From: Antedon mediterranea
Taxonomy: Eukaryota > Echinodermata > Crinoidea > Comatulida > Antedonidae
Assembly (NCBI RefSeq): GCF_964355755.1
Contig: NC_092679.1
Span: forward strand, 19,086,932 to 19,150,931
Length of the DNA: 64,000 nucleotides
Reading direction: 5' to 3'
Part shown: piece by piece, positions 1-64,000 of the stretch
Layout of the letters: each line of letters opens with the position of its first letter
Numbering within the stretch: the stretch's first letter is position 1
Translations under genes and position numbers: made by a program
The notes under the pieces: generated by a model
Told to the model about the DNA's origin: nothing
What the model saw: only the letters and a program-made list of their open reading frames with translations
The model's database searches: none

Positions 1-1010
1 AAGTATTTGTATGTGTATTATTTGATTTATTGAGCAGGGAATTAATTGATTTCCAAGTTGCCTTAATATCATTTTTGTGTTTGAGAAACGTTTTGTGAAA
101 ATAATTTTTTTTTGCAGCTTTAATTGTAGTATTTAATTTATTACGGAATTGTTTAAAGGCTGTTTCATTTATTTGGGTGGGACAATGGATAAATTTAGAG
201 TACAGTTTATGTTTGTGTTTAATTGAATTAAGTAGGCCATTAGACATCCATGACTTTAATTTATTATTTTTTTTTCGTTTTTGAGGAGAGGAAAGTGTTT
301 ATCATATATTGATTTTAATATAAGTTCAAAGTGTGAATAAGCCTTATTTGGGTCATCAGTGTTAATAACATCAGTCCAATGTTGGGTGGAAATTTCAAGA
401 CGAAAGTTTGCCAGTGAAGTAAGGTTAAATTTTCTAAAAGTATAGTTTTTATTTGGATTAAGATTATGGAAGGAAGCGTTGAGAAGAGAAATATTGAAGA
501 CAGGAAGATGATCGGAAATGTCGCTATAAAGTAGACCACTTGTGTTTTGGTATTCAGTCTGATTAGTAAAAATGTTGTCTAATAAAGTGGCAGAAGTTTT
601 ACTGATACGGGAAGGTCTATGGATACAAGGAAGGTAATTATTACTGAAAAGCGAGTTGATAAAATCACGAGCATTGTTGTCAGTATCGTATTTAAGGATA
701 TCGATGTTGAAGTCTCCAAGAATGTAGACAATCTTGTTTTCTGTTGATAAAGAGGAAAGCACAGAGTCAAGTTCATTAGTAAATTGTTTAGGGTCAAGTG
801 AAGGCGGTCTATAAATGGTTCCAACAAGAATATTTTTTAGGTTGGGTCTAACAATTTCAATAAAGATGGATTCAGAAGTAGAGGGTTGCAGAGTTAGATC
901 ATTTCTAAGGAAAAATTCAAGGCCATCACGGATATATAAGGCAACCCCACCACCGTCTTTATAATAGTCGTTTTTAAATAAAAAATAAAACAGCAGATAC
1001 AAATTCGCCC
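1..1010 (-). mobile_element. LINE fragment: APE-type endonuclease, broken
   Basis: Minus-strand remains of a non-LTR retrotransposon. Positions 1044-256 translate into an endonuclease-like domain: a GGGVALYIRDGL start, then a YRPPS motif, a GDFNID motif (metal binding) and a SDHLPV motif (catalytic Asp-His). These are signatures of the AP-endonuclease domain of Jockey/CR1-type LINEs. The frame shifts near 280 at an A/T run. Coding then resumes towards position 1 with the usual linker (LYSKF, FRNKLN, a TWKSIN-like stretch) that leads to the reverse transcriptase. The RT itself lies beyond the window edge. The 5' end is truncated because the N-terminal part of the endonuclease is missing before about 1010. 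It is non-functional. The exact clade is not determinable by eye. Confidence 0.85.
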
Positions 1011-1546
1011 CTACAGTGGTTAACAGAAAAACAAGAAGACACAATTACACAATCTCGAAAACACTTACACTACGATGAAAGTTTAGAATAAAAGATACCA
1101 ATATAGGGATGGGCCTGAACTAAATTATTATTAAGATAAATTTAATTTTGCATTCTTTTTACTCATCTCATGCATTTTTGTCTTGGTGAATTTTTATATT
1201 CCTCCCCTCTCCCCTTTTATATTCCATCCCCTCTCTACCCAACACGAACACGAGCTTTACAAAATAATGACAACTGTCAAAAGAACGTTTTTAATCAATT
1301 TTCGTCTTTTTATAGTCATTTTGTTACTTATTTTATATATTTAAATAACTTTTTTTTAAATGTAATATAACGAATGCAAATATGGTTTTAAAAACATCAA
1401 CATCAATCATTTTATGTATAGACTAAAAAAAACTGACAGAGAAGATCATGCAAAATGTACAACATTTAAGATAACATATTTTCATTAAAACTGATTAATA
1501 TTATATAATTATTTTATATCTTTATTATTTGTGTCATTGTTTATAG

Positions 1547-1624
1547 GTAGCCTCGTGGATGTCGTGCGTTTCCTGGGCCGCCATGGCTATTGTCTTGTTT
1601 GTTCAAATAAAATGTTCCAGATAA
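1547..1624 (+). CDS. Terminal exon of an upstream TMEM179B-like paralog (partial)
   Basis: After an AG acceptor at 1545-1546, 25 codons and a TAA read VASWMSCVSWAAMAIVLFVQ and end IKCSR. This matches the last exon of the complete TMEM179B-like gene at 5874-5951 almost residue for residue (TSWISCVSWAVMAIILFVQV). It encodes the last transmembrane helix of the family. No other exon of this copy is seen in the window. The DNA just upstream is a LINE fragment, so the rest of the gene should lie left of position 1. It indicates a tandem pair in head-to-tail order. A solitary duplicated exon is the alternative. Confidence 0.7.
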   Translation, partial: VASWMSCVSWAAMAIVLFVQIKCSR

Positions 1625-2024
1625 GAAGAAGATTGAATTTAAGGAACTTATTACATACACAGCAGGCTTGGAGACATTTAAAAACAATACGTGCGCTAGT
1701 TGGCAATAATAACCTGAATAATTTCATCCAAATTTATATATTATTTTCATAAAAATATAAATTACATGGGTTCGTTTTTGTTCCGGAGATCACAGGTATT
1801 ATATCACAATTTAACAATACAATATCAAAAAAGCAGAAATTAGGTTAGACTATTGCATAATATAATTTTGTTTTCTCCGTTACAAAAGTCGATCAGCAAT
1901 TGTTAATCCCATTGTCTAAAAATAACGACCATTTTAAAAATAATGGAGAAATTGAATGCCATTGATTTTCAGGAAAACCTCAACCTATGCTATTGTTATT
2001 AAGATTCTTTTAGCAAATGGTGTA

Positions 2025-3190
2025 ATAATAATAATAATAATAATTTATTAGGAAATGACACCTTTGCATCGGTGGCACACACAGAAGTGGTGCATCCAAT
2101 TTAACATAATACATCAAAACAATACATTATATGACGGATACAGATTCTTAAACTATTTGCAAAAATATAAAAGATAAATCATTACCAACATGGTAATATA
2201 GGTACTGTATTAAATTGTCTTACATTATCATAGGTTTGAGTTGATAAAGAGGTATATAAAAATAAACATAAAATATAGTAAAGAGTTTACAATACAAACC
2301 ATTGTGTTTCAACATCAGGTACTGAGGACCTATAGTTGTTATCACAGGTGTATAATATTTACAAATCAAAAAAGGTCTCAGATTCTTTACAAATCGCGAT
2401 AGAATCTCCACCTAAAATATACTGTAATTTATCATCAGCACTTGCTGTTGTGACACGATTCCATGTGTCATAATCATTACAGAGTACAAGATTATGTTGT
2501 AGATTGGATAATTCTTTCATTCTAATATTATCAAATGCTTTACAGTTTAATAAAAAATGTTTAATGTCTTCAATTTCACCATTCCCACATATAGTACAAA
2601 GACCGGACACATCATTGGACCATTTATAAGTTTTACAATCTAAAGGTAGAGTGTTAGATCTTAATTTAAATTTCAGACTTGTCTCATAAAAATGTGTTTT
2701 ATCAAGTAAATACTTTTCTAAATTAGGGAAAGGTTTCAATTTTGAGTATAAATTTAATGAGGTTTTTTGCATTACATTATTTGACCACTCTGATTTATAT
2801 GATTCTGACAAACATCGCTCGACATTGCTGACTGAGAAAGGAACAAGAGTTAAACTATCATTATCAAAAACATTGTTGTAAAAGCCTATATCTGTACATT
2901 TTTCAAATATGTACAACACAACTACTAAGAAATTTATATTTTAAACAATCAAAGTCACATTTCAATTGTAGCATAGAATTAAGTACAATATTAGGCCACC
3001 TGTGGTCATCCATAGATATAAAACGATTAAATAATTTAACTCTGGACAGTTTGTGTAACTTGGATAATGGAACCCACCGAACCGTTGTTACAATCATTGT
3101 GATATAGATCTTTTTGAGTCGCTGATTAAAGAATAAATATTTTGGCACACATGGCGTGTCATACGTATAAAACGATGGGAACAAGTCTAG
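2025..3190 (-). mobile_element. LINE 3' end: zinc-binding C-terminus, frameshifted
   Basis: Minus-strand remnant of the C-terminal part of a LINE ORF2. The frame from 3184 to 2903 is followed by a second frame from 2919 to 2359, so there is a frameshift near 2910. The second frame contains CTICGNGEIEDIKHFLLNC, the C-x2-C...H-x4-C finger found after the reverse transcriptase of many LINEs (zf-RVT type). Reading on towards 2040, the strand ends in an (ATT)n run at about 2022-2043. Such 3' microsatellite tails are usual for CR1/L2-like elements. The RT itself is absent, so this is a 5'-truncated copy. It lies between the two TMEM179B-like genes. Confidence 0.8.
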
Positions 3191-3446
3191 CTACAGAGTT
3201 AAGTGGATGTGTTTTAAACTTCCCACAAATCTACCTGTTTGTTTAACACATCAAGATTTGATTTGATTTGAATTAATATTCAGATATGTGGTAAACAAAA
3301 ACTGGTAATTTGATATTTCTACCTTCACCAATGTTTCTATTCGTGAATCGTTTGAATTCGCTTGACTGTTGACTCACTTGACATCTTGTTCTTCACAACA
3401 TTCCGTATTACTGGTTTCGTTTTCCCGCGATCATCCATTTTCTAGA

Positions 3447-5951
3447 ATGAGTTTCAGAAAAGATATGTTACGATACGCCACTCTTGTAATTCTAGCGGTC
3501 ACATTCATAGCAGGACTTTCTGTAATTATTATCACAGCAGAAATAAAAGTAAGTAACGTAGGCAACAAAGTTAAGTAGGCCTATGATATAATTTTTTTAT
3601 TTCTAAGCTAGCAACCACAGGCCTTATTTTCATACTGGTATTGGTTCTAAAAAACAGTCTGCTAGGTGAAGACAATCTTACCTTATGTAGGTTAGAATTT
3701 ATTATTTAGCAATCTTTCTTGTTTGAGTTTCTATTCTAACTTTGTAAAATGGGTTTTGTAGGCCTATGTTTTGTAGTCCTATATTCTGCCTGATCGATGC
3801 CATTTTAGGCTACTTCGGCTACTGTATAAACTAACTATAGAGCCTAAGGTTATGGACTTTGCAAATCCTTGTTGTACCAGGGAGATGTCTCCCTGGTTGT
3901 AAAGTGCGGTAATAAACTGCTGCATGTAAAACGAAAGTAAAACAGATGCTGAGGAATTTCCGGGGGAATTTCCCGCATAGTCAACATACCGACGGACGTT
4001 TTATCATATTACTACTATTATAATTCAGGTTATTATATACCATGGAGGAAAAATCCTCCGTGTATATACATGACAAATTATGAGGCCTAATAACAATTTT
4101 TTTGGTAGGCATATATACGAATCGATTAGTTAGTCCTAATGTAGCATCGCTCATTTTATTTCACAATGCTTATTATCCTCTACCGCTTTAAAAAAAAAAA
4201 GAAGCCTGGGGTAGTACATTATCAATGTTGTTTCCTAGGTTCCTATAGTAAACAATATAACAAACAACTTAATATTAAAAATTACTATTTTCACCTATAT
4301 TTTAAGTACGACGGGGAATGTATGGTTTTGGCTGATGTTGAGTGGAAGTCATCCGAAGGAAGTTCAGTGAACATTTACGTTCTTAATACTTCATCCGCAA
4401 GCTGCTCATTCATTATGGGGTACCAGGGCGTAGCTGTAGCTGTATGTTTGGTCTTTTTTATATATTTCATCTTGTTGCTGAGGAAAGTAGTCGTATACCC
4501 ACGGTAAATTTACTTTTGTTTACCTTTTCCTGAAGATATTAATTATTGAGGTTTGATATGGGTGAGAATTATATCCGGAAAAAACAATGTTTTTTTTTAA
4601 GCGCCGTGCCGTATATCGTCAATTATTAGGTCTTCAATGAACAACTTGCTATAAATTTGACCAAGGCAATCAGACTGCTGTGGAGCTAGCTCTGGAGATC
4701 AAAGGGTTTCATCTGTGGCTGCGATACGATCAGTTCCTCTAACAGACAGAGTTTCGTACTTATTTTTATTGTCAAGGCTCAGCAGTAAAGAAAGATAATT
4801 GTAGAAGAATTTGCAATAATTGAATGCTTCACATTGACTGCTATCGTTATATTTTCTGTCTTCAGGGTTTTGCCGTGGTTTGCATTACTTTGCATTATTG
4901 CGGCCTTGTTCTCGCTCATTTGTGCAACCGTTCTTCATATTGGTCTCCGTAAATTATGTAACGGATTTCTGGAACGATACGAAGGGTAAGTTTCTTTGCA
5001 AAATTTATTTATTTGCATTTATTTTTTCGTAAACTTTCTTATTCCAAAGGAGTCACGATGTTTATCACATATCTTAATCTAAAAAGTAAAGTGAATACCG
5101 TATAATATCAAGTTCTTAAACGAAAATTATTATTTTTTAGTTATACATGTGAGGCGTTTGAATCTGACTATTACGATCGCAAAGGTTTCACCGGACTTTT
5201 CAAAGGCGCACAGGTATCATATTTTCAAAAATATAAGTGTTGAACCTTTTAATTTGCAAAATGCCGTATAAGTATTGTTAAATACACAATGCTATTGAAC
5301 AAAAACCAATAGATGCACTGATTATGTTTCGTTTCGTTTCGTTTATTTTCCACTCATTTAAATGCAACATACGAGTAGGCCTATAGCGTATAATTATTAT
5401 GGGTGGAAGGAGGTCACAGTAAGTTCATTTAAGTCGTGATCCCCGTATCAGTATAATGCTACGGAAGTAAACTAAACTATATTTTAAAAAATGAGGGTAA
5501 CATTTAAATTAAATAAGACAGTAAAAGTTAAGATTAATCAGGAAGTTCGTTGTATGACAATATAATGATAAAACTGATGATACCAATAAGAGTATATAAT
5601 ATGTAATATAATTATAGTGAAGTTTAAATAACATAGTATAAAACCGACTCCAAATAACGAGAGGCAAGCCATGAGTCAACGTTTCATCAGGAATGTGTAT
5701 CTGTATGAATGTCCTAATGATGATCAAATAAAGATCGAAACGTTGAATCATGGCTTACCTCTCGTTGCTTGGAGTCAGCTACTACAGTAATGCTAGTCAA
5801 CAAAGTACCGATAATTATTAAAAATATATTTTGGGTTTTTTTTTATATGTATTTTTTGTTTAATCTCATTTAGGTTACGTCGTGGATATCGTGTGTTTCC
5901 TGGGCCGTAATGGCGATTATACTGTTTGTTCAAGTAAAATATTCCGGATAA
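3447..5951 (+). CDS. TMEM179B: TMEM179/TMEM179B-like four-pass membrane protein
   Basis: Five exons: 3447-3548, 4307-4503, 4866-4985, 5141-5213 and 5874-5951 (TAA), giving 189 aa. All introns are GT..AG and phases join without error. Helix 1 is near residues 9-30, followed by an extracellular loop with YDGECMVLADVEW and Cys residues. Helices 2 and 3 are near 75-93 and 102-122, with IGLRKLCNGF after the third. Helix 4 is in the last exon (TSWISCVSWAVMAII). The loop Cys pattern, the LRKLCN segment and the TSWxxxVxW last helix fit vertebrate TMEM179B as I remember it. The family has no established biochemical role. An in-frame upstream ATG at 3369 exists; I prefer 3447 because the hydrophobic helix follows it directly. 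A second copy lies upstream (last exon at 1547-1624). Confidence 0.8.
3877..3896. repeat. 20-bp near-perfect palindrome
   Basis: CCAGGGAGATGTCTCCCTGG can fold on itself almost completely. It lies in intron 1 of the TMEM179B-like gene. It resembles other short palindromes at 4034-4068, 27660-27682 and 44410-44441, which share a GGAGG/CCTCC stem. Confidence 0.7.
4034..4068. repeat. 35-bp hairpin with GGAGGA/TCCTCC stem
   Basis: The left arm TATATACCATGGAGGA and right arm TCCTCCGTGTATATA pair with one or two mismatches around an AAAA loop. It lies in the same intron as the palindrome at 3877. Confidence 0.7.
5646..5776. mobile_element. Short inverted-repeat element (MITE-like), 131 bp
   Basis: The ends are about 39-bp inverted repeats: 5646-5684 starts GACTCCAAATAACGAGAGG, and 5738-5776 is its reverse complement with about four mismatches. 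The inner part carries AAAGATCGAAACGTTG, a motif also seen near 48053. It sits in the last intron of the TMEM179B-like gene. It has no coding capacity. Confidence 0.75.
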
Positions 5952-6082
5952 GACGAATAGTTTAAAGGAATATTAAACTACTTTTCGTCAAACATGGCCT
6001 TAGACTTCTTTGTGGAGTATTCAAGAGGACAACCACCAAGTACCAAGTATACATGACTGTAATACAACATCACATGTGTTTC

Positions 6083-6410
6083 ACATGTATCTCAGTAGGC
6101 CTATCATTACGTGATAGGCACCACATTGATTCAAATGAAATGCTGTATTGCCATATATTCCTATGATAATGGGTAAATATTGTATTGTGTAGAGATACAG
6201 CACTGAGACATATTATGGAATCTCGAACCCATCCACACATGGCCATAAGTACAATCAGACAAGAGGATAAACACCATGTATCTCCTACTAATAGGCCTAT
6301 CATACGTGATAAGGCACCAAATTGATTCAACTGAAATGCTGTATTACCAAATATTTCTATGATAATGGGTAAATATTGTAGTATGTGTGGAGATACAGCG
6401 ATGAGAATCG
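6083..6410. repeat. Two-copy direct duplication, about 130 bp per copy
   Basis: Copies at about 6083-6212 and 6274-6410 share CATGTATCTC, a TAGGCCTATCAT stretch, AATGCTGTATT, ATGATAATGGGTAAATATTG and GAGATACAGC in the same order. The short reading frames through it are chance. The rest of 5952-7606, downstream of the TMEM179B-like gene, shows no gene that I can support. Confidence 0.75.
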
Positions 6411-7606
6411 GGTACCAATGTTCAGTGTACTGACAAATACCCAATATCAGCCTGGTCCTTAACGCCTACTTTTAACTATAAATCAATTCACATATCTAGA
6501 GCACTCCTCAAACCGCCCAGTAATATAATACTGACAAATAATTCGTTTATAACGATGAAGATGAGAAAATCTGTGTCACTTTAGTCTTGTGAAAACTTCG
6601 ACTTATAAGTTTTGGTTTGATAAATTATAATGAAACCTGTAAAGCGGGTGAAATCGCAGTACGTTTCCACAATGGAATTATTTTTTATATTCCTCAGAAA
6701 ATTTATTGTGAAATAGGAAATAAGCTTGTTAAATTCACGAGGCTGCCGTAAAATGTTATTTATAATGGTTCCGTTATTTATTTAGATTTCTGAGTTAGCA
6801 AATTTGCCAATTTGAACTTTTTTGAGGGCTATAAAATATTATTTATTAAGCGGATGTCCAAGATCTAAAGTAAAGAAGACTTGCATTGGTGTAACAGTCC
6901 TCTACACACAATTTGCCATTGTTTCGGTAAAATTTAGCACCTTATCTAAATTTATTGTATTTTATAATATTTTATATTAAGAATTTTTTTAAACAATATG
7001 GTGTTCAAATTTGTCGCCATAATATTAATATGTCAAACCTGGGTATCGTTATAAATGATTAAACTCTGCATTGTCTGAAAATAGTCGTGTTTGAATTAAA
7101 ATGTCTTGCCATTAAAGAAAATAATAAATTACGATCGCTAAATAATTTTTTCGGGAAGCAGGATTTAATTACATCGCGAGAAGCCATGGCATTTCTTTTT
7201 TTTTTTTTCAGATTATGTACTTCCATTTTTACCCAGTATCATGGTGAAAAATATACGTTTTAAATGACGAGGTTGTATAAATCGATAAAGGAGATCTTAC
7301 GATTTGGCTTCGGTAATATTCGTTTAAAAAAGAAGATACAGTATTTTGGCACAAATGCCATGTCATACCTATACTTCAGCTGAAAGGGATTTTTTGGAAA
7401 TCGTCTATTTTATTACGAACAAAAAACGGTGGTGCGTTCTAAAGAAATCATACTGATTAACATGGTATGACATGCAGTTAATATTGCAAGTTGAGGGCAA
7501 TATAACAAAAATTACCAATATTTATAATTGGGGTCAATGGTTCACGCACATACGAATACAAGAACGGGAGACATTGCATGCCGCATAGGAACATTAAAGT
7601 GTAATT

Positions 7607-10600
7607 ATGAGCGATCAAATAACAGAGTTCCTAAAGACGAATTATATCCCCATTACATCAGCTGCAGCTGTCGGTATGTTATATTTATAATTTTTTAAAT
7701 TTAGATAGAGAGACTTCGTACACTCATACTTAGTTAGTGTACTCTAACCATCGCTATTTATTTATGTTTCCAATATTCATGACAAAGAAACGGTGTTAAA
7801 GGTTGCAGAAGACCGGCGTGAAGTTGGTTACTTATTCCTTATTCGATATTCAATTTTTTTTGTGAAGTTGGATCCTTATTCGACATTCACATTCACATGT
7901 ATGGGGCGCAATATGTGTAATATTTTAATTAAATGATTTTATACTTACGGCTTAGATTAAGTAGGGCTATGATTTATAGGGCTATAACTTCGTTGTAAAC
8001 GGCATGGACCGGGATGACGATACATGGGTTCGGGCTAGTAGGGTCCAGTCGTTTCAGAAAAATACCACTTGCCCCGGTCCATGCCGTCTAGTTGTCATTT
8101 TAAGCCATTTTAAAACGTTACTACAATTTAACGTTTTTTTAAATAAAAAATTCAATATAACAGGATGATATATAGGGCTATAATTACGTTATAAACGGCA
8201 TGGACCGGAATGACGATACATGGGTTGGGGCGAGTAGGGTCCAGTCATTTCAGAAAAATACCACTTGCCCCGGTCCATGCCGTCTAGCTGTCATTTTACG
8301 CCATTTTAAAACGTTACCGGTCCTACAATTTAATTTTTAAAAATAAAAAATGCAATATAACCGAATGATTTATAGGGCTATAAATACGTTATAAACGGCA
8401 TGGACCGGGATGACGATACATGGGTTGGGACTAGTAGGGTCCAGTAGTTTAAAAAAAATACCACTTGACCCGGTCCATGCCGTCTAGCTGCCATTTCACG
8501 CCATTTTAAAACCTTACTACAATTTCACGTTTTTATAAAAATTGCAAAATAACCGGATGAAATATAGGGCTATAATTACGTTATAAACGGCATGGACCGG
8601 GATGACGATACATGGGTTGGGGCGAGTAGGGTCCAGTTATTTCAGAAAAATACCTCTTACCCCGGTCCATGCCGTCTAGCTGTCATTTTACGCCATTGTA
8701 AAACGTTACTACAATTTAAGGTTTTCATAAAAAATGCAATGTAAACGTATGATTTATAGGGCTATAATTACGTTATAAACGGCATGGACCGGGATGACGA
8801 TACATGGGTTGGGGCAAGTAGGGTCCAGTCAATTCAGAAAAATACCACTTGCCCCGGTCCATGCTGTCTAGCTATCATTTTACGCCATTTTAAAACGTTA
8901 CTACAATTTAACGGTTTTTTTTATAAAAAATGCAATATAACCGAATGATTTATAGGGCTATAATTACGTTATAAACGGCATGGACCGGGATGACGATACA
9001 TGGGTTGGGGCTAGTAGGGTCCAGTAGTTTCAGAAAAATACCACTTGACCCGGTCCATGCCGTATAGCTGCCATTTCACGCCATTTTAAAACCTTACTAC
9101 AATTTAACGTTTTTATAAAAAATGCAATATAACCGGATGATATATAGGGCTGTAATTACGTTATAAACGGCATGTACCGGGATGACGATACATGGGTTGG
9201 GGCAAGAAGGGTCCAGTCAATTCAGAAAAATACCACTTGCCCCGGTCCATGCCGTCTAGCTATCATTTTACGCCATTTTAAAACGTTACTACAATTTAAT
9301 GTTTTTTTTTTATAAAAAATGCAATATAACCGAATAATTTATAGGGATATAATTACGTTATAAACGGCATGGACCGGGATGACGATACATGGGTTGGGGC
9401 TAGTAGGGTCCAGTAGTTTCAGAAAAATACCACTTGACCCGGTCCATGCCGTCTAGCTGTCATTTTACGCCATTTTAAAACGTTACTACAATTTAAGGTT
9501 TTCATAAAAAATGCAATGTAAACATATGATTTATAGGGCTGTAATTACGTTATAAACGGCATGGACCGGGATGACGATACATGGGTTGGGGCAAGTAGGG
9601 TCCAGTCAATTCAGAAAAATACCACTTGCCCCGGTCCATGCCGTCTAGCTATCATTTTACGCCATTTTAAAACGTTACTACAATTTAACGTTTTTTTTTA
9701 TAAAAATGGAATATAACCGAATGATTAGGGCTATAATTACGTTATAAACGGCATGGACCGGGATGACGATACATGGGTTGGGGCTAGTAGGGTCCAGTCA
9801 ATTCAGAAAAATACCACTTGCCCCGGTCCATGCCGTCTAGCAGTCATTTTACGCCATTTTAAAACGTTACTACAATTTAAGGTTTTCATAAAAAATGCAA
9901 TGTAAACATATGATTTATAGGGCTATAATTACGTTATAAACGGCATGTACCGGGATGACGATACATGGGTTGGGGCAAGTAGGGTCCAGTCAATTCAGAA
10001 AAATACCACTTGCCCCGGTCCATGCCGTCTAGCTGCCATTTTACGCCATTTTAAAACGTTACTACAATTTAATTTTTTTATAAAAAATGCAATTTAACCG
10101 AATGGTTTATAGGGCTATAATTACGTTATAAACGGCATGGACCGGGATAACGATACATGGGTTGGGGCTAGTAGGATCCAGTCGTGTCAGAAAAATACCA
10201 CTTGACCCGGTCCATGCCGTCTAGCGGCCATTTCACGCCATTTTAAAACGTTACTACAATTTAACTTTTTTATAAAAAATGCAATATAACCGAATGATTT
10301 ATAGGGCTATAATTACGTTATAAACGGCATGGACCGGGATAACGATACATGGGTTGGGGCTAGTAAGGTCCAGTCGTTTCAGAAAAATACCACTTGACCC
10401 GGTCCATGCCGTCTAGCGGCCATTTCACGCCATTTTAAAACGTTACTACAATTTAACTTTTTTTATAAAAAATGCAATATAACCGGATGATATATAGGGC
10501 TATAATTACCTTATAAACGGCATGGACCGGGATGACGATACATGGGTTGGTGCGAGTAGGGTCCAGTTATTATAGAAAAGTACCACTTGCCCCGGTCCAT

Positions 10601-13600
10601 GCCGTCTAGCTGTCATTTTACGCCATTTTAAAACGTTACTACAATTTAACGTTTTTAACAATAAAAAATGCACTATAAACGTATGATTTATAGGGCTATA
10701 ATTACGTTATAAACGGCATGGACCGGGATGATGATGCATGGGTTGGGACGAGTAGGGTCTAGTCATTTCGGAAAAATACCACTTGCCCCGGTCCATGCCG
10801 TCTAGCTGTCATTTTACTCCATTTTAAAACGTTACTACAATTTAAGGTTTTCATAAAAAATGCAATGTAAACATATGATTTATAGGGCTATAATTACGTT
10901 ATAAACGGCATGGACCGGGATGACGATACATGGGTTGGGGCAAGTAGGGTCCAGTCAATTCAGAAAAATATTACTTTACCCGGTCCATGCCGTCTAGCTA
11001 TCATTTTACGCCATTTTAAAACGTTACTACAATTTAACGGTTTTTTTTTATAAAAAATGCAATATAACCGAATGATTTATAGGGCTATAATTACGTTATA
11101 AACGGCATGGACCGGGATGAGGATACATGGGTTGGGGCTAGTAGGGTCCAGTCGTTTCAGAAAAATACCACTTGACCCGGTCCATGCCGTCTAGCTGTCA
11201 TTTTACTTCATTTTAAAACGTTACTACAATTTAACGTTTTTAAAATAAAAAATGCAATATAAACGCATGATATAATAGGGCTATAATTACGTTATAAACG
11301 GCATGGACCGGGATGACGATACATGGGTTGGGGCGAGTAGGTTCCAGTCATTTCAGAAAAATACGACTTGCCCCGGTTCATGCCGTCTAGCTGTCATTTT
11401 ACGACATTTTGAAACGTTACTACAATTAAAGTTTTTTTAAATAAAAAATGCAATATAACCGAATGACTTATAGGGCTATAATTACGTTATAAACGGCATG
11501 GACCGGGATGACGATACATGGGTTGGGGCAAGTAGGGTCCAGTCAATTCAGAAAAATATTACTTTACCCGGTCCATGCCGTCTAGCTATCATTTTACGCC
11601 ATTTTAAAACGTTACTACAATTTAACGGTTTTTTTTATAAAAAATGCAATATAACCGAATGATTTATAGGGCTATAATTACGTTATAAACGGCATGGACC
11701 GGGATGAGGATACATGGGTTGGGGCTAGTAGGGTCCAGTCGTTTTAGAAAAATACCACTTGACCCGGTCCATGCCGTCTAGCTGTCATTTTACTCCATTT
11801 TAAAACGTTACTACAATTTAACGTTTTTAAAATAAAAAATGCAATATAAACGCATGATATAATAGGGCTATAATTACGTTATAAACGGCATGGACCGGGA
11901 TGACGATACATGGGTTGGGGCGAGTAGGTTCCAGTCATTTCAGAAAAATACGACTTGCCCCGGTTCATGCCGTCTAGCTGTCATTTTACGACATTTTGAA
12001 ATGTTACTACAATTAAAGTTTTTTTAAATAAAAAATGCAATATAACCGAATGACTTATAGGGCTATAATTACGTTATAAACGGCATGGACCGGGATGACG
12101 ATACATGGGTTGGGGCTAGTAGGGTCCAGTAGTTTCAGAAAAATACCACTTGACCCGGTCCATGCCGTCTAGCTGCCATTTCACGCCATTTTAAAACCTT
12201 ACTACAATTTAACGTTTTTATAAAAAATGCAATATAACCTGATGAAATATAGGGCTATAATTACGTTATAAACGGCATGGACCGGGATGACGGTACATGG
12301 GTTGGGGCGAGTAGGGTCCAGTCATTTAAGAAAAATACCTCTTACCCCGGTCCATGCCGTCTAGCTGTCATTTTACGCCATTTTAAAACGTTACTACAAT
12401 TTAAGGTTTTCATAAAAAATGCAATGTAAACATATGATTTATAGGGCTATAATTACGTTATAAACGGCATGGACCGGGATGACGATACATGGGTTGGGGC
12501 AAGTAGGGTCCAGTCAATTCAGAAAAATACCACTTGACCCGGTCCATGCCGTCTAGCTGCCATTTTACGCCATTTTAAAACGTTACTACAATTTAATTTT
12601 TTTATAAAAAATGCAATTTAACCGAATGATTTATAGGGCTATAATTACGTTATAAACGGCATGGACCGGGATAACGATACATGGGTTGGAGCTAGTAGGA
12701 TCCAGTCGTGTCAGAAAAATACCACTTGACCCGGTCCATGCCGTCTAGCGGCCATTTCACGCCATTTTAAAACGTTACTACAATTTAACTTTTTTATAAA
12801 AAATGCAATATAACCGAATGATTTATAGGGCTATAATTACGTTATAAACGGCATGGACCGGGATAACGATACATGGGTTGGGGCTAGTAAGGTCCAGTCG
12901 TTTCAGAAAAATACCACTTGACCCAGTCCATGCCGTCTAGCGGCCATTTCACGCCATTTTAAAACGTTACTACAATTTAACTTTTTTTATAAAAAATGCA
13001 ATATAACCGGATGATATATAGGGCTATAATTACCTTATAAACGGCATGGACCGGGATGACGATACATGGGTTGGTGCGAGTAGGGTCCAGTTATTATAGA
13101 AAAGTACCACTTGCCCCGGTCCATGCCGTCTAGCTGTCATTTTACGCCATTTTAAAACGTTACTACAATTTAACGTTTTTAACAATAAAAAATGCACTAT
13201 AAACGTATGATTTATAGGGCTATAATTACGTTATAAACGGCATGGACCGGGATGATGATGCATGGGTTGGGACGAGTAGGGTCTAGTCATTTCGGAAAAA
13301 TACCACTTGCCCCGGTCCATGCCGTCTAGCTGTCATTTTACTCCATTTTAAAACGTTACTACAATTTAAGGTTTTCATAAAAAATGCAATGTAAACATAT
13401 GATTTATAGGGCTATAATTACGTTATAAACGGCATGGACCGGGATGACGATACATGGGTTGGGGCAAGTAGGGTCCAGTCAATTCAGAAAAATATTACTT
13501 TACCCGGTCCATGCCGTCTAGCTATCATTTTACGCCATTTTAAAACGTTACTACAATTTAACGGTTTTTTTTTATAAAAAATGCAATATAACCGAATGAT

Positions 13601-16600
13601 TTATAGGGCTATAATTACGTTATAAACGGCATGGACCGGGATGAGGATACATGGGTTGGGGCTAGTAGGGTCCAGTCGTTTCAGAAAAATACCACTTGAC
13701 CCGGTCCATGCCGTCTAGCTGTCATTTTACTTCATTTTAAAACGTTACTACAATTTAACGTTTTTAAAATAAAAAATGCAATATAAACGCATGATATAAT
13801 AGGGCTATAATTACGTTATAAACGGCATGGACCGGGATGACGATACATGGGTTGGGGCGAGTAGGTTCCAGTCATTTCAGAAAAATACGACTTGCCCCGG
13901 TTCATGCCGTCTAGCTGTCATTTTACGACATTTTGAAACGTTACTACAATTAAAGTTTTTTTAAATAAAAAATGCAATATAACCGAATGACTTATAGGGC
14001 TATAATTACGTTATAAACGGCATGGACCGGGATGACGATACATGGGTTGGGGCAAGTAGGGTCCAGTCAATTCAGAAAAATATTACTTTACCCGGTCCAT
14101 GCCGTCTAGCTATCATTTTACGCCATTTTAAAACGTTACTACAATTTAACGGTTTTTTTTATAAAAAATGCAATATAACCGAATGATTTATAGGGCTATA
14201 ATTACGTTATAAACGGCATGGACCGGGATGAGGATACATGGGTTGGGGCTAGTAGGGTCCAGTCGTTTTAGAAAAATACCACTTGACCCGGTCCATGCCG
14301 TCTAGCTGTCATTTTACTCCATTTTAAAACGTTACTACAATTTAACGTTTTTAAAATAAAAAATGCAATATAAACGCATGATATAATAGGGCTATAATTA
14401 CGTTATAAACGGCATGGACCGGGATGACGATACATGGGTTGGGGCGAGTAGGTTCCAGTCATTTCAGAAAAATACGACTTGCCCCGGTTCATGCCGTCTA
14501 GCTGTCATTTTACGACATTTTGAAATGTTACTACAATTAAAGTTTTTTTAAATAAAAAATGCAATATAACCGAATGACTTATAGGGCTATAATTACGTTA
14601 TAAACGGCATGGACCGGGATGACGATACATGGGTTGGGGCTAGTAGGGTCCAGTAGTTTCAGAAAAATACCACTTGACCCGGTCCATGCCGTCTAGCTGC
14701 CATTTCACGCCATTTTAAAACCTTACTACAATTTAACGTTTTTATAAAAAATGCAATATAACCTGATGAAATATAGGGCTATAATTACGTTATAAACGGC
14801 ATGGACCGGGATGACGGTACATGGGTTGGGGCGAGTAGGGTCCAGTCATTTAAGAAAAATACCTCTTACCCCGGTCCATGCCGTCTAGCTGTCATTTTAC
14901 GCCATTTTAAAACGTTACTACAATTTAAGGTTTTCATAAAAAATGCAATGTAAACATATGATTTATAGGGCTATAATTACGTTATAAACGGCATGGACCG
15001 GGATGACGATACATGGGTTGGGGCAAGTAGGGTCCAGTCAATTCAGAAAAATACCACTTGACCCGGTCCATGCCGTCTAGCTGCCATTTTACGCCATTTT
15101 AAAACGTTACTACAATTTAATTTTTTTATAAAAAATGCAATTTAACCGAATGATTTATAGGGCTATAATTACGTTATAAACGGCATGGACCGGGATAACG
15201 ATACATGGGTTGGAGCTAGTAGGATCCAGTCGTGTCAGAAAAATACCACTTGACCCGGTCCATGCCGTCTAGCGGCCATTTCACGCCATTTTAAAACGTT
15301 ACTACAATTTAACTTTTTTATAAAAAATGCAATATAACCGAATGATTTATAGGGCTATAATTACGTTATAAACGGCATGGACCGGGATAACGATACATGG
15401 GTTGGGGCTAGTAAGGTCCAGTCGTTTCAGAAAAATACCACTTGACCCAGTCCATGCCGTCTAGCGGCCATTTCACGCCATTTTAAAACGTTACTACAAT
15501 TTAACTTTTTTTATAAAAAATGCAATATAACCGGATGATATATAGGGCTATAATTACCTTATAAACGGCATGGACCGGGATGACGATACATGGGTTGGTG
15601 CGAGTAGGGTCCAGTTATTATAGAAAAGTACCACTTGCCCCGGTCCATGCCGTCTAGCTGTCATTTTACGCCATTTTAAAACGTTACTACAATTTAACGT
15701 TTTTAACAATAAAAAATGCACTATAAACGTATGATTTATAGGGCTATAATTACGTTATAAACGGCATGGACCGGGATGATGATGCATGGGTTGGGACGAG
15801 TAGGGTCTAGTCATTTCGGAAAAATACCACTTGCCCCGGTCCATGCCGTCTAGCTGTCATTTTACTCCATTTTAAAACGTTACTACAATTTAAGGTTTTC
15901 ATAAAAAATGCAATGTAAACATATGATTTATAGGGCTATAATTACGTTATAAACGGCATGGACCGGGATGACGATACATGGGTTGGGGCAAGTAGGGTCC
16001 AGTCAATTCAGAAAAATATTACTTTACCCGGTCCATGCCGTCTAGCTATCATTTTACGCCATTTTAAAACGTTACTACAATTTAACGGTTTTTTTTATAA
16101 AAAATGCAATATAACCGAATGATTTATAGGGCTATAATTACGTTATAAACGGCATGGACCGGGATGAGGATACATGGGTTGGGGCTAGTAGGGTCCAGTC
16201 GTTTCAGAAAAATACCACTTGACCCGGTCCATGCCGTCTAGCTGTCATTTTACTCCATTTTAAAACGTTACTACAATTTAACGTTTTTAAAATAAAAAAT
16301 GCAATATAAACGCATGATATAATAGGGCTATAATTACGTTATAAACGGCATGGACCGGGATGACGATACATGGGTTGGGGCGAGTAGGTTCCAGTCATTT
16401 CAGAAAAATACGACTTGCCCCGGTTCATGCCGTCTAGCTGTCATTTTACGACATTTTGAAACGTTACTGCAATTAAAGTTTTTTTAAATAAAAAATGCAA
16501 TATAACCGAATGACTTATAGGGCTATAATTACGTTATAAACGGCATGGACCGGGATGACGATACATGGGTTGGGGCGAGTAGGGTTCAGTCGTTTCAGAA

Positions 16601-19600
16601 AAATACCACTTGACCCGGTCCATGCCGTCTAGCTGCCATTTTACGCCATTTTAAAACGTTACTACAATTTAATTTTTTTATAAAAAATGCAATATAACCG
16701 GATGGTATATAGGGCTATAATTACGTTATAAACGGCATGGACCGGGATGACGATACATGGGATGAGGCGAGTAGGGTCCAGTCATTACAGAAACATACCA
16801 CTTGTCCCGGTCCATACCGTCTAGCTGCCATTTTACGCCATTTTAAAACGTCATTATTATTATTGTAGTAACGTTTTAAAATGGCGTAAAATGACAGCTA
16901 GACGGCATGGACCGAGGCAAGTCATATTTTTCTGAAATGACTACTGGACCATCCGAGCCCCAACCCATGTATCGTCATCCCGGTCCATGCCGTTTATAAC
17001 GTAATTATAGCCCTATAAATCATACGTTTATATTGCATTTTTTAGTTTAAAAATCGTTAAATTGTAGTAACGTTTTAAAATGGCGTAAAATGACAGCTAG
17101 ACGGCATGGACCGGGTCAAGTGGTATTTTTCCGAAATGACTAGACCCTACTCGTCCCAACCCATGCATCGTCATCCCGGTCCATGCCGTTTATAACGTAA
17201 TTATAGCCCTATAAATCATACGTTTATAGTGCATTTTTTATTTTTAAAAACGTTAAATTGTAGTAACGTTTTAAAATGGCGTAAAATGACAGGTAGACGG
17301 CATGGACCGGGGCAAGTGGTACTTTTCTATAATGACTGGACCCTACTCGCACCAACCCATGTATCGTCATCCCGGTACATGCCGTTTATAACATAATTAT
17401 AGCCCTATATATCATCCGGTTATATTGCATTTTTTATAAAAAGGTTAAATTGTAGTAACGTTTTAAAATGGCGTGAAATGGCCGCTAGACGGCATGGACC
17501 GGGTCAAGTGGTATTTTTCTGAAACGACTGGACCCTACTAGCCCCAACCCATGTATCGTTATCCCGGTCCATGCCGTTTATAACGTAATTATAGCCCTAT
17601 AAATCATTCGGTTATATTGCATTTTTTATTTAAAAAAACTTCAATTGTAGTAACGTTTTAAAATGTCGTAAAATGACAGCTAGACGGCATGGACCGGGGC
17701 AAGTCGTACTTTTCTGAAATGACTGGACCATACTAGCCCCAACCCATGTATCGTCATCCCGGTCCATGCCGTTTATAACGTAATTATAGCCCTATTATAT
17801 CATGCGTTTATATTGCACTTTTTATTTTAAAAACGTTAAATTGTAGTAACGTTTTTAAAATGGCGTAAAATGACAGCTAGACGGCATGGACCGGGGCAAG
17901 TGGTATTTTTCTAAAACGAATGGACCATACTAGCCCCAACCCATGTATCGTCATCCCGGTCCATGCCGTTTATAACGTAATTATAGCCCTATAAATCATT
18001 CGGTTATATTGCATTTTTTATAAAAAAAAATGTTAAATTGTAGTAACGTTTTAAAATGGCGTAAAATGGCAGCTAGACGGCATGGACCGGGTCAAGTGGT
18101 ATTTTTCTGACACCACTGGACCCTACTAGCCCCAACCCATGTATCGTCATCCCGGTCCATGCCGTTTATAACGTAATTATAGCCCTATAAATCATTCGGT
18201 TATATTGCATTTTTTATTTAAAAAAACTTAAATTGTAGTAACGTTTTAAAATGTCGTAAAATGACAGCTAGACGGCATGGACCGGGGCAAGTCGTATTTT
18301 TCTGAAATGACTGGACCCTACTCGCCCCAACCCATTTATCGTCATCCTGGTCCATGCCGTTTATAACGTAATTATAGCCCTATTATAACATGCGTTTATA
18401 TTGCATTTTTTATTTTAAAAACGTTAAATTGTAGTAACGTTTTAAAATGGAGTAAAATGACAGCTAGACGGCATGGACCGGGGCAAGTGGTATTTTTCCA
18501 AAATGACTAGACCCTACTCGTCCCAACCCATGTATCGTCATCCCGGTCCATGCCGTTTATAACGTAATTATAGCCCTATAAATCATACGTTTATAGTGCA
18601 TTTTTTATAAAAAAAAACGTTAAATTGTAGTAACGTTTTAAAATGGCGTAACATGATAGCTAGACGGCATGGACCGGGGCAAGTGGTATTTTTCTGAATT
18701 GACTGGACCCTACTTGCTCCAACCCATGTATCGTCATCCCGGTCCATGCCGTTTATAACGTAATTATAGCCCTATAAATCATACGTTTACATTGCATTTT
18801 TTATGAAAACCTTAAATTGTAGTAACATTTTAAAATGGCGTAAAATGACAGCTAGACGGCATGGACCGGGGTAAGAGGTATTTTTCTGAAATAACTGGAC
18901 CCTAATCGCCCCAACCCATGTATCGTCATCCCGGTCCATGGCGTTTATAACGTAATTATAGCCCTATATTTCATCCGGTTATATTGCAATTTTTATAAAA
19001 ACGTGAAATTGTAGTAAGGTTTTAAAATGGCGTCAAATGGCAGCTAGACGGCATGGACCGGGTCAAGTGGTATTTTTTTAAAACTACGGGACCCTACTAG
19101 CCCCAACCCATGTATCGTCATCCCGGTCCATGCCGTTTATAACGTAATTATAGCCCTATAAATCATTCGGTTATATTGCATTTTTTATTTAAAAAAACGT
19201 TAAATTGTAGTAACGTTTTAAAATGGCGTAAAATGACAGCTAGACGGCATGGACCGAGGCAAGTGGTATTTTTCTGAAACGACAGGACCCTACTAGCCCC
19301 AACCCATGTATCGTCATCCCGGTCCATGCCGTTTATAACGTAATTATAGCCCTATAAATCATACGGTTATATTGCATTTTTTATAAAAAAAACTTAAATT
19401 GTGGTAACGTTTTAAAATGGCGTAAAATGGCAGCTAGACGGCATGGACCGGGGCAAGTGGTATTTTTCTGAATTGACTGGACCCTACTTGCCCCAATCCA
19501 TGTATCGTCATCCCGATCCATGCCGTTTATCACATAATTATAGCCCTATAAATCATCCGGTTATATTGCATTTTTTATTTTAAAAAACGTTAAATTGTAG

Positions 19601-22600
19601 TAAGGTTTTAAAATGGCGTAAAATGACAGCTAGACGGCATGGACCGGGGCAAGTGGTTTTTTTCTGAAACCACTGGACCCTACTAGCCCGAACCCATGTA
19701 TCGTCATCCCGGTCCATGCCGTTTATAACGAAGTTATAGCCCTATAAATCATAGCCCTAATTAATCTAAGCCGTAAGTATAAAATTATTTAATTAAAATA
19801 TTACACATATTGCGCCCCATACATGTGAATGTGAATGTCGAATAAGGATCCAACTTCACAAAAAAAATTGAATATCGAATAAGGAATAAGTAACCAACTT
19901 CACGCCGGTTTGCAGAAGGCCTATATGATATGACTAAAATTGATTGTAATTTAATACTCGTCTTCCATACAATCCCTTGCTAAACTAAACGTTAACCAAA
20001 GGCCGATCGTGTTATAGGCCTACTTCCTAATCATGTGGCCGTATTCACCATTCACATCGGGGCTAAGAGAAACACCCTTAAAATTGAATCTATCTCAGTG
20101 AATACAATTTAAGGGAAATATTAAAATATTTATTGAGTTAAAGTTAAATTATACTTAATATTGGTGTGATTGATGAATACGGCCACTGGACCGTCCGATT
20201 AACATTAGAAACACATGCAATTCCTACATAATTTTTTAGGAATCGGTTTGCTGATGCTTAGGAGGTACTCATCTGGTGGGAAATGTTACAGTGATGCAAC
20301 ATTAAATAGTAAGGTGGTGATAGTGACAGGAGCGAATACAGGCATAGGCAAGGAGACGGCTTTAGATCTAGCCAGACGAGGTAAGACGCGTAATATGATA
20401 GTGAACTTAGGCCTAAAGCAAAAAATAGTAAAATTGGCTGCCAGCCGAGTTGAATAACCGTTTAGACCTATTTTGTTATGAATATGAAAACATTTTTTTT
20501 TTTGTCTGCAGAAGTGATTAACTCTATTAAAATACAAAATTACCTATCAATAACGTTTTTGAATGAATACATTTTCAACGGCAAAAATAAATACACTACA
20601 TTGTCCGGGTGATTTCATGCGGACGACACAGCAAATATACGAATTTCAAAGCATCAATTATAATATTCCCAGGTCATTTTAAGTGAACAAAAACGAACCA
20701 ACGGCATAGGCCTATGTACCACCGGTATCGAATTATCATACTTACGGGGCGCCGGTCAGGACACCAGTAAAACATTTAGAAAAGAAGCAAGTAGTGTAAA
20801 ATAATTACTGTTCATTGTACGGTATCTGTCGCACGCTTTTAAGCCTTTCAATGTTCTTGTTTTCTTTAGTCCGGTAATAGATCGTTATCCTGTACTGTCA
20901 ATCCAATGATTTAATGTCTTTATATTATTTCTAGGAGCAAAAGTAATTCTAGCTTGTCGCAATTTGGAAAAGGGTGAAGATGCAGCGGAGGAGATAAGAA
21001 GGAAAACTGGTAGTCGCAATGTCGTGGTGAAGACGTTGGACCTAGCTTCACTAGCATCTATACGGGCATTTGCTGATTCGATAATTAAGAGTGAACCACA
21101 CCTGGATATTCTTATTAACAACGCAGGTTTGTACTGGTCAGCATACTTCACCCTACATTTAAACGGACCATCAAAGGTGGCATAAAATATTTATACAGGA
21201 TTACACAATCAAGTAAAAGAAAACCTGTTTAGCATTTGGTGTCTCGAATACAAAAAAAATCAGAAAATACTAACCTACATGCTTTGCATTTGCGACGACG
21301 GGCGACCTAAAAAAGTTATGTTAATTCATTATGCGCATGCGGCGGGTAAATGCTCCCCCACCTCGACATATTTTTGGTTGTTGACACATTGACAATGACA
21401 TAGCCTAAATTTGTTCTTCGTCGCAAAATCTGAAATCCTCTACGCCACAAATTGAATAAGTTTAGATAATAAAATGTTCATGGAAACGTAATTTCGAGGG
21501 ATCTTTAAACTGTATATTTATTGCGAAACAGCTCTACCCTATCGACACTCAACATGGTTATTACTATTTAGTATTATGCACACATTTTATTTTCAGGGTT
21601 ATTTTATTTCTATTCTGATAGTCGCCGAGAAACATCAGATGGCTTCGAACAAGTTTTTGGTACAAATCACCTTGGACCATTCTTGCTAACAAACCTTTTA
21701 CTGGACTTGCTGAAGAAGTCGGCACCAAGCCGAATTGTCAATGTTTCCTCTTCGGGTCACGCTGAGGCTAACATTAACTTTGATGACATTAACTCTACGG
21801 AATCTTTTGAACCTGTAGCTGCTTATTGCCGAAGTAAACTAGCAAATATTCTCTTTACAAAGGAACTTGCAGAAAGATTAAAAGGTAATTCACATGTTAT
21901 TATTAGTCTGATCTTAAGTTCGATTCATCTAGGATGCATTTCATTTTGTCCAAAGGGTTAATTTTACGCTTGGTTGAATGTCGTATGCGCATACACGCAG
22001 CCGGTTCTCTCGGTCTGTATATCTAAATTTGTTCAGTTTCATAAACGCAAAAAATATTTCATGAAACGCGGAAGATGTCATGAAACAGTTCATAACCAGC
22101 AGACCAATACATACATAAAAAGTGCTCATCAAACTTAAATCGTTTTAACTTATTCATTTACAGGAACAGGCGTAACTTGCTACTCGCTTCATCCAGGCTT
22201 CGTAGCAACAGACGTCTTCCGTAGCATGCCACTGTTGCTTAAGCCATTGCTCAATGTGATTCTGCTTCTAATCTCCAAGAATTGTAAAGACGGTGCGCAG
22301 ACCACAATACACTGTGCTGTTGAAGAGAGTCTAGCAAATGAGTCTGGATATTACTACTGGTAGGTTGGTTGTTCACATAACCCGTGACGTTATAGAAACG
22401 TATCCATTGTGATCTTGCAAAATTAGTAAATCTATCCAAATAAATAAACTTCAAATCTATGTCCATGTTACGTACTATATTCACTACTATTCAAAGGAGG
22501 TTGTGTGTGCTACTTCACCGTACAACGTTAAGAGTGAAGATAGTTTCTGTCCATTCGGTCGTGAGGAACATGCCATGATCAAGGCGCGAGTAAGGCTCAC

Positions 22601-23042
22601 TTAGACAGACGAGGGCCAATCGTCGGGAGAAAATAAACATCCCGCGACGACAACGCCCGACGGTATCGCAAGACGACTCGTCACGTCGGGTATTAACTCA
22701 AACAACACCGACGAGTCAAGACGTTTCGTCGGGCCTCGTCGTACGATGCTGTCTCAGGTGGCCTATGGCATCTGCTTATACAAGCGGAATAATAATTTGA
22801 GTCTCCTTGGTGTTGTGCTGACTTCTTTGACTCTCGCATGTTTTTACGATAGGCCTATACTTCACTTTACATTTAAATACGTTTTTATTAAAATATTAAG
22901 GTAATTTCATATTGTGAATTTCGTTTTGTTTAGTGATTGTAAACAGAAGAAACCATCCAAGGCAGCGCAGGATATGGTTGCCGCCAAGAAACTATGGAAA
23001 GTCAGTGCTGAGATGGTTAAATTAGATATTAAACAAGATTAA
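7607..23042 (+). CDS. RDH13-type short-chain dehydrogenase (copy A)
   Basis: Classical SDR of the retinol dehydrogenase 11-14 type, which reduces or oxidises retinoids or other carbonyls with NADP(H) at a membrane. Six exons: 7607-7673, 20240-20380, 20935-21126, 21597-21884, 22164-22359 and 22934-23042 (TAA), giving 330 aa. Human RDH13 is 331 aa. An N-terminal hydrophobic anchor lies near residues 13-32. The cofactor motif TGANTGIG is at 52-59, NNAG at 131-134, a catalytic Ser in NVSSS near 184-186, and Tyr210 and Lys214 in YCRSK. All phases agree with copy B at 24165. Exon 1 is recognised by likeness to copy B exon 1 (FLKTNYIP versus LLKTNYVP). The odd feature is intron 1. It is 12,566 bp because a foldback transposon fills it, against 358 bp in copy B. 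The exact substrate is not known. Confidence 0.88.
7803..7811 (+). repeat. Left target-site duplication of the foldback element
   Basis: TTGCAGAAG directly precedes the element end ACCGGCGTGAAG. The same nine bases follow the other end at 19910-19918. Confidence 0.9.
7812..7975 (+). repeat. Left outer inverted terminal module
   Basis: Non-satellite terminal sequence whose reverse complement is at about 19746-19909. It contains two related blocks starting GTGAAGTTGG (7819 and about 7862), each followed by a CTTATTCGAYATTCA-like stretch. These look like repeated subterminal sites of the kind a transposase might bind. Confidence 0.85.
7976..16851 (+). repeat. Satellite array, forward arm, about 45 monomers of 192-200 bp
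   Basis: Each monomer begins around TTATAGGGCTATAATTACG, passes ATAAACGGCATGGACCGGG, then a central CATGGGTTGGGGC, then CCCGGTCCATGCCGTCTAG and an A/T-rich tail with a ACGTTACTACAATTTAACGT dyad. The spacing between successive monomers measured at 8191-9360 is 192-200 bp. Each monomer thus has its own internal inverted repeat. The array has no coding capacity. Confidence 0.95.
9840..16575 (+). repeat. Higher-order repeat of exactly 2,524 bp (13 monomers), 2.7 copies
   Basis: Marker variants recur at a fixed distance: AATTTAACCGAATG at 10091, 12615 and 15139; GTATGATTTATAGGG with the GATGATGATGCATGG variant at 10681, 13205 and 15729. Similarity starts near 9840 and stops near 16575. The copies are nearly identical, unlike neighbouring monomers. 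A smaller 587-bp (three-monomer) step is nested inside, for example AAACGCATGATATAATAGGG at 11261 and 11848. Confidence 0.9.
16852..16870. other. Centre of the foldback element
   Basis: The forward arm ends CCATTTTAAAACGT. After a CATTATTATTATT spacer and TGTAGTA the sequence continues as the reverse complement, ACGTTTTAAAATGG. This is where monomer orientation flips. The arms are unequal: about 9.0 kb on the left and about 3.05 kb on the right. Confidence 0.9.
16862..19745 (-). repeat. Satellite array, reverse arm, about 15 monomers
   Basis: Same monomer as the left arm but reverse-complemented (ACGGCATGGACCGG... CCCGGTCCATGCCGTTTATAACG). The 2,524-bp higher-order pattern is not seen here. 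The outermost monomer carries GCCCGAACCC (near 19687) in place of GCCCCAACCC. This mirrors the GGGTTCGGGC variant found only in the first monomer of the left arm (near 8029). Confidence 0.93.
19746..19909 (-). repeat. Right outer inverted terminal module
   Basis: Reverse complement of 7812-7975 with about three substitutions over about 165 bp. It ends ACTTCACGCCGGT. Confidence 0.88.
19910..19918 (+). repeat. Right target-site duplication of the foldback element
   Basis: TTGCAGAAG, identical to 7803-7811, followed by GCCTATATG. Removing the element plus one copy leaves an intron of about 459 bp, close to the paralog's 358 bp. Confidence 0.9.
22595..22755. repeat. Dispersed CGTCGGGAG-rich element in RDH copy A intron 5
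   Basis: A GC-richer island of repeated GTCGGG/ACGACGA motifs. GTCGGGAGAAAATAAACATC followed by CCGCGACGAC matches, in reverse orientation, a stretch at about 42690-42765. It is a non-coding mobile-element remnant. Confidence 0.5.
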
Positions 23043-23064
23043 ATTTGGGAAATTTCCCGTGTTA

Positions 23065-23542
23065 CAGTACAACATATAGATATTACTGTTGTTGAATATT
23101 TGGTATAGAAGGCAAGCAAGAAAGGGTATACGAGAACATAATAACATGTGTACGGAACATGTCTTTTCAATCAACTGCGTGGTTTGAATGCCTTTACGGC
23201 ACAATATTTGTAGAATGATGCTTTATAGTATAATACTTTAATAGAGTACTGTTTTGCTCCCCATACCATTTAAAATGAGTATAATATAATTTGTAAATTT
23301 ATTCAGTACAACATATAGATATTACCGTTGTTGAATATTTGGTATAGAAGGCAAGCAAGAAAGGGTATACGAGAACATAATAACATGTGTACGGAACATG
23401 TCTTTTCAATCAACTGCGTGGTTTGAATGCCTTTACGGCACAATATTTGTAGAATGATGCTTTATAGTATAATACTTTAATAGAGTACTGTTTTGCTCCC
23501 CATACCATTTAAAATGAGTATAATATAATTTGTAAATTTATT
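23065..23542 (+). repeat. 239-bp tandem duplication in the 3' UTR of RDH copy A
   Basis: Two near-identical 239-bp units, each starting CAGTACAACATATAGATATT and separated by exactly 239 bp. I saw one T/C difference early in the unit. The first unit starts 22 bases after the stop codon. From 23543 to 24164 I see no gene. Confidence 0.92.
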
Positions 23543-24164
23543 CAGTACACTGTTTTAACTTGTGTACATAAATAATACATAATGTATAGTTAGGGTAGCC
23601 CCATTTTTATATGAATATTAACTTTTAAAATTACTTTTAAAGAAAGTATTATATATTTGCAATAACTTAAATTATGGTATATCCACCCGTGAATAGTGGT
23701 CTCAACAAAACTTCACTGATGATGGTAATTTAGTGCATTTTCTATTTAGCCTATTCATAATTATATTATAGTTTAGGATAGGTCTCTAATAAAATAATAT
23801 CACACATTATACAATATATAGATTGTACGTAAAACTGAATGAACTGAAATAAAATGAAATAACGTATTGCGAAATGGAAAGTCTCGCACTTTCAAGAGCA
23901 GTATGCCTCACAGAAGACACACTCTATTATTTCAATAAAATATATTCTACTGAATTTGACCTAACGTTGCTTTGAACTTTGTTCTAAAAGAACGCAAACA
24001 TGACTATAAGTAAAGTAAACAGATAAGATATTGGTATAAGTGATGCGACTTGCAACCGAAAGCGGCAGTGTTGAAGTCCGATTCTACTAGAGCTGACGTA
24101 GGCCTAGATATTGATTACCTATTTGGGGACATTTTTTTTTATCACAACTGTAGATTTTTAAAAT

Positions 24165-27100
24165 ATGGATTTTGATCGAGTAGTGGAACTCTTAAAAACG
24201 AACTATGTTCCCCTTGTATCAATAGCCGCTGTTGGTATGTGCTCTTTTATTTTACATTCTTTATTTTATATTTAATACCATCTTTTTCTGGCTCCAGATT
24301 TCCGATAGAATTCAAAATCGATAATTTTTTAAATATACGATGAGGATTTCTCGAACGGGTTTTCCGTTATTATTATTACTTTTATTACAAATAATAGTGC
24401 TAGATTGAAAAATAATAATGTAACTAGCTGTGTATGCACCACACACTAAAGGTTAGAGCCAGTGGAGCAGTAGCCTTTAACAAAGTTTGCTCATAAATGG
24501 AGGAAGCCCAGGAGAAGAAATGCTTAAAGACAATGCCATTTGTGTTATATCCTCGATTTTTTAATAAAATAGTTATTTTTGTATTAATGTAGGAATCGGT
24601 TTTATGATGCTTAGGAGGTACTCTGCTGGTGGAAAATGTTACAGTGATGCAACATTAAATGGTAAGGTGGTGATAGTGACAGGAGCAAATACTGGCATAG
24701 GCAAAGAGACAGCTTTAGATCTAGCCAAACGAGGTAAGAAACTCACTTTGTTCGACACCATCCAACGGCAAGCACACGGCTAAATCTAACCAATTGTATG
24801 CAGTGCTTCCTATTTACCAAGTCTCGTATGAGGCTTTGTAGTGGCACTGTATTGGCGTGTTGAAATTGATGATGCTATTCAGATTTGAACTAATGACCCT
24901 GGGATGTGTAAGGAAGCATATCAAACACCAATCCACAGTGCCACTATTAATTCCAAGCACATTATCAGTTGAGCAAATCCGACAGAGGACCGAATTGTAA
25001 TTAATACCTAACTTAGCTTGGGAGGATCATTATCTTGTTTTCTATGGGCAGCTATTTGGGCCATAATTTAGTCAAATTATAAAACAAAGAACAATGGCAA
25101 AAATATCGCATACATTCAAACTACAAAATATTCAGATTCAGTATAGTAATTGCAAAAATGAATTTACTAACATTAGGCCTACATCAAGATGAACATTACT
25201 TATCATCTGAATGTGTATTATTTCTAGGAGCAAAGGTTATTCTAGCATGTCGTGATTTGGCAAAAGGTGAGGATGCAGCACAGGAAATAAGAACAAAAAC
25301 TGGTAATCAGAATGTTGTTTTCAAACTGTTGGACCTAGCTTCACTAGCATCAATTCGGGCATTTGCTGACTCGATCATTAAGAGCGAACAACATCTGGAC
25401 ATTCTTATTAACAACGCAGGTTTGTAACAAAATTAGTAACATACTAATTACTAAACAAGCACGAATGTGCAATACTCGGGGTACAGCGAAAGAAGCTGTA
25501 ATGACGTCATAAGACCGGATGTAACGTCACATACACATCAATAACCGCGCTACCAAATACGGCTATACGGTACCATCTTCGAGACGTCATATGGCTGCAT
25601 CCGGTTTGAAATTTAAAAATCCGGCTCTATAGATTTGAGGAAATGTCCCTGTATTATATTCATGCCAAATCCCAGCTCAATACTACAACTAATAAGAGAG
25701 GAGTAGTACTTTAAAAATCGCACTTTTTACTCAATAGTGTCCAGATGGAGAAAATGAGTAAGTCCTAGACTCGGGTACCTCGAGTAAAAATAAAACTACG
25801 GTAGTTCCAAACAACAAGTAAGTTTATAGCAAATAGTTTTTATTACGATAAAGACACTTTTATAATTATCTTAAAATTATAATTTCTTACAGGGTTGTTT
25901 GTGAGCGATCGGTATGAAACATCGGATGGCTTTGAACTAACTTTTGGCACAAATCACCTTGGACCATTCCTGCTAACAAACCTTTTACTGGACTTGCTGA
26001 AGAAGTCGGCACCGAGCCGAATTGTCAATGTTTCGTCAACAGCTCATGCAGGCGCCAAAATCAACTTTGATGACGTCAACGCTACTAAACGTTTTAGTAC
26101 TCATGTTGCATATGGCCAGAGCAAGCTAGCTAATGTCTTGTTTACAAAGGAACTTGCAAGAAGATTAAAAGGTAATAAATAGGCCTACCATAATTGCTTA
26201 TATTAATATATCTATTTTCAGCCAGTACTTCTGAGGATGCTATCGACTGCGCGTACGGATGTTTTTTTTTATTTTATTCACTCAAAACCAACAGCGATAA
26301 TTACCGCCACTCTAACAGGTTTGAAACATAAAATAATACAACATCAAAAACGGTTTACAATAAAATACAGTATAAATATATATAAAAACATAGATCAGCA
26401 TGCCATAAACAATTTCAATTTAAAATGTATACAAACAGGTTATGCAGGCTGTTCAAGAAGAGAACACATAATCTTCCTCTTAAAATAACCAAGCCTATCA
26501 TAAAAATTATTTAGATTATTAAATGTATATGGTAGTCTATGGAAAATTCCCTCCTGGTACAGTCGACACGGCTAAAGGGAATATGCAATAAATGTCTATT
26601 ACGTCAGATATCGTTCGACGATTGCTGACAGAATCAATGTAGAAGGCAACATTAACACAGTTATGAATCGTACAAATTTCCGTTGAACAGCGTTGGTTCG
26701 ACGGGCCTGACATGGAGAAATTGAATTGAAAATAACGGAACAATATTGAAAGTGAGGACGTATAATAGATTTGTATAAAGATAAAAGTGCCCTGCCGTCA
26801 TTCATAAACCTACAATTTCTCCATATCAAGCCCATCATTCTATTAGCTTTTGACACATGATTAATATGTGAACAAAAATTTAATTTACTATCTATAAAAT
26901 TACCTAAATCTTTCTGTTGTTCCGGGTCGTTTGTTTCATAGTTTTAATCAAATCCAAGTACACAAAAAAGTATGTATTGATGAAAATACGATGTGTTTTT
27001 TTTTTTTTTTTTAGGAACTGGTGTAACTTGCTATTCTCTCCATCCTGGATTTGTGTCGACCGAAGTTTTCCGTGACTTGGCAATATGGGCACGGCCAATT

Positions 27101-27463
27101 CTCTACGTATTTCTAATTCTTATTTCAAAGAATTGTAAAGACGGTGCGCAGACCTCAATACACTGTGCTGTTGAAGAGAGCCTAGCAAATGAGTCTGGAT
27201 ACTACTACAGGTAAGGTGACAGTTTGCGAGCTCCGCCGATGTTCACTTATAGGCCACGCCTGAAAGTTCGAGACAGACTACAGTACACCATTTCGACTAT
27301 ACAAATGATAATGAATAATATTGCTATTTGAATTGAAATGTTTTCTATTTTTAGTGATTGTAAACAGAAGAAGCCCTCTGCTGAAGCTCTGAACGTTGAG
27401 GATGCCAAGAGACTGTGGAAAGTCAGTGCTGATCTCGTTAAATTGGATACAAAGAAAGATTAG
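24165..27463 (+). CDS. RDH13-type short-chain dehydrogenase (copy B)
   Basis: Tandem paralog of copy A in the same orientation. Six exons: 24165-24234, 24593-24733, 25228-25419, 25893-26171, 27015-27210 and 27355-27463 (TAG), giving 328 aa. An N-terminal hydrophobic anchor is followed by TGANTGIG at 53-60, NNAG at 132-135, a Ser in NVSST near 182-184, and Tyr208 and Lys212 in YGQSK, so the catalytic set is complete. Exon phases are the same as in copy A. Exon 4 is nine bases shorter, at the NNAG-LF junction. The C-terminal end is KLDTKKD. Intron 4 holds a LINE fragment on the minus strand. An AATAAA lies 33 bases after the stop. Expected role: NADP(H)-dependent retinal or related carbonyl metabolism at a membrane. 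The family is inferred from memory of RDH11-14. Confidence 0.9.
24828..24965 (-). mobile_element. Possible tRNA-derived SINE
   Basis: The minus strand reads TAGTGGCACTGTGGATTGGT, then after about 40 bases AGTTCAAATCT, which resembles a pol III B box. The ends form an inverted repeat (TAGTGGCACTGT... and ACAGTGCCACTA). It lies in intron 2 of RDH copy B. Confidence 0.4.
26215..26965 (-). mobile_element. LINE reverse-transcriptase 3' fragment in RDH copy B intron 4
   Basis: Minus-strand translation near 26960-26600 reads through a QQKDLGNFIDSKLNF-like stretch, MSKANRMMGLIWRNC, LLSLYKSIIRPHFQYCS and NAVQRKFVRFI. These are the standard thumb motifs after the RT palm in LINEs (I-RPH-EYCS and VQRR--RFI). 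The frame breaks afterwards. A T-run at 26263 on the plus strand would be the A-rich tail of the element. Non-functional and 5'-truncated. Confidence 0.8.
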
Positions 27464-27495
27464 AAGAAATGGGGGAGATAAAGCAATATGTTTAG

Positions 27496-27501
27496 AATAA
27501 A
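27496..27501 (+). promoter_or_regulatory. Polyadenylation signal of RDH copy B
   Basis: AATAAA, 33 bases after the stop codon. Confidence 0.5.
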
Positions 27502-27659
27502 TATGACATCAGTCGTGTACAACATTCATAAAATATATGACATCATGGTATAGGATTAAGTTAAATTATTAAATACCATGCCAAAATGAAGCAACCTTTT
27601 GAAACAATAAATGTAGGCCTATTATTGAGTCTCTTCCATTCCGACTTGCCATCATCAAC

Positions 27660-27682
27660 CATGGAGGTATTATACCTCCATG
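27660..27682. repeat. 23-bp palindrome CATGGAGGTAT/ATACCTCCATG
   Basis: A near-perfect self-complementary sequence downstream of RDH copy B. It shares its GGAGGTAT stem with 44410-44441. Confidence 0.7.
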
Positions 27683-27863
27683 CATCAACCGAACAAAAAT
27701 TCAATAAATTTAACACAATACGGAATTCAGTAGCCATTACCATTATTTGATTTATTTATTACAAGATCATTCTATATAAGTTAATAGACGAATTATGACG
27801 ATAATAATAATGATAACAACAACAACAGGAGCTCAGTGCGCATTTTAAATTTTTTTCCATTAG

Positions 27864-27912
27864 TTAATATTGGTGGCGCTATTTGATAATCAAACAGCGC
27901 CACCAACATTAG
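27864..27912. repeat. 49-bp near-perfect palindrome upstream of PPP2R3C
   Basis: Arms 27864-27887 and 27889-27912 are reverse complements with three mismatches in 24. The core is TTGGTGGCGCT. It ends about 115 bp before the PPP2R3C start codon, next to a GC-rich segment (CGGCCGGACGGCGGCCG). It may be a promoter element or a small MITE. Confidence 0.75.
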
Positions 27913-28027
27913 CTATAAAAAAACTTCGAGTAAATATTTTTTAGATCACGAACGGCCGGACGGCGGCCGTCTAAAAAACGAAGTTGTGACAAATTATGAT
28001 GACTTAAATTAGTATAATACGAAAAAT

Positions 28028-31000
28028 ATGGACTGGGTAACATCATTGAAAGATTACAATGCTTCTAAAGGTAAACTCCTGTGAGTTTTATTTAAAATAA
28101 GATTATATTTATGTAATGAATAATTCTTAGGCCCAAATGCGTAGAATCTGGTTGTTGTATTACGAGGCCTTACCTCTTAGGATTTGGCCCTAAAAGACTC
28201 TTTATTAATGAAGTGAAGGAAGTGATCAGTGGGCCTAGCCCTAGCTAAGCCTACAGTTTGTGATTGTGATTCTGTTTTGTCAATTTTTGTTACGAATAGA
28301 AATAGGATGGGCGCCGTCGTAGGATGGCCAGCCTTACTCCCCGTTTGATTACATTTACAAAACTCGCCTTTTCAGCACAAAAAACCGAGAATGAAATGAA
28401 GTTGGATGAAGAAAAATGTGACAAAAAGTTTGAAGAATTGTATCTAAAGTTTAAAGGGCAACCGAACGAGGAGAAAAGTACAAGCTATGCCAAAATTCCA
28501 AGATTTTACTACAAGGTATAGTATATAATCTAGCATTATTTCATAGAATTAATTTCTACTTCTGTGGGTGGTGGAGAGGTAAGCAATAACGTCAACCAAC
28601 CTAAAAGTTTTGTTTGAAATATTTCATGGTTTTACAAAACTTTCAAAACAATGCATCTAATTTTGTGAAAATTCTAACTTTCTTACAGCTACCAAGTGAA
28701 GACGAAACATTGTTGCAGAAACTGAGAGAAGAATCTCGGTAAGTTGTGCAATTGTGCCTGACCTGCAGTATCCCCATGCGATCTTGTATAAAGAATACTG
28801 TATCATTTTGAAACTTTATAATAGTTACTGTTTTTTGTCTTTATTGATTACAATGTTAAATAGTACTAAACGAAGCAGTTTTGATACCATTAAGATGTAC
28901 AGTACACACACCAGACAACAGTCATGAACAAAAACAAATCGAAATAAAATATGTATAATAGAATAATAAACATGGGTCGCCCACAACCGGAGCACCTCTG
29001 GAGGGACACTTTGCTACAGGGAAAAGGGGGGACATTCCCCTTTACTTTAATAATGACGTCTTAACTACGTCTGTATCATATTGTATTAAAGTATCAACAT
29101 TTCTATAAAATATTTTCAGAGCTGTATTCCTTCAAAGACGGAGCAGAGAATTACTGGATAATGAGGAGTTGCAGGTTAGTTTTGCAACTGCATATAATTG
29201 GTAGAAATATTGTGATATATAAAAATTACTTTTTAATAATATTTTCTTCCGTAATAAGTTTGATTTATTTATGCTGTCTACAATTATACTACTAACTGCA
29301 TTTGAAATAAATTTATGTTGTATGTATTTCTATACACCAACTTTCTCTAGTGAGTGAGTGGCTAAGTGGTTAAGACAGTGGAACCGTAGTTATGTAGCCA
29401 TAACGTCGGCAATGGTTCAAGGCTCACATGCTCCATGGTTCTGGTGGTAGAATAAGTCTTCTCTGATAAGGACTATAAACTGTAGCGCACTTGAAAGAAC
29501 CTAGTACATCTTTTGATACAAGTAGGGGACTACCCCGGTGTACTAGTACATCACAGCCACTGATCATAACTGGACCCTCTGGAAGACCAGTATAAATGAA
29601 TAATAACTAACTCTCTTTTACTTTTGGCAGAACCTGTGGTTTCTATTGGACAAACATCACACGCCCCCAATGGTTGGAGAGGATCAGATGATAAATTATG
29701 AAGATTTCTTGAAAGTTTCTCAGGAGGCAGGTCCAAAATGCAAGTAAGAAAAAACAAATAATTGACCATAAATAATGTAATTAATATTGTTATGTAGATG
29801 GACTATGTATTGTGTGTATAGTATAGTGCTGTAGGTTTGGTAGGTTTACTTATGCATCATAATACCCAAATGAAGTCATGCATAGAAAATGATTCCAAAT
29901 TTAAAGCTCTGTCTACACTATCAAACCAGTTTGACAAAAAAAAGTGTGATGTACCCAAATATGCTAGTGATATGCCCAAATATGCTAGTGATATGCCCAA
30001 ATATGCTAGTGATATGACATCATCATGTCCATATATGGGCACATGTTTTGTCATATAATGTTTGATAGTGTGGACAGAGCTTAAGGAAGCCCATCAATGA
30101 TCTCTGGAAACTCTCCCAAGCCATATTTGTTTTAGTTTTCAAACATCCCAAATTCTTGTTTTACCATTAAACATATCTACAGTATATACTCAAATTTCCC
30201 AGAAAACCAGACATTAGGCCAGTGTCTGGTATTAAGCTCTGTCTATACTATCAAAACTTTATGCAATAAAAAAATGTAATGTGTCCATATGATGATGTCA
30301 TATCACTACCATATTTGGGTACATCACACTGTTTTGTCAAAGATGGTGTAGACAGAGCTTTAGGAGAGGTGACTACTAGAATTTTAAAGTAATAAAACAA
30401 CCTTATTTCTGCATTGTAGACCTTTCTTCACTGCTACTGTCTTTGCTAAGCTACTTCAAAATGATCCATATGGCAGGATATCCATAATGCAGTTCTTCAA
30501 CTATGTGATGCGTAAGGTGTGGTTACACCAGACACGCATCGGACTCAGTCTTTACGATGTCTCTGGTCAAGGGTACCTTAAGGAATCTGTAAGTCTATTT
30601 TGACCTTGTAGACAATTACAAATGTTATAAATTGATTGGCTTGGCTTTGATGACATTAAAGTATAGTTATACATTAATTGGTTTTTGCTAAAACATTTAA
30701 AACTTTCTACATTTATGGACATGCCATTTGTCAACAATACTAATAACTGAGAATAACATGCGTGTTTGGAATAACATTAGGTTGAGCTCTTTTATTCAAT
30801 TCAAATTTATTCACCTCCCTTAGGAGAAAAATATAAAGAACGGTACAGTAAAATAAGACACATCTGAATAAAGATTCAAATGAATTATAAAATATATATT
30901 AAATTATTCATTCACCTAATTTGCAACTACTCAATTTTTTAGGATCTGGAGAACTATATCCTAGAGTTGATCCCCACACTTCCCCAACTGGACTGCTTAG

Positions 31001-34000
31001 AAAAATCATTTTATTCCTTCTATGTCTGTACAGCTGTTAGGAAGTTTTTCTTTTTCCTGGATCCTCTCCATACAGGTAATAGTAGTAGATTATTTATATA
31101 AACCAATAACTAAGTATAGGTTCAAGGGGTGTGGGTACAATTTTTTTTTAAATCTTCGGATGGGATTATATTTGGATTGCATTAATGATAGAATTAACCA
31201 TTCTTGTGTACACATTTATTTTAAAATAGGAGTATACAGTAATTGAAATTATGAAACGGTTTTCTTCAGCTTACTTATAAACATAGATACAATTGTTACT
31301 CTGTTTTTGCTTTGTTTGTTAGCATGCTACAATTTTCAAGTTCATTCAGTCTGAAAATTTCAGTGTATACTTACATAAAATTCCTAGTGAAGTTCAAGAA
31401 AATCGGTTCATTAATAACTTAACAAATAAAAAAAATAAAAATTTGTATTCTTTTAACATCGGCCAAATATCAACATGCGCCCTCTGTGGAAATATTTTGC
31501 CAAGTACTTTCACTTTTATATTTAGGTAAAATAAAAATACAAGACATCTTAGCCTGTAGCTTCTTGGATGACTTGTTAGAATTAAGAGACGAAGACTTAC
31601 CAAAGGAAGCACAGGAGACCAACTGGTTCTCAGCTCCATCTGCTCTAAGAGTCTATGGTAAGAAAAAGCAAACTATATCTGTTCACATTAAGTCATCATC
31701 TGGTGATTCCTTCTTTCTTTCTTTCATATGCATCCAACAGCGGGTAACTCGCCAATTACAGGATGGATAAACTATTTTTAAATTTTTCGTGCTCATAAAC
31801 TAAGTCTTATTTGAGGCGTAGAGAGTGGAGCACTAGGTCTATAGTTCCACTATTACTATTTATTGGACATGACTGAATTCTAGACAATATTTTGTACTCG
31901 GGAATTATTTTATGGATACTCGCCCATAATAATTATGCATTCTTGAATCCGTTGTCTATTTCATCACAGGCCAGTACTTAAACCTTGACAAAGACCACAA
32001 TGGTATGCTGAGCAAAGAAGAGTTAGCCAGGTATGGTACAGGTACCCTGACACCTGTATTTCTGGAAAGAGTCTTTCAAGAATGTCTAACGTACGATGGA
32101 GAAATGGTAAGTACTTGTTTTAGAACTATTTTTTAGTGAACTCAGCTCAAGATCCAAGCCAAGGTCCTAAAGCTAAAAGCCATAAATTCTGCTACAGTCA
32201 AATATTCCAATACTGGACATCATATTGCTACACTACACTATCAAACTAGTTTGACAAAAAAAAGTGTGATGTGCCTAAATATGGTAGTGATATTCCCAAA
32301 TATAATAATGGCATGGTGTCATCATGTCCATATATGGACACATTTTTTTTTGTCAAATTAATTTTTGATAGTCTAGACAAAGCTTTATATTGTCTTTCTG
32401 GTTTTCCAGAATTTCTCATATGAGCATGGTCTTTTAAGAGACAAAAGCTTTTAGATTAATACTACTTCAATAATCCAGTCTGTACTTTTCCTAGGCATGC
32501 AATCCCCGACAGAATATAACAACATAATTTTTTTTCTTTTTCTACAGGACTACAAGACATATTTAGACTTTGTACTAGCAATGGAGAATCGTAAAGACCC
32601 ACAATCTATCCAGTACTTCTTTCGTCTTCTTGATGTACAGGGTAGAGGTTATCTCAACATATTTGCACTTAATTATTTCTTCAGGGTAAATACATTTGCA
32701 TTATTTTTATTTTGTAGTTTTTCCTTCTCACATTCCTACATTCTTTGTGCTCATAAGAATTATTTGGAGGATACATTTATATTGAAATTTACCAATTTCT
32801 CTCTACTACTGTATAATGAAAAGGGATTTGCTTGCACTGTGTGACCTCTCTCTATGGCCCAATTACACACATTTACAATATAATATTGTATAATTGATTA
32901 AATATTGACTTATAATTGTTTTTGTGCAGGCAATTCAAGACCAGATGAGACAACACGGTCAAGAACCTGTTTCATTTGAGGATGTAAAAGATGAAATATT
33001 TGATATGGTCAAGCCAGCTGACCCCCTTAAAATCACACTGCAAGACTTAATACAAAGGTATGCAATTTACTTTATTGTAATGATGATTTGTTTGTTCACA
33101 TGGCCGACAAATTAATTTTGAAGAAGATGCATTATGGGATAAGTTTAAAGGCCAGGTGCGGGCAAAAAATTTATATTGATCATACATTCCAATAATTATT
33201 GATCTATAGTTTCCCCTATGTTTCATAATTTTTGGGATTTTATTTGTGTTACACAAGCTTGTTGAAAATAAGCACTTTCTTATCAGTGGGGGGATAGTTC
33301 AAATTACACAGTAAAATCTCTATTCTTTTGTACACAAATTTTGTAAATAGAGAGGCATTTTAAAAAGCTATGAAAAATAAACGGTGTGGTAAAAAATGTT
33401 ATCAGATGACTAAATATAGGTAATATAACTTGAATATTACATTTCTGATATTTTTATTCAACTTCAGATTTTTATTTTCATGCTATAGCAAAAATTATCC
33501 ACCGTATATCCACCATCTTTTTCCACCGTCTAGGGAGTCACCAGACATGTTATTACATTAGGTTAACTACCTAACTACTGAAAAAAAGTCTTCCTGGTTT
33601 TTATGGAAGAATTTTGCCAAATTTTGTATTTGACCATATTAAGGGAAGTTCATGTTTTTTCGTCTCGATTTCTGTTACAAATATTTGATTTATGTACAAT
33701 TAACCAAATATTATATTTAAAATTCATGCCTGTACCTGAGCTTTAAAAGAACACTTAAAGATATATTGTCCCCATAAAAAATAATTGCTTACATTTTTTT
33801 TTTTAGGTATGCCATTTTAATGTCACATAATAGTTATTCATTTTGACCTAAAATGTTATCAAAAAAACTAATTATTTGCCTGAAAAAAACTATAATTTAA
33901 AGCAAAAAATAGTCAAATTGGCTTTGAGCCAACAGGTTTTTGGTTGAATTTAACCGTTTATTTTGTCATATTATAATTAAAGCATTATTTTTTTCGGGTT

Positions 34001-34284
34001 TTTTTTCTACAGGATGATTAAAAGTCTGATTTTATTATTTTTCATGCATCTTTAATGCAAAATAATCAAGCTCGTATTACAGCTCGTATTACAGCTCCCC
34101 TATTATTTCTTGTCCTAAATGTATTTAAGAGTTTAGTGTCATACACTTTTATTTGTTCAGCTCGCAAGGGGAAACGGTTGGGAGCATTTTGATTGATTTG
34201 AATGGCTTCTGGACTTATGAGAACCGTGAGGTACTGATGGCGGAGAATAATCAGAATCACGACCATTTTGAAGATGAGATATGA
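28028..34284 (+). CDS. PPP2R3C: PP2A regulatory subunit B'' gamma (PPP2R3C / G5PR)
   Basis: Regulatory B''-type subunit that recruits protein phosphatase 2A (and PP5) to targets. Twelve exons: 28028-28070, 28376-28515, 28689-28738, 29120-29174, 29631-29743, 30420-30588, 30943-31075, 31526-31657, 31970-32106, 32548-32685, 32930-33057 and 34161-34284 (TGA). The sum is 1,362 nt or 453 aa, equal to the human length as I remember it. Diagnostic stretches are IPRFYYK, ELLDNEELQNLWFLLDKH, MQFFNYVMRKVWLHQTRIG, KIKIQDILACSFLDDLLELR and WFSAPSALRVYGQYLNLD. EF-hand-like loops include DKDHNGMLSKEE (a good calcium loop) and the weaker DVQGRGYLNIF. The end is IDLNGFWTYENRE. Introns carry MITEs (two in intron 5, one in intron 9), a SINE (intron 4) and a 600-bp element (intron 11). 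It is convergent with the glutathione peroxidase gene. Confidence 0.97.
29350..29450 (+). mobile_element. tRNA-derived SINE in PPP2R3C intron 4
   Basis: GTGGCTAAGTGGTTAAGAC has a tRNA A box (TGGCTAAGTGG) and about 50 bases later GGTTCAAGGCT fits a B box. The spacing and extra arm suggest a Leu- or Ser-type tRNA ancestor. The 3' part up to the exon at 29631 may be SINE body. It is not a functional tRNA because stems are not preserved. Confidence 0.6.
29903..30083. mobile_element. CTGTCTACACTATC MITE copy 1, three internal 21-bp units
   Basis: Ends TTAAAGCTCTGTCTACACTA and its inverse (TAGTGTGGACAGAGCTTAA). The left half has three tandem copies of a 21-mer like ATGCCCAAATATGCTAGTGAT, then a CATCATGTCCATATATGGGC centre. 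In PPP2R3C intron 5. Peptide-like frames through the repeats are by-products. Confidence 0.9.
30233..30361. mobile_element. CTGTCTACACTATC MITE copy 2
   Basis: AAGCTCTGTCTATACTATCA to GTGTAGACAGAGCTT, about 129 bp, with one internal unit. In PPP2R3C intron 5, only 150 bp from copy 1. Confidence 0.88.
32229..32386. mobile_element. CTGTCTACACTATC MITE copy 3
   Basis: CTACACTATCAAACTAGTTT to GATAGTCTAGACAAAGCTTT, in PPP2R3C intron 9. The ends are partly decayed. Confidence 0.85.
33146..33746. mobile_element. 600-bp interspersed element, copy 1
   Basis: Nearly identical (a few substitutions and one small indel seen) to 52295-52896, same orientation. The termini look like imperfect inverted repeats: AAAGGCCAGGTGCGGGC and GCCTGTACCTGAGCTTT. 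No reading frame of note. It occupies most of PPP2R3C intron 11. Probably a non-autonomous DNA transposon. Confidence 0.85.
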
Positions 34285-34710
34285 TACGTGAATGATTTCA
34301 CGAAAATGTATTTATTGTGACTCTGTCTCACTGATGTGAGTGACAATTTGTGTGCAAATGGAATGTATATATTCTTCAGTATATTTTTAACTGCGCTGAT
34401 TTCAACAAAAACAATTTCGGATTCGGGATGTCCATATTGAAGTGTTTTTTGTTCAACTAAATATTTATAATTTTGCTGGCACTGGTTCAATTTTCAGGAT
34501 TATACACATAACAGAATATACAGGCTTCAGTGACCTCATAATTGATTGCCAATAAGTAGCGGACGCAATAATTAATTACTTTTGAAGAAAAGTAAGACAA
34601 AAAAAGGTGACTTGCAAAATTGACTAAGGCTAAGACGTGCACAGCGTGACAAATAATGGTTAACAAATTGGAACACTGCCAGCTGTGCCAACTAATGTTC
34701 CATTTTTATA

Positions 34711-34716
34711 AATAAA
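34711..34716 (+). promoter_or_regulatory. Polyadenylation signal of PPP2R3C
   Basis: AATAAA, about 430 bases after the stop, facing the GPX signal at 34869-34874 on the other strand. Confidence 0.5.
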
Positions 34717-34868
34717 TGTAAATATTGAATATTTACTGTAATGTATTCTATTTTTTTTTTTACATTATGTGTATGAATATCATAAATCAAGGTTTTAAAA
34801 ATTGAAAAATGTATAAAGAACCATTTCAAGCACAAACACAATTGAACACAAACATTATGTCTTATATA

Positions 34869-34874
34869 TTTATT
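34869..34874 (-). promoter_or_regulatory. Polyadenylation signal of the GPX gene
   Basis: AATAAA on the minus strand. This gives a 3' UTR of about 530 nt (34865-35398), in which a SECIS element is expected but was not recognised by eye. Confidence 0.45.
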
Positions 34875-35203
34875 TTAGCACCAAATGTTTTTTTACAAAG
34901 CTATCATCATAAACAAGATCAAAGCAATGATTCATCCAACGTGATCATTTAAAAACTTTCTGATCATATCATCATTAAATTGCTTGAAGTTGTTACAAGT
35001 AATGGTAGCTTAACAAAAATACTATAAATATAACAAGATACTGGAAAAGGTGTTTTCATAACAAGGAATTTTACCAAATACATATGGCAGAGTTATTAGC
35101 CTAATATTTATGTTATTGGCTAGACATAGCCTACTGTACTCAAAGGTTTAAGCAAGGTGGGAGTGAGAATAATTTAATTAAGGCAACTGTTAATCCATTA
35201 TGT

Positions 35204-35299
35204 GCCCATATATGGACATGATGATGTCATATCACTACCATATTTGGCACATCACACTTTTTTTTATCAAACTAGTTTGATAGTGTAGACAGAGCTTAA
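35204..35299. mobile_element. CTGTCTACACTATC MITE copy 4, left-truncated
   Basis: Starts at ATGTGCCCATATATGGACAT and runs to TAGTGTAGACAGAGCTTAA. The left terminal repeat is missing. It lies inside the predicted 3' UTR of the GPX gene. Confidence 0.8.
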
Positions 35300-35398
35300 T
35301 TTAACAAAAATCATCAATGAATATCTTGAACGGTGTGGGGCCTTAGCAGTGTCATATTAAATAGGTAGGTCACTTTTATAAACCCAGTTAAACGATCT

Positions 35399-37145
35399 TT
35401 AATTATTTTTTAAAAGCTCTATAATATCATCGGATATGTCAATAGTTTTAAATTTAGAACTGTATCTTTTAAAAGGTATTCCATCTTGATCTATCAGAAA
35501 CTTTTCGAAATTCCAAGAGATGTCGTTTCTTTTTACTGGACTCCACATAATCAGTTTAGAATCGCCCATCAAATGCGTTTGATTGTCAACTGGGAATGGA
35601 AGGCAGTCCTTAAGGTAGTTAAACATGGGATGAGCATCCTTGCCGTTCACAGCAACCTTGGAAAATATTGGGAATCTGCAATTAGAAAGGTTCAGTGTAT
35701 ATCAATATTATGATTATCAAAGATATTCCACAGAAAATGGAAATAGGGGTGTCCCAAAGGAGGGGTGCTATTGTATGTACACAACTACATAATTTTTAAA
35801 TAAATCATAACGGTGGATAATGGTATCTTTGTGGTTAACATGCTTGCCTTCTAATCCCAAGGTTTAGGGTTCAATCCTGACCCTAGTGCCAGGGTTGTAA
35901 CTTACAACTCAACCTCAAATATTTTAAAATTATTAAATAGTTTTCCATCCTGTAATTGGCGAGTTACTCGCTGTTGGATGCATATAAAATATTAAGACAA
36001 ATTTCTTTAACAGGATATGGAAAGGGTATTCACATAGTATGCATGATAAAGTATAATAATTTATTAAACCAGCATTCTGCATATTTCACAGCCTACAATC
36101 CTCATACTTCACCCAACCTGCGGCCCAATGTCCCAGCTAGACCAACGTAATGAATGAGAGAGTCCATCACACTTATAGTTTGCGGAAGGTCGTATAGAAC
36201 GACCAAAACCCATTAACATACCAGTTATGTTCTGGATAAATAAATTTACTTACCGCGCTTCATAGCCATTTCCTGGACGGACATATTTGAGAATGTTGGG
36301 CAGTTCTTTTTCTGTACAATTCTCCTACAAAATTAAATTGACAGATTAGAAAAAGTACAGGACACTCATCAGTCCTAGTCCTACTGTATAATGGTATGCA
36401 TACAGGTCTAATTATAATTTTAATTATTTATTCCGTCAACCATAATTTTGTATTTTGTAAAGCTTGTTGTAGTTGTACCCCAAACCCCCACTCTTCAAGA
36501 AGTGCTATTATTTTTTTATCCCTTTCGTTCTTACTCTAGCATGATGGACGCGCTGAAGCAAAATACGTACCTGATGGCCAAACTGGTTGCAGGGAAACCC
36601 CAGTACAATGAGTTTGTCTTTGAATTTCTTAGCAAGCTCATTCATCTGGGTGAAGTCCCTGGTGGTTGTACCTCAGAGGGACGCTGTATTCTGCACCATC
36701 ACAACTTTGCCCTTGAATCTGTCGATTAAAAACTATTTTTAATTAATTTTCTTAAAAATCTCTATGCTGCCCTGTCGTACGTAGGATATTCCTCTCTACA
36801 ACTCAAGCTCTCCTCAACTAAAAATACACTATCAAAATTTGTGGGTTTTTACTAGATATATTGAAGATTTGGCTAGGCCTCTATTTATTCAGGCTACGTA
36901 TATCATCATGGTAATAAGATCCACAAAAGAAGCTCCACTCCCCTTAACTTGGTAAACCAGCAATACGTTCCATGCACACGAAGAGGCCTAGGACGGTAGG
37001 CTATGAATATCTCCGAAAAAAGTGATTATTACCTTGAAAAATTAACTTCTTCTCCGTTTAATAATTTGGCAGAAAATTCAAAAAAGTTTTTTGATTTACT
37101 GCCACTCGTAGAAAACCCACGCTTCAATATCGATAGATGTAACAT
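35399..37145 (-). CDS. GPX: Selenocysteine glutathione peroxidase (GPX1-like)
   Basis: Reduces hydrogen and organic peroxides with glutathione. Four exons on the minus strand: 37145-37033, 36718-36571, 36324-36254 and 35675-35399 (TAA), 202 aa if the in-frame TGA at 36675-36673 is read as selenocysteine (residue 53). That TGA sits at the family's active-site position: QNTASL, TGA, GTTTRDF. The rest of the tetrad is present: Gln in FPCNQFGHQ, and Trp-Asn in ISWNFEKFL. The loop PGNGYEA and CLPFP segment are of the tetrameric GPX1/2 kind. The N-terminus [19 protein letters not shown] is basic and Ser-rich, like a mitochondrial presequence, before [16 protein letters not shown]. All intron phases fit. 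No SECIS was identified. Intron 3 carries a tRNA-like SINE. Tail to tail with PPP2R3C. Confidence 0.93.
35826..35925 (+). mobile_element. tRNA(Arg-TCT)-like SINE in GPX intron 3
   Basis: GTGGTTAACATGCTTGCCTT, a loop CTTCTAA that would present a TCT anticodon, then GGGTTCAATCCTGACCC as B box and T stem. The acceptor stem is not intact, so this is a SINE or tRNA pseudogene. Confidence 0.55.
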
Positions 37146-37467
37146 TTTCTTCTTTTTTATTCGATGTCGCGTAGGCCTAACATGCAGGACCAACATGTGC
37201 AGCTCTAGAGTAGGCGAGGCAGAGGCACCGCCACAATATCGAGGGTCGAGCGAGGATGCTTAGTGATTGGCTAATGCTGGTGGTACGGGGCGCAAACCTT
37301 TCATGTATTTATTATTCATTCATTCATTCTGCTTTTATTCAATATTTCTCTTTGCAGTATATATAGAATAAAACTGAATTGCGAGAGATTTACATATAAA
37401 ATTGGTACAAGCTTTCAAACATCAAAATTTACAACATTAAAAAGTTAAAAAGTTAAAAAAAATATTT

Positions 37468-38400
37468 TTAAAAAGGAGATATTACACATGGAAGAAACTG
37501 ATGAAAGTACTTATTACTTATTATTATTATTATTAATTTTGGTTTATTAATTAGTCTACACAGTGCTGGGAAACATGAGTTGTTGAATCTTTTAGTATTG
37601 CCATATATTTCACTTTGCTTCTTAGCATTCCTAAGTATCCTGCCACACGTTTCGCCTCTCAATTTAGGAAGTGCGTTAGGAACGATTTTGTTAAGATTTT
37701 TAGAAAAATCAAGAAGAATATCTTCTCTTCTTTGATCTAAAAATTTAAGATTAAGTAGTTTAATTGCTTGATCATAGGATGCATATTTTTGTCCGAGAAT
37801 TATTCTACATGCGCGTTTCTGTATAGATTCAAGCTCCATGGATTGTGCTATGGTTAAGGCAGAGTGCCATACCGGACACGCATATTCAGTTACAGGTCTT
37901 ATGTGGCTAATATACATTTGACGCAGATGGTTACAAGGCATTCCAAATCTTTTTAAACATGTCAACATATGTAATCTCTTACTGGCTCTATTAACAACAT
38001 CGTGGATATGCATATTCCATTTCAGATCATTAGTGATCTGAACCCCAAGTAACTTTAAGCATTCAACATTGGTTATTTTTATATTATTTATCGTAAATGA
38101 TTTAACAATGGGTTGATATTTGGCAAAAGAAATGTTCATAAAGTTAGTTTTTTCAATATTAATTATCATATTATTGTCTTTGGTCCATTGTGATAGTTCG
38201 TTTTATTGATCTTGAACATTAGGCGGGATTTTCTTGTTGTGAACTTCACATATTGACAAATCATCTACATACTTCCACCGATTTGGGAAGTCTCTAAGCG
38301 AATTGTTAACCATTACTTGGAAAATTAAGGGACCCAGTTTCGTCCCCTGAGGAACTCCGCAAGTTATTCCTTTCTTCCTTATACACACCAACTCCCACAA
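37468..38400 (-). mobile_element. LINE reverse-transcriptase fragment, 5'-truncated
   Basis: Minus strand, upstream of the GPX start. 38400-38203 contains the RT palm motif GVPQGTKLGPLIFQ and the catalytic box YVDDLS. After a break near 38190, 38169-37468 carries LKLLGVQITNDLKWNMHI, YISHIRPVTEYACPVWHS and LESIQKRACRIILG, the thumb region. It ends in an (AAT)n tail at about 37511-37530. The element begins abruptly at about 38400, typical 5' truncation. It is of CR1/L2-like form and inactive. Confidence 0.88.
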
Positions 38401-39376
38401 TGAAACATTTTGAGTACGTGTTTATAAATTAATGATTGATTATATTTAATTAAACAATAAATGACTAGTCCTTATTAATTTATATTGTTATTTACTATAG
38501 CGATTCTGATTTCTCTTTGTATTAGGCCTATATGTTGATAATTTGTAGGGGCCTACTAGCATAATTGATAATGTAGGCTTCCTACTAGACCTAGGCTAGG
38601 TTATGTAAAATATTTATTTATGAATTTATTTCTGACGCGTCGGTTTTCTATTATTATAATACAGTTAGGCCTACTGTACAGATTTCACTCTTTTTTTCAA
38701 GCACAAAATTATTAGGTCAAAGAGCTATTACTGTAATCACTAATATGCACAGTAAAAACTTTTTTTTCTTAAAAGAGTTTGCTGCAGTTAAAAGAATTAA
38801 TAACAGTTGTGAATTAAAACTAAAAGTAACATAATGATGAGACAATTTAATGAAATCAACGGAATTGTTTTTGCAATTTGTTTTTTTATTTGTCAAATCG
38901 TCCCGATTTTTGTGTTCGTCATTCATTACCATCTGTGCAGTGACGTCAGAATATTAAGGTATATCTGTATTTTGTTCAATTTCTTTAAAGAATACCATAT
39001 TATAACAGTTTGATGATTTTCAAACCCTTCCAATCCAAGTATCCTTTTAGACTGGTCCCAAGTCTGTTTGTATGCAAGTCCACCGTCGGCGTTTCAATTT
39101 TTGTATAATACGCGAATATGCAAAAATATTTACAATCGGAATATAATAATACCTGCAATAGGCCTACATTTAAGACCACTCTAGTTTAGACGTTTTATCA
39201 AGGTAGGTTTTTATAAATATTTCCTTATCTCCCTAATGATTGTTTTTATCGTTTTTCAATCAGTTCGCGCGGCCTACGGTACAAAGGTACATTATTTTAA
39301 CTCAAATAGTACCGTATGTGTATAATAATAAAGTGTAGTTAGTCGGATGCCTGCTACGTAATAGAGTGCAACAACT
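38401..39376. other. Intergenic, no gene seen
   Basis: AT-rich DNA between the LINE fragment and the Mab-21-like gene. It includes several TAGGCCTA copies (about 38523, 38663, 39160). It should hold the promoter of the downstream gene, but no core element could be assigned. Confidence 0.4.
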
Positions 39377-41434
39377 ATGACAGAAAACAACCATAAACAA
39401 CGCTTGATGGAGGAGCTTGCCAATGCAATAATTGGCTTAAAAATGACTGGGAGATTTGCTATTATCGCTACAGCTAGAATTGACCAGGAATGCTGGGAAC
39501 GTTTGTCCAAAAGCATATGGGAAATTGAATATCAAACCGGAAGTGCGTATGAAGGTATGCCTTGGGCAGTCTGCGGCGACGTTGACGTCATGATAGCTAG
39601 TTTTAACTATCCCATTGTTTTGTGCCAATCGCCAACTGAAGGCGAACAATATCGAGGAGGATATGTGATGGCTGAGAACAATAAAATGGAACCAGCGTTT
39701 CTAAAGCTTAAGGTAGTAGCTAAAGATACTGATTTATTACGAGCTGGTGTTGATAAAGATGGGTATCTGAAATGCAGAATTTTGCATGAAACTAGTAACC
39801 TTTTAAAAAAGGATACAGAAGTTCACGGACCATCACTAGCAACTTTCATTTCAAAAAAACATCCTTTAAGAGGAAATATGGACACAGTGCCATGCATGAA
39901 ATGCAAATCGTGGCCTTCTGTCACTCATGACTTTTTCACCAGAGAGAGGAAGAGCGACTGGCCATCTCAAGAGCTGTTAGGTAAAGTCTTAAGTTTAGGA
40001 TGTCTTGTTGTTGCTGTAGCGCACCCTGATAGCAAATCAAAGGATATAGAATGGAGATGGTCATTTTCCTTATCCGAAAGAAAAATCATTCAAGAAATCA
40101 GTGGGCCAATTGCTAATTGCATGTATGCTTTAAAGGTGTTGAAGAAAAAGTACATCGTAAATGATTCTGACAGACCAACGCCATTCTGTTCTTATTTCAT
40201 TAAGACGGCTTGTTTGTGGATGTGTGAAACATTTCCACATGAAGAATCTTACAGCGTCATGGATATGATCAGAAAAGTGTTAGATTGGCTCATTGAATGT
40301 TACCAGAACAGAATTCTGCCTCACTATTTCATTCCCAAACAAAATTTGATTGGTCATCTGCCAAGGAAAATTTGTGATAAGGTGGAAAGACAATTGAAAG
40401 AATTGAACAGCCCTGATCTTTGGGAATTTGTGATGTCCACTGTCGGTCATGGTCCGTTCGAACGCTATGCCATAAACTCGATGTGCAAAAACCTAAACAT
40501 CAGTGGAGTTAATAAAGTAGAAGACTACAAAACATTGGAAGCAAATCTGATATGTCACCCGAGGGCTGAAGAAGAGCTTGAAAAGGCTATTACCAACTTA
40601 CTCCCAGGAGGACCTCTGTACGACAACTATGAGCATGTAGAAATTGTGCAATGGGTACGACCAGAGATTCCGAGTTTACTTTTCGTTATCCGGACGTGCA
40701 TAGAAAACAGAATACACCACCCATCAGAGATTCTTAGAATGCCAGAAGAAATTATACTACCAGTAGTGAGTAGAATTGAAGACGTTGTACCTAAAGGGTA
40801 TGAGAAAATGTCTGTTCAGCGTTTGTACAGATATTTAGGTAATGTATACAATTATTTGTTGATGTATTTGCGGAAAAGAGAAGACTATGTGTCCGCTTAC
40901 GGATTGGATCTTTATAAGGAAAAACCGCTTAAATACTACCAACTTGGCGCTGAGATGGTTTTTCCCGACATGTGGAGTGACCAAGGAATTGGTGGCATAG
41001 CCCTTAAAATAATATATCATTATCAGAATGGGAATTATGATGCTTTGAAAGAGATATTTAGTGATAGTGAACAATATCTTCGTAACACGGCAGAAGGCGT
41101 GGATGAAATAAACCGGCACATCAGTGTATTAATAAACTCGAGCACGTTCTTAACAAAGTCTGCGTGGGAAGCTGACAATAAGCTGCTACTTCTTGGCGAA
41201 ACATTTTCAGTTGGGTTTGTTTATGTGCACCCAATCGCACTTGTATTTTATATACAGAGTAAGGTATCCTTACAGAATGGCGACAAAAAGAAGGCATCTG
41301 ATATTATAAGTTATATGGAGGAATGGTTGAAGCCAAATGAAGAAAGGTTTTCTGACGGACAGCTAATAGCAACAACTAAGTCATTGGTTGAAATTTTAAA
41401 AGAGGAACTGCAAAATGCAAATCTTTCAGAATGA
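39377..41434 (+). CDS. Mab-21 / cGAS-like receptor (cGLR) candidate, intronless
   Basis: A single uninterrupted frame of 685 aa. The N-terminal half has the nucleotidyltransferase signature: Gly55-Ser56 in TGSAYEG, the acidic pair Asp68/Asp70 in GDVDVM, and a third acid Asp169 in NMDTVPCMKCKSWP. The Mab-21 helical part follows: DWPSQELLGKVLSLGC, EWRWSFSLSERKIIQ (about 225-239), a KTACLWMCETFPHEESYSV stretch and PHYFIPKQNLIGHLP. About 300 further residues (385-685) are helical and not assigned, longer than vertebrate MAB21L or cGAS. Members with this intact triad can make cyclic dinucleotides on sensing nucleic acid and signal through STING; others are inactive. Activity here is an inference. 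No signal peptide or membrane segment is seen. The lack of introns contrasts with all neighbours and may mean a retroposed or expanded family member. Confidence 0.85.
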   Translation: MTENNHKQRLMEELANAIIGLKMTGRFAIIATARIDQECWERLSKSIWEIEYQTGSAYEGMPWAVCGDVDVMIASFNYPIVLCQSPTEGEQYRGGYVMAENNKMEPAFLKLKVVAKDTDLLRAGVDKDGYLKCRILHETSNLLKKDTEVHGPSLATFISKKHPLRGNMDTVPCMKCKSWPSVTHDFFTRERKSDWPSQELLGKVLSLGCLVVAVAHPDSKSKDIEWRWSFSLSERKIIQEISGPIANCMYALKVLKKKYIVNDSDRPTPFCSYFIKTACLWMCETFPHEESYSVMDMIRKVLDWLIECYQNRILPHYFIPKQNLIGHLPRKICDKVERQLKELNSPDLWEFVMSTVGHGPFERYAINSMCKNLNISGVNKVEDYKTLEANLICHPRAEEELEKAITNLLPGGPLYDNYEHVEIVQWVRPEIPSLLFVIRTCIENRIHHPSEILRMPEEIILPVVSRIEDVVPKGYEKMSVQRLYRYLGNVYNYLLMYLRKREDYVSAYGLDLYKEKPLKYYQLGAEMVFPDMWSDQGIGGIALKIIYHYQNGNYDALKEIFSDSEQYLRNTAEGVDEINRHISVLINSSTFLTKSAWEADNKLLLLGETFSVGFVYVHPIALVFYIQSKVSLQNGDKKKASDIISYMEEWLKPNEERFSDGQLIATTKSLVEILKEELQNANLSE

Positions 41435-42444
41435 TAAAACTACATTCACCTCCTTGATTTAATCCGATCTTTCAGGTGTATCTAATCACTTATGTTCAAA
41501 GAAGGAACAAGCAACATTTTTTTGTCATATTTTCCAGGAATGAAGTTAATGTTATAGGTCCATTATCCGGTCAATCATATTCCTCTGCCAGACTTTAATA
41601 TTGATATTATAAGTTAAGATTAAATTATATAATACCGAATTGAACGGCAGGAAATTCAAAAGCGTTGCAGTACAGTTCAGTTTTGTTCCTCCCACTGATG
41701 CCAGTCGCATCCAAGAGGCAGTCTTCTCTAGCATCCAAATATTATGCTGGGTCCGACTGTTGAAGGGCTTCCTTGACTGGGTTAGCTTCTTGGCTTGACA
41801 AGGATCGCACTGAAGGAGATTGCTTAATTTTGATCCATGGGTCACGATAGTATGGTTTTCGGGCTTGTGCAAAGTGCATTCGTTTTGTTAATGAGTAATT
41901 TTCAAATCAATCAACCAATTTCGTCTATCAGTATAAACGGACATTAACGAGTAAATTTGAACAGATGATGACAATTTAAAAAAAAATACAATTTCAAGAA
42001 AACATTTTAATGAATACACAAATTAATAAGCATTTATATCAAAGAAAATTGCCTGAATTATTAACCAAATTTACATATTGGTTCAAAGAAATGTTATTTT
42101 TATATCTAAAGTATGATAATTTCTTTCAAAATGTATGTTGTTGACGTCAAAATATAAACTTCAATTTTTTTTAAATTACAACCGTCTGCATAGTGTTTTT
42201 CGTCATTCAAATTATTACCATGGTAATACAGAATGTCTTTCTAACAGTTTCTTGACATTATCTGCAGTCTTCCTTACCTAAATGATGAAAGACATAACAA
42301 AACATGTGAATCGTATTGAGGTCTCGGTTCTCTAAAACTTCCTCACTGTAACTTAAATCTTCAGTCAGTTGCACGCATTATTATTATATATAATAACTAT
42401 GTAGTGATGTAAGGACTTGATTAGGAGACATGATAATTATGGTG
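41435..42444. other. Intergenic, no gene seen
   Basis: Separates the Mab-21-like gene from the end of ependymin-like gene 1, which converges on it. AT-rich with no supported coding or repeat structure. Confidence 0.4.
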
Positions 42445-44788
42445 TTATCCATTACTAGTTATACTCACAGACAGATTTTGGTTTTGACAGTAAGAAGGCA
42501 AAACAAAGTACTTGGACACGTCATCCAAACCTTTGAAATTGTAATATCCAGAACTTTCTAATATGTCAGCTGTTGGAACAGAAGAATTAAATACGTTAGA
42601 ATCGTTGTAATTAAAGAGGCACGACAAAGGCCGGCAAATCGTCTTGACTCGTCTTGCATTGCATCCCGACAAGAGATCTTGAGATAGCGTCAGTCGTATA
42701 GTTTTTAAGGTCGTCGGGAGGACATGTTTAATTTTCTCCCGACCGACGTGACGACTATAACGCTAGTTTGTTTCGCTACGTGCATGCCTTTTTAACATTT
42801 AAAAGTACATATCTCTATTTGATTTTTGGGAATGAAATTCTAGCTTTCACAATAGTTAGTTTCATAATTATTTCTCAGTCGCCCTTGTCACTCTACGTGT
42901 TGCCCCACCCGACCTCTATACTCACTTTCTGGTACTCTGGTACTACTTTGTATTTGGTTGCCGTAGAAAAATGAAGTGACGGGAATACAATCGTCCGCCG
43001 TAACCGTGCTGGTGTACATACCGTTTAACGTAGCCGTGTGTAGCGGGAACGCCCATAGGTAGACAAGTTTATCGCCTGCGAACGTTGCCTGTCCGTCAAA
43101 TGTTGCATTATCTGAAAAAAAAAAACATTTGTCCATTCATTCATTCATTGAAACCTTATTTCTTACTGCTAGGCCTCTACTATTAGTAACTACCTTTCTT
43201 CGCTACACATAGTTTTTTATCTAATCGCATATAAAATGAAAGTGTGTGCTTTAAGAGTAAAAAGTCACTCTAGTTAACATTTCAATACGACAGAGTCTCT
43301 TCAATCGATTACAGTACATTATTTCAGACAGTTTCACTATAAACAACGAGTGACATTTTCAATCGTTTACAATTGGAGTACAGTACACTAACATTTTTTT
43401 TTCTAATATAATATTTACCTGGAACACATCGATTAATTTTATCTTGTGCTGGAATGGCCATCTTGGTACAGTGTTTTGCTAAAGGATCTATGACCCATTG
43501 TGTTTTCTATTATAGTGAACATTACACAAAATGTTAGGTAGTCTTAGGCATGTTGTATATTGAACACCATCATTATGCTGTATATTAGTAATAGAGTGTT
43601 GATTAATGGCAAGCGAAAGTTCAGATTATCCATTGGGATTTATCAAATTAGGTTGTCGCGTTTATTTAGTGGGTACCAAGTACAATGAAGGGCCGGGCTC
43701 AGTGGAGGAAAAGAAAAATTTCTTCGTGCCATATAATATTACGTACACAAATATGTTTAAAAACGATCGTTGAGTAGTGCGTACTATTGCACGTCATGTG
43801 ATCCACACTCGTCCAATCAAATGACAGTAATTTATTCAGGTGTTATATAATATAGATTACTGCATAGGAATTTATCATGATAATGAACAACAGCTCCATT
43901 TATAATATGCATATCGATGCGATAACATGGACCATAGTTTTCCATGCTAGATGGATTTATAGGCCTCTCCTGGGCAAAGTCTGCCTGCATAAGATACCCT
44001 GTGCTTTAGTTTCAATATTTGTATTTTGAAATGTAAATAAATAAATATACCTCTGTAAACTTTTGTACGATGATAGTTGTCGTTGTCTTCTCTTTTACAA
44101 CCGTGGTGACGTTCAGCGCTATTCGCGATTTCATGAAGTCGGCGACAACCCCCACACCCTCAGTGTAGTACCCGTAAGAACCGTCGCCCTGTACATAGCC
44201 AATAACTGCTTCTATTTAAAAAAAAATAATGAAAAATGTTTAGCCGATGATTGACGAAAAGACATTAAAAATCACATGGCTAAAGCCTTGTTCGCACTTG
44301 GATATTTTCACCCAGAGTTTTACCAAAATTTAACCGTGATGTTAAAAACGATTGACTCGCGTAGTGAATCTCATGTGTTACCCGGAATCGCACGTTCGGG
44401 TGGTTAGTACAGGGAGGTATCATATTGTTATACCTCCCTGGTTAGCATTACCGAGACCATGGTAAGTTCTAATGGACAGCCAGTGGTCGGTAAAAGTAAC
44501 CATTGGACTTGGTTAATTTAACTATGAGGAAATTGTAGCCAGGGTTTGGATGGAACTTCGTAACTTTATCCGATGAATGATTTGACCAAATAAAGTCCAA
44601 TGCGATTAGCATTAGTGTCTCGTATAGAAATCGTTTCAATAAAAAAAAAGTGTTTTGAATTATTATTTACCTTTTTCAAAGCTGCACATATCTGGTTTCA
44701 GACAACATTTTGGTGGAGGCTGGGCGCCGATCAATTCTACCACACAGCAAAGCAATAGAGTATAAATAGCGTGTTTTGTGAAATGCAT
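42445..44788 (-). CDS. Ependymin-related secreted protein 1
   Basis: Exons 44788-44671, 44211-44051, 43506-43419, 43111-42926 and 42569-42445, 225 aa with the stop at 42447-42445. A GT at 42468-42467 could instead splice to an unseen last exon. A signal peptide starts MHFTKHAIYTLLLCCVVELI, followed by the paired Cys of PPKCCLKPDM. Next come ADFMKSRIALN, TQWVIDPLAKHCTK, NRCVP, WAFPLHTATLNGMY, TADDCIPV and SGYYNFKGLDDVSKYFVLPS before the last Cys. The Cys pattern (CC, C-x-K, C-V-P, C-I-P, PSxC) is that of ependymins, secreted calcium-associated glycoproteins. An N-x-T site (NVTT) is present. An earlier in-frame ATG at 44887 was rejected because it would put 33 residues before the signal peptide. 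Intron 4 holds a CGTCGGGAG element. Confidence 0.8.
42630..42772. repeat. Dispersed CGTCGGGAG-rich element in ependymin-like 1 intron 4
   Basis: Contains GGTCGTCGGGAGGACATG, then TTAATTTTCTCCCGACCGAC, an internal inverted repeat. It matches 22595-22755 in the opposite orientation. Confidence 0.5.
44410..44441. repeat. 32-bp hairpin CAGGGAGGTAT...ATACCTCCCTG
   Basis: Arms CAGGGAGGTAT and ATACCTCCCTG pair perfectly around a 10-base loop. It lies in intron 1 of ependymin-like gene 1 and shares its stem with 27660-27682. Confidence 0.75.
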
Positions 44789-45780
44789 GTTGATTGTATG
44801 CTTACTAAGCTCGGATAGTTTGTACTTTATGATTGTGTCTACTTTTATGATTGCTTGTACTTGTTTTATGTTTGCATCTTGACTCATAGTTTATCACGTG
44901 TGTGCGTAATCAATTATTGATTGCCCTCAATACTGTTTATTTTATATTACATTGATATATGAATTTATTTTCCTTTCTGTTAGCCTGACTGTCTGTTTGT
45001 CAACCGGTGCGTAATTTTAAACCGTATTAAGCTACGTTCGCACTCGTTCCGAAAATTATATAAATAATATTGAACGGCGCTGTCTTTCGTTCCGATTGAA
45101 CGGAACACGACGTGTGAATGTACAATGTATAGATAAATAGTGTACGTTATCAGAGTTGTAGGCCTTAATAGCTATTCCGATCTTTTTAAGCATCTTTGTA
45201 ATGTTCATAAGAATAAATGAATAACAGTAGCCTAAAACTGACCAACAATTAAACAATACAATGAACTGCATACACATTTTTTGTTTATATTTTAACGACA
45301 TTTTATTAATTAAAAAAAACTTAAATTCGTATAAGAATACAGTAATAGCATGTTTGTAGTAAAATGATATTTTATGAAAATTATTATATTATATCGGTAA
45401 ACATTCACTCTGCTGGTGAGACCAGATATTTTGGACATTTTAAATGAAATATCTGTGTTTTAGAAATCGTCTCGCACCATCGATCGGTTTTGTCTAAAAA
45501 CGAAAGAAAGATTAAGAGTTTATGACATTATTATTGCGGTCATAGAAACTGACATTCATTTTGTTTTTATGTTTATAATTAATTTGGAACTCGAAACTAG
45601 AACTAGAAAAAGCTCAGAGAAAGTGACGCTTATACATATTTCACTGTTAGTTCATCATAAGTGGCAATTAACGCACACACGTAGTATTGTCTCCTTTCTT
45701 AAAAACGAAAAGGAAAAACTCTCTACAAAGATATTTCGTGTCAATCAGACAGGGGTTAATTGCACCTTGCGCTTGTTACA

Positions 45781-48243
45781 TTACTGATGTAGAAATATAG
45801 AAAAATATGTATTCAATCGGCAACTTACCTCATAAGAACCACAGAACGACGGAAGTTTAAAATATTTCGAAACATCTGTCAGTGGCGTAAAATCATAGTA
45901 ACCCATTGTATCCATTATATCGACTGAAATGTATAAATCGATTATCAAATTAATATCGATTCTATGATATGATATGATATTTATTTTAATTCACTTCAAA
46001 CACGACACACAAAATTAAAATTGTAACATTGTAAAACAAAGAAATGAAACGGGGACAATAACAAAACAAGTAAAGCAGCTTTACAACTAGTGGTGCCCTA
46101 AATGTATACATCGATTATCAAATTAATATAAATGATATGATATGATATGATATTTATTTTATTTAATTTCAAGCACGACACAAACAAGTAAAATTGTAAC
46201 ATTGAAAAAAAAAGAAATGAAGCAGGGACAACCACAAAACAAGCAAATCAGCTTTTACAACTAGTGGTGCTCTAAAAGGAAAACAACAAATATATCTATA
46301 TATAACAGTAATAAGATGAAGTATAAGATTTGTATACTTGATCTGTATTATGTTATTCAATAACATCTGTATAATAATCAATAAATCAGCCAACCTTATA
46401 CATTTATAAGTCTACTATACCGGTTCACTATCAAAATATCGCCTCTTTTACCTTCTTGTCCAGAATTAGTGATCTTGCCAACATATGAGGTACCGGCTGG
46501 TAAGCAGCCCTTATCGGTGAGTGTAATCACAACTTGTCCATCTTGGATTGGTGATTTTATGGGGTAGTACCACATGTTAACCAATGTACCTCCTGAATAA
46601 GTGACTTGTTTTACGAAGTTAGCATTATCTGTAAATGATACACGTATTTTGTCGAATGTGGCGTTTCATAAATAACTACATTAAAAAAAATAGTACAAAA
46701 TTTAACTTTAAATTTAAAGACCCTGATTTAGTGTCCATAATAAAGAAATAATTACTGGACACCGGGAAGCATTTTGTTTTACAAGATATTGCGGCAAACG
46801 GTGTGAAAATTTAAAAAAAAATGGGCGAAAGAATGTAGGCCTGTAAAAGGCTGTACGTCTTACCTGGTACACACCTGACTGGCATTTGTTTACCTTCGGG
46901 GAACGGTACCTTTTGACATTTTTTTGTATTAAAATCAATATTCCACTCAACTTTCTACAAAAAAAGATATGAACATTATGCTAAAAACAGTATACTGTTT
47001 TAAATATTGTGTCCCACCATCAGTATATAGGAATCCCTTCTTTAGGACACAACTATTCTGTCTCTTTACTGTCAAACTAGATGATGATGCACCCAAATAT
47101 GGTAGTGATTTGCCCAAATTTGGTAGTGATGTGACATTATGTCCATGAGCATCACCAATATTTAGAGGACACTTTCCAGTCAAAGGACACCCTACGTATT
47201 CAGTGAACACTTTGATGGATCCTGAATGTGTCTTTTATAGGAGTTTCTAAAACAGTGTTTAAGGTACTGTGTTACACAGGCAAAGTATTGATAGATTGTG
47301 ATCTTAGTAGTAGGGTGTGACCCATAACCTCCCGAAACCAAGCCTCTCTTGATATTATTTCCTAACCTGTTCAAAGTCATCTATCACCATGGTGTACGAC
47401 ACGTTATTGTCTGACGTGTATGCCGTTGAGTTGTACATAAATCGCGATGTAGTGTAATCCACCACAGAGAATATCTCCTGCGATGATGCGCTGAATTCCA
47501 TGTCAGCATGCAAACCAAGAAGCGACCCTATAATGCAATCAACAATTGTAGTATTTTTTAGTTATTAATTCGTATTCGGAGGTGAATGTTAATATATTCC
47601 GAATTTGTGCCATGAGAGGGTCAGAGAGCCATGAGGGTCAGAGAGCCATGAGGGTCAGAGAGCCATGAGGGTCAGAGAGCCATGAGGCGATGCTGAGGAG
47701 GAATACAATTGGAGGAAGAAAAGGGGTGGCGGGGATTCCCTCAGTGGAAACATTTCCTAGACGATTTTTTCTGTTGTCACCTCTCTAATTATTCCAATAG
47801 GGCGTCGTCGGGGCATTTTCAAATGTTTTGTGTAGTCTGTTGCTTTCCAAAATCCTCTTATAATCTATCTATGTATCTTCCTTCCCACAATTAATGATTA
47901 ACGATAGATACATACAAGTTATCTTATTTGATACAACATATCTAAAATTGTATTCGAGTGTGTAGTCTTAGACTGTAAACATATTGGTTAAAAAATATAT
48001 ATTTTGGCACACATGACGTTTCATACGTATTATACTTGAGCTTGAACAGACAAAGATCGAAACGTCGACTGGTGGAGTGGATTAACATAAAACAAGACAA
48101 TAATATAGACTTGGTGAAAGTCTATCGAGGTGGTACATACCAGAAGTTATGGCAAACATGTTTTCTTTCAAACAACATTTGTCCTGAGCGGCGCTGCATA
48201 CCACCAGACACAAGACCACAAAACACGTAAAAAAGCGCGTCAT
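45781..48243 (-). CDS. Ependymin-related secreted protein 2
   Basis: Exons 48243-48141, 47527-47367, 46954-46864, 46628-46452 and 45923-45829, with either read-through to a stop at 45783-45781 (224 aa) or splicing at GTAAGT to an unseen exon. The start MTRFFTCFVVLCLVVCSAAQ is a clean signal peptide, followed by DKCCLKENMF. Core motifs are VVDYTTSRFMYNST, KVEWNIDFNTKKCQK, VRCVP, VNMWYYPIKSPIQDG, KGCLPAG and MGYYDFTPLTDVSKYFKLPS-FC. N-glycosylation sites include YNST and NNVS. Phases (1,0,1,1,0) match the other three copies. Intron 4 carries a two-copy 173-bp duplication, and intron 1 a 17-bp minisatellite. Confidence 0.83.
45930..46275. repeat. Two-copy duplication, about 173 bp per unit
   Basis: Units at about 45930-46102 and 46103-46275 share ATCGATTATCAAATTAATAT, a GATATGATATGATATTTATT run, and CTTTTACAACTAGTGGTGC-like ends. 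They have diverged by about 10-15%. Located in intron 4 of ependymin-like gene 2. Confidence 0.75.
47058..47150. mobile_element. CTGTCTACACTATC MITE copy 5, partial
   Basis: CTGTCTCTTTACTGTCAAAC, then two 21-bp units (GCACCCAAATATGGTAGTGAT and TTGCCCAAATTTGGTAGTGAT) and ATTATGTCCATGAG. The right end is missing. In intron 2 of ependymin-like gene 2. Confidence 0.75.
47609..47688. repeat. 17-bp minisatellite, about 4.5 units
   Basis: Unit CATGAGGGTCAGAGAGC repeated head to tail. The first unit has two extra bases. In intron 1 of ependymin-like gene 2. Confidence 0.95.
47997..48040 (+). repeat. Dispersed ATATTTTGGCACACATGACG motif
   Basis: Related copies are at 3125-3170 and 7340-7375, and an inverted one at about 49050-49090. 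Near the first exon of ependymin-like gene 2. Confidence 0.6.
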
Positions 48244-49514
48244 TCTGAATAACTATCTATAGTGTATCTTGCAACGCAGAAATCTCGGCTGATATGACCA
48301 GTAGGCCTAGTGTTTTGATAGATTTATACTGTTATTTGAAGTGCAACAACGCCAATGACAAAATGTGATTGGCGGAGATTCTTATATGTTAATCATGAGA
48401 TGATGTAATCGCTAAAAACGATAATTTTCGTCAACATAGGCCTACTCGTGTGGAAGTGTGTTGTATAAATATAGTTGTTTATACTGTATATTGTTATACA
48501 GTACAAACATTAATATCATCACTTTCTAATAGCGAATACATGACTCATAAACCCCTGAACCTTTCTCCATACGCCATACGGTCCAATGTACAAAATACGG
48601 GGTACTCGCGTGTATTTTTCGAGAAAAGTTTTTTAACAGTAACTGAGACTGAATTATCTGGCCCACTGTTGCTTCTCAAACTCTAAGCATCATTTGCGGT
48701 GTACTACTTCTTTTGTGGAGAGGAGGACAAATAGGTATACATGGTGGAGTTGACATGTGAAATTGTCCGATAATTATGTGTCAAAATTAAAAAGAAACGG
48801 TGGTACGGATTCAACCGTTACTTAGAACTATAGAAATTGTTTTTTTGGTTATCAAAGACTGACACACTACCTGATATTCTATTTACACACCATTCCCACT
48901 AAACAATGAGTCAAATAAAAATAAACATTCAACAGTTCAGCTGAGTGTACATAAACCAAGTTTATTTGAAAGACGTTCTTTTGGTTATCGTTGTATTTTT
49001 GTAATGGAAGCCTATATACACACTATACTTGCCCCAAGTCTGTAGTTATATTATACGTATGAAACGTCATATATGCCAAAATATTAATCTTTTTACTAAT
49101 ATTAAGTCAAAACTCCGTATCAGACTAACACAAACAGACGTTAAAGTTATGCAGTGTTGGTAAAAAAAAAGAATTATACACTAATGCACAGTTCTAAAAA
49201 GTGTACTGCCCTAAAGACTTTAATACCTGATGGATTACACATATATATTTAATAGTCTATGTATTTTTTTGTATTGCAAAAAAACATTTCTACTCGGTTT
49301 GTACTCGACTTGTACTCGACGTCGTTATTGTTTCTTGCTGGTCCGCACTATCAGATCACCACCGCCTCTTATATGGAACTTCCATATGGCGATCCCAGTT
49401 TTCAGATTATATGAGTAGAAATGTTGGTGCTATAGTGACACTACTATTTTACTTATATGTATGTATACTATTTCTTTATAATCAGCTAAATGAGTGATAC
49501 AGGTTTCTTGTTTC

Positions 49515-51711
49515 TTAAAAGAAACCAATTTTCATCAAACGTCTGGCGGCGTCCTTTACCTTTGGATGAATTGCCTGAAAGTAAAATTGAAAATATTATT
49601 AATGTTATCTGACGAGTATAAAAGTATCACTATCAAACTCATTTGACAAAAAAAAAGTTTGATGTGCCCAAATATGGTAGTGATATGACATCATCATGTC
49701 CATATATAGGCACATCACATTTTTGATGTCACATGAAGTTTGATAGTGTTGACAGAGCTTTAGGCCTACATTTAGTTCCGTAATAATTAAATGTGTTACG
49801 GTGAAAAGGTTCCTTACCTTGCTTGAATCGCAGAAAGACGGCAGCTTAAAATATGGCGATGTATCACTCAGCGTTTTGTAATTGTAATAACCAGCAGCGT
49901 ACAGAGCATCAACTGAAATTATTCATATAAATCAATAATCAATCAATATTAATCGATCAACCACCATGACTGGCTGATGAATGGTCAGTGGTATGGTATA
50001 TGGTTACATATACCATACAAGAATCCATAAATCCATACCACAAGAATCATAAAGATCAATAATTAATCAATATTGTCGATACAAACAAATCAATGGATTT
50101 GGTATCGATCATTCAATATTATACTGGCAGATAGTTGAATTTTTTCTAATCAAACAATCATTCTTCAGATAAGGAATTGAGCTCAAAGTATTTTATTTCC
50201 AATTAATTTTCTGTAAACTTTGACATTTAATTCAATTCAAAACTTTATCTATATAAACCGTACTCGTTAGTTAAGTGAATACATGATATTTGATAAACTA
50301 TATTATAAGTTACCTTCTTGTCCAGAAGAGGTTGTTGAGCCAACGAATGTGACTCCGGCTGTCAAACAATCCTCGGCTGTAACGCTTAAAGTAACCTGTC
50401 CTTTTTGCGTTGGTGTGTTTAGCTCCATGTTCCAAAAGTTAACCAGTACATTACCAGGGTAGGTCACTTGCTCGAGGAATGTTGCATCATCTAGAATAAG
50501 AGGAAATAAATTAATTTGACGCTTATGGCCTACCATACCAAAATATTACGTGTAACGTCATACTTGCAATAGTTTTAAACTCATGTTCATGAGAAATACG
50601 AGAATCGGATGACCTCGTAAGAGATGTAAATCCTCGATATACGCATATCTATGTTTAATGATGACAATATAACCGTCATCATTTTACTTAAGCTTGCTTC
50701 ACACTAGGACGCAACGCAAACGAGTTGACCAATGACAAGCGACAGTTCGGATAATCCACCGCTTGTGATTGGTCAAATCTCTTTCGTTGAGTTACGTCGT
50801 TGTGTTGCGTCTCTGTTGGAACCAATCATTACCTGGAATGCATCGTTGCAATTTACTACCCTCTGGTAAAGGTGCCTTCTCGCATTTTTTAGCCGTGAAA
50901 TCAATTGTCCACTCTGTGTTCTTAAAAAAAAAGTATATATATATAATATCATATGCTTCTTTCATGTCTCTTATATTTAAAAAGAAAATTGTTTATAGGT
51001 ATATGCCTCAACATAACACCCCCCCCCCCTCCCCCTAAAAAACATCCCTTCCGGATTTTCGATAGGAGGAAGAAGGCTTGAAAAATAATTAAGAAACCTG
51101 GTGACATAAGAAGGTATCCCCACCCCCATCCTGGATCGTCCTCTGTCAATATAGGCCTACCTGTTTGTAGTCATTGATAGCCATCATGTACGTTGTGTTA
51201 CCCTCCACATAGAGAGTCGTATTTGCCATGGATTTGGATTGTATAAAATCAGCCACAGCGAAAACATTGTTTCCAACAACTCCGTTGTAATCTCCGGTAT
51301 GGTAGCCAGTAACTGACCCTAAAGGAAAAAGCAGACGTTGTTCTAAGTGACTGTATCTCGTGGTCAGCAGCCTGCTGCACATCACATAGCTAACATCAAA
51401 TAGAAAGGCGAGAGTAGTAATAGATCCATGGGTTACTTTGGTTGGTCATAATGGGTGTGTGAAGGAGGGAGAACCAATAATTACCCCCGGCCCTTGTTCT
51501 ATTTGCCTTACACTGTCCGGACCCAAAACTAACTAAATATACCGTTTATAAACCTTACTTATTTACCCATGTAATAAAAACCGGGATATCTCTGCCGGTA
51601 CCGGTACTTACCAGAAGTCGCGGCAAACATTTCTTGTTTAACGCAGCATTTTTCCTGCTGAGCCAAACTGCAGACAGCCAAACACAAAAATATAATACAC
51701 GATCGCATCAT
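49515..51711 (-). CDS. Ependymin-related secreted protein 3
   Basis: The most completely resolved copy. Exons 51711-51612, 51318-51161, 50920-50833, 50490-50314, 49912-49818 and 49574-49515 (TAA), 225 aa. The signal peptide starts MMRSCIIFLCLAVCSLA, then QQEKCCVKQEMF. Motifs are VADFIQSKSMANTTLYVEGN, TEWTIDFTAKKCEK, LQRCIP, VNFWNMELNTPTQKGQ, TAEDCLTAG and AGYYNYKTL with YFKLPSFC, and a basic tail HPKVKDAARRLMKIGFF in its own exon. Sites NTT and NTTY may be glycosylated. Ependymins are secreted glycoproteins linked to regeneration in a sea cucumber and to neuroplasticity in fish; the role of this copy is not known. The extra last exon differs from the read-through ends suggested for copies 1 and 4. 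Confidence 0.87.
49627..49763. mobile_element. CTGTCTACACTATC MITE copy 6
   Basis: CACTATCAAACTCATTTGAC to TTTGATAGTGTTGACAGAGC, in the last intron of ependymin-like gene 3. Confidence 0.85.
50692..50830. mobile_element. AAGCTTG-CACTAG inverted-repeat element, copy 1
   Basis: TAAGCTTGCTTCACACTAGG, then ACGCAACGCAAACG, and an inverted partner CGTTGTGTTGCGTC at the other end. In intron 3 of ependymin-like gene 3, reaching almost to the donor of exon 3. Confidence 0.65.
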
Positions 51712-52294
51712 TGTCGACGTATAGTCTAGTAAAACACAGTATAAACTATATCAAGTGGACTGCAAAATGTGTTGATGCTTAGAGTGGAGGTTTAAGCAAG
51801 TCTATATAAGAGGCCTATATTATAGCAAGGTGCTTTTATAGGTACCTGTCGTGTCATGAGACTTGTGTATTAGCAGGTCACGCTTTACAAACAACCACCG
51901 TCAACCATAAAGGAAGCGATTACGTCATTTGCTAAAATTAATTTTCATAAGACCATGTGATATGGCTTAACAAATAAATCGATTGAGCGTGAATTCACAG
52001 CCGGTGTTGCTGTCCTTTGAAAAGGAACTCCAGATACTTTACAGAGGTCATTAGGTATAGGTCCGGGATTGTCCGATAAACCAGACAAGATCCGTCACGA
52101 GACTGGGTTCTAAGCGTTAAACAACATGTCCACGTCGTAATAAATAACCAAATATAGCAAAGATATCACGTGTCATTTAATTAATAATCCCTCATGTGAC
52201 TTGCATTTAATGACATTACAAAACTATTAGATTATAGATATATACTTTCATTGTAAATTACTGTTTAATGTGTCTAATAATGCTGCTTTTACTT

Positions 52295-52896
52295 TAAAGG
52301 ACAGGTGCGGGCAAAAAAATTCTATTGATCATACATTCCAATAATTATCGATCTATAGTTTGCCCTATGTTTCATAATTTTTGGGATTTTATTTGTGTTA
52401 CACAATCGCTTGTTGAAAATAAGCACTTTCATATCAGTGGGGGGATAGTTCAAATTACACAGTAAAATCTCTATTCTTTTGTACACAAATTTTGTAAATA
52501 GAGAGGCATTTTAAAAAGCTATGAAAAATAAATGGTGTGGTAAAAAATGTTATCAGATGACTAAATATAGGTAATATAACTTGAATATTACATTTCTGAT
52601 ATTTTTATTCAACTTCAGATTTTTATTTTCATGCTATAGCAAAAATTATCCACCGTATATCCACCATCTTTTTTCACCGTCTAGGGAGTCACCAGACATG
52701 TTATTACATTAGATTTAACTACCTAACTACTGAAAAAAAGTCTTCCTGGTTTTTATGGAAGAATTTTGCCAAATTTTGTATTTGACCATATTAAGGGAAA
52801 TTCATGTTTTTTCATCTCGATTTCTGTTACAAATATTTGATTTATGTACAATTAACCAACTATTAAATTTAAAATTCATGCCTGTACCTGAGCTTT
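52295..52896. mobile_element. 600-bp interspersed element, copy 2
   Basis: Near-identical to 33146-33746 (PPP2R3C intron 11), in the same orientation, here in intergenic DNA upstream of ependymin-like gene 3. Ends AAAGGACAGGTGCGGGC and GCCTGTACCTGAGCTTT. Confidence 0.85.
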
Positions 52897-53024
52897 TTAA
52901 CGCATTATTGAACCACTATGGACATCATTGATTTAGTATTGAAAGTGTAACTAGTAAAGACAATAAATAAATACATTAATTTGCATTCGCTATATTGTTA
53001 ATAACAAGATCAACCAATATTTAT

Positions 53025-53222
53025 AGTTTTAAGCGTGGTTCCCATGCTAGAACGCAACGCAGCGACGTATCGATCACAAATGGGAACCGACGACGCAATA
53101 GTGCTGCAAATATCGCAGGTTTGATTTCACGCAGGCGGGGACAAACACAATTATTGGAAGGGAATTTGCTTATGTTGCGTAGGTTGCGTTACGTTGCGTC
53201 GCAAGTGGGAACCAAGCTTTAA
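53025..53222. mobile_element. AAGCTTG-CACTAG inverted-repeat element, copy 2
   Basis: AAGCGTGGTTCCCATGCTAG with ACGCAACGCAGCGACG, ending ACGTTGCGTCGCAAGTGGGA followed by ACCAAGCTTT. The reading frame through it is incidental. Confidence 0.65.
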
Positions 53223-54092
53223 CCAAGATCGACTAAACATAATATATAACTTTTTTTTCTTCTGCAATTTTCCTCCGAGCCGCGAAGTTTGCAAGCGGCC
53301 TAAAAACTAAATTGCACTGTAAGCTGGTGAGCTGGTTGAATTGTTAATTTTGTACACAATATGAGATGGTTCTTCCGTTTTGGAAAGGAACCAATACATT
53401 GATTAAATTCAATTCAAATTCAAAAAAACATTTATTTCTTTCATAATCATATTTGATTAATGTTTGATAATTGTGTTTTGTTCCCTTAGTTTTCTTGGCG
53501 TTAGTAATTTTCTGATCTCAAATGGTTTTTTTTTCGTCACCCGTAGTTAATGGTAAATTAATCGAATCAAGTTGATTTCTTTGACAGACTTATTTATTCT
53601 ATCAATTGGTAAATTTACTTTATGAATAATACTCACATGAGTCAACTATAACGTTATCTTGCCATTATTGTGTCATCATTATTTTCAATATTTAATATAT
53701 TTTCATCTTGATAACATGGTTAGGCCTACTTTATTATCGGTACAATCATTGTTTGTTTTTATCTTATCTTTCATTTATCACGTTGTAAAGACTAGGGTCC
53801 GGTTCCGTATGAAACCCAGTTGTATCAGTGGGAGAAAAGTGTCACTGTCTCGGTGTCGAACTGATTCGCTTCATAAGCCTAACTTGTACCTAGGTCTATA
53901 TGGCATACTTCTACATAAACCCTCTTGATTGATGAATGTCTCTCGCTATGTCAATCGATTTAAATGACTGTAAAATATAAAAAACATTCACTATTATTGT
54001 AAATGTAAATGGGGGAATAACCTGCGACTTTCAGCCTAACTGGGCTGAATTGTGCACATGTGTGGACACATACCATAACTTTCTACTCCCCT

Positions 54093-54247
54093 AAAGCTTG
54101 GTTCCCACTAGCACTCAACGCAAGGGCGTAAGCCACAACGCAAGCGAATTTACCAATCCAAGCAATATATCATTCGAACCGTTCCTTGTGGTTCGCTTGC
54201 GTTGTGGCTTACGTCCTTGCGTTGCATTCTAGTGGGAAACAAGCTTA
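54093..54247. mobile_element. AAGCTTG-CACTAG inverted-repeat element, copy 3
   Basis: Best-preserved copy. The arms AAAGCTTGGTTCCCACTAGC... and ...TCTAGTGGGAAACAAGCTTA continue inward with GTAAGCCACAACGCAAGCGA in inverted form on both sides. Confidence 0.85.
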
Positions 54248-54439
54248 AGAGAGTCCCTTCGTGTGGAGTACTGCCACCAACCTAACGGCGCCCGTTCGTC
54301 TGGTCCACAATAAGTTACCTATGCATCAAAATGAGATCCCTTGTTCCTCCACTCAAAACTGAATTTTAACTCTCCTCCAACCCTCTTTCCAACTATCAAC
54401 AAAGTTCAGTTCATCGCTCGACCTTCCCAAGATAAAGAG

Positions 54440-56322
54440 TCATCCATATACCTGGTAATTATTCAAGCAGCTTGTTTCTTGTTGACAAAGTGATGGAAGA
54501 ACGAAATACTTGGATACGTCATCCAGTTGTTTCATATTGTAATACCCTCCGGTTTCCACTATATCCACTAAATACATAAATAAGTTCAGCATTAAATTAA
54601 GTTTTCAGGTTTTTATACATGTTGCTCAAGTACGGGGCGCCATTCAGTGCATCATACTGAGACAACTACTACGTCATAGGCCTATATTATAAGTATAGTA
54701 ACCTAAAGCTCTGTCTACACTTTAAAACTGTATGTGACCAAAAAATGTCATGTGCCCATATATGTACATGGTAATGTCATATCACTACCATATTTGGGTA
54801 TATCACTACCATATTTGGGCACATCACACTTTTTTTCAAAAGTTTGATAGTGTAGACAGTGCTTATAAATTAACGATATTTAGGTATACAGCATATGAGT
54901 AGACCTATACGCACATGTAGTTGCAGGTAATTGAATGTGTTTGCCTTTGAAACTAAAAAGAAACGGTATACATTCGTCTTCGCTGACCGTCACTGAGGCT
55001 TGTCCATCATTTTGCGAAGTTTTCATATCAAAGCACCAAGTATTGCTTTTTAAATTGTGCGGATAAACCGCCTGATTACAGAGCTTGCTGTTATCTGTGG
55101 AGAATTAAGTGGATACAATTTTAACAAGCCTAGGCGATGTGTAACAAACGTGGCTCCTCATATTCGGCAACAGTAATCGATTTTTATTATAACCTTGTTT
55201 TGCTTGAACCGGCTTCATTATGCCCTCTAAAGCTCTGTCCGTCTATACTATATACTATCAAACGTTAGCGAAAAAAATGTGATATGCCCGGATTTAGAAA
55301 CGATGACGTCATATCACTACCATATTTGGCCACATCACACTTTTTTCGTCAAAATATATTGATATTTTGACAGAGCTCAAGACGACTCTCACCTGGAACG
55401 CACTTATTCGGCATTTTCGATCCAGCTTGAATTGACGATTTTGTACACGTTTGGGCCTCATAATCGATGGTCCATACATCATTCTGATATCAAATATTAA
55501 ATAAAGAGACAGGTTAACTGAGAACTTATTTGAACTATGTCATATCGCCGGATCACGGTGAAATACGCATACTTTAAAGGCATATCTACACGAGACCTAT
55601 CAAACTTAATGTCACAACAAAATGTGAACATGATGATGACCATATCACAACCATATTTTTGCACATCACACTTTTTTTGTCAAACTAGTTTGATAGTGTA
55701 GACAAGCCTTATAACCCTACATTTTTGTAGTCCTCAATCACCAAAGTATGGGTCCTACTGTCATCTATGTAACCAGTTGTGTTGTAAAACATTCGAGATT
55801 GCTTAAAATCGGCTACAATCGTCACAACTTGTGATAGAGTTCCAAAGTTTTGGTAGTCCTGCTCTATGTGGTACCCAATTAAAGTGCCTTAAAACGAATT
55901 TGTAAGAAACAAAAAATTTAATAATAAATGTTAAAACTGCCTCATTATAATTTATTAAAACACGAAATGGTGTGGACATGCACATCCTGATGATGGGCTA
56001 TGCTGCCCTAAACATGTCGTGTTAATCAATTTTAAGACAGTTTTAATATAGGCCTACCTGTATTTGATTGTTACTATCTACCCTGTCTAGGCTTATGCAG
56101 CTTCTTGATTTAGGCTATATACCGGTATTTAATCGTTATTTACGGTCCTATACTTAATGATCATTGTTTGTATCATGTAGGCCTGGTAGCGGCTACTCTG
56201 TACTTACCCATGTCAACCATAAACATATCGTTCTTCATGCAACATTTTGAGGGTTGTGGCTGTTGAGTGTTACAAATGACCAAAAAGTAAAGAAAGAGCC
56301 CAAAAATACTTATGAGATGCAT
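54440..56322 (-). CDS. Ependymin-related secreted protein 4
   Basis: Exons 56322-56208, 55887-55721, 55483-55393, 55094-54915 and 54567-54440 (stop TGA at 54442-54440), 226 aa. A donor-like GTATAT after the Gln codon could instead lead to an unseen exon. Signal peptide MHLISIFGLFLYFLVICNTQ, then PSKCCMKNDMF. Motifs are VADFKQSRMFYNTTGYIDD, DVWTIDYEAQTCTK, NKCVP, NTWCFDMKTSQNDGQ, EDECIPF and GGYYNMKQLDDVSKYFVLPS-LC. It has extra Cys residues in exon 4 (KLCNQ, TWCFD) and after the last family Cys (TSCLNN) that the others lack. Exon phases are as in copies 1-3. An upstream in-frame ATG was rejected in favour of the signal-peptide start. Introns 2-4 hold three MITE copies. Head to head with EIF3K. 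Confidence 0.82.
54713..54866. mobile_element. CTGTCTACACTATC MITE copy 7
   Basis: AAAGCTCTGTCTACACTTTA to TAGTGTAGACAGTGCTTA. Here the duplicated unit is on the right arm (two ATCACTACCATATTTGGG units). In intron 4 of ependymin-like gene 4. Confidence 0.87.
55228..55380. mobile_element. CTGTCTACACTATC MITE copy 8
   Basis: AAAGCTCTGTCCGTCTATAC to TTTTGACAGAGCTC, in intron 3 of ependymin-like gene 4, ending just before the donor of exon 3. Confidence 0.8.
55577..55712. mobile_element. CTGTCTACACTATC MITE copy 9
   Basis: ATCTACACGAGACCTATCAA to GATAGTGTAGACAAGCCTT, in intron 2 of ependymin-like gene 4, only about 10 bp from the exon 2 donor. Confidence 0.8.
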
Positions 56323-56809
56323 GTTTGATTTTAGCTCTTGTCTTTGTTCTACGTTTGGTTTCTGTCTTGTTCTTTCCATTATTTATCTATCGCTAATCTA
56401 CCCATGTAGGGTTCTATGATAAACAGTTGAATGATAGTTTCAATTACATTAGGGTCCTTGTGATATTAATCATTTTAGTGACGCCGTTTTAATCCTCAGA
56501 ATTTAATTAAAATTGAATGGTTAGGTCTATAATTGGAATAAACAAGAATAATAAATGTCGTTGTTTGTTTCCATTACGAATTAATTATCATATTAATCCT
56601 AAAAATACATTGGGATAGAATAATTAAAAAGTAATAATATTGTTGGCAGAATGGACAGACTATGAGTGCCGACTAATCACACGACTGCCGGATACTTATT
56701 TGCAACAGAACTAGAGAACCGTTGATTAGACAAGACGCTGAGGGCGCGCTCTCATAAAAAACGTGCTGTGATTTTTTTGGTTGTAAATTTTATGTTTTTA
56801 ACATCAAAT
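56323..56809. promoter_or_regulatory. Shared divergent promoter region (inferred)
   Basis: 487 bp separate the start codons of ependymin-like gene 4 (minus) and EIF3K (plus). No TATA or initiator could be assigned. A GAGGGCGCGCTC stretch (near 56742) lies on the EIF3K side. Confidence 0.35.
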
Positions 56810-59800
56810 ATGTCTTCAGCTGACGATGCCAGAGCAACCGTTTCTTCATTACTGAAAGGAATTGATAGGTAGGAAAACACTTGTGTTATTAAAACCATTT
56901 AATGGATTAAAATTTGTTGAAAACGTAGCAATATGGTCGTTTAGGCTAGGCCTAGGTAGGCCTACTTTGTAGTAGGAGTCGGAGATTGTGTGTGCTCTGC
57001 ATGCCGCGAAGTGCTTGATATTTCCCTACCTACACTAATTTACAGGTCGGGCCTAGCCTAAAATCATAGAAAACCCTAACCCAAGACTCCATCGTAGTAA
57101 GATGTCTACTTAAACCATAACACTAATATAATTATTAATTGAACTCATGGTTGCCATTTACATTTTTTTTGTGTACAACAATATTCAACAACAAGTTCAA
57201 GTAACATTATTCATTAACAATATTTTTTTTAAATATTATTTAATACTAGGGAGCCTACTAATAAGCAATACGACTGCGAGTGTTCACTGTTATGTTATTT
57301 TTTAGTATTAGTGACTAGTTACAGGCTACAGTAGATAGAGACTAAGTAAGTACTAACTATCATACTACTACTAGCTAGGCCTCCTACTTGGGCTAGCCCA
57401 GTACAACTAAATAGGCTAATTAATTATAATATAATGCTAGTTTAGTAACATATGTCTAGTATTTAAATATGATTTAAACTTTGTTGTTTTAAACTACTTT
57501 TTTTACAGGTATAATCCAGAAAATTTGTCAAAACTTGAAAGATATGTTGAAATCCAGACCAAAGAGAATTCATATGATCTGGAGGCTAATTTAGCAGTAT
57601 TAAAATTGTAAGTATACCCTTTGATACTGGTTCTGATCCAGTAGATAAGTGTTTAGAGATTTGTGCTGGGTAGAAGTGAGTGGGGACATCCTCACCCTGA
57701 AGTTTTTTTAGGGCCTTTACCTAGTAGCCACCCAAGAAACCTACCTGAATTTACTGTTTTTACCACCAATCTTATACCCCTTTCACACCAAAAGCAAAAC
57801 TCCGGAGACACCCCGGAGTTGACGCCCCGGAGTTGACGCCCTGCTGTTTGGTGTGAAAGGTACCAACATCAAACTCCGGAGTGTTTCGGGTCAAAAGGTC
57901 ATCCTCACATGATCACTCATTGCTTTAGTTTTATTTAAATACTTTAAATATTTGTACAAAATATATAGCGGGTTTAAAAAATAATAAGTAGTATCAATAA
58001 AATATTATATTACTTCTGAGACTTTTGAAAGTAATTATTAAATTAAAAATATTGTTAATTAAAATTATTCTAATGATCGTTGCGATGTAAACAAACAAAA
58101 TAGAGGGCAACATTTACAATTTTATTTTATAAACTCCGGAGTTGCTAGGTTGGTGTGAAAGGGGTATCTCCGGAGTTTCTCGACGTTTTGAATGGTCATA
58201 AACCCCGGGGTGTCTCCTGTATAGATTTCATCATCAATCATAATGTTTATCCTTTTTTTTTCAGATACCAACTGAACCCTGCTCATTTCCAGCTTGACGT
58301 GGCTCAACAGATCTTGCTGAAGGCACTAACTAACCTTCCACATACAGACTTCATCTTATGTAAATGTCTCATCGATGAATCACATGTATCCTTTACCATA
58401 TTTTGTATGTCAGGGCCATAGCCACCAGTACGGTTGGTAAGGTTTAAACCTGACCTATTTTTTCACAGAAGCCTTTAATAACCCAGCAGCTTGGACAGTG
58501 ATTTCCCTTTTCTTGCGAAAACACCACTTTATTTCTTGTGGTTACATCACTATATAAATGATTGATATTAGCAAAGACATCAACATCTTTGAATCTCTTT
58601 TTTAGGCTGAATTCCTACCAGAATGCAATGCAAGGATGAGAAAACACCAGTTGACCAATCACAAACAACAAAACCTTCCAAACTGTCCTGGTATTGCGTC
58701 ATTCAGTCTTATCCTTAAAAGCCCCATCCATGGACTAAGGGCGTGGAGACTACCTCATTCATGTTAAATTTTACCAAAGGGTGTTCTTTGCTCTCAAAAA
58801 CAATCTTAACTTCCAATTTATAAAATTTCTAGATTTCTCATTCCAATCAAATTGCCACAAAATCAACATCTTCCTATTATGTTTCTGGAAATCGTGAATC
58901 AGTTGTACCGTTACCCCTGTTAGCACTTGTTCATATTAGAATATTTATCTGAATACTCAAATGTTTCCTTAAATTACTTGTTAGCAACAAGAACCACAAC
59001 TGAAAAGTATACTATACCTTCATTTGCTGCTAGAAACTTGTGAATTTCAAAAGTTCTGGGTAAGTGAGGAACTTTGGGAGTGCACAAAGGTGTTTTCTGG
59101 AACATGCTAGCATAGTTTCGTAACTTTAATTATCATTTTTCACAGTTGATATTTAAAAAAAAAGGAATAAGAATTTTTTTTTATTTGTTTTTAGAATGAA
59201 CTTGTTGAGTTAGAAGATATGGTGTCAACTATTGTGGGCTTTGAGGATTCAATTCGAAAATGTAAGTTACAGACATTTTATAACTTTGAATGAAATCAAT
59301 ATGGCACCCAGGTGTATAAATGGGTACCGGTTAGATCAAGACACAACTTTATGCTGATTACTAGCTGCATTGTTATGGGAGTATTTTTCAAAAAATGGCC
59401 AAGGTAATAATGTGCAGCGCATTAAGAGCTTGATTATATGCGCTATATAAGAATGAACTATTATTATTATGGAAAGATACATCACTTTCACTGTGGCATT
59501 TTAACCGGTCATGGAATACTATTAAGTCATGGAAAAGTCACGCAATGATGGAATTTTGTCTAAAAAAGTCAAGAAAATTAACTCTTGAGAAAGTGTATGA
59601 ACTTGTCTTTTGAACATCCTACGTAAAGCCCTGTCTACACTATCAAACTACTGTAGTTTGAAAGAAAAAGTGCCCAAATATGGTGGTGATTTGCCCAAAT
59701 ATGGTAGTGATATGTCCAAATATGGTAGTGATATGCCCAAATATGGTAGTGATATGCCCAAATATGATAGTGATATGCCCAAATATGATAGTGATATGAC

Positions 59801-60244
59801 ATCATCATGTCCATATATGGGCACACCACATTTTTGTTTTCACATAAAGTTTGATAGTGTAGACAGAGCTTTAGTTTTTTAATGGATTTAATTTCTACTT
59901 TTCTATATTTTGTAGTCATTTGCCACGTACTGAAGATCACTTACCAGACAATAAGCAAGCGACTACTGGCGCAGTTGCTCGGAGATTTAACCGATCGAGA
60001 GCTGGAACAGTGGATGAATAGATACGGGTGGAAATCAAAGGAAGATGGCAAACTGTTTATCACCAACCAGGAAGAGATTGTAAAAACGAAAAATATTACA
60101 GAAAAAATTGACTTTGAAAGTAAGTACAAAATTGTCTTTTTTATAAAGGATAAATAAATGTTTTAAAAATATTTTTCCAATAATGTTCTTTTGTTTGTTT
60201 TTTTTTTTTCAGGTGTTGCAAGTATTATGGCACACGCCCCTTGA
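56810..60244 (+). CDS. EIF3K: Translation initiation factor eIF3 subunit K
   Basis: Non-core subunit of the eIF3 complex, which binds the 40S ribosome in translation initiation. Seven exons: 56810-56868, 57509-57607, 58265-58385, 58985-59059, 59195-59261, 59916-60119 and 60213-60244 (TGA), 657 nt or 218 aa, the usual metazoan length. Diagnostic stretches are [67 protein letters not shown], the winged-helix-like [18 protein letters not shown] and [13 protein letters not shown], and the end IMAHAP. All splice phases join. Intron 2 carries a 394-bp MITE, and intron 5 a MITE with six 21-bp units. The stop codon lies in a short tandem repeat. Confidence 0.97.
57774..58167. mobile_element. 394-bp MITE with 17-bp perfect terminal inverted repeats
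   Basis: ATACCCCTTTCACACCA at 57774 and TGGTGTGAAAGGGGTAT ending at 58167. CTCCGGAGT motifs follow inside both ends. In EIF3K intron 2. A further CTCCGGAGTTTC/CCCCGGGGTG stretch adjoins on the right and may be part of a second copy. Confidence 0.85.
58605..58700. mobile_element. AAGCTTG-CACTAG-like element, partial
   Basis: GGCTGAATTCCTACCAGAAT, then GCAATGCAAGG and GTTGACCAATCACAAACAAC, resembling the outer and inner parts of 50692-50830. Only one side is recognisable. In EIF3K intron 3. Confidence 0.4.
59622..59874. mobile_element. CTGTCTACACTATC MITE copy 10, six 21-bp units
   Basis: TAAAGCCCTGTCTACACTAT to TAGTGTAGACAGAGCTTTA. The left half has six tandem units of ATGCCCAAATATGGTAGTGAT with few changes, making this copy about twice the usual length. 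Both strands have a repetitive open frame here (MPKYGSD-like on plus), an artefact of the 21-bp period. In EIF3K intron 5. Confidence 0.92.
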
Positions 60245-60325
60245 AGTCAACAATGCACGCCCCTTGAGCTCAACAACACACGCTCATGAGATTGAAAACA
60301 CACGCCCTCATAAGATCAATCAAGA
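60231..60325 (+). repeat. Degenerate ~23-bp tandem repeat over the EIF3K stop codon
   Basis: Four units begin CACGCCCCTTGAAGTCAACA, CACGCCCCTTGAGCTCAACA, CACGCTCATGAGATTGAAAA and CACGCCCTCATAAGATCAAT. The TGA stop (60242-60244) is in the first unit. Confidence 0.7.
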
Positions 60326-60326
60326 T

Positions 60327-60450
60327 TAAAGCTCTGTCTGCACATCAAATTTTATGTGACAACAAAATTACTATATTTGGCCATATCAATACCATATTTG
60401 GGCACCTCACTTTTTTTTTCAAACTAGTTTGATAGTGTAGGCAGAGCTTA
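60327..60450. mobile_element. CTGTCTACACTATC MITE copy 11
   Basis: TAAAGCTCTGTCTGCACATC to GATAGTGTAGGCAGAGCTTA, in the 3' UTR or flank of EIF3K. Confidence 0.87.
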
Positions 60451-60884
60451 AAACAATTCTGCTGGCTAGCCCAAATATTTTATAATAGTGACTTGTTTAT
60501 TTTTTAAGCAATTATTGAAAATACACACAATACATAATACTACTGTTTATACATATCTTGTCTTGAATATGAATATAGTTATGTAACCATTTAAATGGTA
60601 TACAAATAATGAATGTTTATGAGTGGTACAAACACAAGTATTCTCGTGTTCCATTCCAGATATAAAAACATGTATGTTTAGGTAAAGAAATACAGTATAA
60701 TCCAACAACAACTAACATTTTGAGTATTTTTAGTTTATGATTTTAGAAATCATCAAATAATATGTATACCGTGTTGGCTTTTCTTTACATTTGACATAAT
60801 TTATATGGAAAACATTTAGACACTAAATATATTCAAAGTATCATTGTTTTTTGTTTGAGTTTGTTGTTGTATCAGTGTTTAGTA

Positions 60885-61035
60885 TAAAGCTCTGTCTACA
60901 CCATTAAACCTTATGTGACAACAAAATGTGATGTGCCCATATATGGACATGACGACATCATATCACTACCACATTGAAGCCTATCACTTAATACTACCAT
61001 ATTTTTTTGTCAAACTAATGTAGACAGAGCTTTAG
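60885..61035. mobile_element. CTGTCTACACTATC MITE copy 12
   Basis: TAAAGCTCTGTCTACACCAT to ATGTAGACAGAGCTTTA. Intergenic. Confidence 0.87.
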
Positions 61036-61140
61036 ACTAGATTTGTTTAATAATATTATATAATAATAATAGTCTGTTCTTATATAGTGCATATAAGCAA
61101 GTCTTGTATAGGCTTATTGAACCTGTTATTAGGTTGAAAT

Positions 61141-61170
61141 CACACTGTTTGATAGTGTAGACAGAGCTTA
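61141..61170. mobile_element. CTGTCTACACTATC MITE copy 13, right end only
   Basis: CACACTGTTTGATAGTGTAG, then ACAGAGCTTA. Only the terminal 30 bp remain. Confidence 0.7.
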
Positions 61171-63500
61171 ATACACCTTTGATTTTGAACCGTATATTCT
61201 CTTTTTGAGTTCCCATTTCAAACATGTATGCAACAAGTCGAGTGTGAGAACACGCCCACTAATAACGGTTGGAGATAATTATTAGGTGTTTGTTTTTAAA
61301 GAAACCAAGAAAAGAAATACAATTTCCGTAGTATTTGTCCAAAAACCTACATAGAAACAAACTTTCCAACATATTTTTGAGTTGCTCTATTGGGTGAAGT
61401 ATAAATAAACTGTCGCGTCACTTACACAATCAATCCACTCTCCGCTACTCAGGAAAATCAAGTTTTACCAGGGTTTTAACTTATTTTTTGTAAGCCTATA
61501 GTCCCTAGTACAAAAAAAAATAGTATGACAGTTGAGTATAAGTTGCAACTTGTTAGTAGTGCTACTTGTATCTCCGTTGCAAGTGCTACTATATCTCCGT
61601 TGTAAGTACTATATCTCCATTACGTTAAGCTCCGTTACGATGTTGATGATGTTTATTGTCTACTTTTTATATAATAATATGTGTCTATACACACGTAACG
61701 GTAATATGTGTCTATACACACGTAAAAAGTGGAATAATACAGTAGTAACGTGTTTTTTTTTTGTAAATGTCGGATTTTTGTTGATTTTGATCAGCGATAC
61801 AGAGTTATTTTGTTTAGTCTATAATACGTAATATAAACATTTTACCCGGGACAGTAGTCAGTATTAATTTAATAATTTTACTATGAAAATGTATAATAAA
61901 TTGACGTTACTCCTAACGATTGACTAAAATAATAATAGGGTGTAAACGGAAAAATATACAAATCGACAGATAACGAAACAATTGACGAGTCTTTCCCGGT
62001 CGGAAGCTGGTTTGGTACGTGGATGATCAGTTCAAAGCTGTTGCTTGTGATAAAAACAATGGGCATACATTTTTTTTTGCTGGTCAAAAATATACTCAGT
62101 GAAAGTATGAACGCGCGCGTACAAAAAACTTTCATAATTATTTGAACGCACTGCGCGGCAAGCTTTTTGTGTCACCACCCAAAAAGGCCGACTTTCGGTG
62201 TGGGTACCCGGCCCCTGGAATTTGAGGTATATCTGTGAAAGTACAGAAATTACAAAAGGTCGAATTGTTTTCTATGAAAAATTAAGATCCACCTAAAAAT
62301 TGTGTCATTTCCGGCCATCTACCGTTGTATTTATTTTGTATTGATTATTATTATATTATTATTATATTGCTGAAATAATTTTAAAACATTATATGTGTGT
62401 AGGCCTATATTATTCTAGGTATTCTATATATTTAGGCCTATAGCTTATAGTTTGAGAATTTTCTGTTTTCTTTTTTTGTTTGTTGATATGTATGAAATTT
62501 CCGAAATAAAAGAAATTGATTGATTGATTAATTTAACCGGCTCCAATCCAAACGAAAAGCTCTAGAAAACCGTCGTAAAAGATACTAACCGATGGTGGAT
62601 AGCGCCATGTTGTTTTTGTTTGTTTTTTATCAGATGGAAGGGGGTGTGGATGGAGGAGGCTCCTAAATAATTAATCATTTTTCTAGAATAAAATCTGCAT
62701 TATGCAAATTAGGCTACGACCTTCGGTATCAATTTTAATACCTTGTCATTTTTTACACCGTGTTTCATAACTTATATTTTTTTGTGCAATTATGTGTGTG
62801 TACATAATATATTTTATTGTATATCTATTTATTTTTGTACTAATAATTGTCGATCTTCAAGAAGAATTTCTGTTGTTATTTTATGATGATGATGGACAAA
62901 TAAAGCATTTCAGTATTCAGTATTCAGTATCTCCGATGCAATATTTCCTAATCCTTTTTATGAGAAAAATTGTGTTTTTAATTTATAATATATATATTTT
63001 ATCATGTGTCCATTATAATTCAAACCATTGATTGTACAATTTTATAAATTCTCACCAACATTTAATTAGCAATACATCAAATATTTTCGCATAATACAAC
63101 GGATGGCCTTACTCATCTCATTTTAGTTACAAAACAATGCAATAAAGATAATACATGGCCGCGAAATTATACTGTACTATTATTATTTAATCATTTTCCA
63201 CTAGCTAACATTGACATATCTGTATGAAATATTGAGAAAAAAAATACAGACACGCGCGCAAATGATGCATTTTATTTATTTCTACCTAAGCCAATAGGCC
63301 TATTATATAAATAATTTTTGATTATTTTATCTATTTAATTACCCACCCTGCATTACAATATGAATATTTAATGGTATATTTAAAGACAACTGTTTACTTT
63401 AACATAGTTTGGTGAACAAAAAAATGATAAAATGTTCTAAATATCAGGGCCGTAGCCAGTATTTGGGTCACCCCCTCCCCCCCCCCCTTCCTGGGGTGGG
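61171..63500. other. Gene-free AT-rich region with short repeats
   Basis: No gene supported. It holds degenerate TATCTCCGTTGYAAGTRCTA units at about 61556-61640 and a 27-bp direct duplication (ATATGTGTCTATACACACGT) at about 61676-61725. Several TAGGCCTA copies are present, and a CCCCTCCCCCCCCCC run at about 63470. Short frames here lack family features. Confidence 0.5.
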
Positions 63501-63631
63501 GCCGCGCCTACTAAAGCTGATTTTCCACTAGGCGAATTTGTTCGCGCGAATCGAAAGCGTCATGCTCTGCGCATGCGTATTCGAGTTTCTGTCTATCATA
63601 CTCCCTTCTGCGACGAATTCTAGTTCCTTGA

Positions 63632-64000
63632 TTTTTCGCTGCAGCGAAATTTACTAGTTCGAATTGTTTCTACTTTTTGCGAAGCGAAATATTGCGCAAC
63701 CAATCACAGCTCAGGAAATGAGCTATGACGCTTTCATGAGCAGTCATGCGAAGCGAAATGCTTAGCAACCACGCGAGGAACATGAACGTCGAAGAGAAAA
63801 AAATCGCCTACTCTCTTTCCACTACATGGGCGAATAGCTGCGACGTTCATGTTCCTCGCGTGGTTGCTGGGCATTTCGATTCGCATGAGTGCTCATGAAA
63901 GCGTCATAGCTCATTTCCTGAGCTCTGATTGGTTGCGCAATATTTCGCTTCGCAAAAAGTAGAAACAATTCGAACTAGTAAATTTCGCTGAAGCGAAAAA
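63632..64000. mobile_element. Long inverted-repeat element, cut by window end
   Basis: Arms 63632-63791 and 63841-64000 are reverse complements over about 160 bp (for example GCGAAGCGAAATATTGCGCA and TGCGCAATATTTCGCTTCGC) around a 49-bp loop. The right arm continues beyond the window. The outer DNA near 63512-63530 (AAAGCTGATTTTCCACTAGG) resembles the AAGCTTG...CACTAG family ends. Confidence 0.88.

What the first reader, a model, noticed from the sequence alone, without database searches (positions are those of the whole stretch)
7803..19918. 12.1-kb foldback transposon with perfect 9-bp target duplication inside an RDH intron
Seen: TTGCAGAAG flanks both ends; inverted ends begin ACCGGCGTGAAG; the unique arms of about 165 bp are nearly identical; everything between is inverted satellite. 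RDH copy A exon 1 (7607-7673) lies before it and exon 2 (20240) after it. Excision would restore a 459-bp intron, like the paralog's 358 bp. Known: Drosophila FB and sea urchin TU elements share this form. Inference: a very large, recently inserted non-autonomous element whose host gene still looks intact.
Basis: partly seen in the sequence, partly recalled or inferred. Interest (0 to 1): 0.92.

Follow-up and report, generated by a model that had tools for sequence, protein, structure and literature searches.

The report
Giant foldback transposon made of satellite
A 12-kb jumping DNA element, built almost wholly from two back-to-back runs of a short repeat, has landed in an intron of an intact gene, and the same genome holds at least ten more full-size copies plus two related families, so very large hairpin-forming repeat arrays are being moved around this animal's chromosomes as transposons.

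Summary
Window 7812-19909 (12,098 bp) has mirror-image ends ACCGGCGTGAAGTTGG, 164-bp terminal domains differing at 2 sites, and a perfect 9-bp duplication TTGCAGAAG. Between them lie a forward array (about 46 units of ~194 bp) and an inverted array (about 15 units), with a 10-bp centre and no coding region. It sits in intron 1 of an intact 323-aa retinol-dehydrogenase-type gene. Two related families with the same GTGAAGTTGGTTAC end motif, their own inverted arrays and 9-bp duplications were also found (F2: eight copies of 7.8-20.4 kb plus a 1.4-kb one; F3: 0.7-8.7 kb). Best reading: non-autonomous foldback DNA transposons, probably MULE-mobilised (not proven; no transposase-bearing partner found). 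Closest known relative in form is Tetris of Drosophila virilis; this clan is much larger and nearly pure satellite. New point: copies share only 0.6-1.7-kb terminal tracts (98-99%) that mostly stop abruptly, and the window copy's centre is unique in the genome, so the array interior is rebuilt between copies.

The parts
7803..7811 (.). left 9-bp target-site duplication TTGCAGAAG
   Evidence: identical to 19910-19918
7812..19909 (.). whole foldback element E1 of family F1, 12,098 bp
   Evidence: terminus ACCGGCGTGAAGTTGG at both ends in inverted orientation; 10 further full copies in the genome
7812..7975 (+). left terminal domain, 164 bp, non-satellite
   Evidence: the two arms of one copy differ by 0-13 columns, mostly 0-4
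7969..16851 (+). left satellite array, about 46 units of ~194 bp, with a 2.52-kb higher-order repeat (96.4% identical over 6.4 kb)
   Evidence: TRF
16852..16861 (.). centre of symmetry, unique to this copy in the genome
16862..19753 (-). right satellite array, about 15 units, inverted relative to the left array
   Evidence: TRF; 91.5% complementary to 7812-10841
19746..19909 (-). right terminal domain, 164 bp, inverted
   Evidence: 2 differences from the left domain
19910..19918 (.). right 9-bp target-site duplication TTGCAGAAG
7607..7673 (+). host gene (RDH-like short-chain dehydrogenase, copy A) exon 1
   Evidence: GT donor, reading frame continues into exon 2
20240..23042 (+). host gene exons 2-6 (20240-20380, 20935-21130, 21622-21884, 22164-22359, 22934-23042); joined protein 323 aa, Pfam adh_short E=3e-38

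Best explanation
The feature is a non-autonomous foldback DNA transposon (family F1 of a three-family clan). SHOWN: it has conserved mirror-image termini, a short terminal domain, and two inverted arrays of a private ~194-bp satellite; copies sit at unrelated sites, each with its own 9-bp duplication, so the whole 12-24-kb unit inserts as one piece. INFERRED: a transposase made elsewhere binds the terminal domain (which holds the motif GTGAAGTTGG...CTTATTC twice), cuts the element out and inserts it with a 9-bp stagger; the size points to a Mutator-like (MULE) transposase. INFERRED: the arrays are passengers that change length and centre by unequal exchange or template-switching repair, since related copies agree closely only over their outer 0.6-1.7 kb. 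In the window the element lies inside intron 1, where splicing can still remove it, so the host gene's reading frame is unharmed.
For: Boundaries and duplication; 11 full copies of 11,993-24,407 bp, 10 with exact 9-bp duplications, all different; termini 32 exact against 0 control; the inverted-array layout is also visible in E7, E8 and E9 from the positions of satellite words; related families F2 and F3 with the same end motif, inverted arrays and 9-bp duplications; the F1 and F2 satellites share a ~50-bp homologous block (alignment score 46 against 19 +/- 2.7 for 300 shuffles), so the array travels with the transposon lineage; shared terminal tracts with abrupt ends and a genome-unique centre; MULE transposase domains are present in the genome and 9-bp duplications are typical of MULEs and of the MULE foldback Tm1 (PMC3169594).
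Against: No copy carrying a transposase was found: none of the 36 MULE matches lies between facing clan termini (positions; the list was cut at 100 of 137 places), and none of the 21 MULE loci in hand contains clan sequence. The superfamily is therefore inferred from duplication size alone. No read-level or population evidence of movement was available.
Confidence: 0.88

Rival explanations
1. Assembly artefact: a simple direct satellite array was wrongly folded, or a palindrome was created in library preparation.
For: Long inverted satellites are hard to assemble; no reads could be inspected.
Against: Eleven F1 copies and seven large F2 copies, each with its own length, its own flanks and matching 9-bp duplications outside the termini; artefacts do not produce duplications of unique flanking DNA. 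Small copies with the same layout exist (1.1-1.4 kb).
Confidence: 0.04
2. Foldback transposons mobilised by a transposase of another superfamily (for example P/Galileo-type or Merlin-type), not by a MULE.
For: Foldback form has arisen in several superfamilies; Galileo is a P-superfamily member (PMC3688188, PMC3573991 abstracts); no partner element was found.
Against: 9-bp duplications in all three families fit MULEs best; P and hAT elements usually give 7-8 bp (general knowledge).
Confidence: 0.25
3. Arm exchange: new copies arise by joining arms from two different elements (recombination or template switching), rather than by copying one element whose array later turns over on one side.
For: The arm tree groups arms of different elements with high support and in inconsistent combinations: E1 left with E9 right, E1 right with E6 right; E2 left in the first group, E2 right with E7 right; unique centre.
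Against: E4 and E5 share both arms (98.8% over at least 1.66 kb on one side, 99.5% over 0.6 kb on the other), which is ordinary whole-element descent with inward turnover. A turnover breakpoint very near one end would look like exchange.
Confidence: 0.3

Closest known systems
Tetris (Drosophila virilis foldback transposon; Dias et al. 2014, PMC4079207)
   Same: Non-autonomous; terminal flanking domain followed by tandem ~220-bp units inside each inverted arm; 8-10-bp duplications; array size varies between copies; no autonomous partner found.
   Different: Tetris arms reach 1.7 kb with a few units, plus an inner domain and a middle domain, and only three structurally complete copies were found; its units also form longer satellite arrays. 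Here the arms hold up to about 46 units in the window copy, there is no inner or middle domain there, 11 complete copies reach 24 kb, and no free array outside elements was seen among the first 100 listed satellite words. Sequence relation cannot be tested here and is not claimed.
Tm1 (Mutator/Foldback family of Meloidogyne; PMC3169594)
   Same: Composite inverted repeats of variable length, mostly 9-bp duplications, several non-autonomous classes.
   Different: About 1-2.5 kb, with a known MULE/FLYWCH-encoding member; none found here.
Galileo (Drosophila, P superfamily; PMC3688188, PMC3573991)
   Same: Very long, internally repetitive inverted ends thought to hold extra transposase sites.
   Different: Encodes a THAP-domain transposase; here no coding member was found and duplications are 9 bp.
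Drosophila FB and sea-urchin TU elements (general knowledge)
   Same: Foldback form with internally repeated arms.
   Different: Short repeat units in the arms and smaller elements; no sequence comparison was possible.

Membership tests
Class II (cut-and-paste type) DNA transposon | conserved terminal inverted repeats at independent insertion sites | tested here: met
Class II (cut-and-paste type) DNA transposon | target-site duplication of constant length with varying sequence | tested here: met
   9 bp, 10 of 11 exact in F1; 7 of 8 in F2; 9-10 bp in most F3 copies, read
Foldback transposon (structural class) | very long inverted ends made of tandem repeats, little or no middle | tested here: met
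   other copies
MULE (Mutator-like) superfamily | 9-bp (8-10) duplications | tested here: met
MULE (Mutator-like) superfamily | mobilised by a MULE-domain transposase that shares the termini | tested here: inconclusive
   MULE domains occur in the genome but no element joining one to these termini was found
Tetris family | nucleotide homology of terminal domain and TIR-220 unit | not testable with these tools
   D. virilis sequence not held; only the layout was compared, from the paper
Autonomous element | transposase reading frame inside | tested here: not met
   interior is satellite throughout

The most novel reading that the evidence does not exclude
Movement itself rebuilds the element: each new copy keeps only its outer 0.6-1.7 kb and receives a new array length, a new arm combination and a new palindrome centre, for example through hairpin-templated or template-switching repair, making these elements machines that generate and spread giant satellite palindromes.
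Probability: 0.25. Interest if true: 0.75.

Novelty: new variant of a known kind. Interest (0 to 1): 0.58.

Why it matters
Long inverted repeats are normally unstable, yet here 12-24-kb, almost pure inverted satellite arrays move as discrete transposons with clean duplications, in related families within one genome. It gives a direct set of insertions for testing how satellites arise from and spread by transposons, how genomes tolerate giant palindromes in introns, and how arrays turn over between copies.

Tried and rejected
Autonomous partner: the solitary or partial F1 ends (L024, L027-L038) were read for coding capacity; only retroelement fragments and truncated copies were seen. F3 copies of 3.5-8.7 kb hold no transposase frame; two hold the same LINE reverse-transcriptase fragment. 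The most recently active MULE (651-aa frame, five copies 99-100% identical over 4 kb) has no clan terminus nearby among the listed places, so it is not the partner by that test. Pattern search for other continuations of the end motif (GTGAAGTTGGTTACNS) gave 2 hits against 1 control, i.e. nothing. RNA families: none in the element. A 6-kb DNA query against the genome returned only one weak place because of repeat filters and was not used. F1-F3 satellite homology: not above shuffles. A conserved 'protein-binding box' inside the unit was considered: the block shared with F2 is not more conserved among window units than the rest. Organism: 11 chromosome-sized contigs and frequent TAGGCCTA suggest an echinoderm, perhaps a crinoid, but paper searches gave nothing; not claimed.

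Full report
WHAT IS THERE. The window is C10:19086932-19150931 of a 354-Mb genome with 11 chromosome-sized contigs. At 7812-19909 lies a 12,098-bp unit whose two ends are mirror images (ACCGGCGTGAAGTTGGTTAC...), flanked on both sides by TTGCAGAAG. Each end has a 164-bp domain that is not satellite; the two copies differ at two bases. Inside, a forward array of about 46 units (7969-16851) meets an inverted array of about 15 units (16862-19753) at a 10-bp centre. Units are ~194 bp (window consensus) and on average 92% alike, equally so within and between the two arrays. The left array carries a 2.52-kb higher-order repeat, 96.4% identical over 6.4 kb, so block-wise amplification was fairly recent. 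Each unit itself contains a short inverted repeat (ACGGCATGGACCGGG ... CCCGGTCCATGCCGT).

HOST GENE. The unit lies in intron 1 of a short-chain dehydrogenase of retinol-dehydrogenase type. The six exons join into an intact 323-aa protein with [12 protein letters not shown] and YCRSK motifs and Pfam adh_short at E=3e-38. Without element and duplication the intron would be 459 bp; the paralogue downstream has 358 bp. Whether the 12.6-kb intron is spliced properly was not testable.

GENOME-WIDE TEST. The exact 16-bp terminus occurs 32 times, the reversed control pattern never. Eleven facing pairs delimit full copies of 11,993-24,407 bp on C1, C4, C5, C7, C8, C10 and C11; ten have an exact 9-bp duplication and one has 7 of 9 matching. 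The two terminal domains of one copy differ by 0-6 columns, 13 in E9. Satellite words show the same back-to-back layout in other copies, with the switch of orientation at a different place in each (E7, E8, E9). The first 100 listed places of an exact 33-bp satellite word all lie in F1 copies or F1 fragments (531 places in all, the rest not listed), so the satellite seems private to the element.

RELATED FAMILIES. F2 (AGCGCCGTGAAGTTGG...) has eight large copies of 7.8-20.4 kb and one of 1.4 kb; eight of the nine were tested for duplications and seven are exact at 9 bp. The large one read in full (L025) has two inverted satellite arrays. F3 (ATGTCTGTGAAGTTGGTTACTAGTTCC...) has copies of 0.7-8.7 kb with inverted ~148-bp arrays and 9-10-bp duplications in most. 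All three share GTGAAGTTGGTTAC. F1 and F2 units share a ~50-bp block far above shuffled controls, so the satellite was probably already part of their common ancestor; F3 units show no such similarity.

HOW COPIES DIFFER INSIDE. Comparing the outer 1.66-3.6 kb of arms, pairs of elements share terminal tracts that end abruptly: E1 left and E9 right 98-99% to 1.2 kb, then 90-97%, mostly 90-94%; E1 right and E6 right about 97.5% to 1.2 kb, then 90-94%; E2 right and E7 right 99.5% to 1.2 kb, then 90-94%; E4 left and E5 right 99.5% to 0.6 kb, then 90-94%; E3 right, E4 right and E5 left 98.6-98.8% throughout the 1.66 kb available. The level after the break equals that of random unit pairs. The centre of the window copy occurs nowhere else in the genome, even with two mismatches. 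So the ends are conserved, the interior is not, and array length differs widely between close relatives (E5 12.0 kb, E4 18.0 kb, E3 20.4 kb).

MECHANISM. Shown: the whole unit inserts at new places with a 9-bp stagger. Inferred: a transposase acting in trans on the terminal domain, most likely of the MULE superfamily because of the 9-bp size, as for Tm1. MULE domains exist in the genome, but no element joining a transposase to these ends was found, and the most recently active MULE does not have them in the places listed. The array is probably remodelled by unequal exchange or by repair synthesis on hairpin templates; this step is inference.

COMPARISON. The nearest described element is Tetris, a non-autonomous foldback with ~220-bp units, 8-10-bp duplications and no known autonomous partner. 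The layout is the same; size, lack of inner and middle domains, number of intact copies and satellite share differ strongly. Homology cannot be tested here. It is therefore filed as a new variant of a known kind, in an unidentified animal, with high confidence in 'foldback DNA transposon' and moderate confidence in 'MULE'.

Noticed in passing
window 29946-30016, 47085-47131, 54778-54827, 59671-59798: The same 21-bp minisatellite unit (TGCCCAAATATGGTAGTGATA) recurs at four separate places, on both strands.
   Followed up: no
window 23065-23549: A 239-bp segment is duplicated in tandem at 99% identity just after the stop codon of RDH copy A.
   Followed up: no
L086 (C2:1380500-1384500) and four other loci: A MULE with a 651-aa open frame has five copies 99-100% identical over 4 kb, with a 212-bp segment repeated upstream in each: a very recently active large MULE or recent duplications.
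   Followed up: partly
L080 and L082: Two F3 foldback copies hold the same LINE reverse-transcriptase fragment between their inverted arrays: a captured or nested fragment that may have been moved along.
   Followed up: no
L033 and L034 (C4:6375000-6380000 and 6346000-6351000): Two one-ended F1 pieces of about 300 bp in a 98-99% identical pair of loci 29 kb apart.
   Followed up: no
L063-L065 (C3:20.76, 20.90 and 22.93 Mb): Three similar loci carry a 34-bp near-copy of the clan terminus (GTGAAGTTGGTTACTTATTCCTTATTCGACATTC) next to other repeats; a fourth family or a remnant.
   Followed up: partly
window 2-1044 and 2362-2940, minus strand: Open frames resembling LINE retrotransposon endonuclease and reverse-transcriptase regions (by eye).
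   Followed up: no
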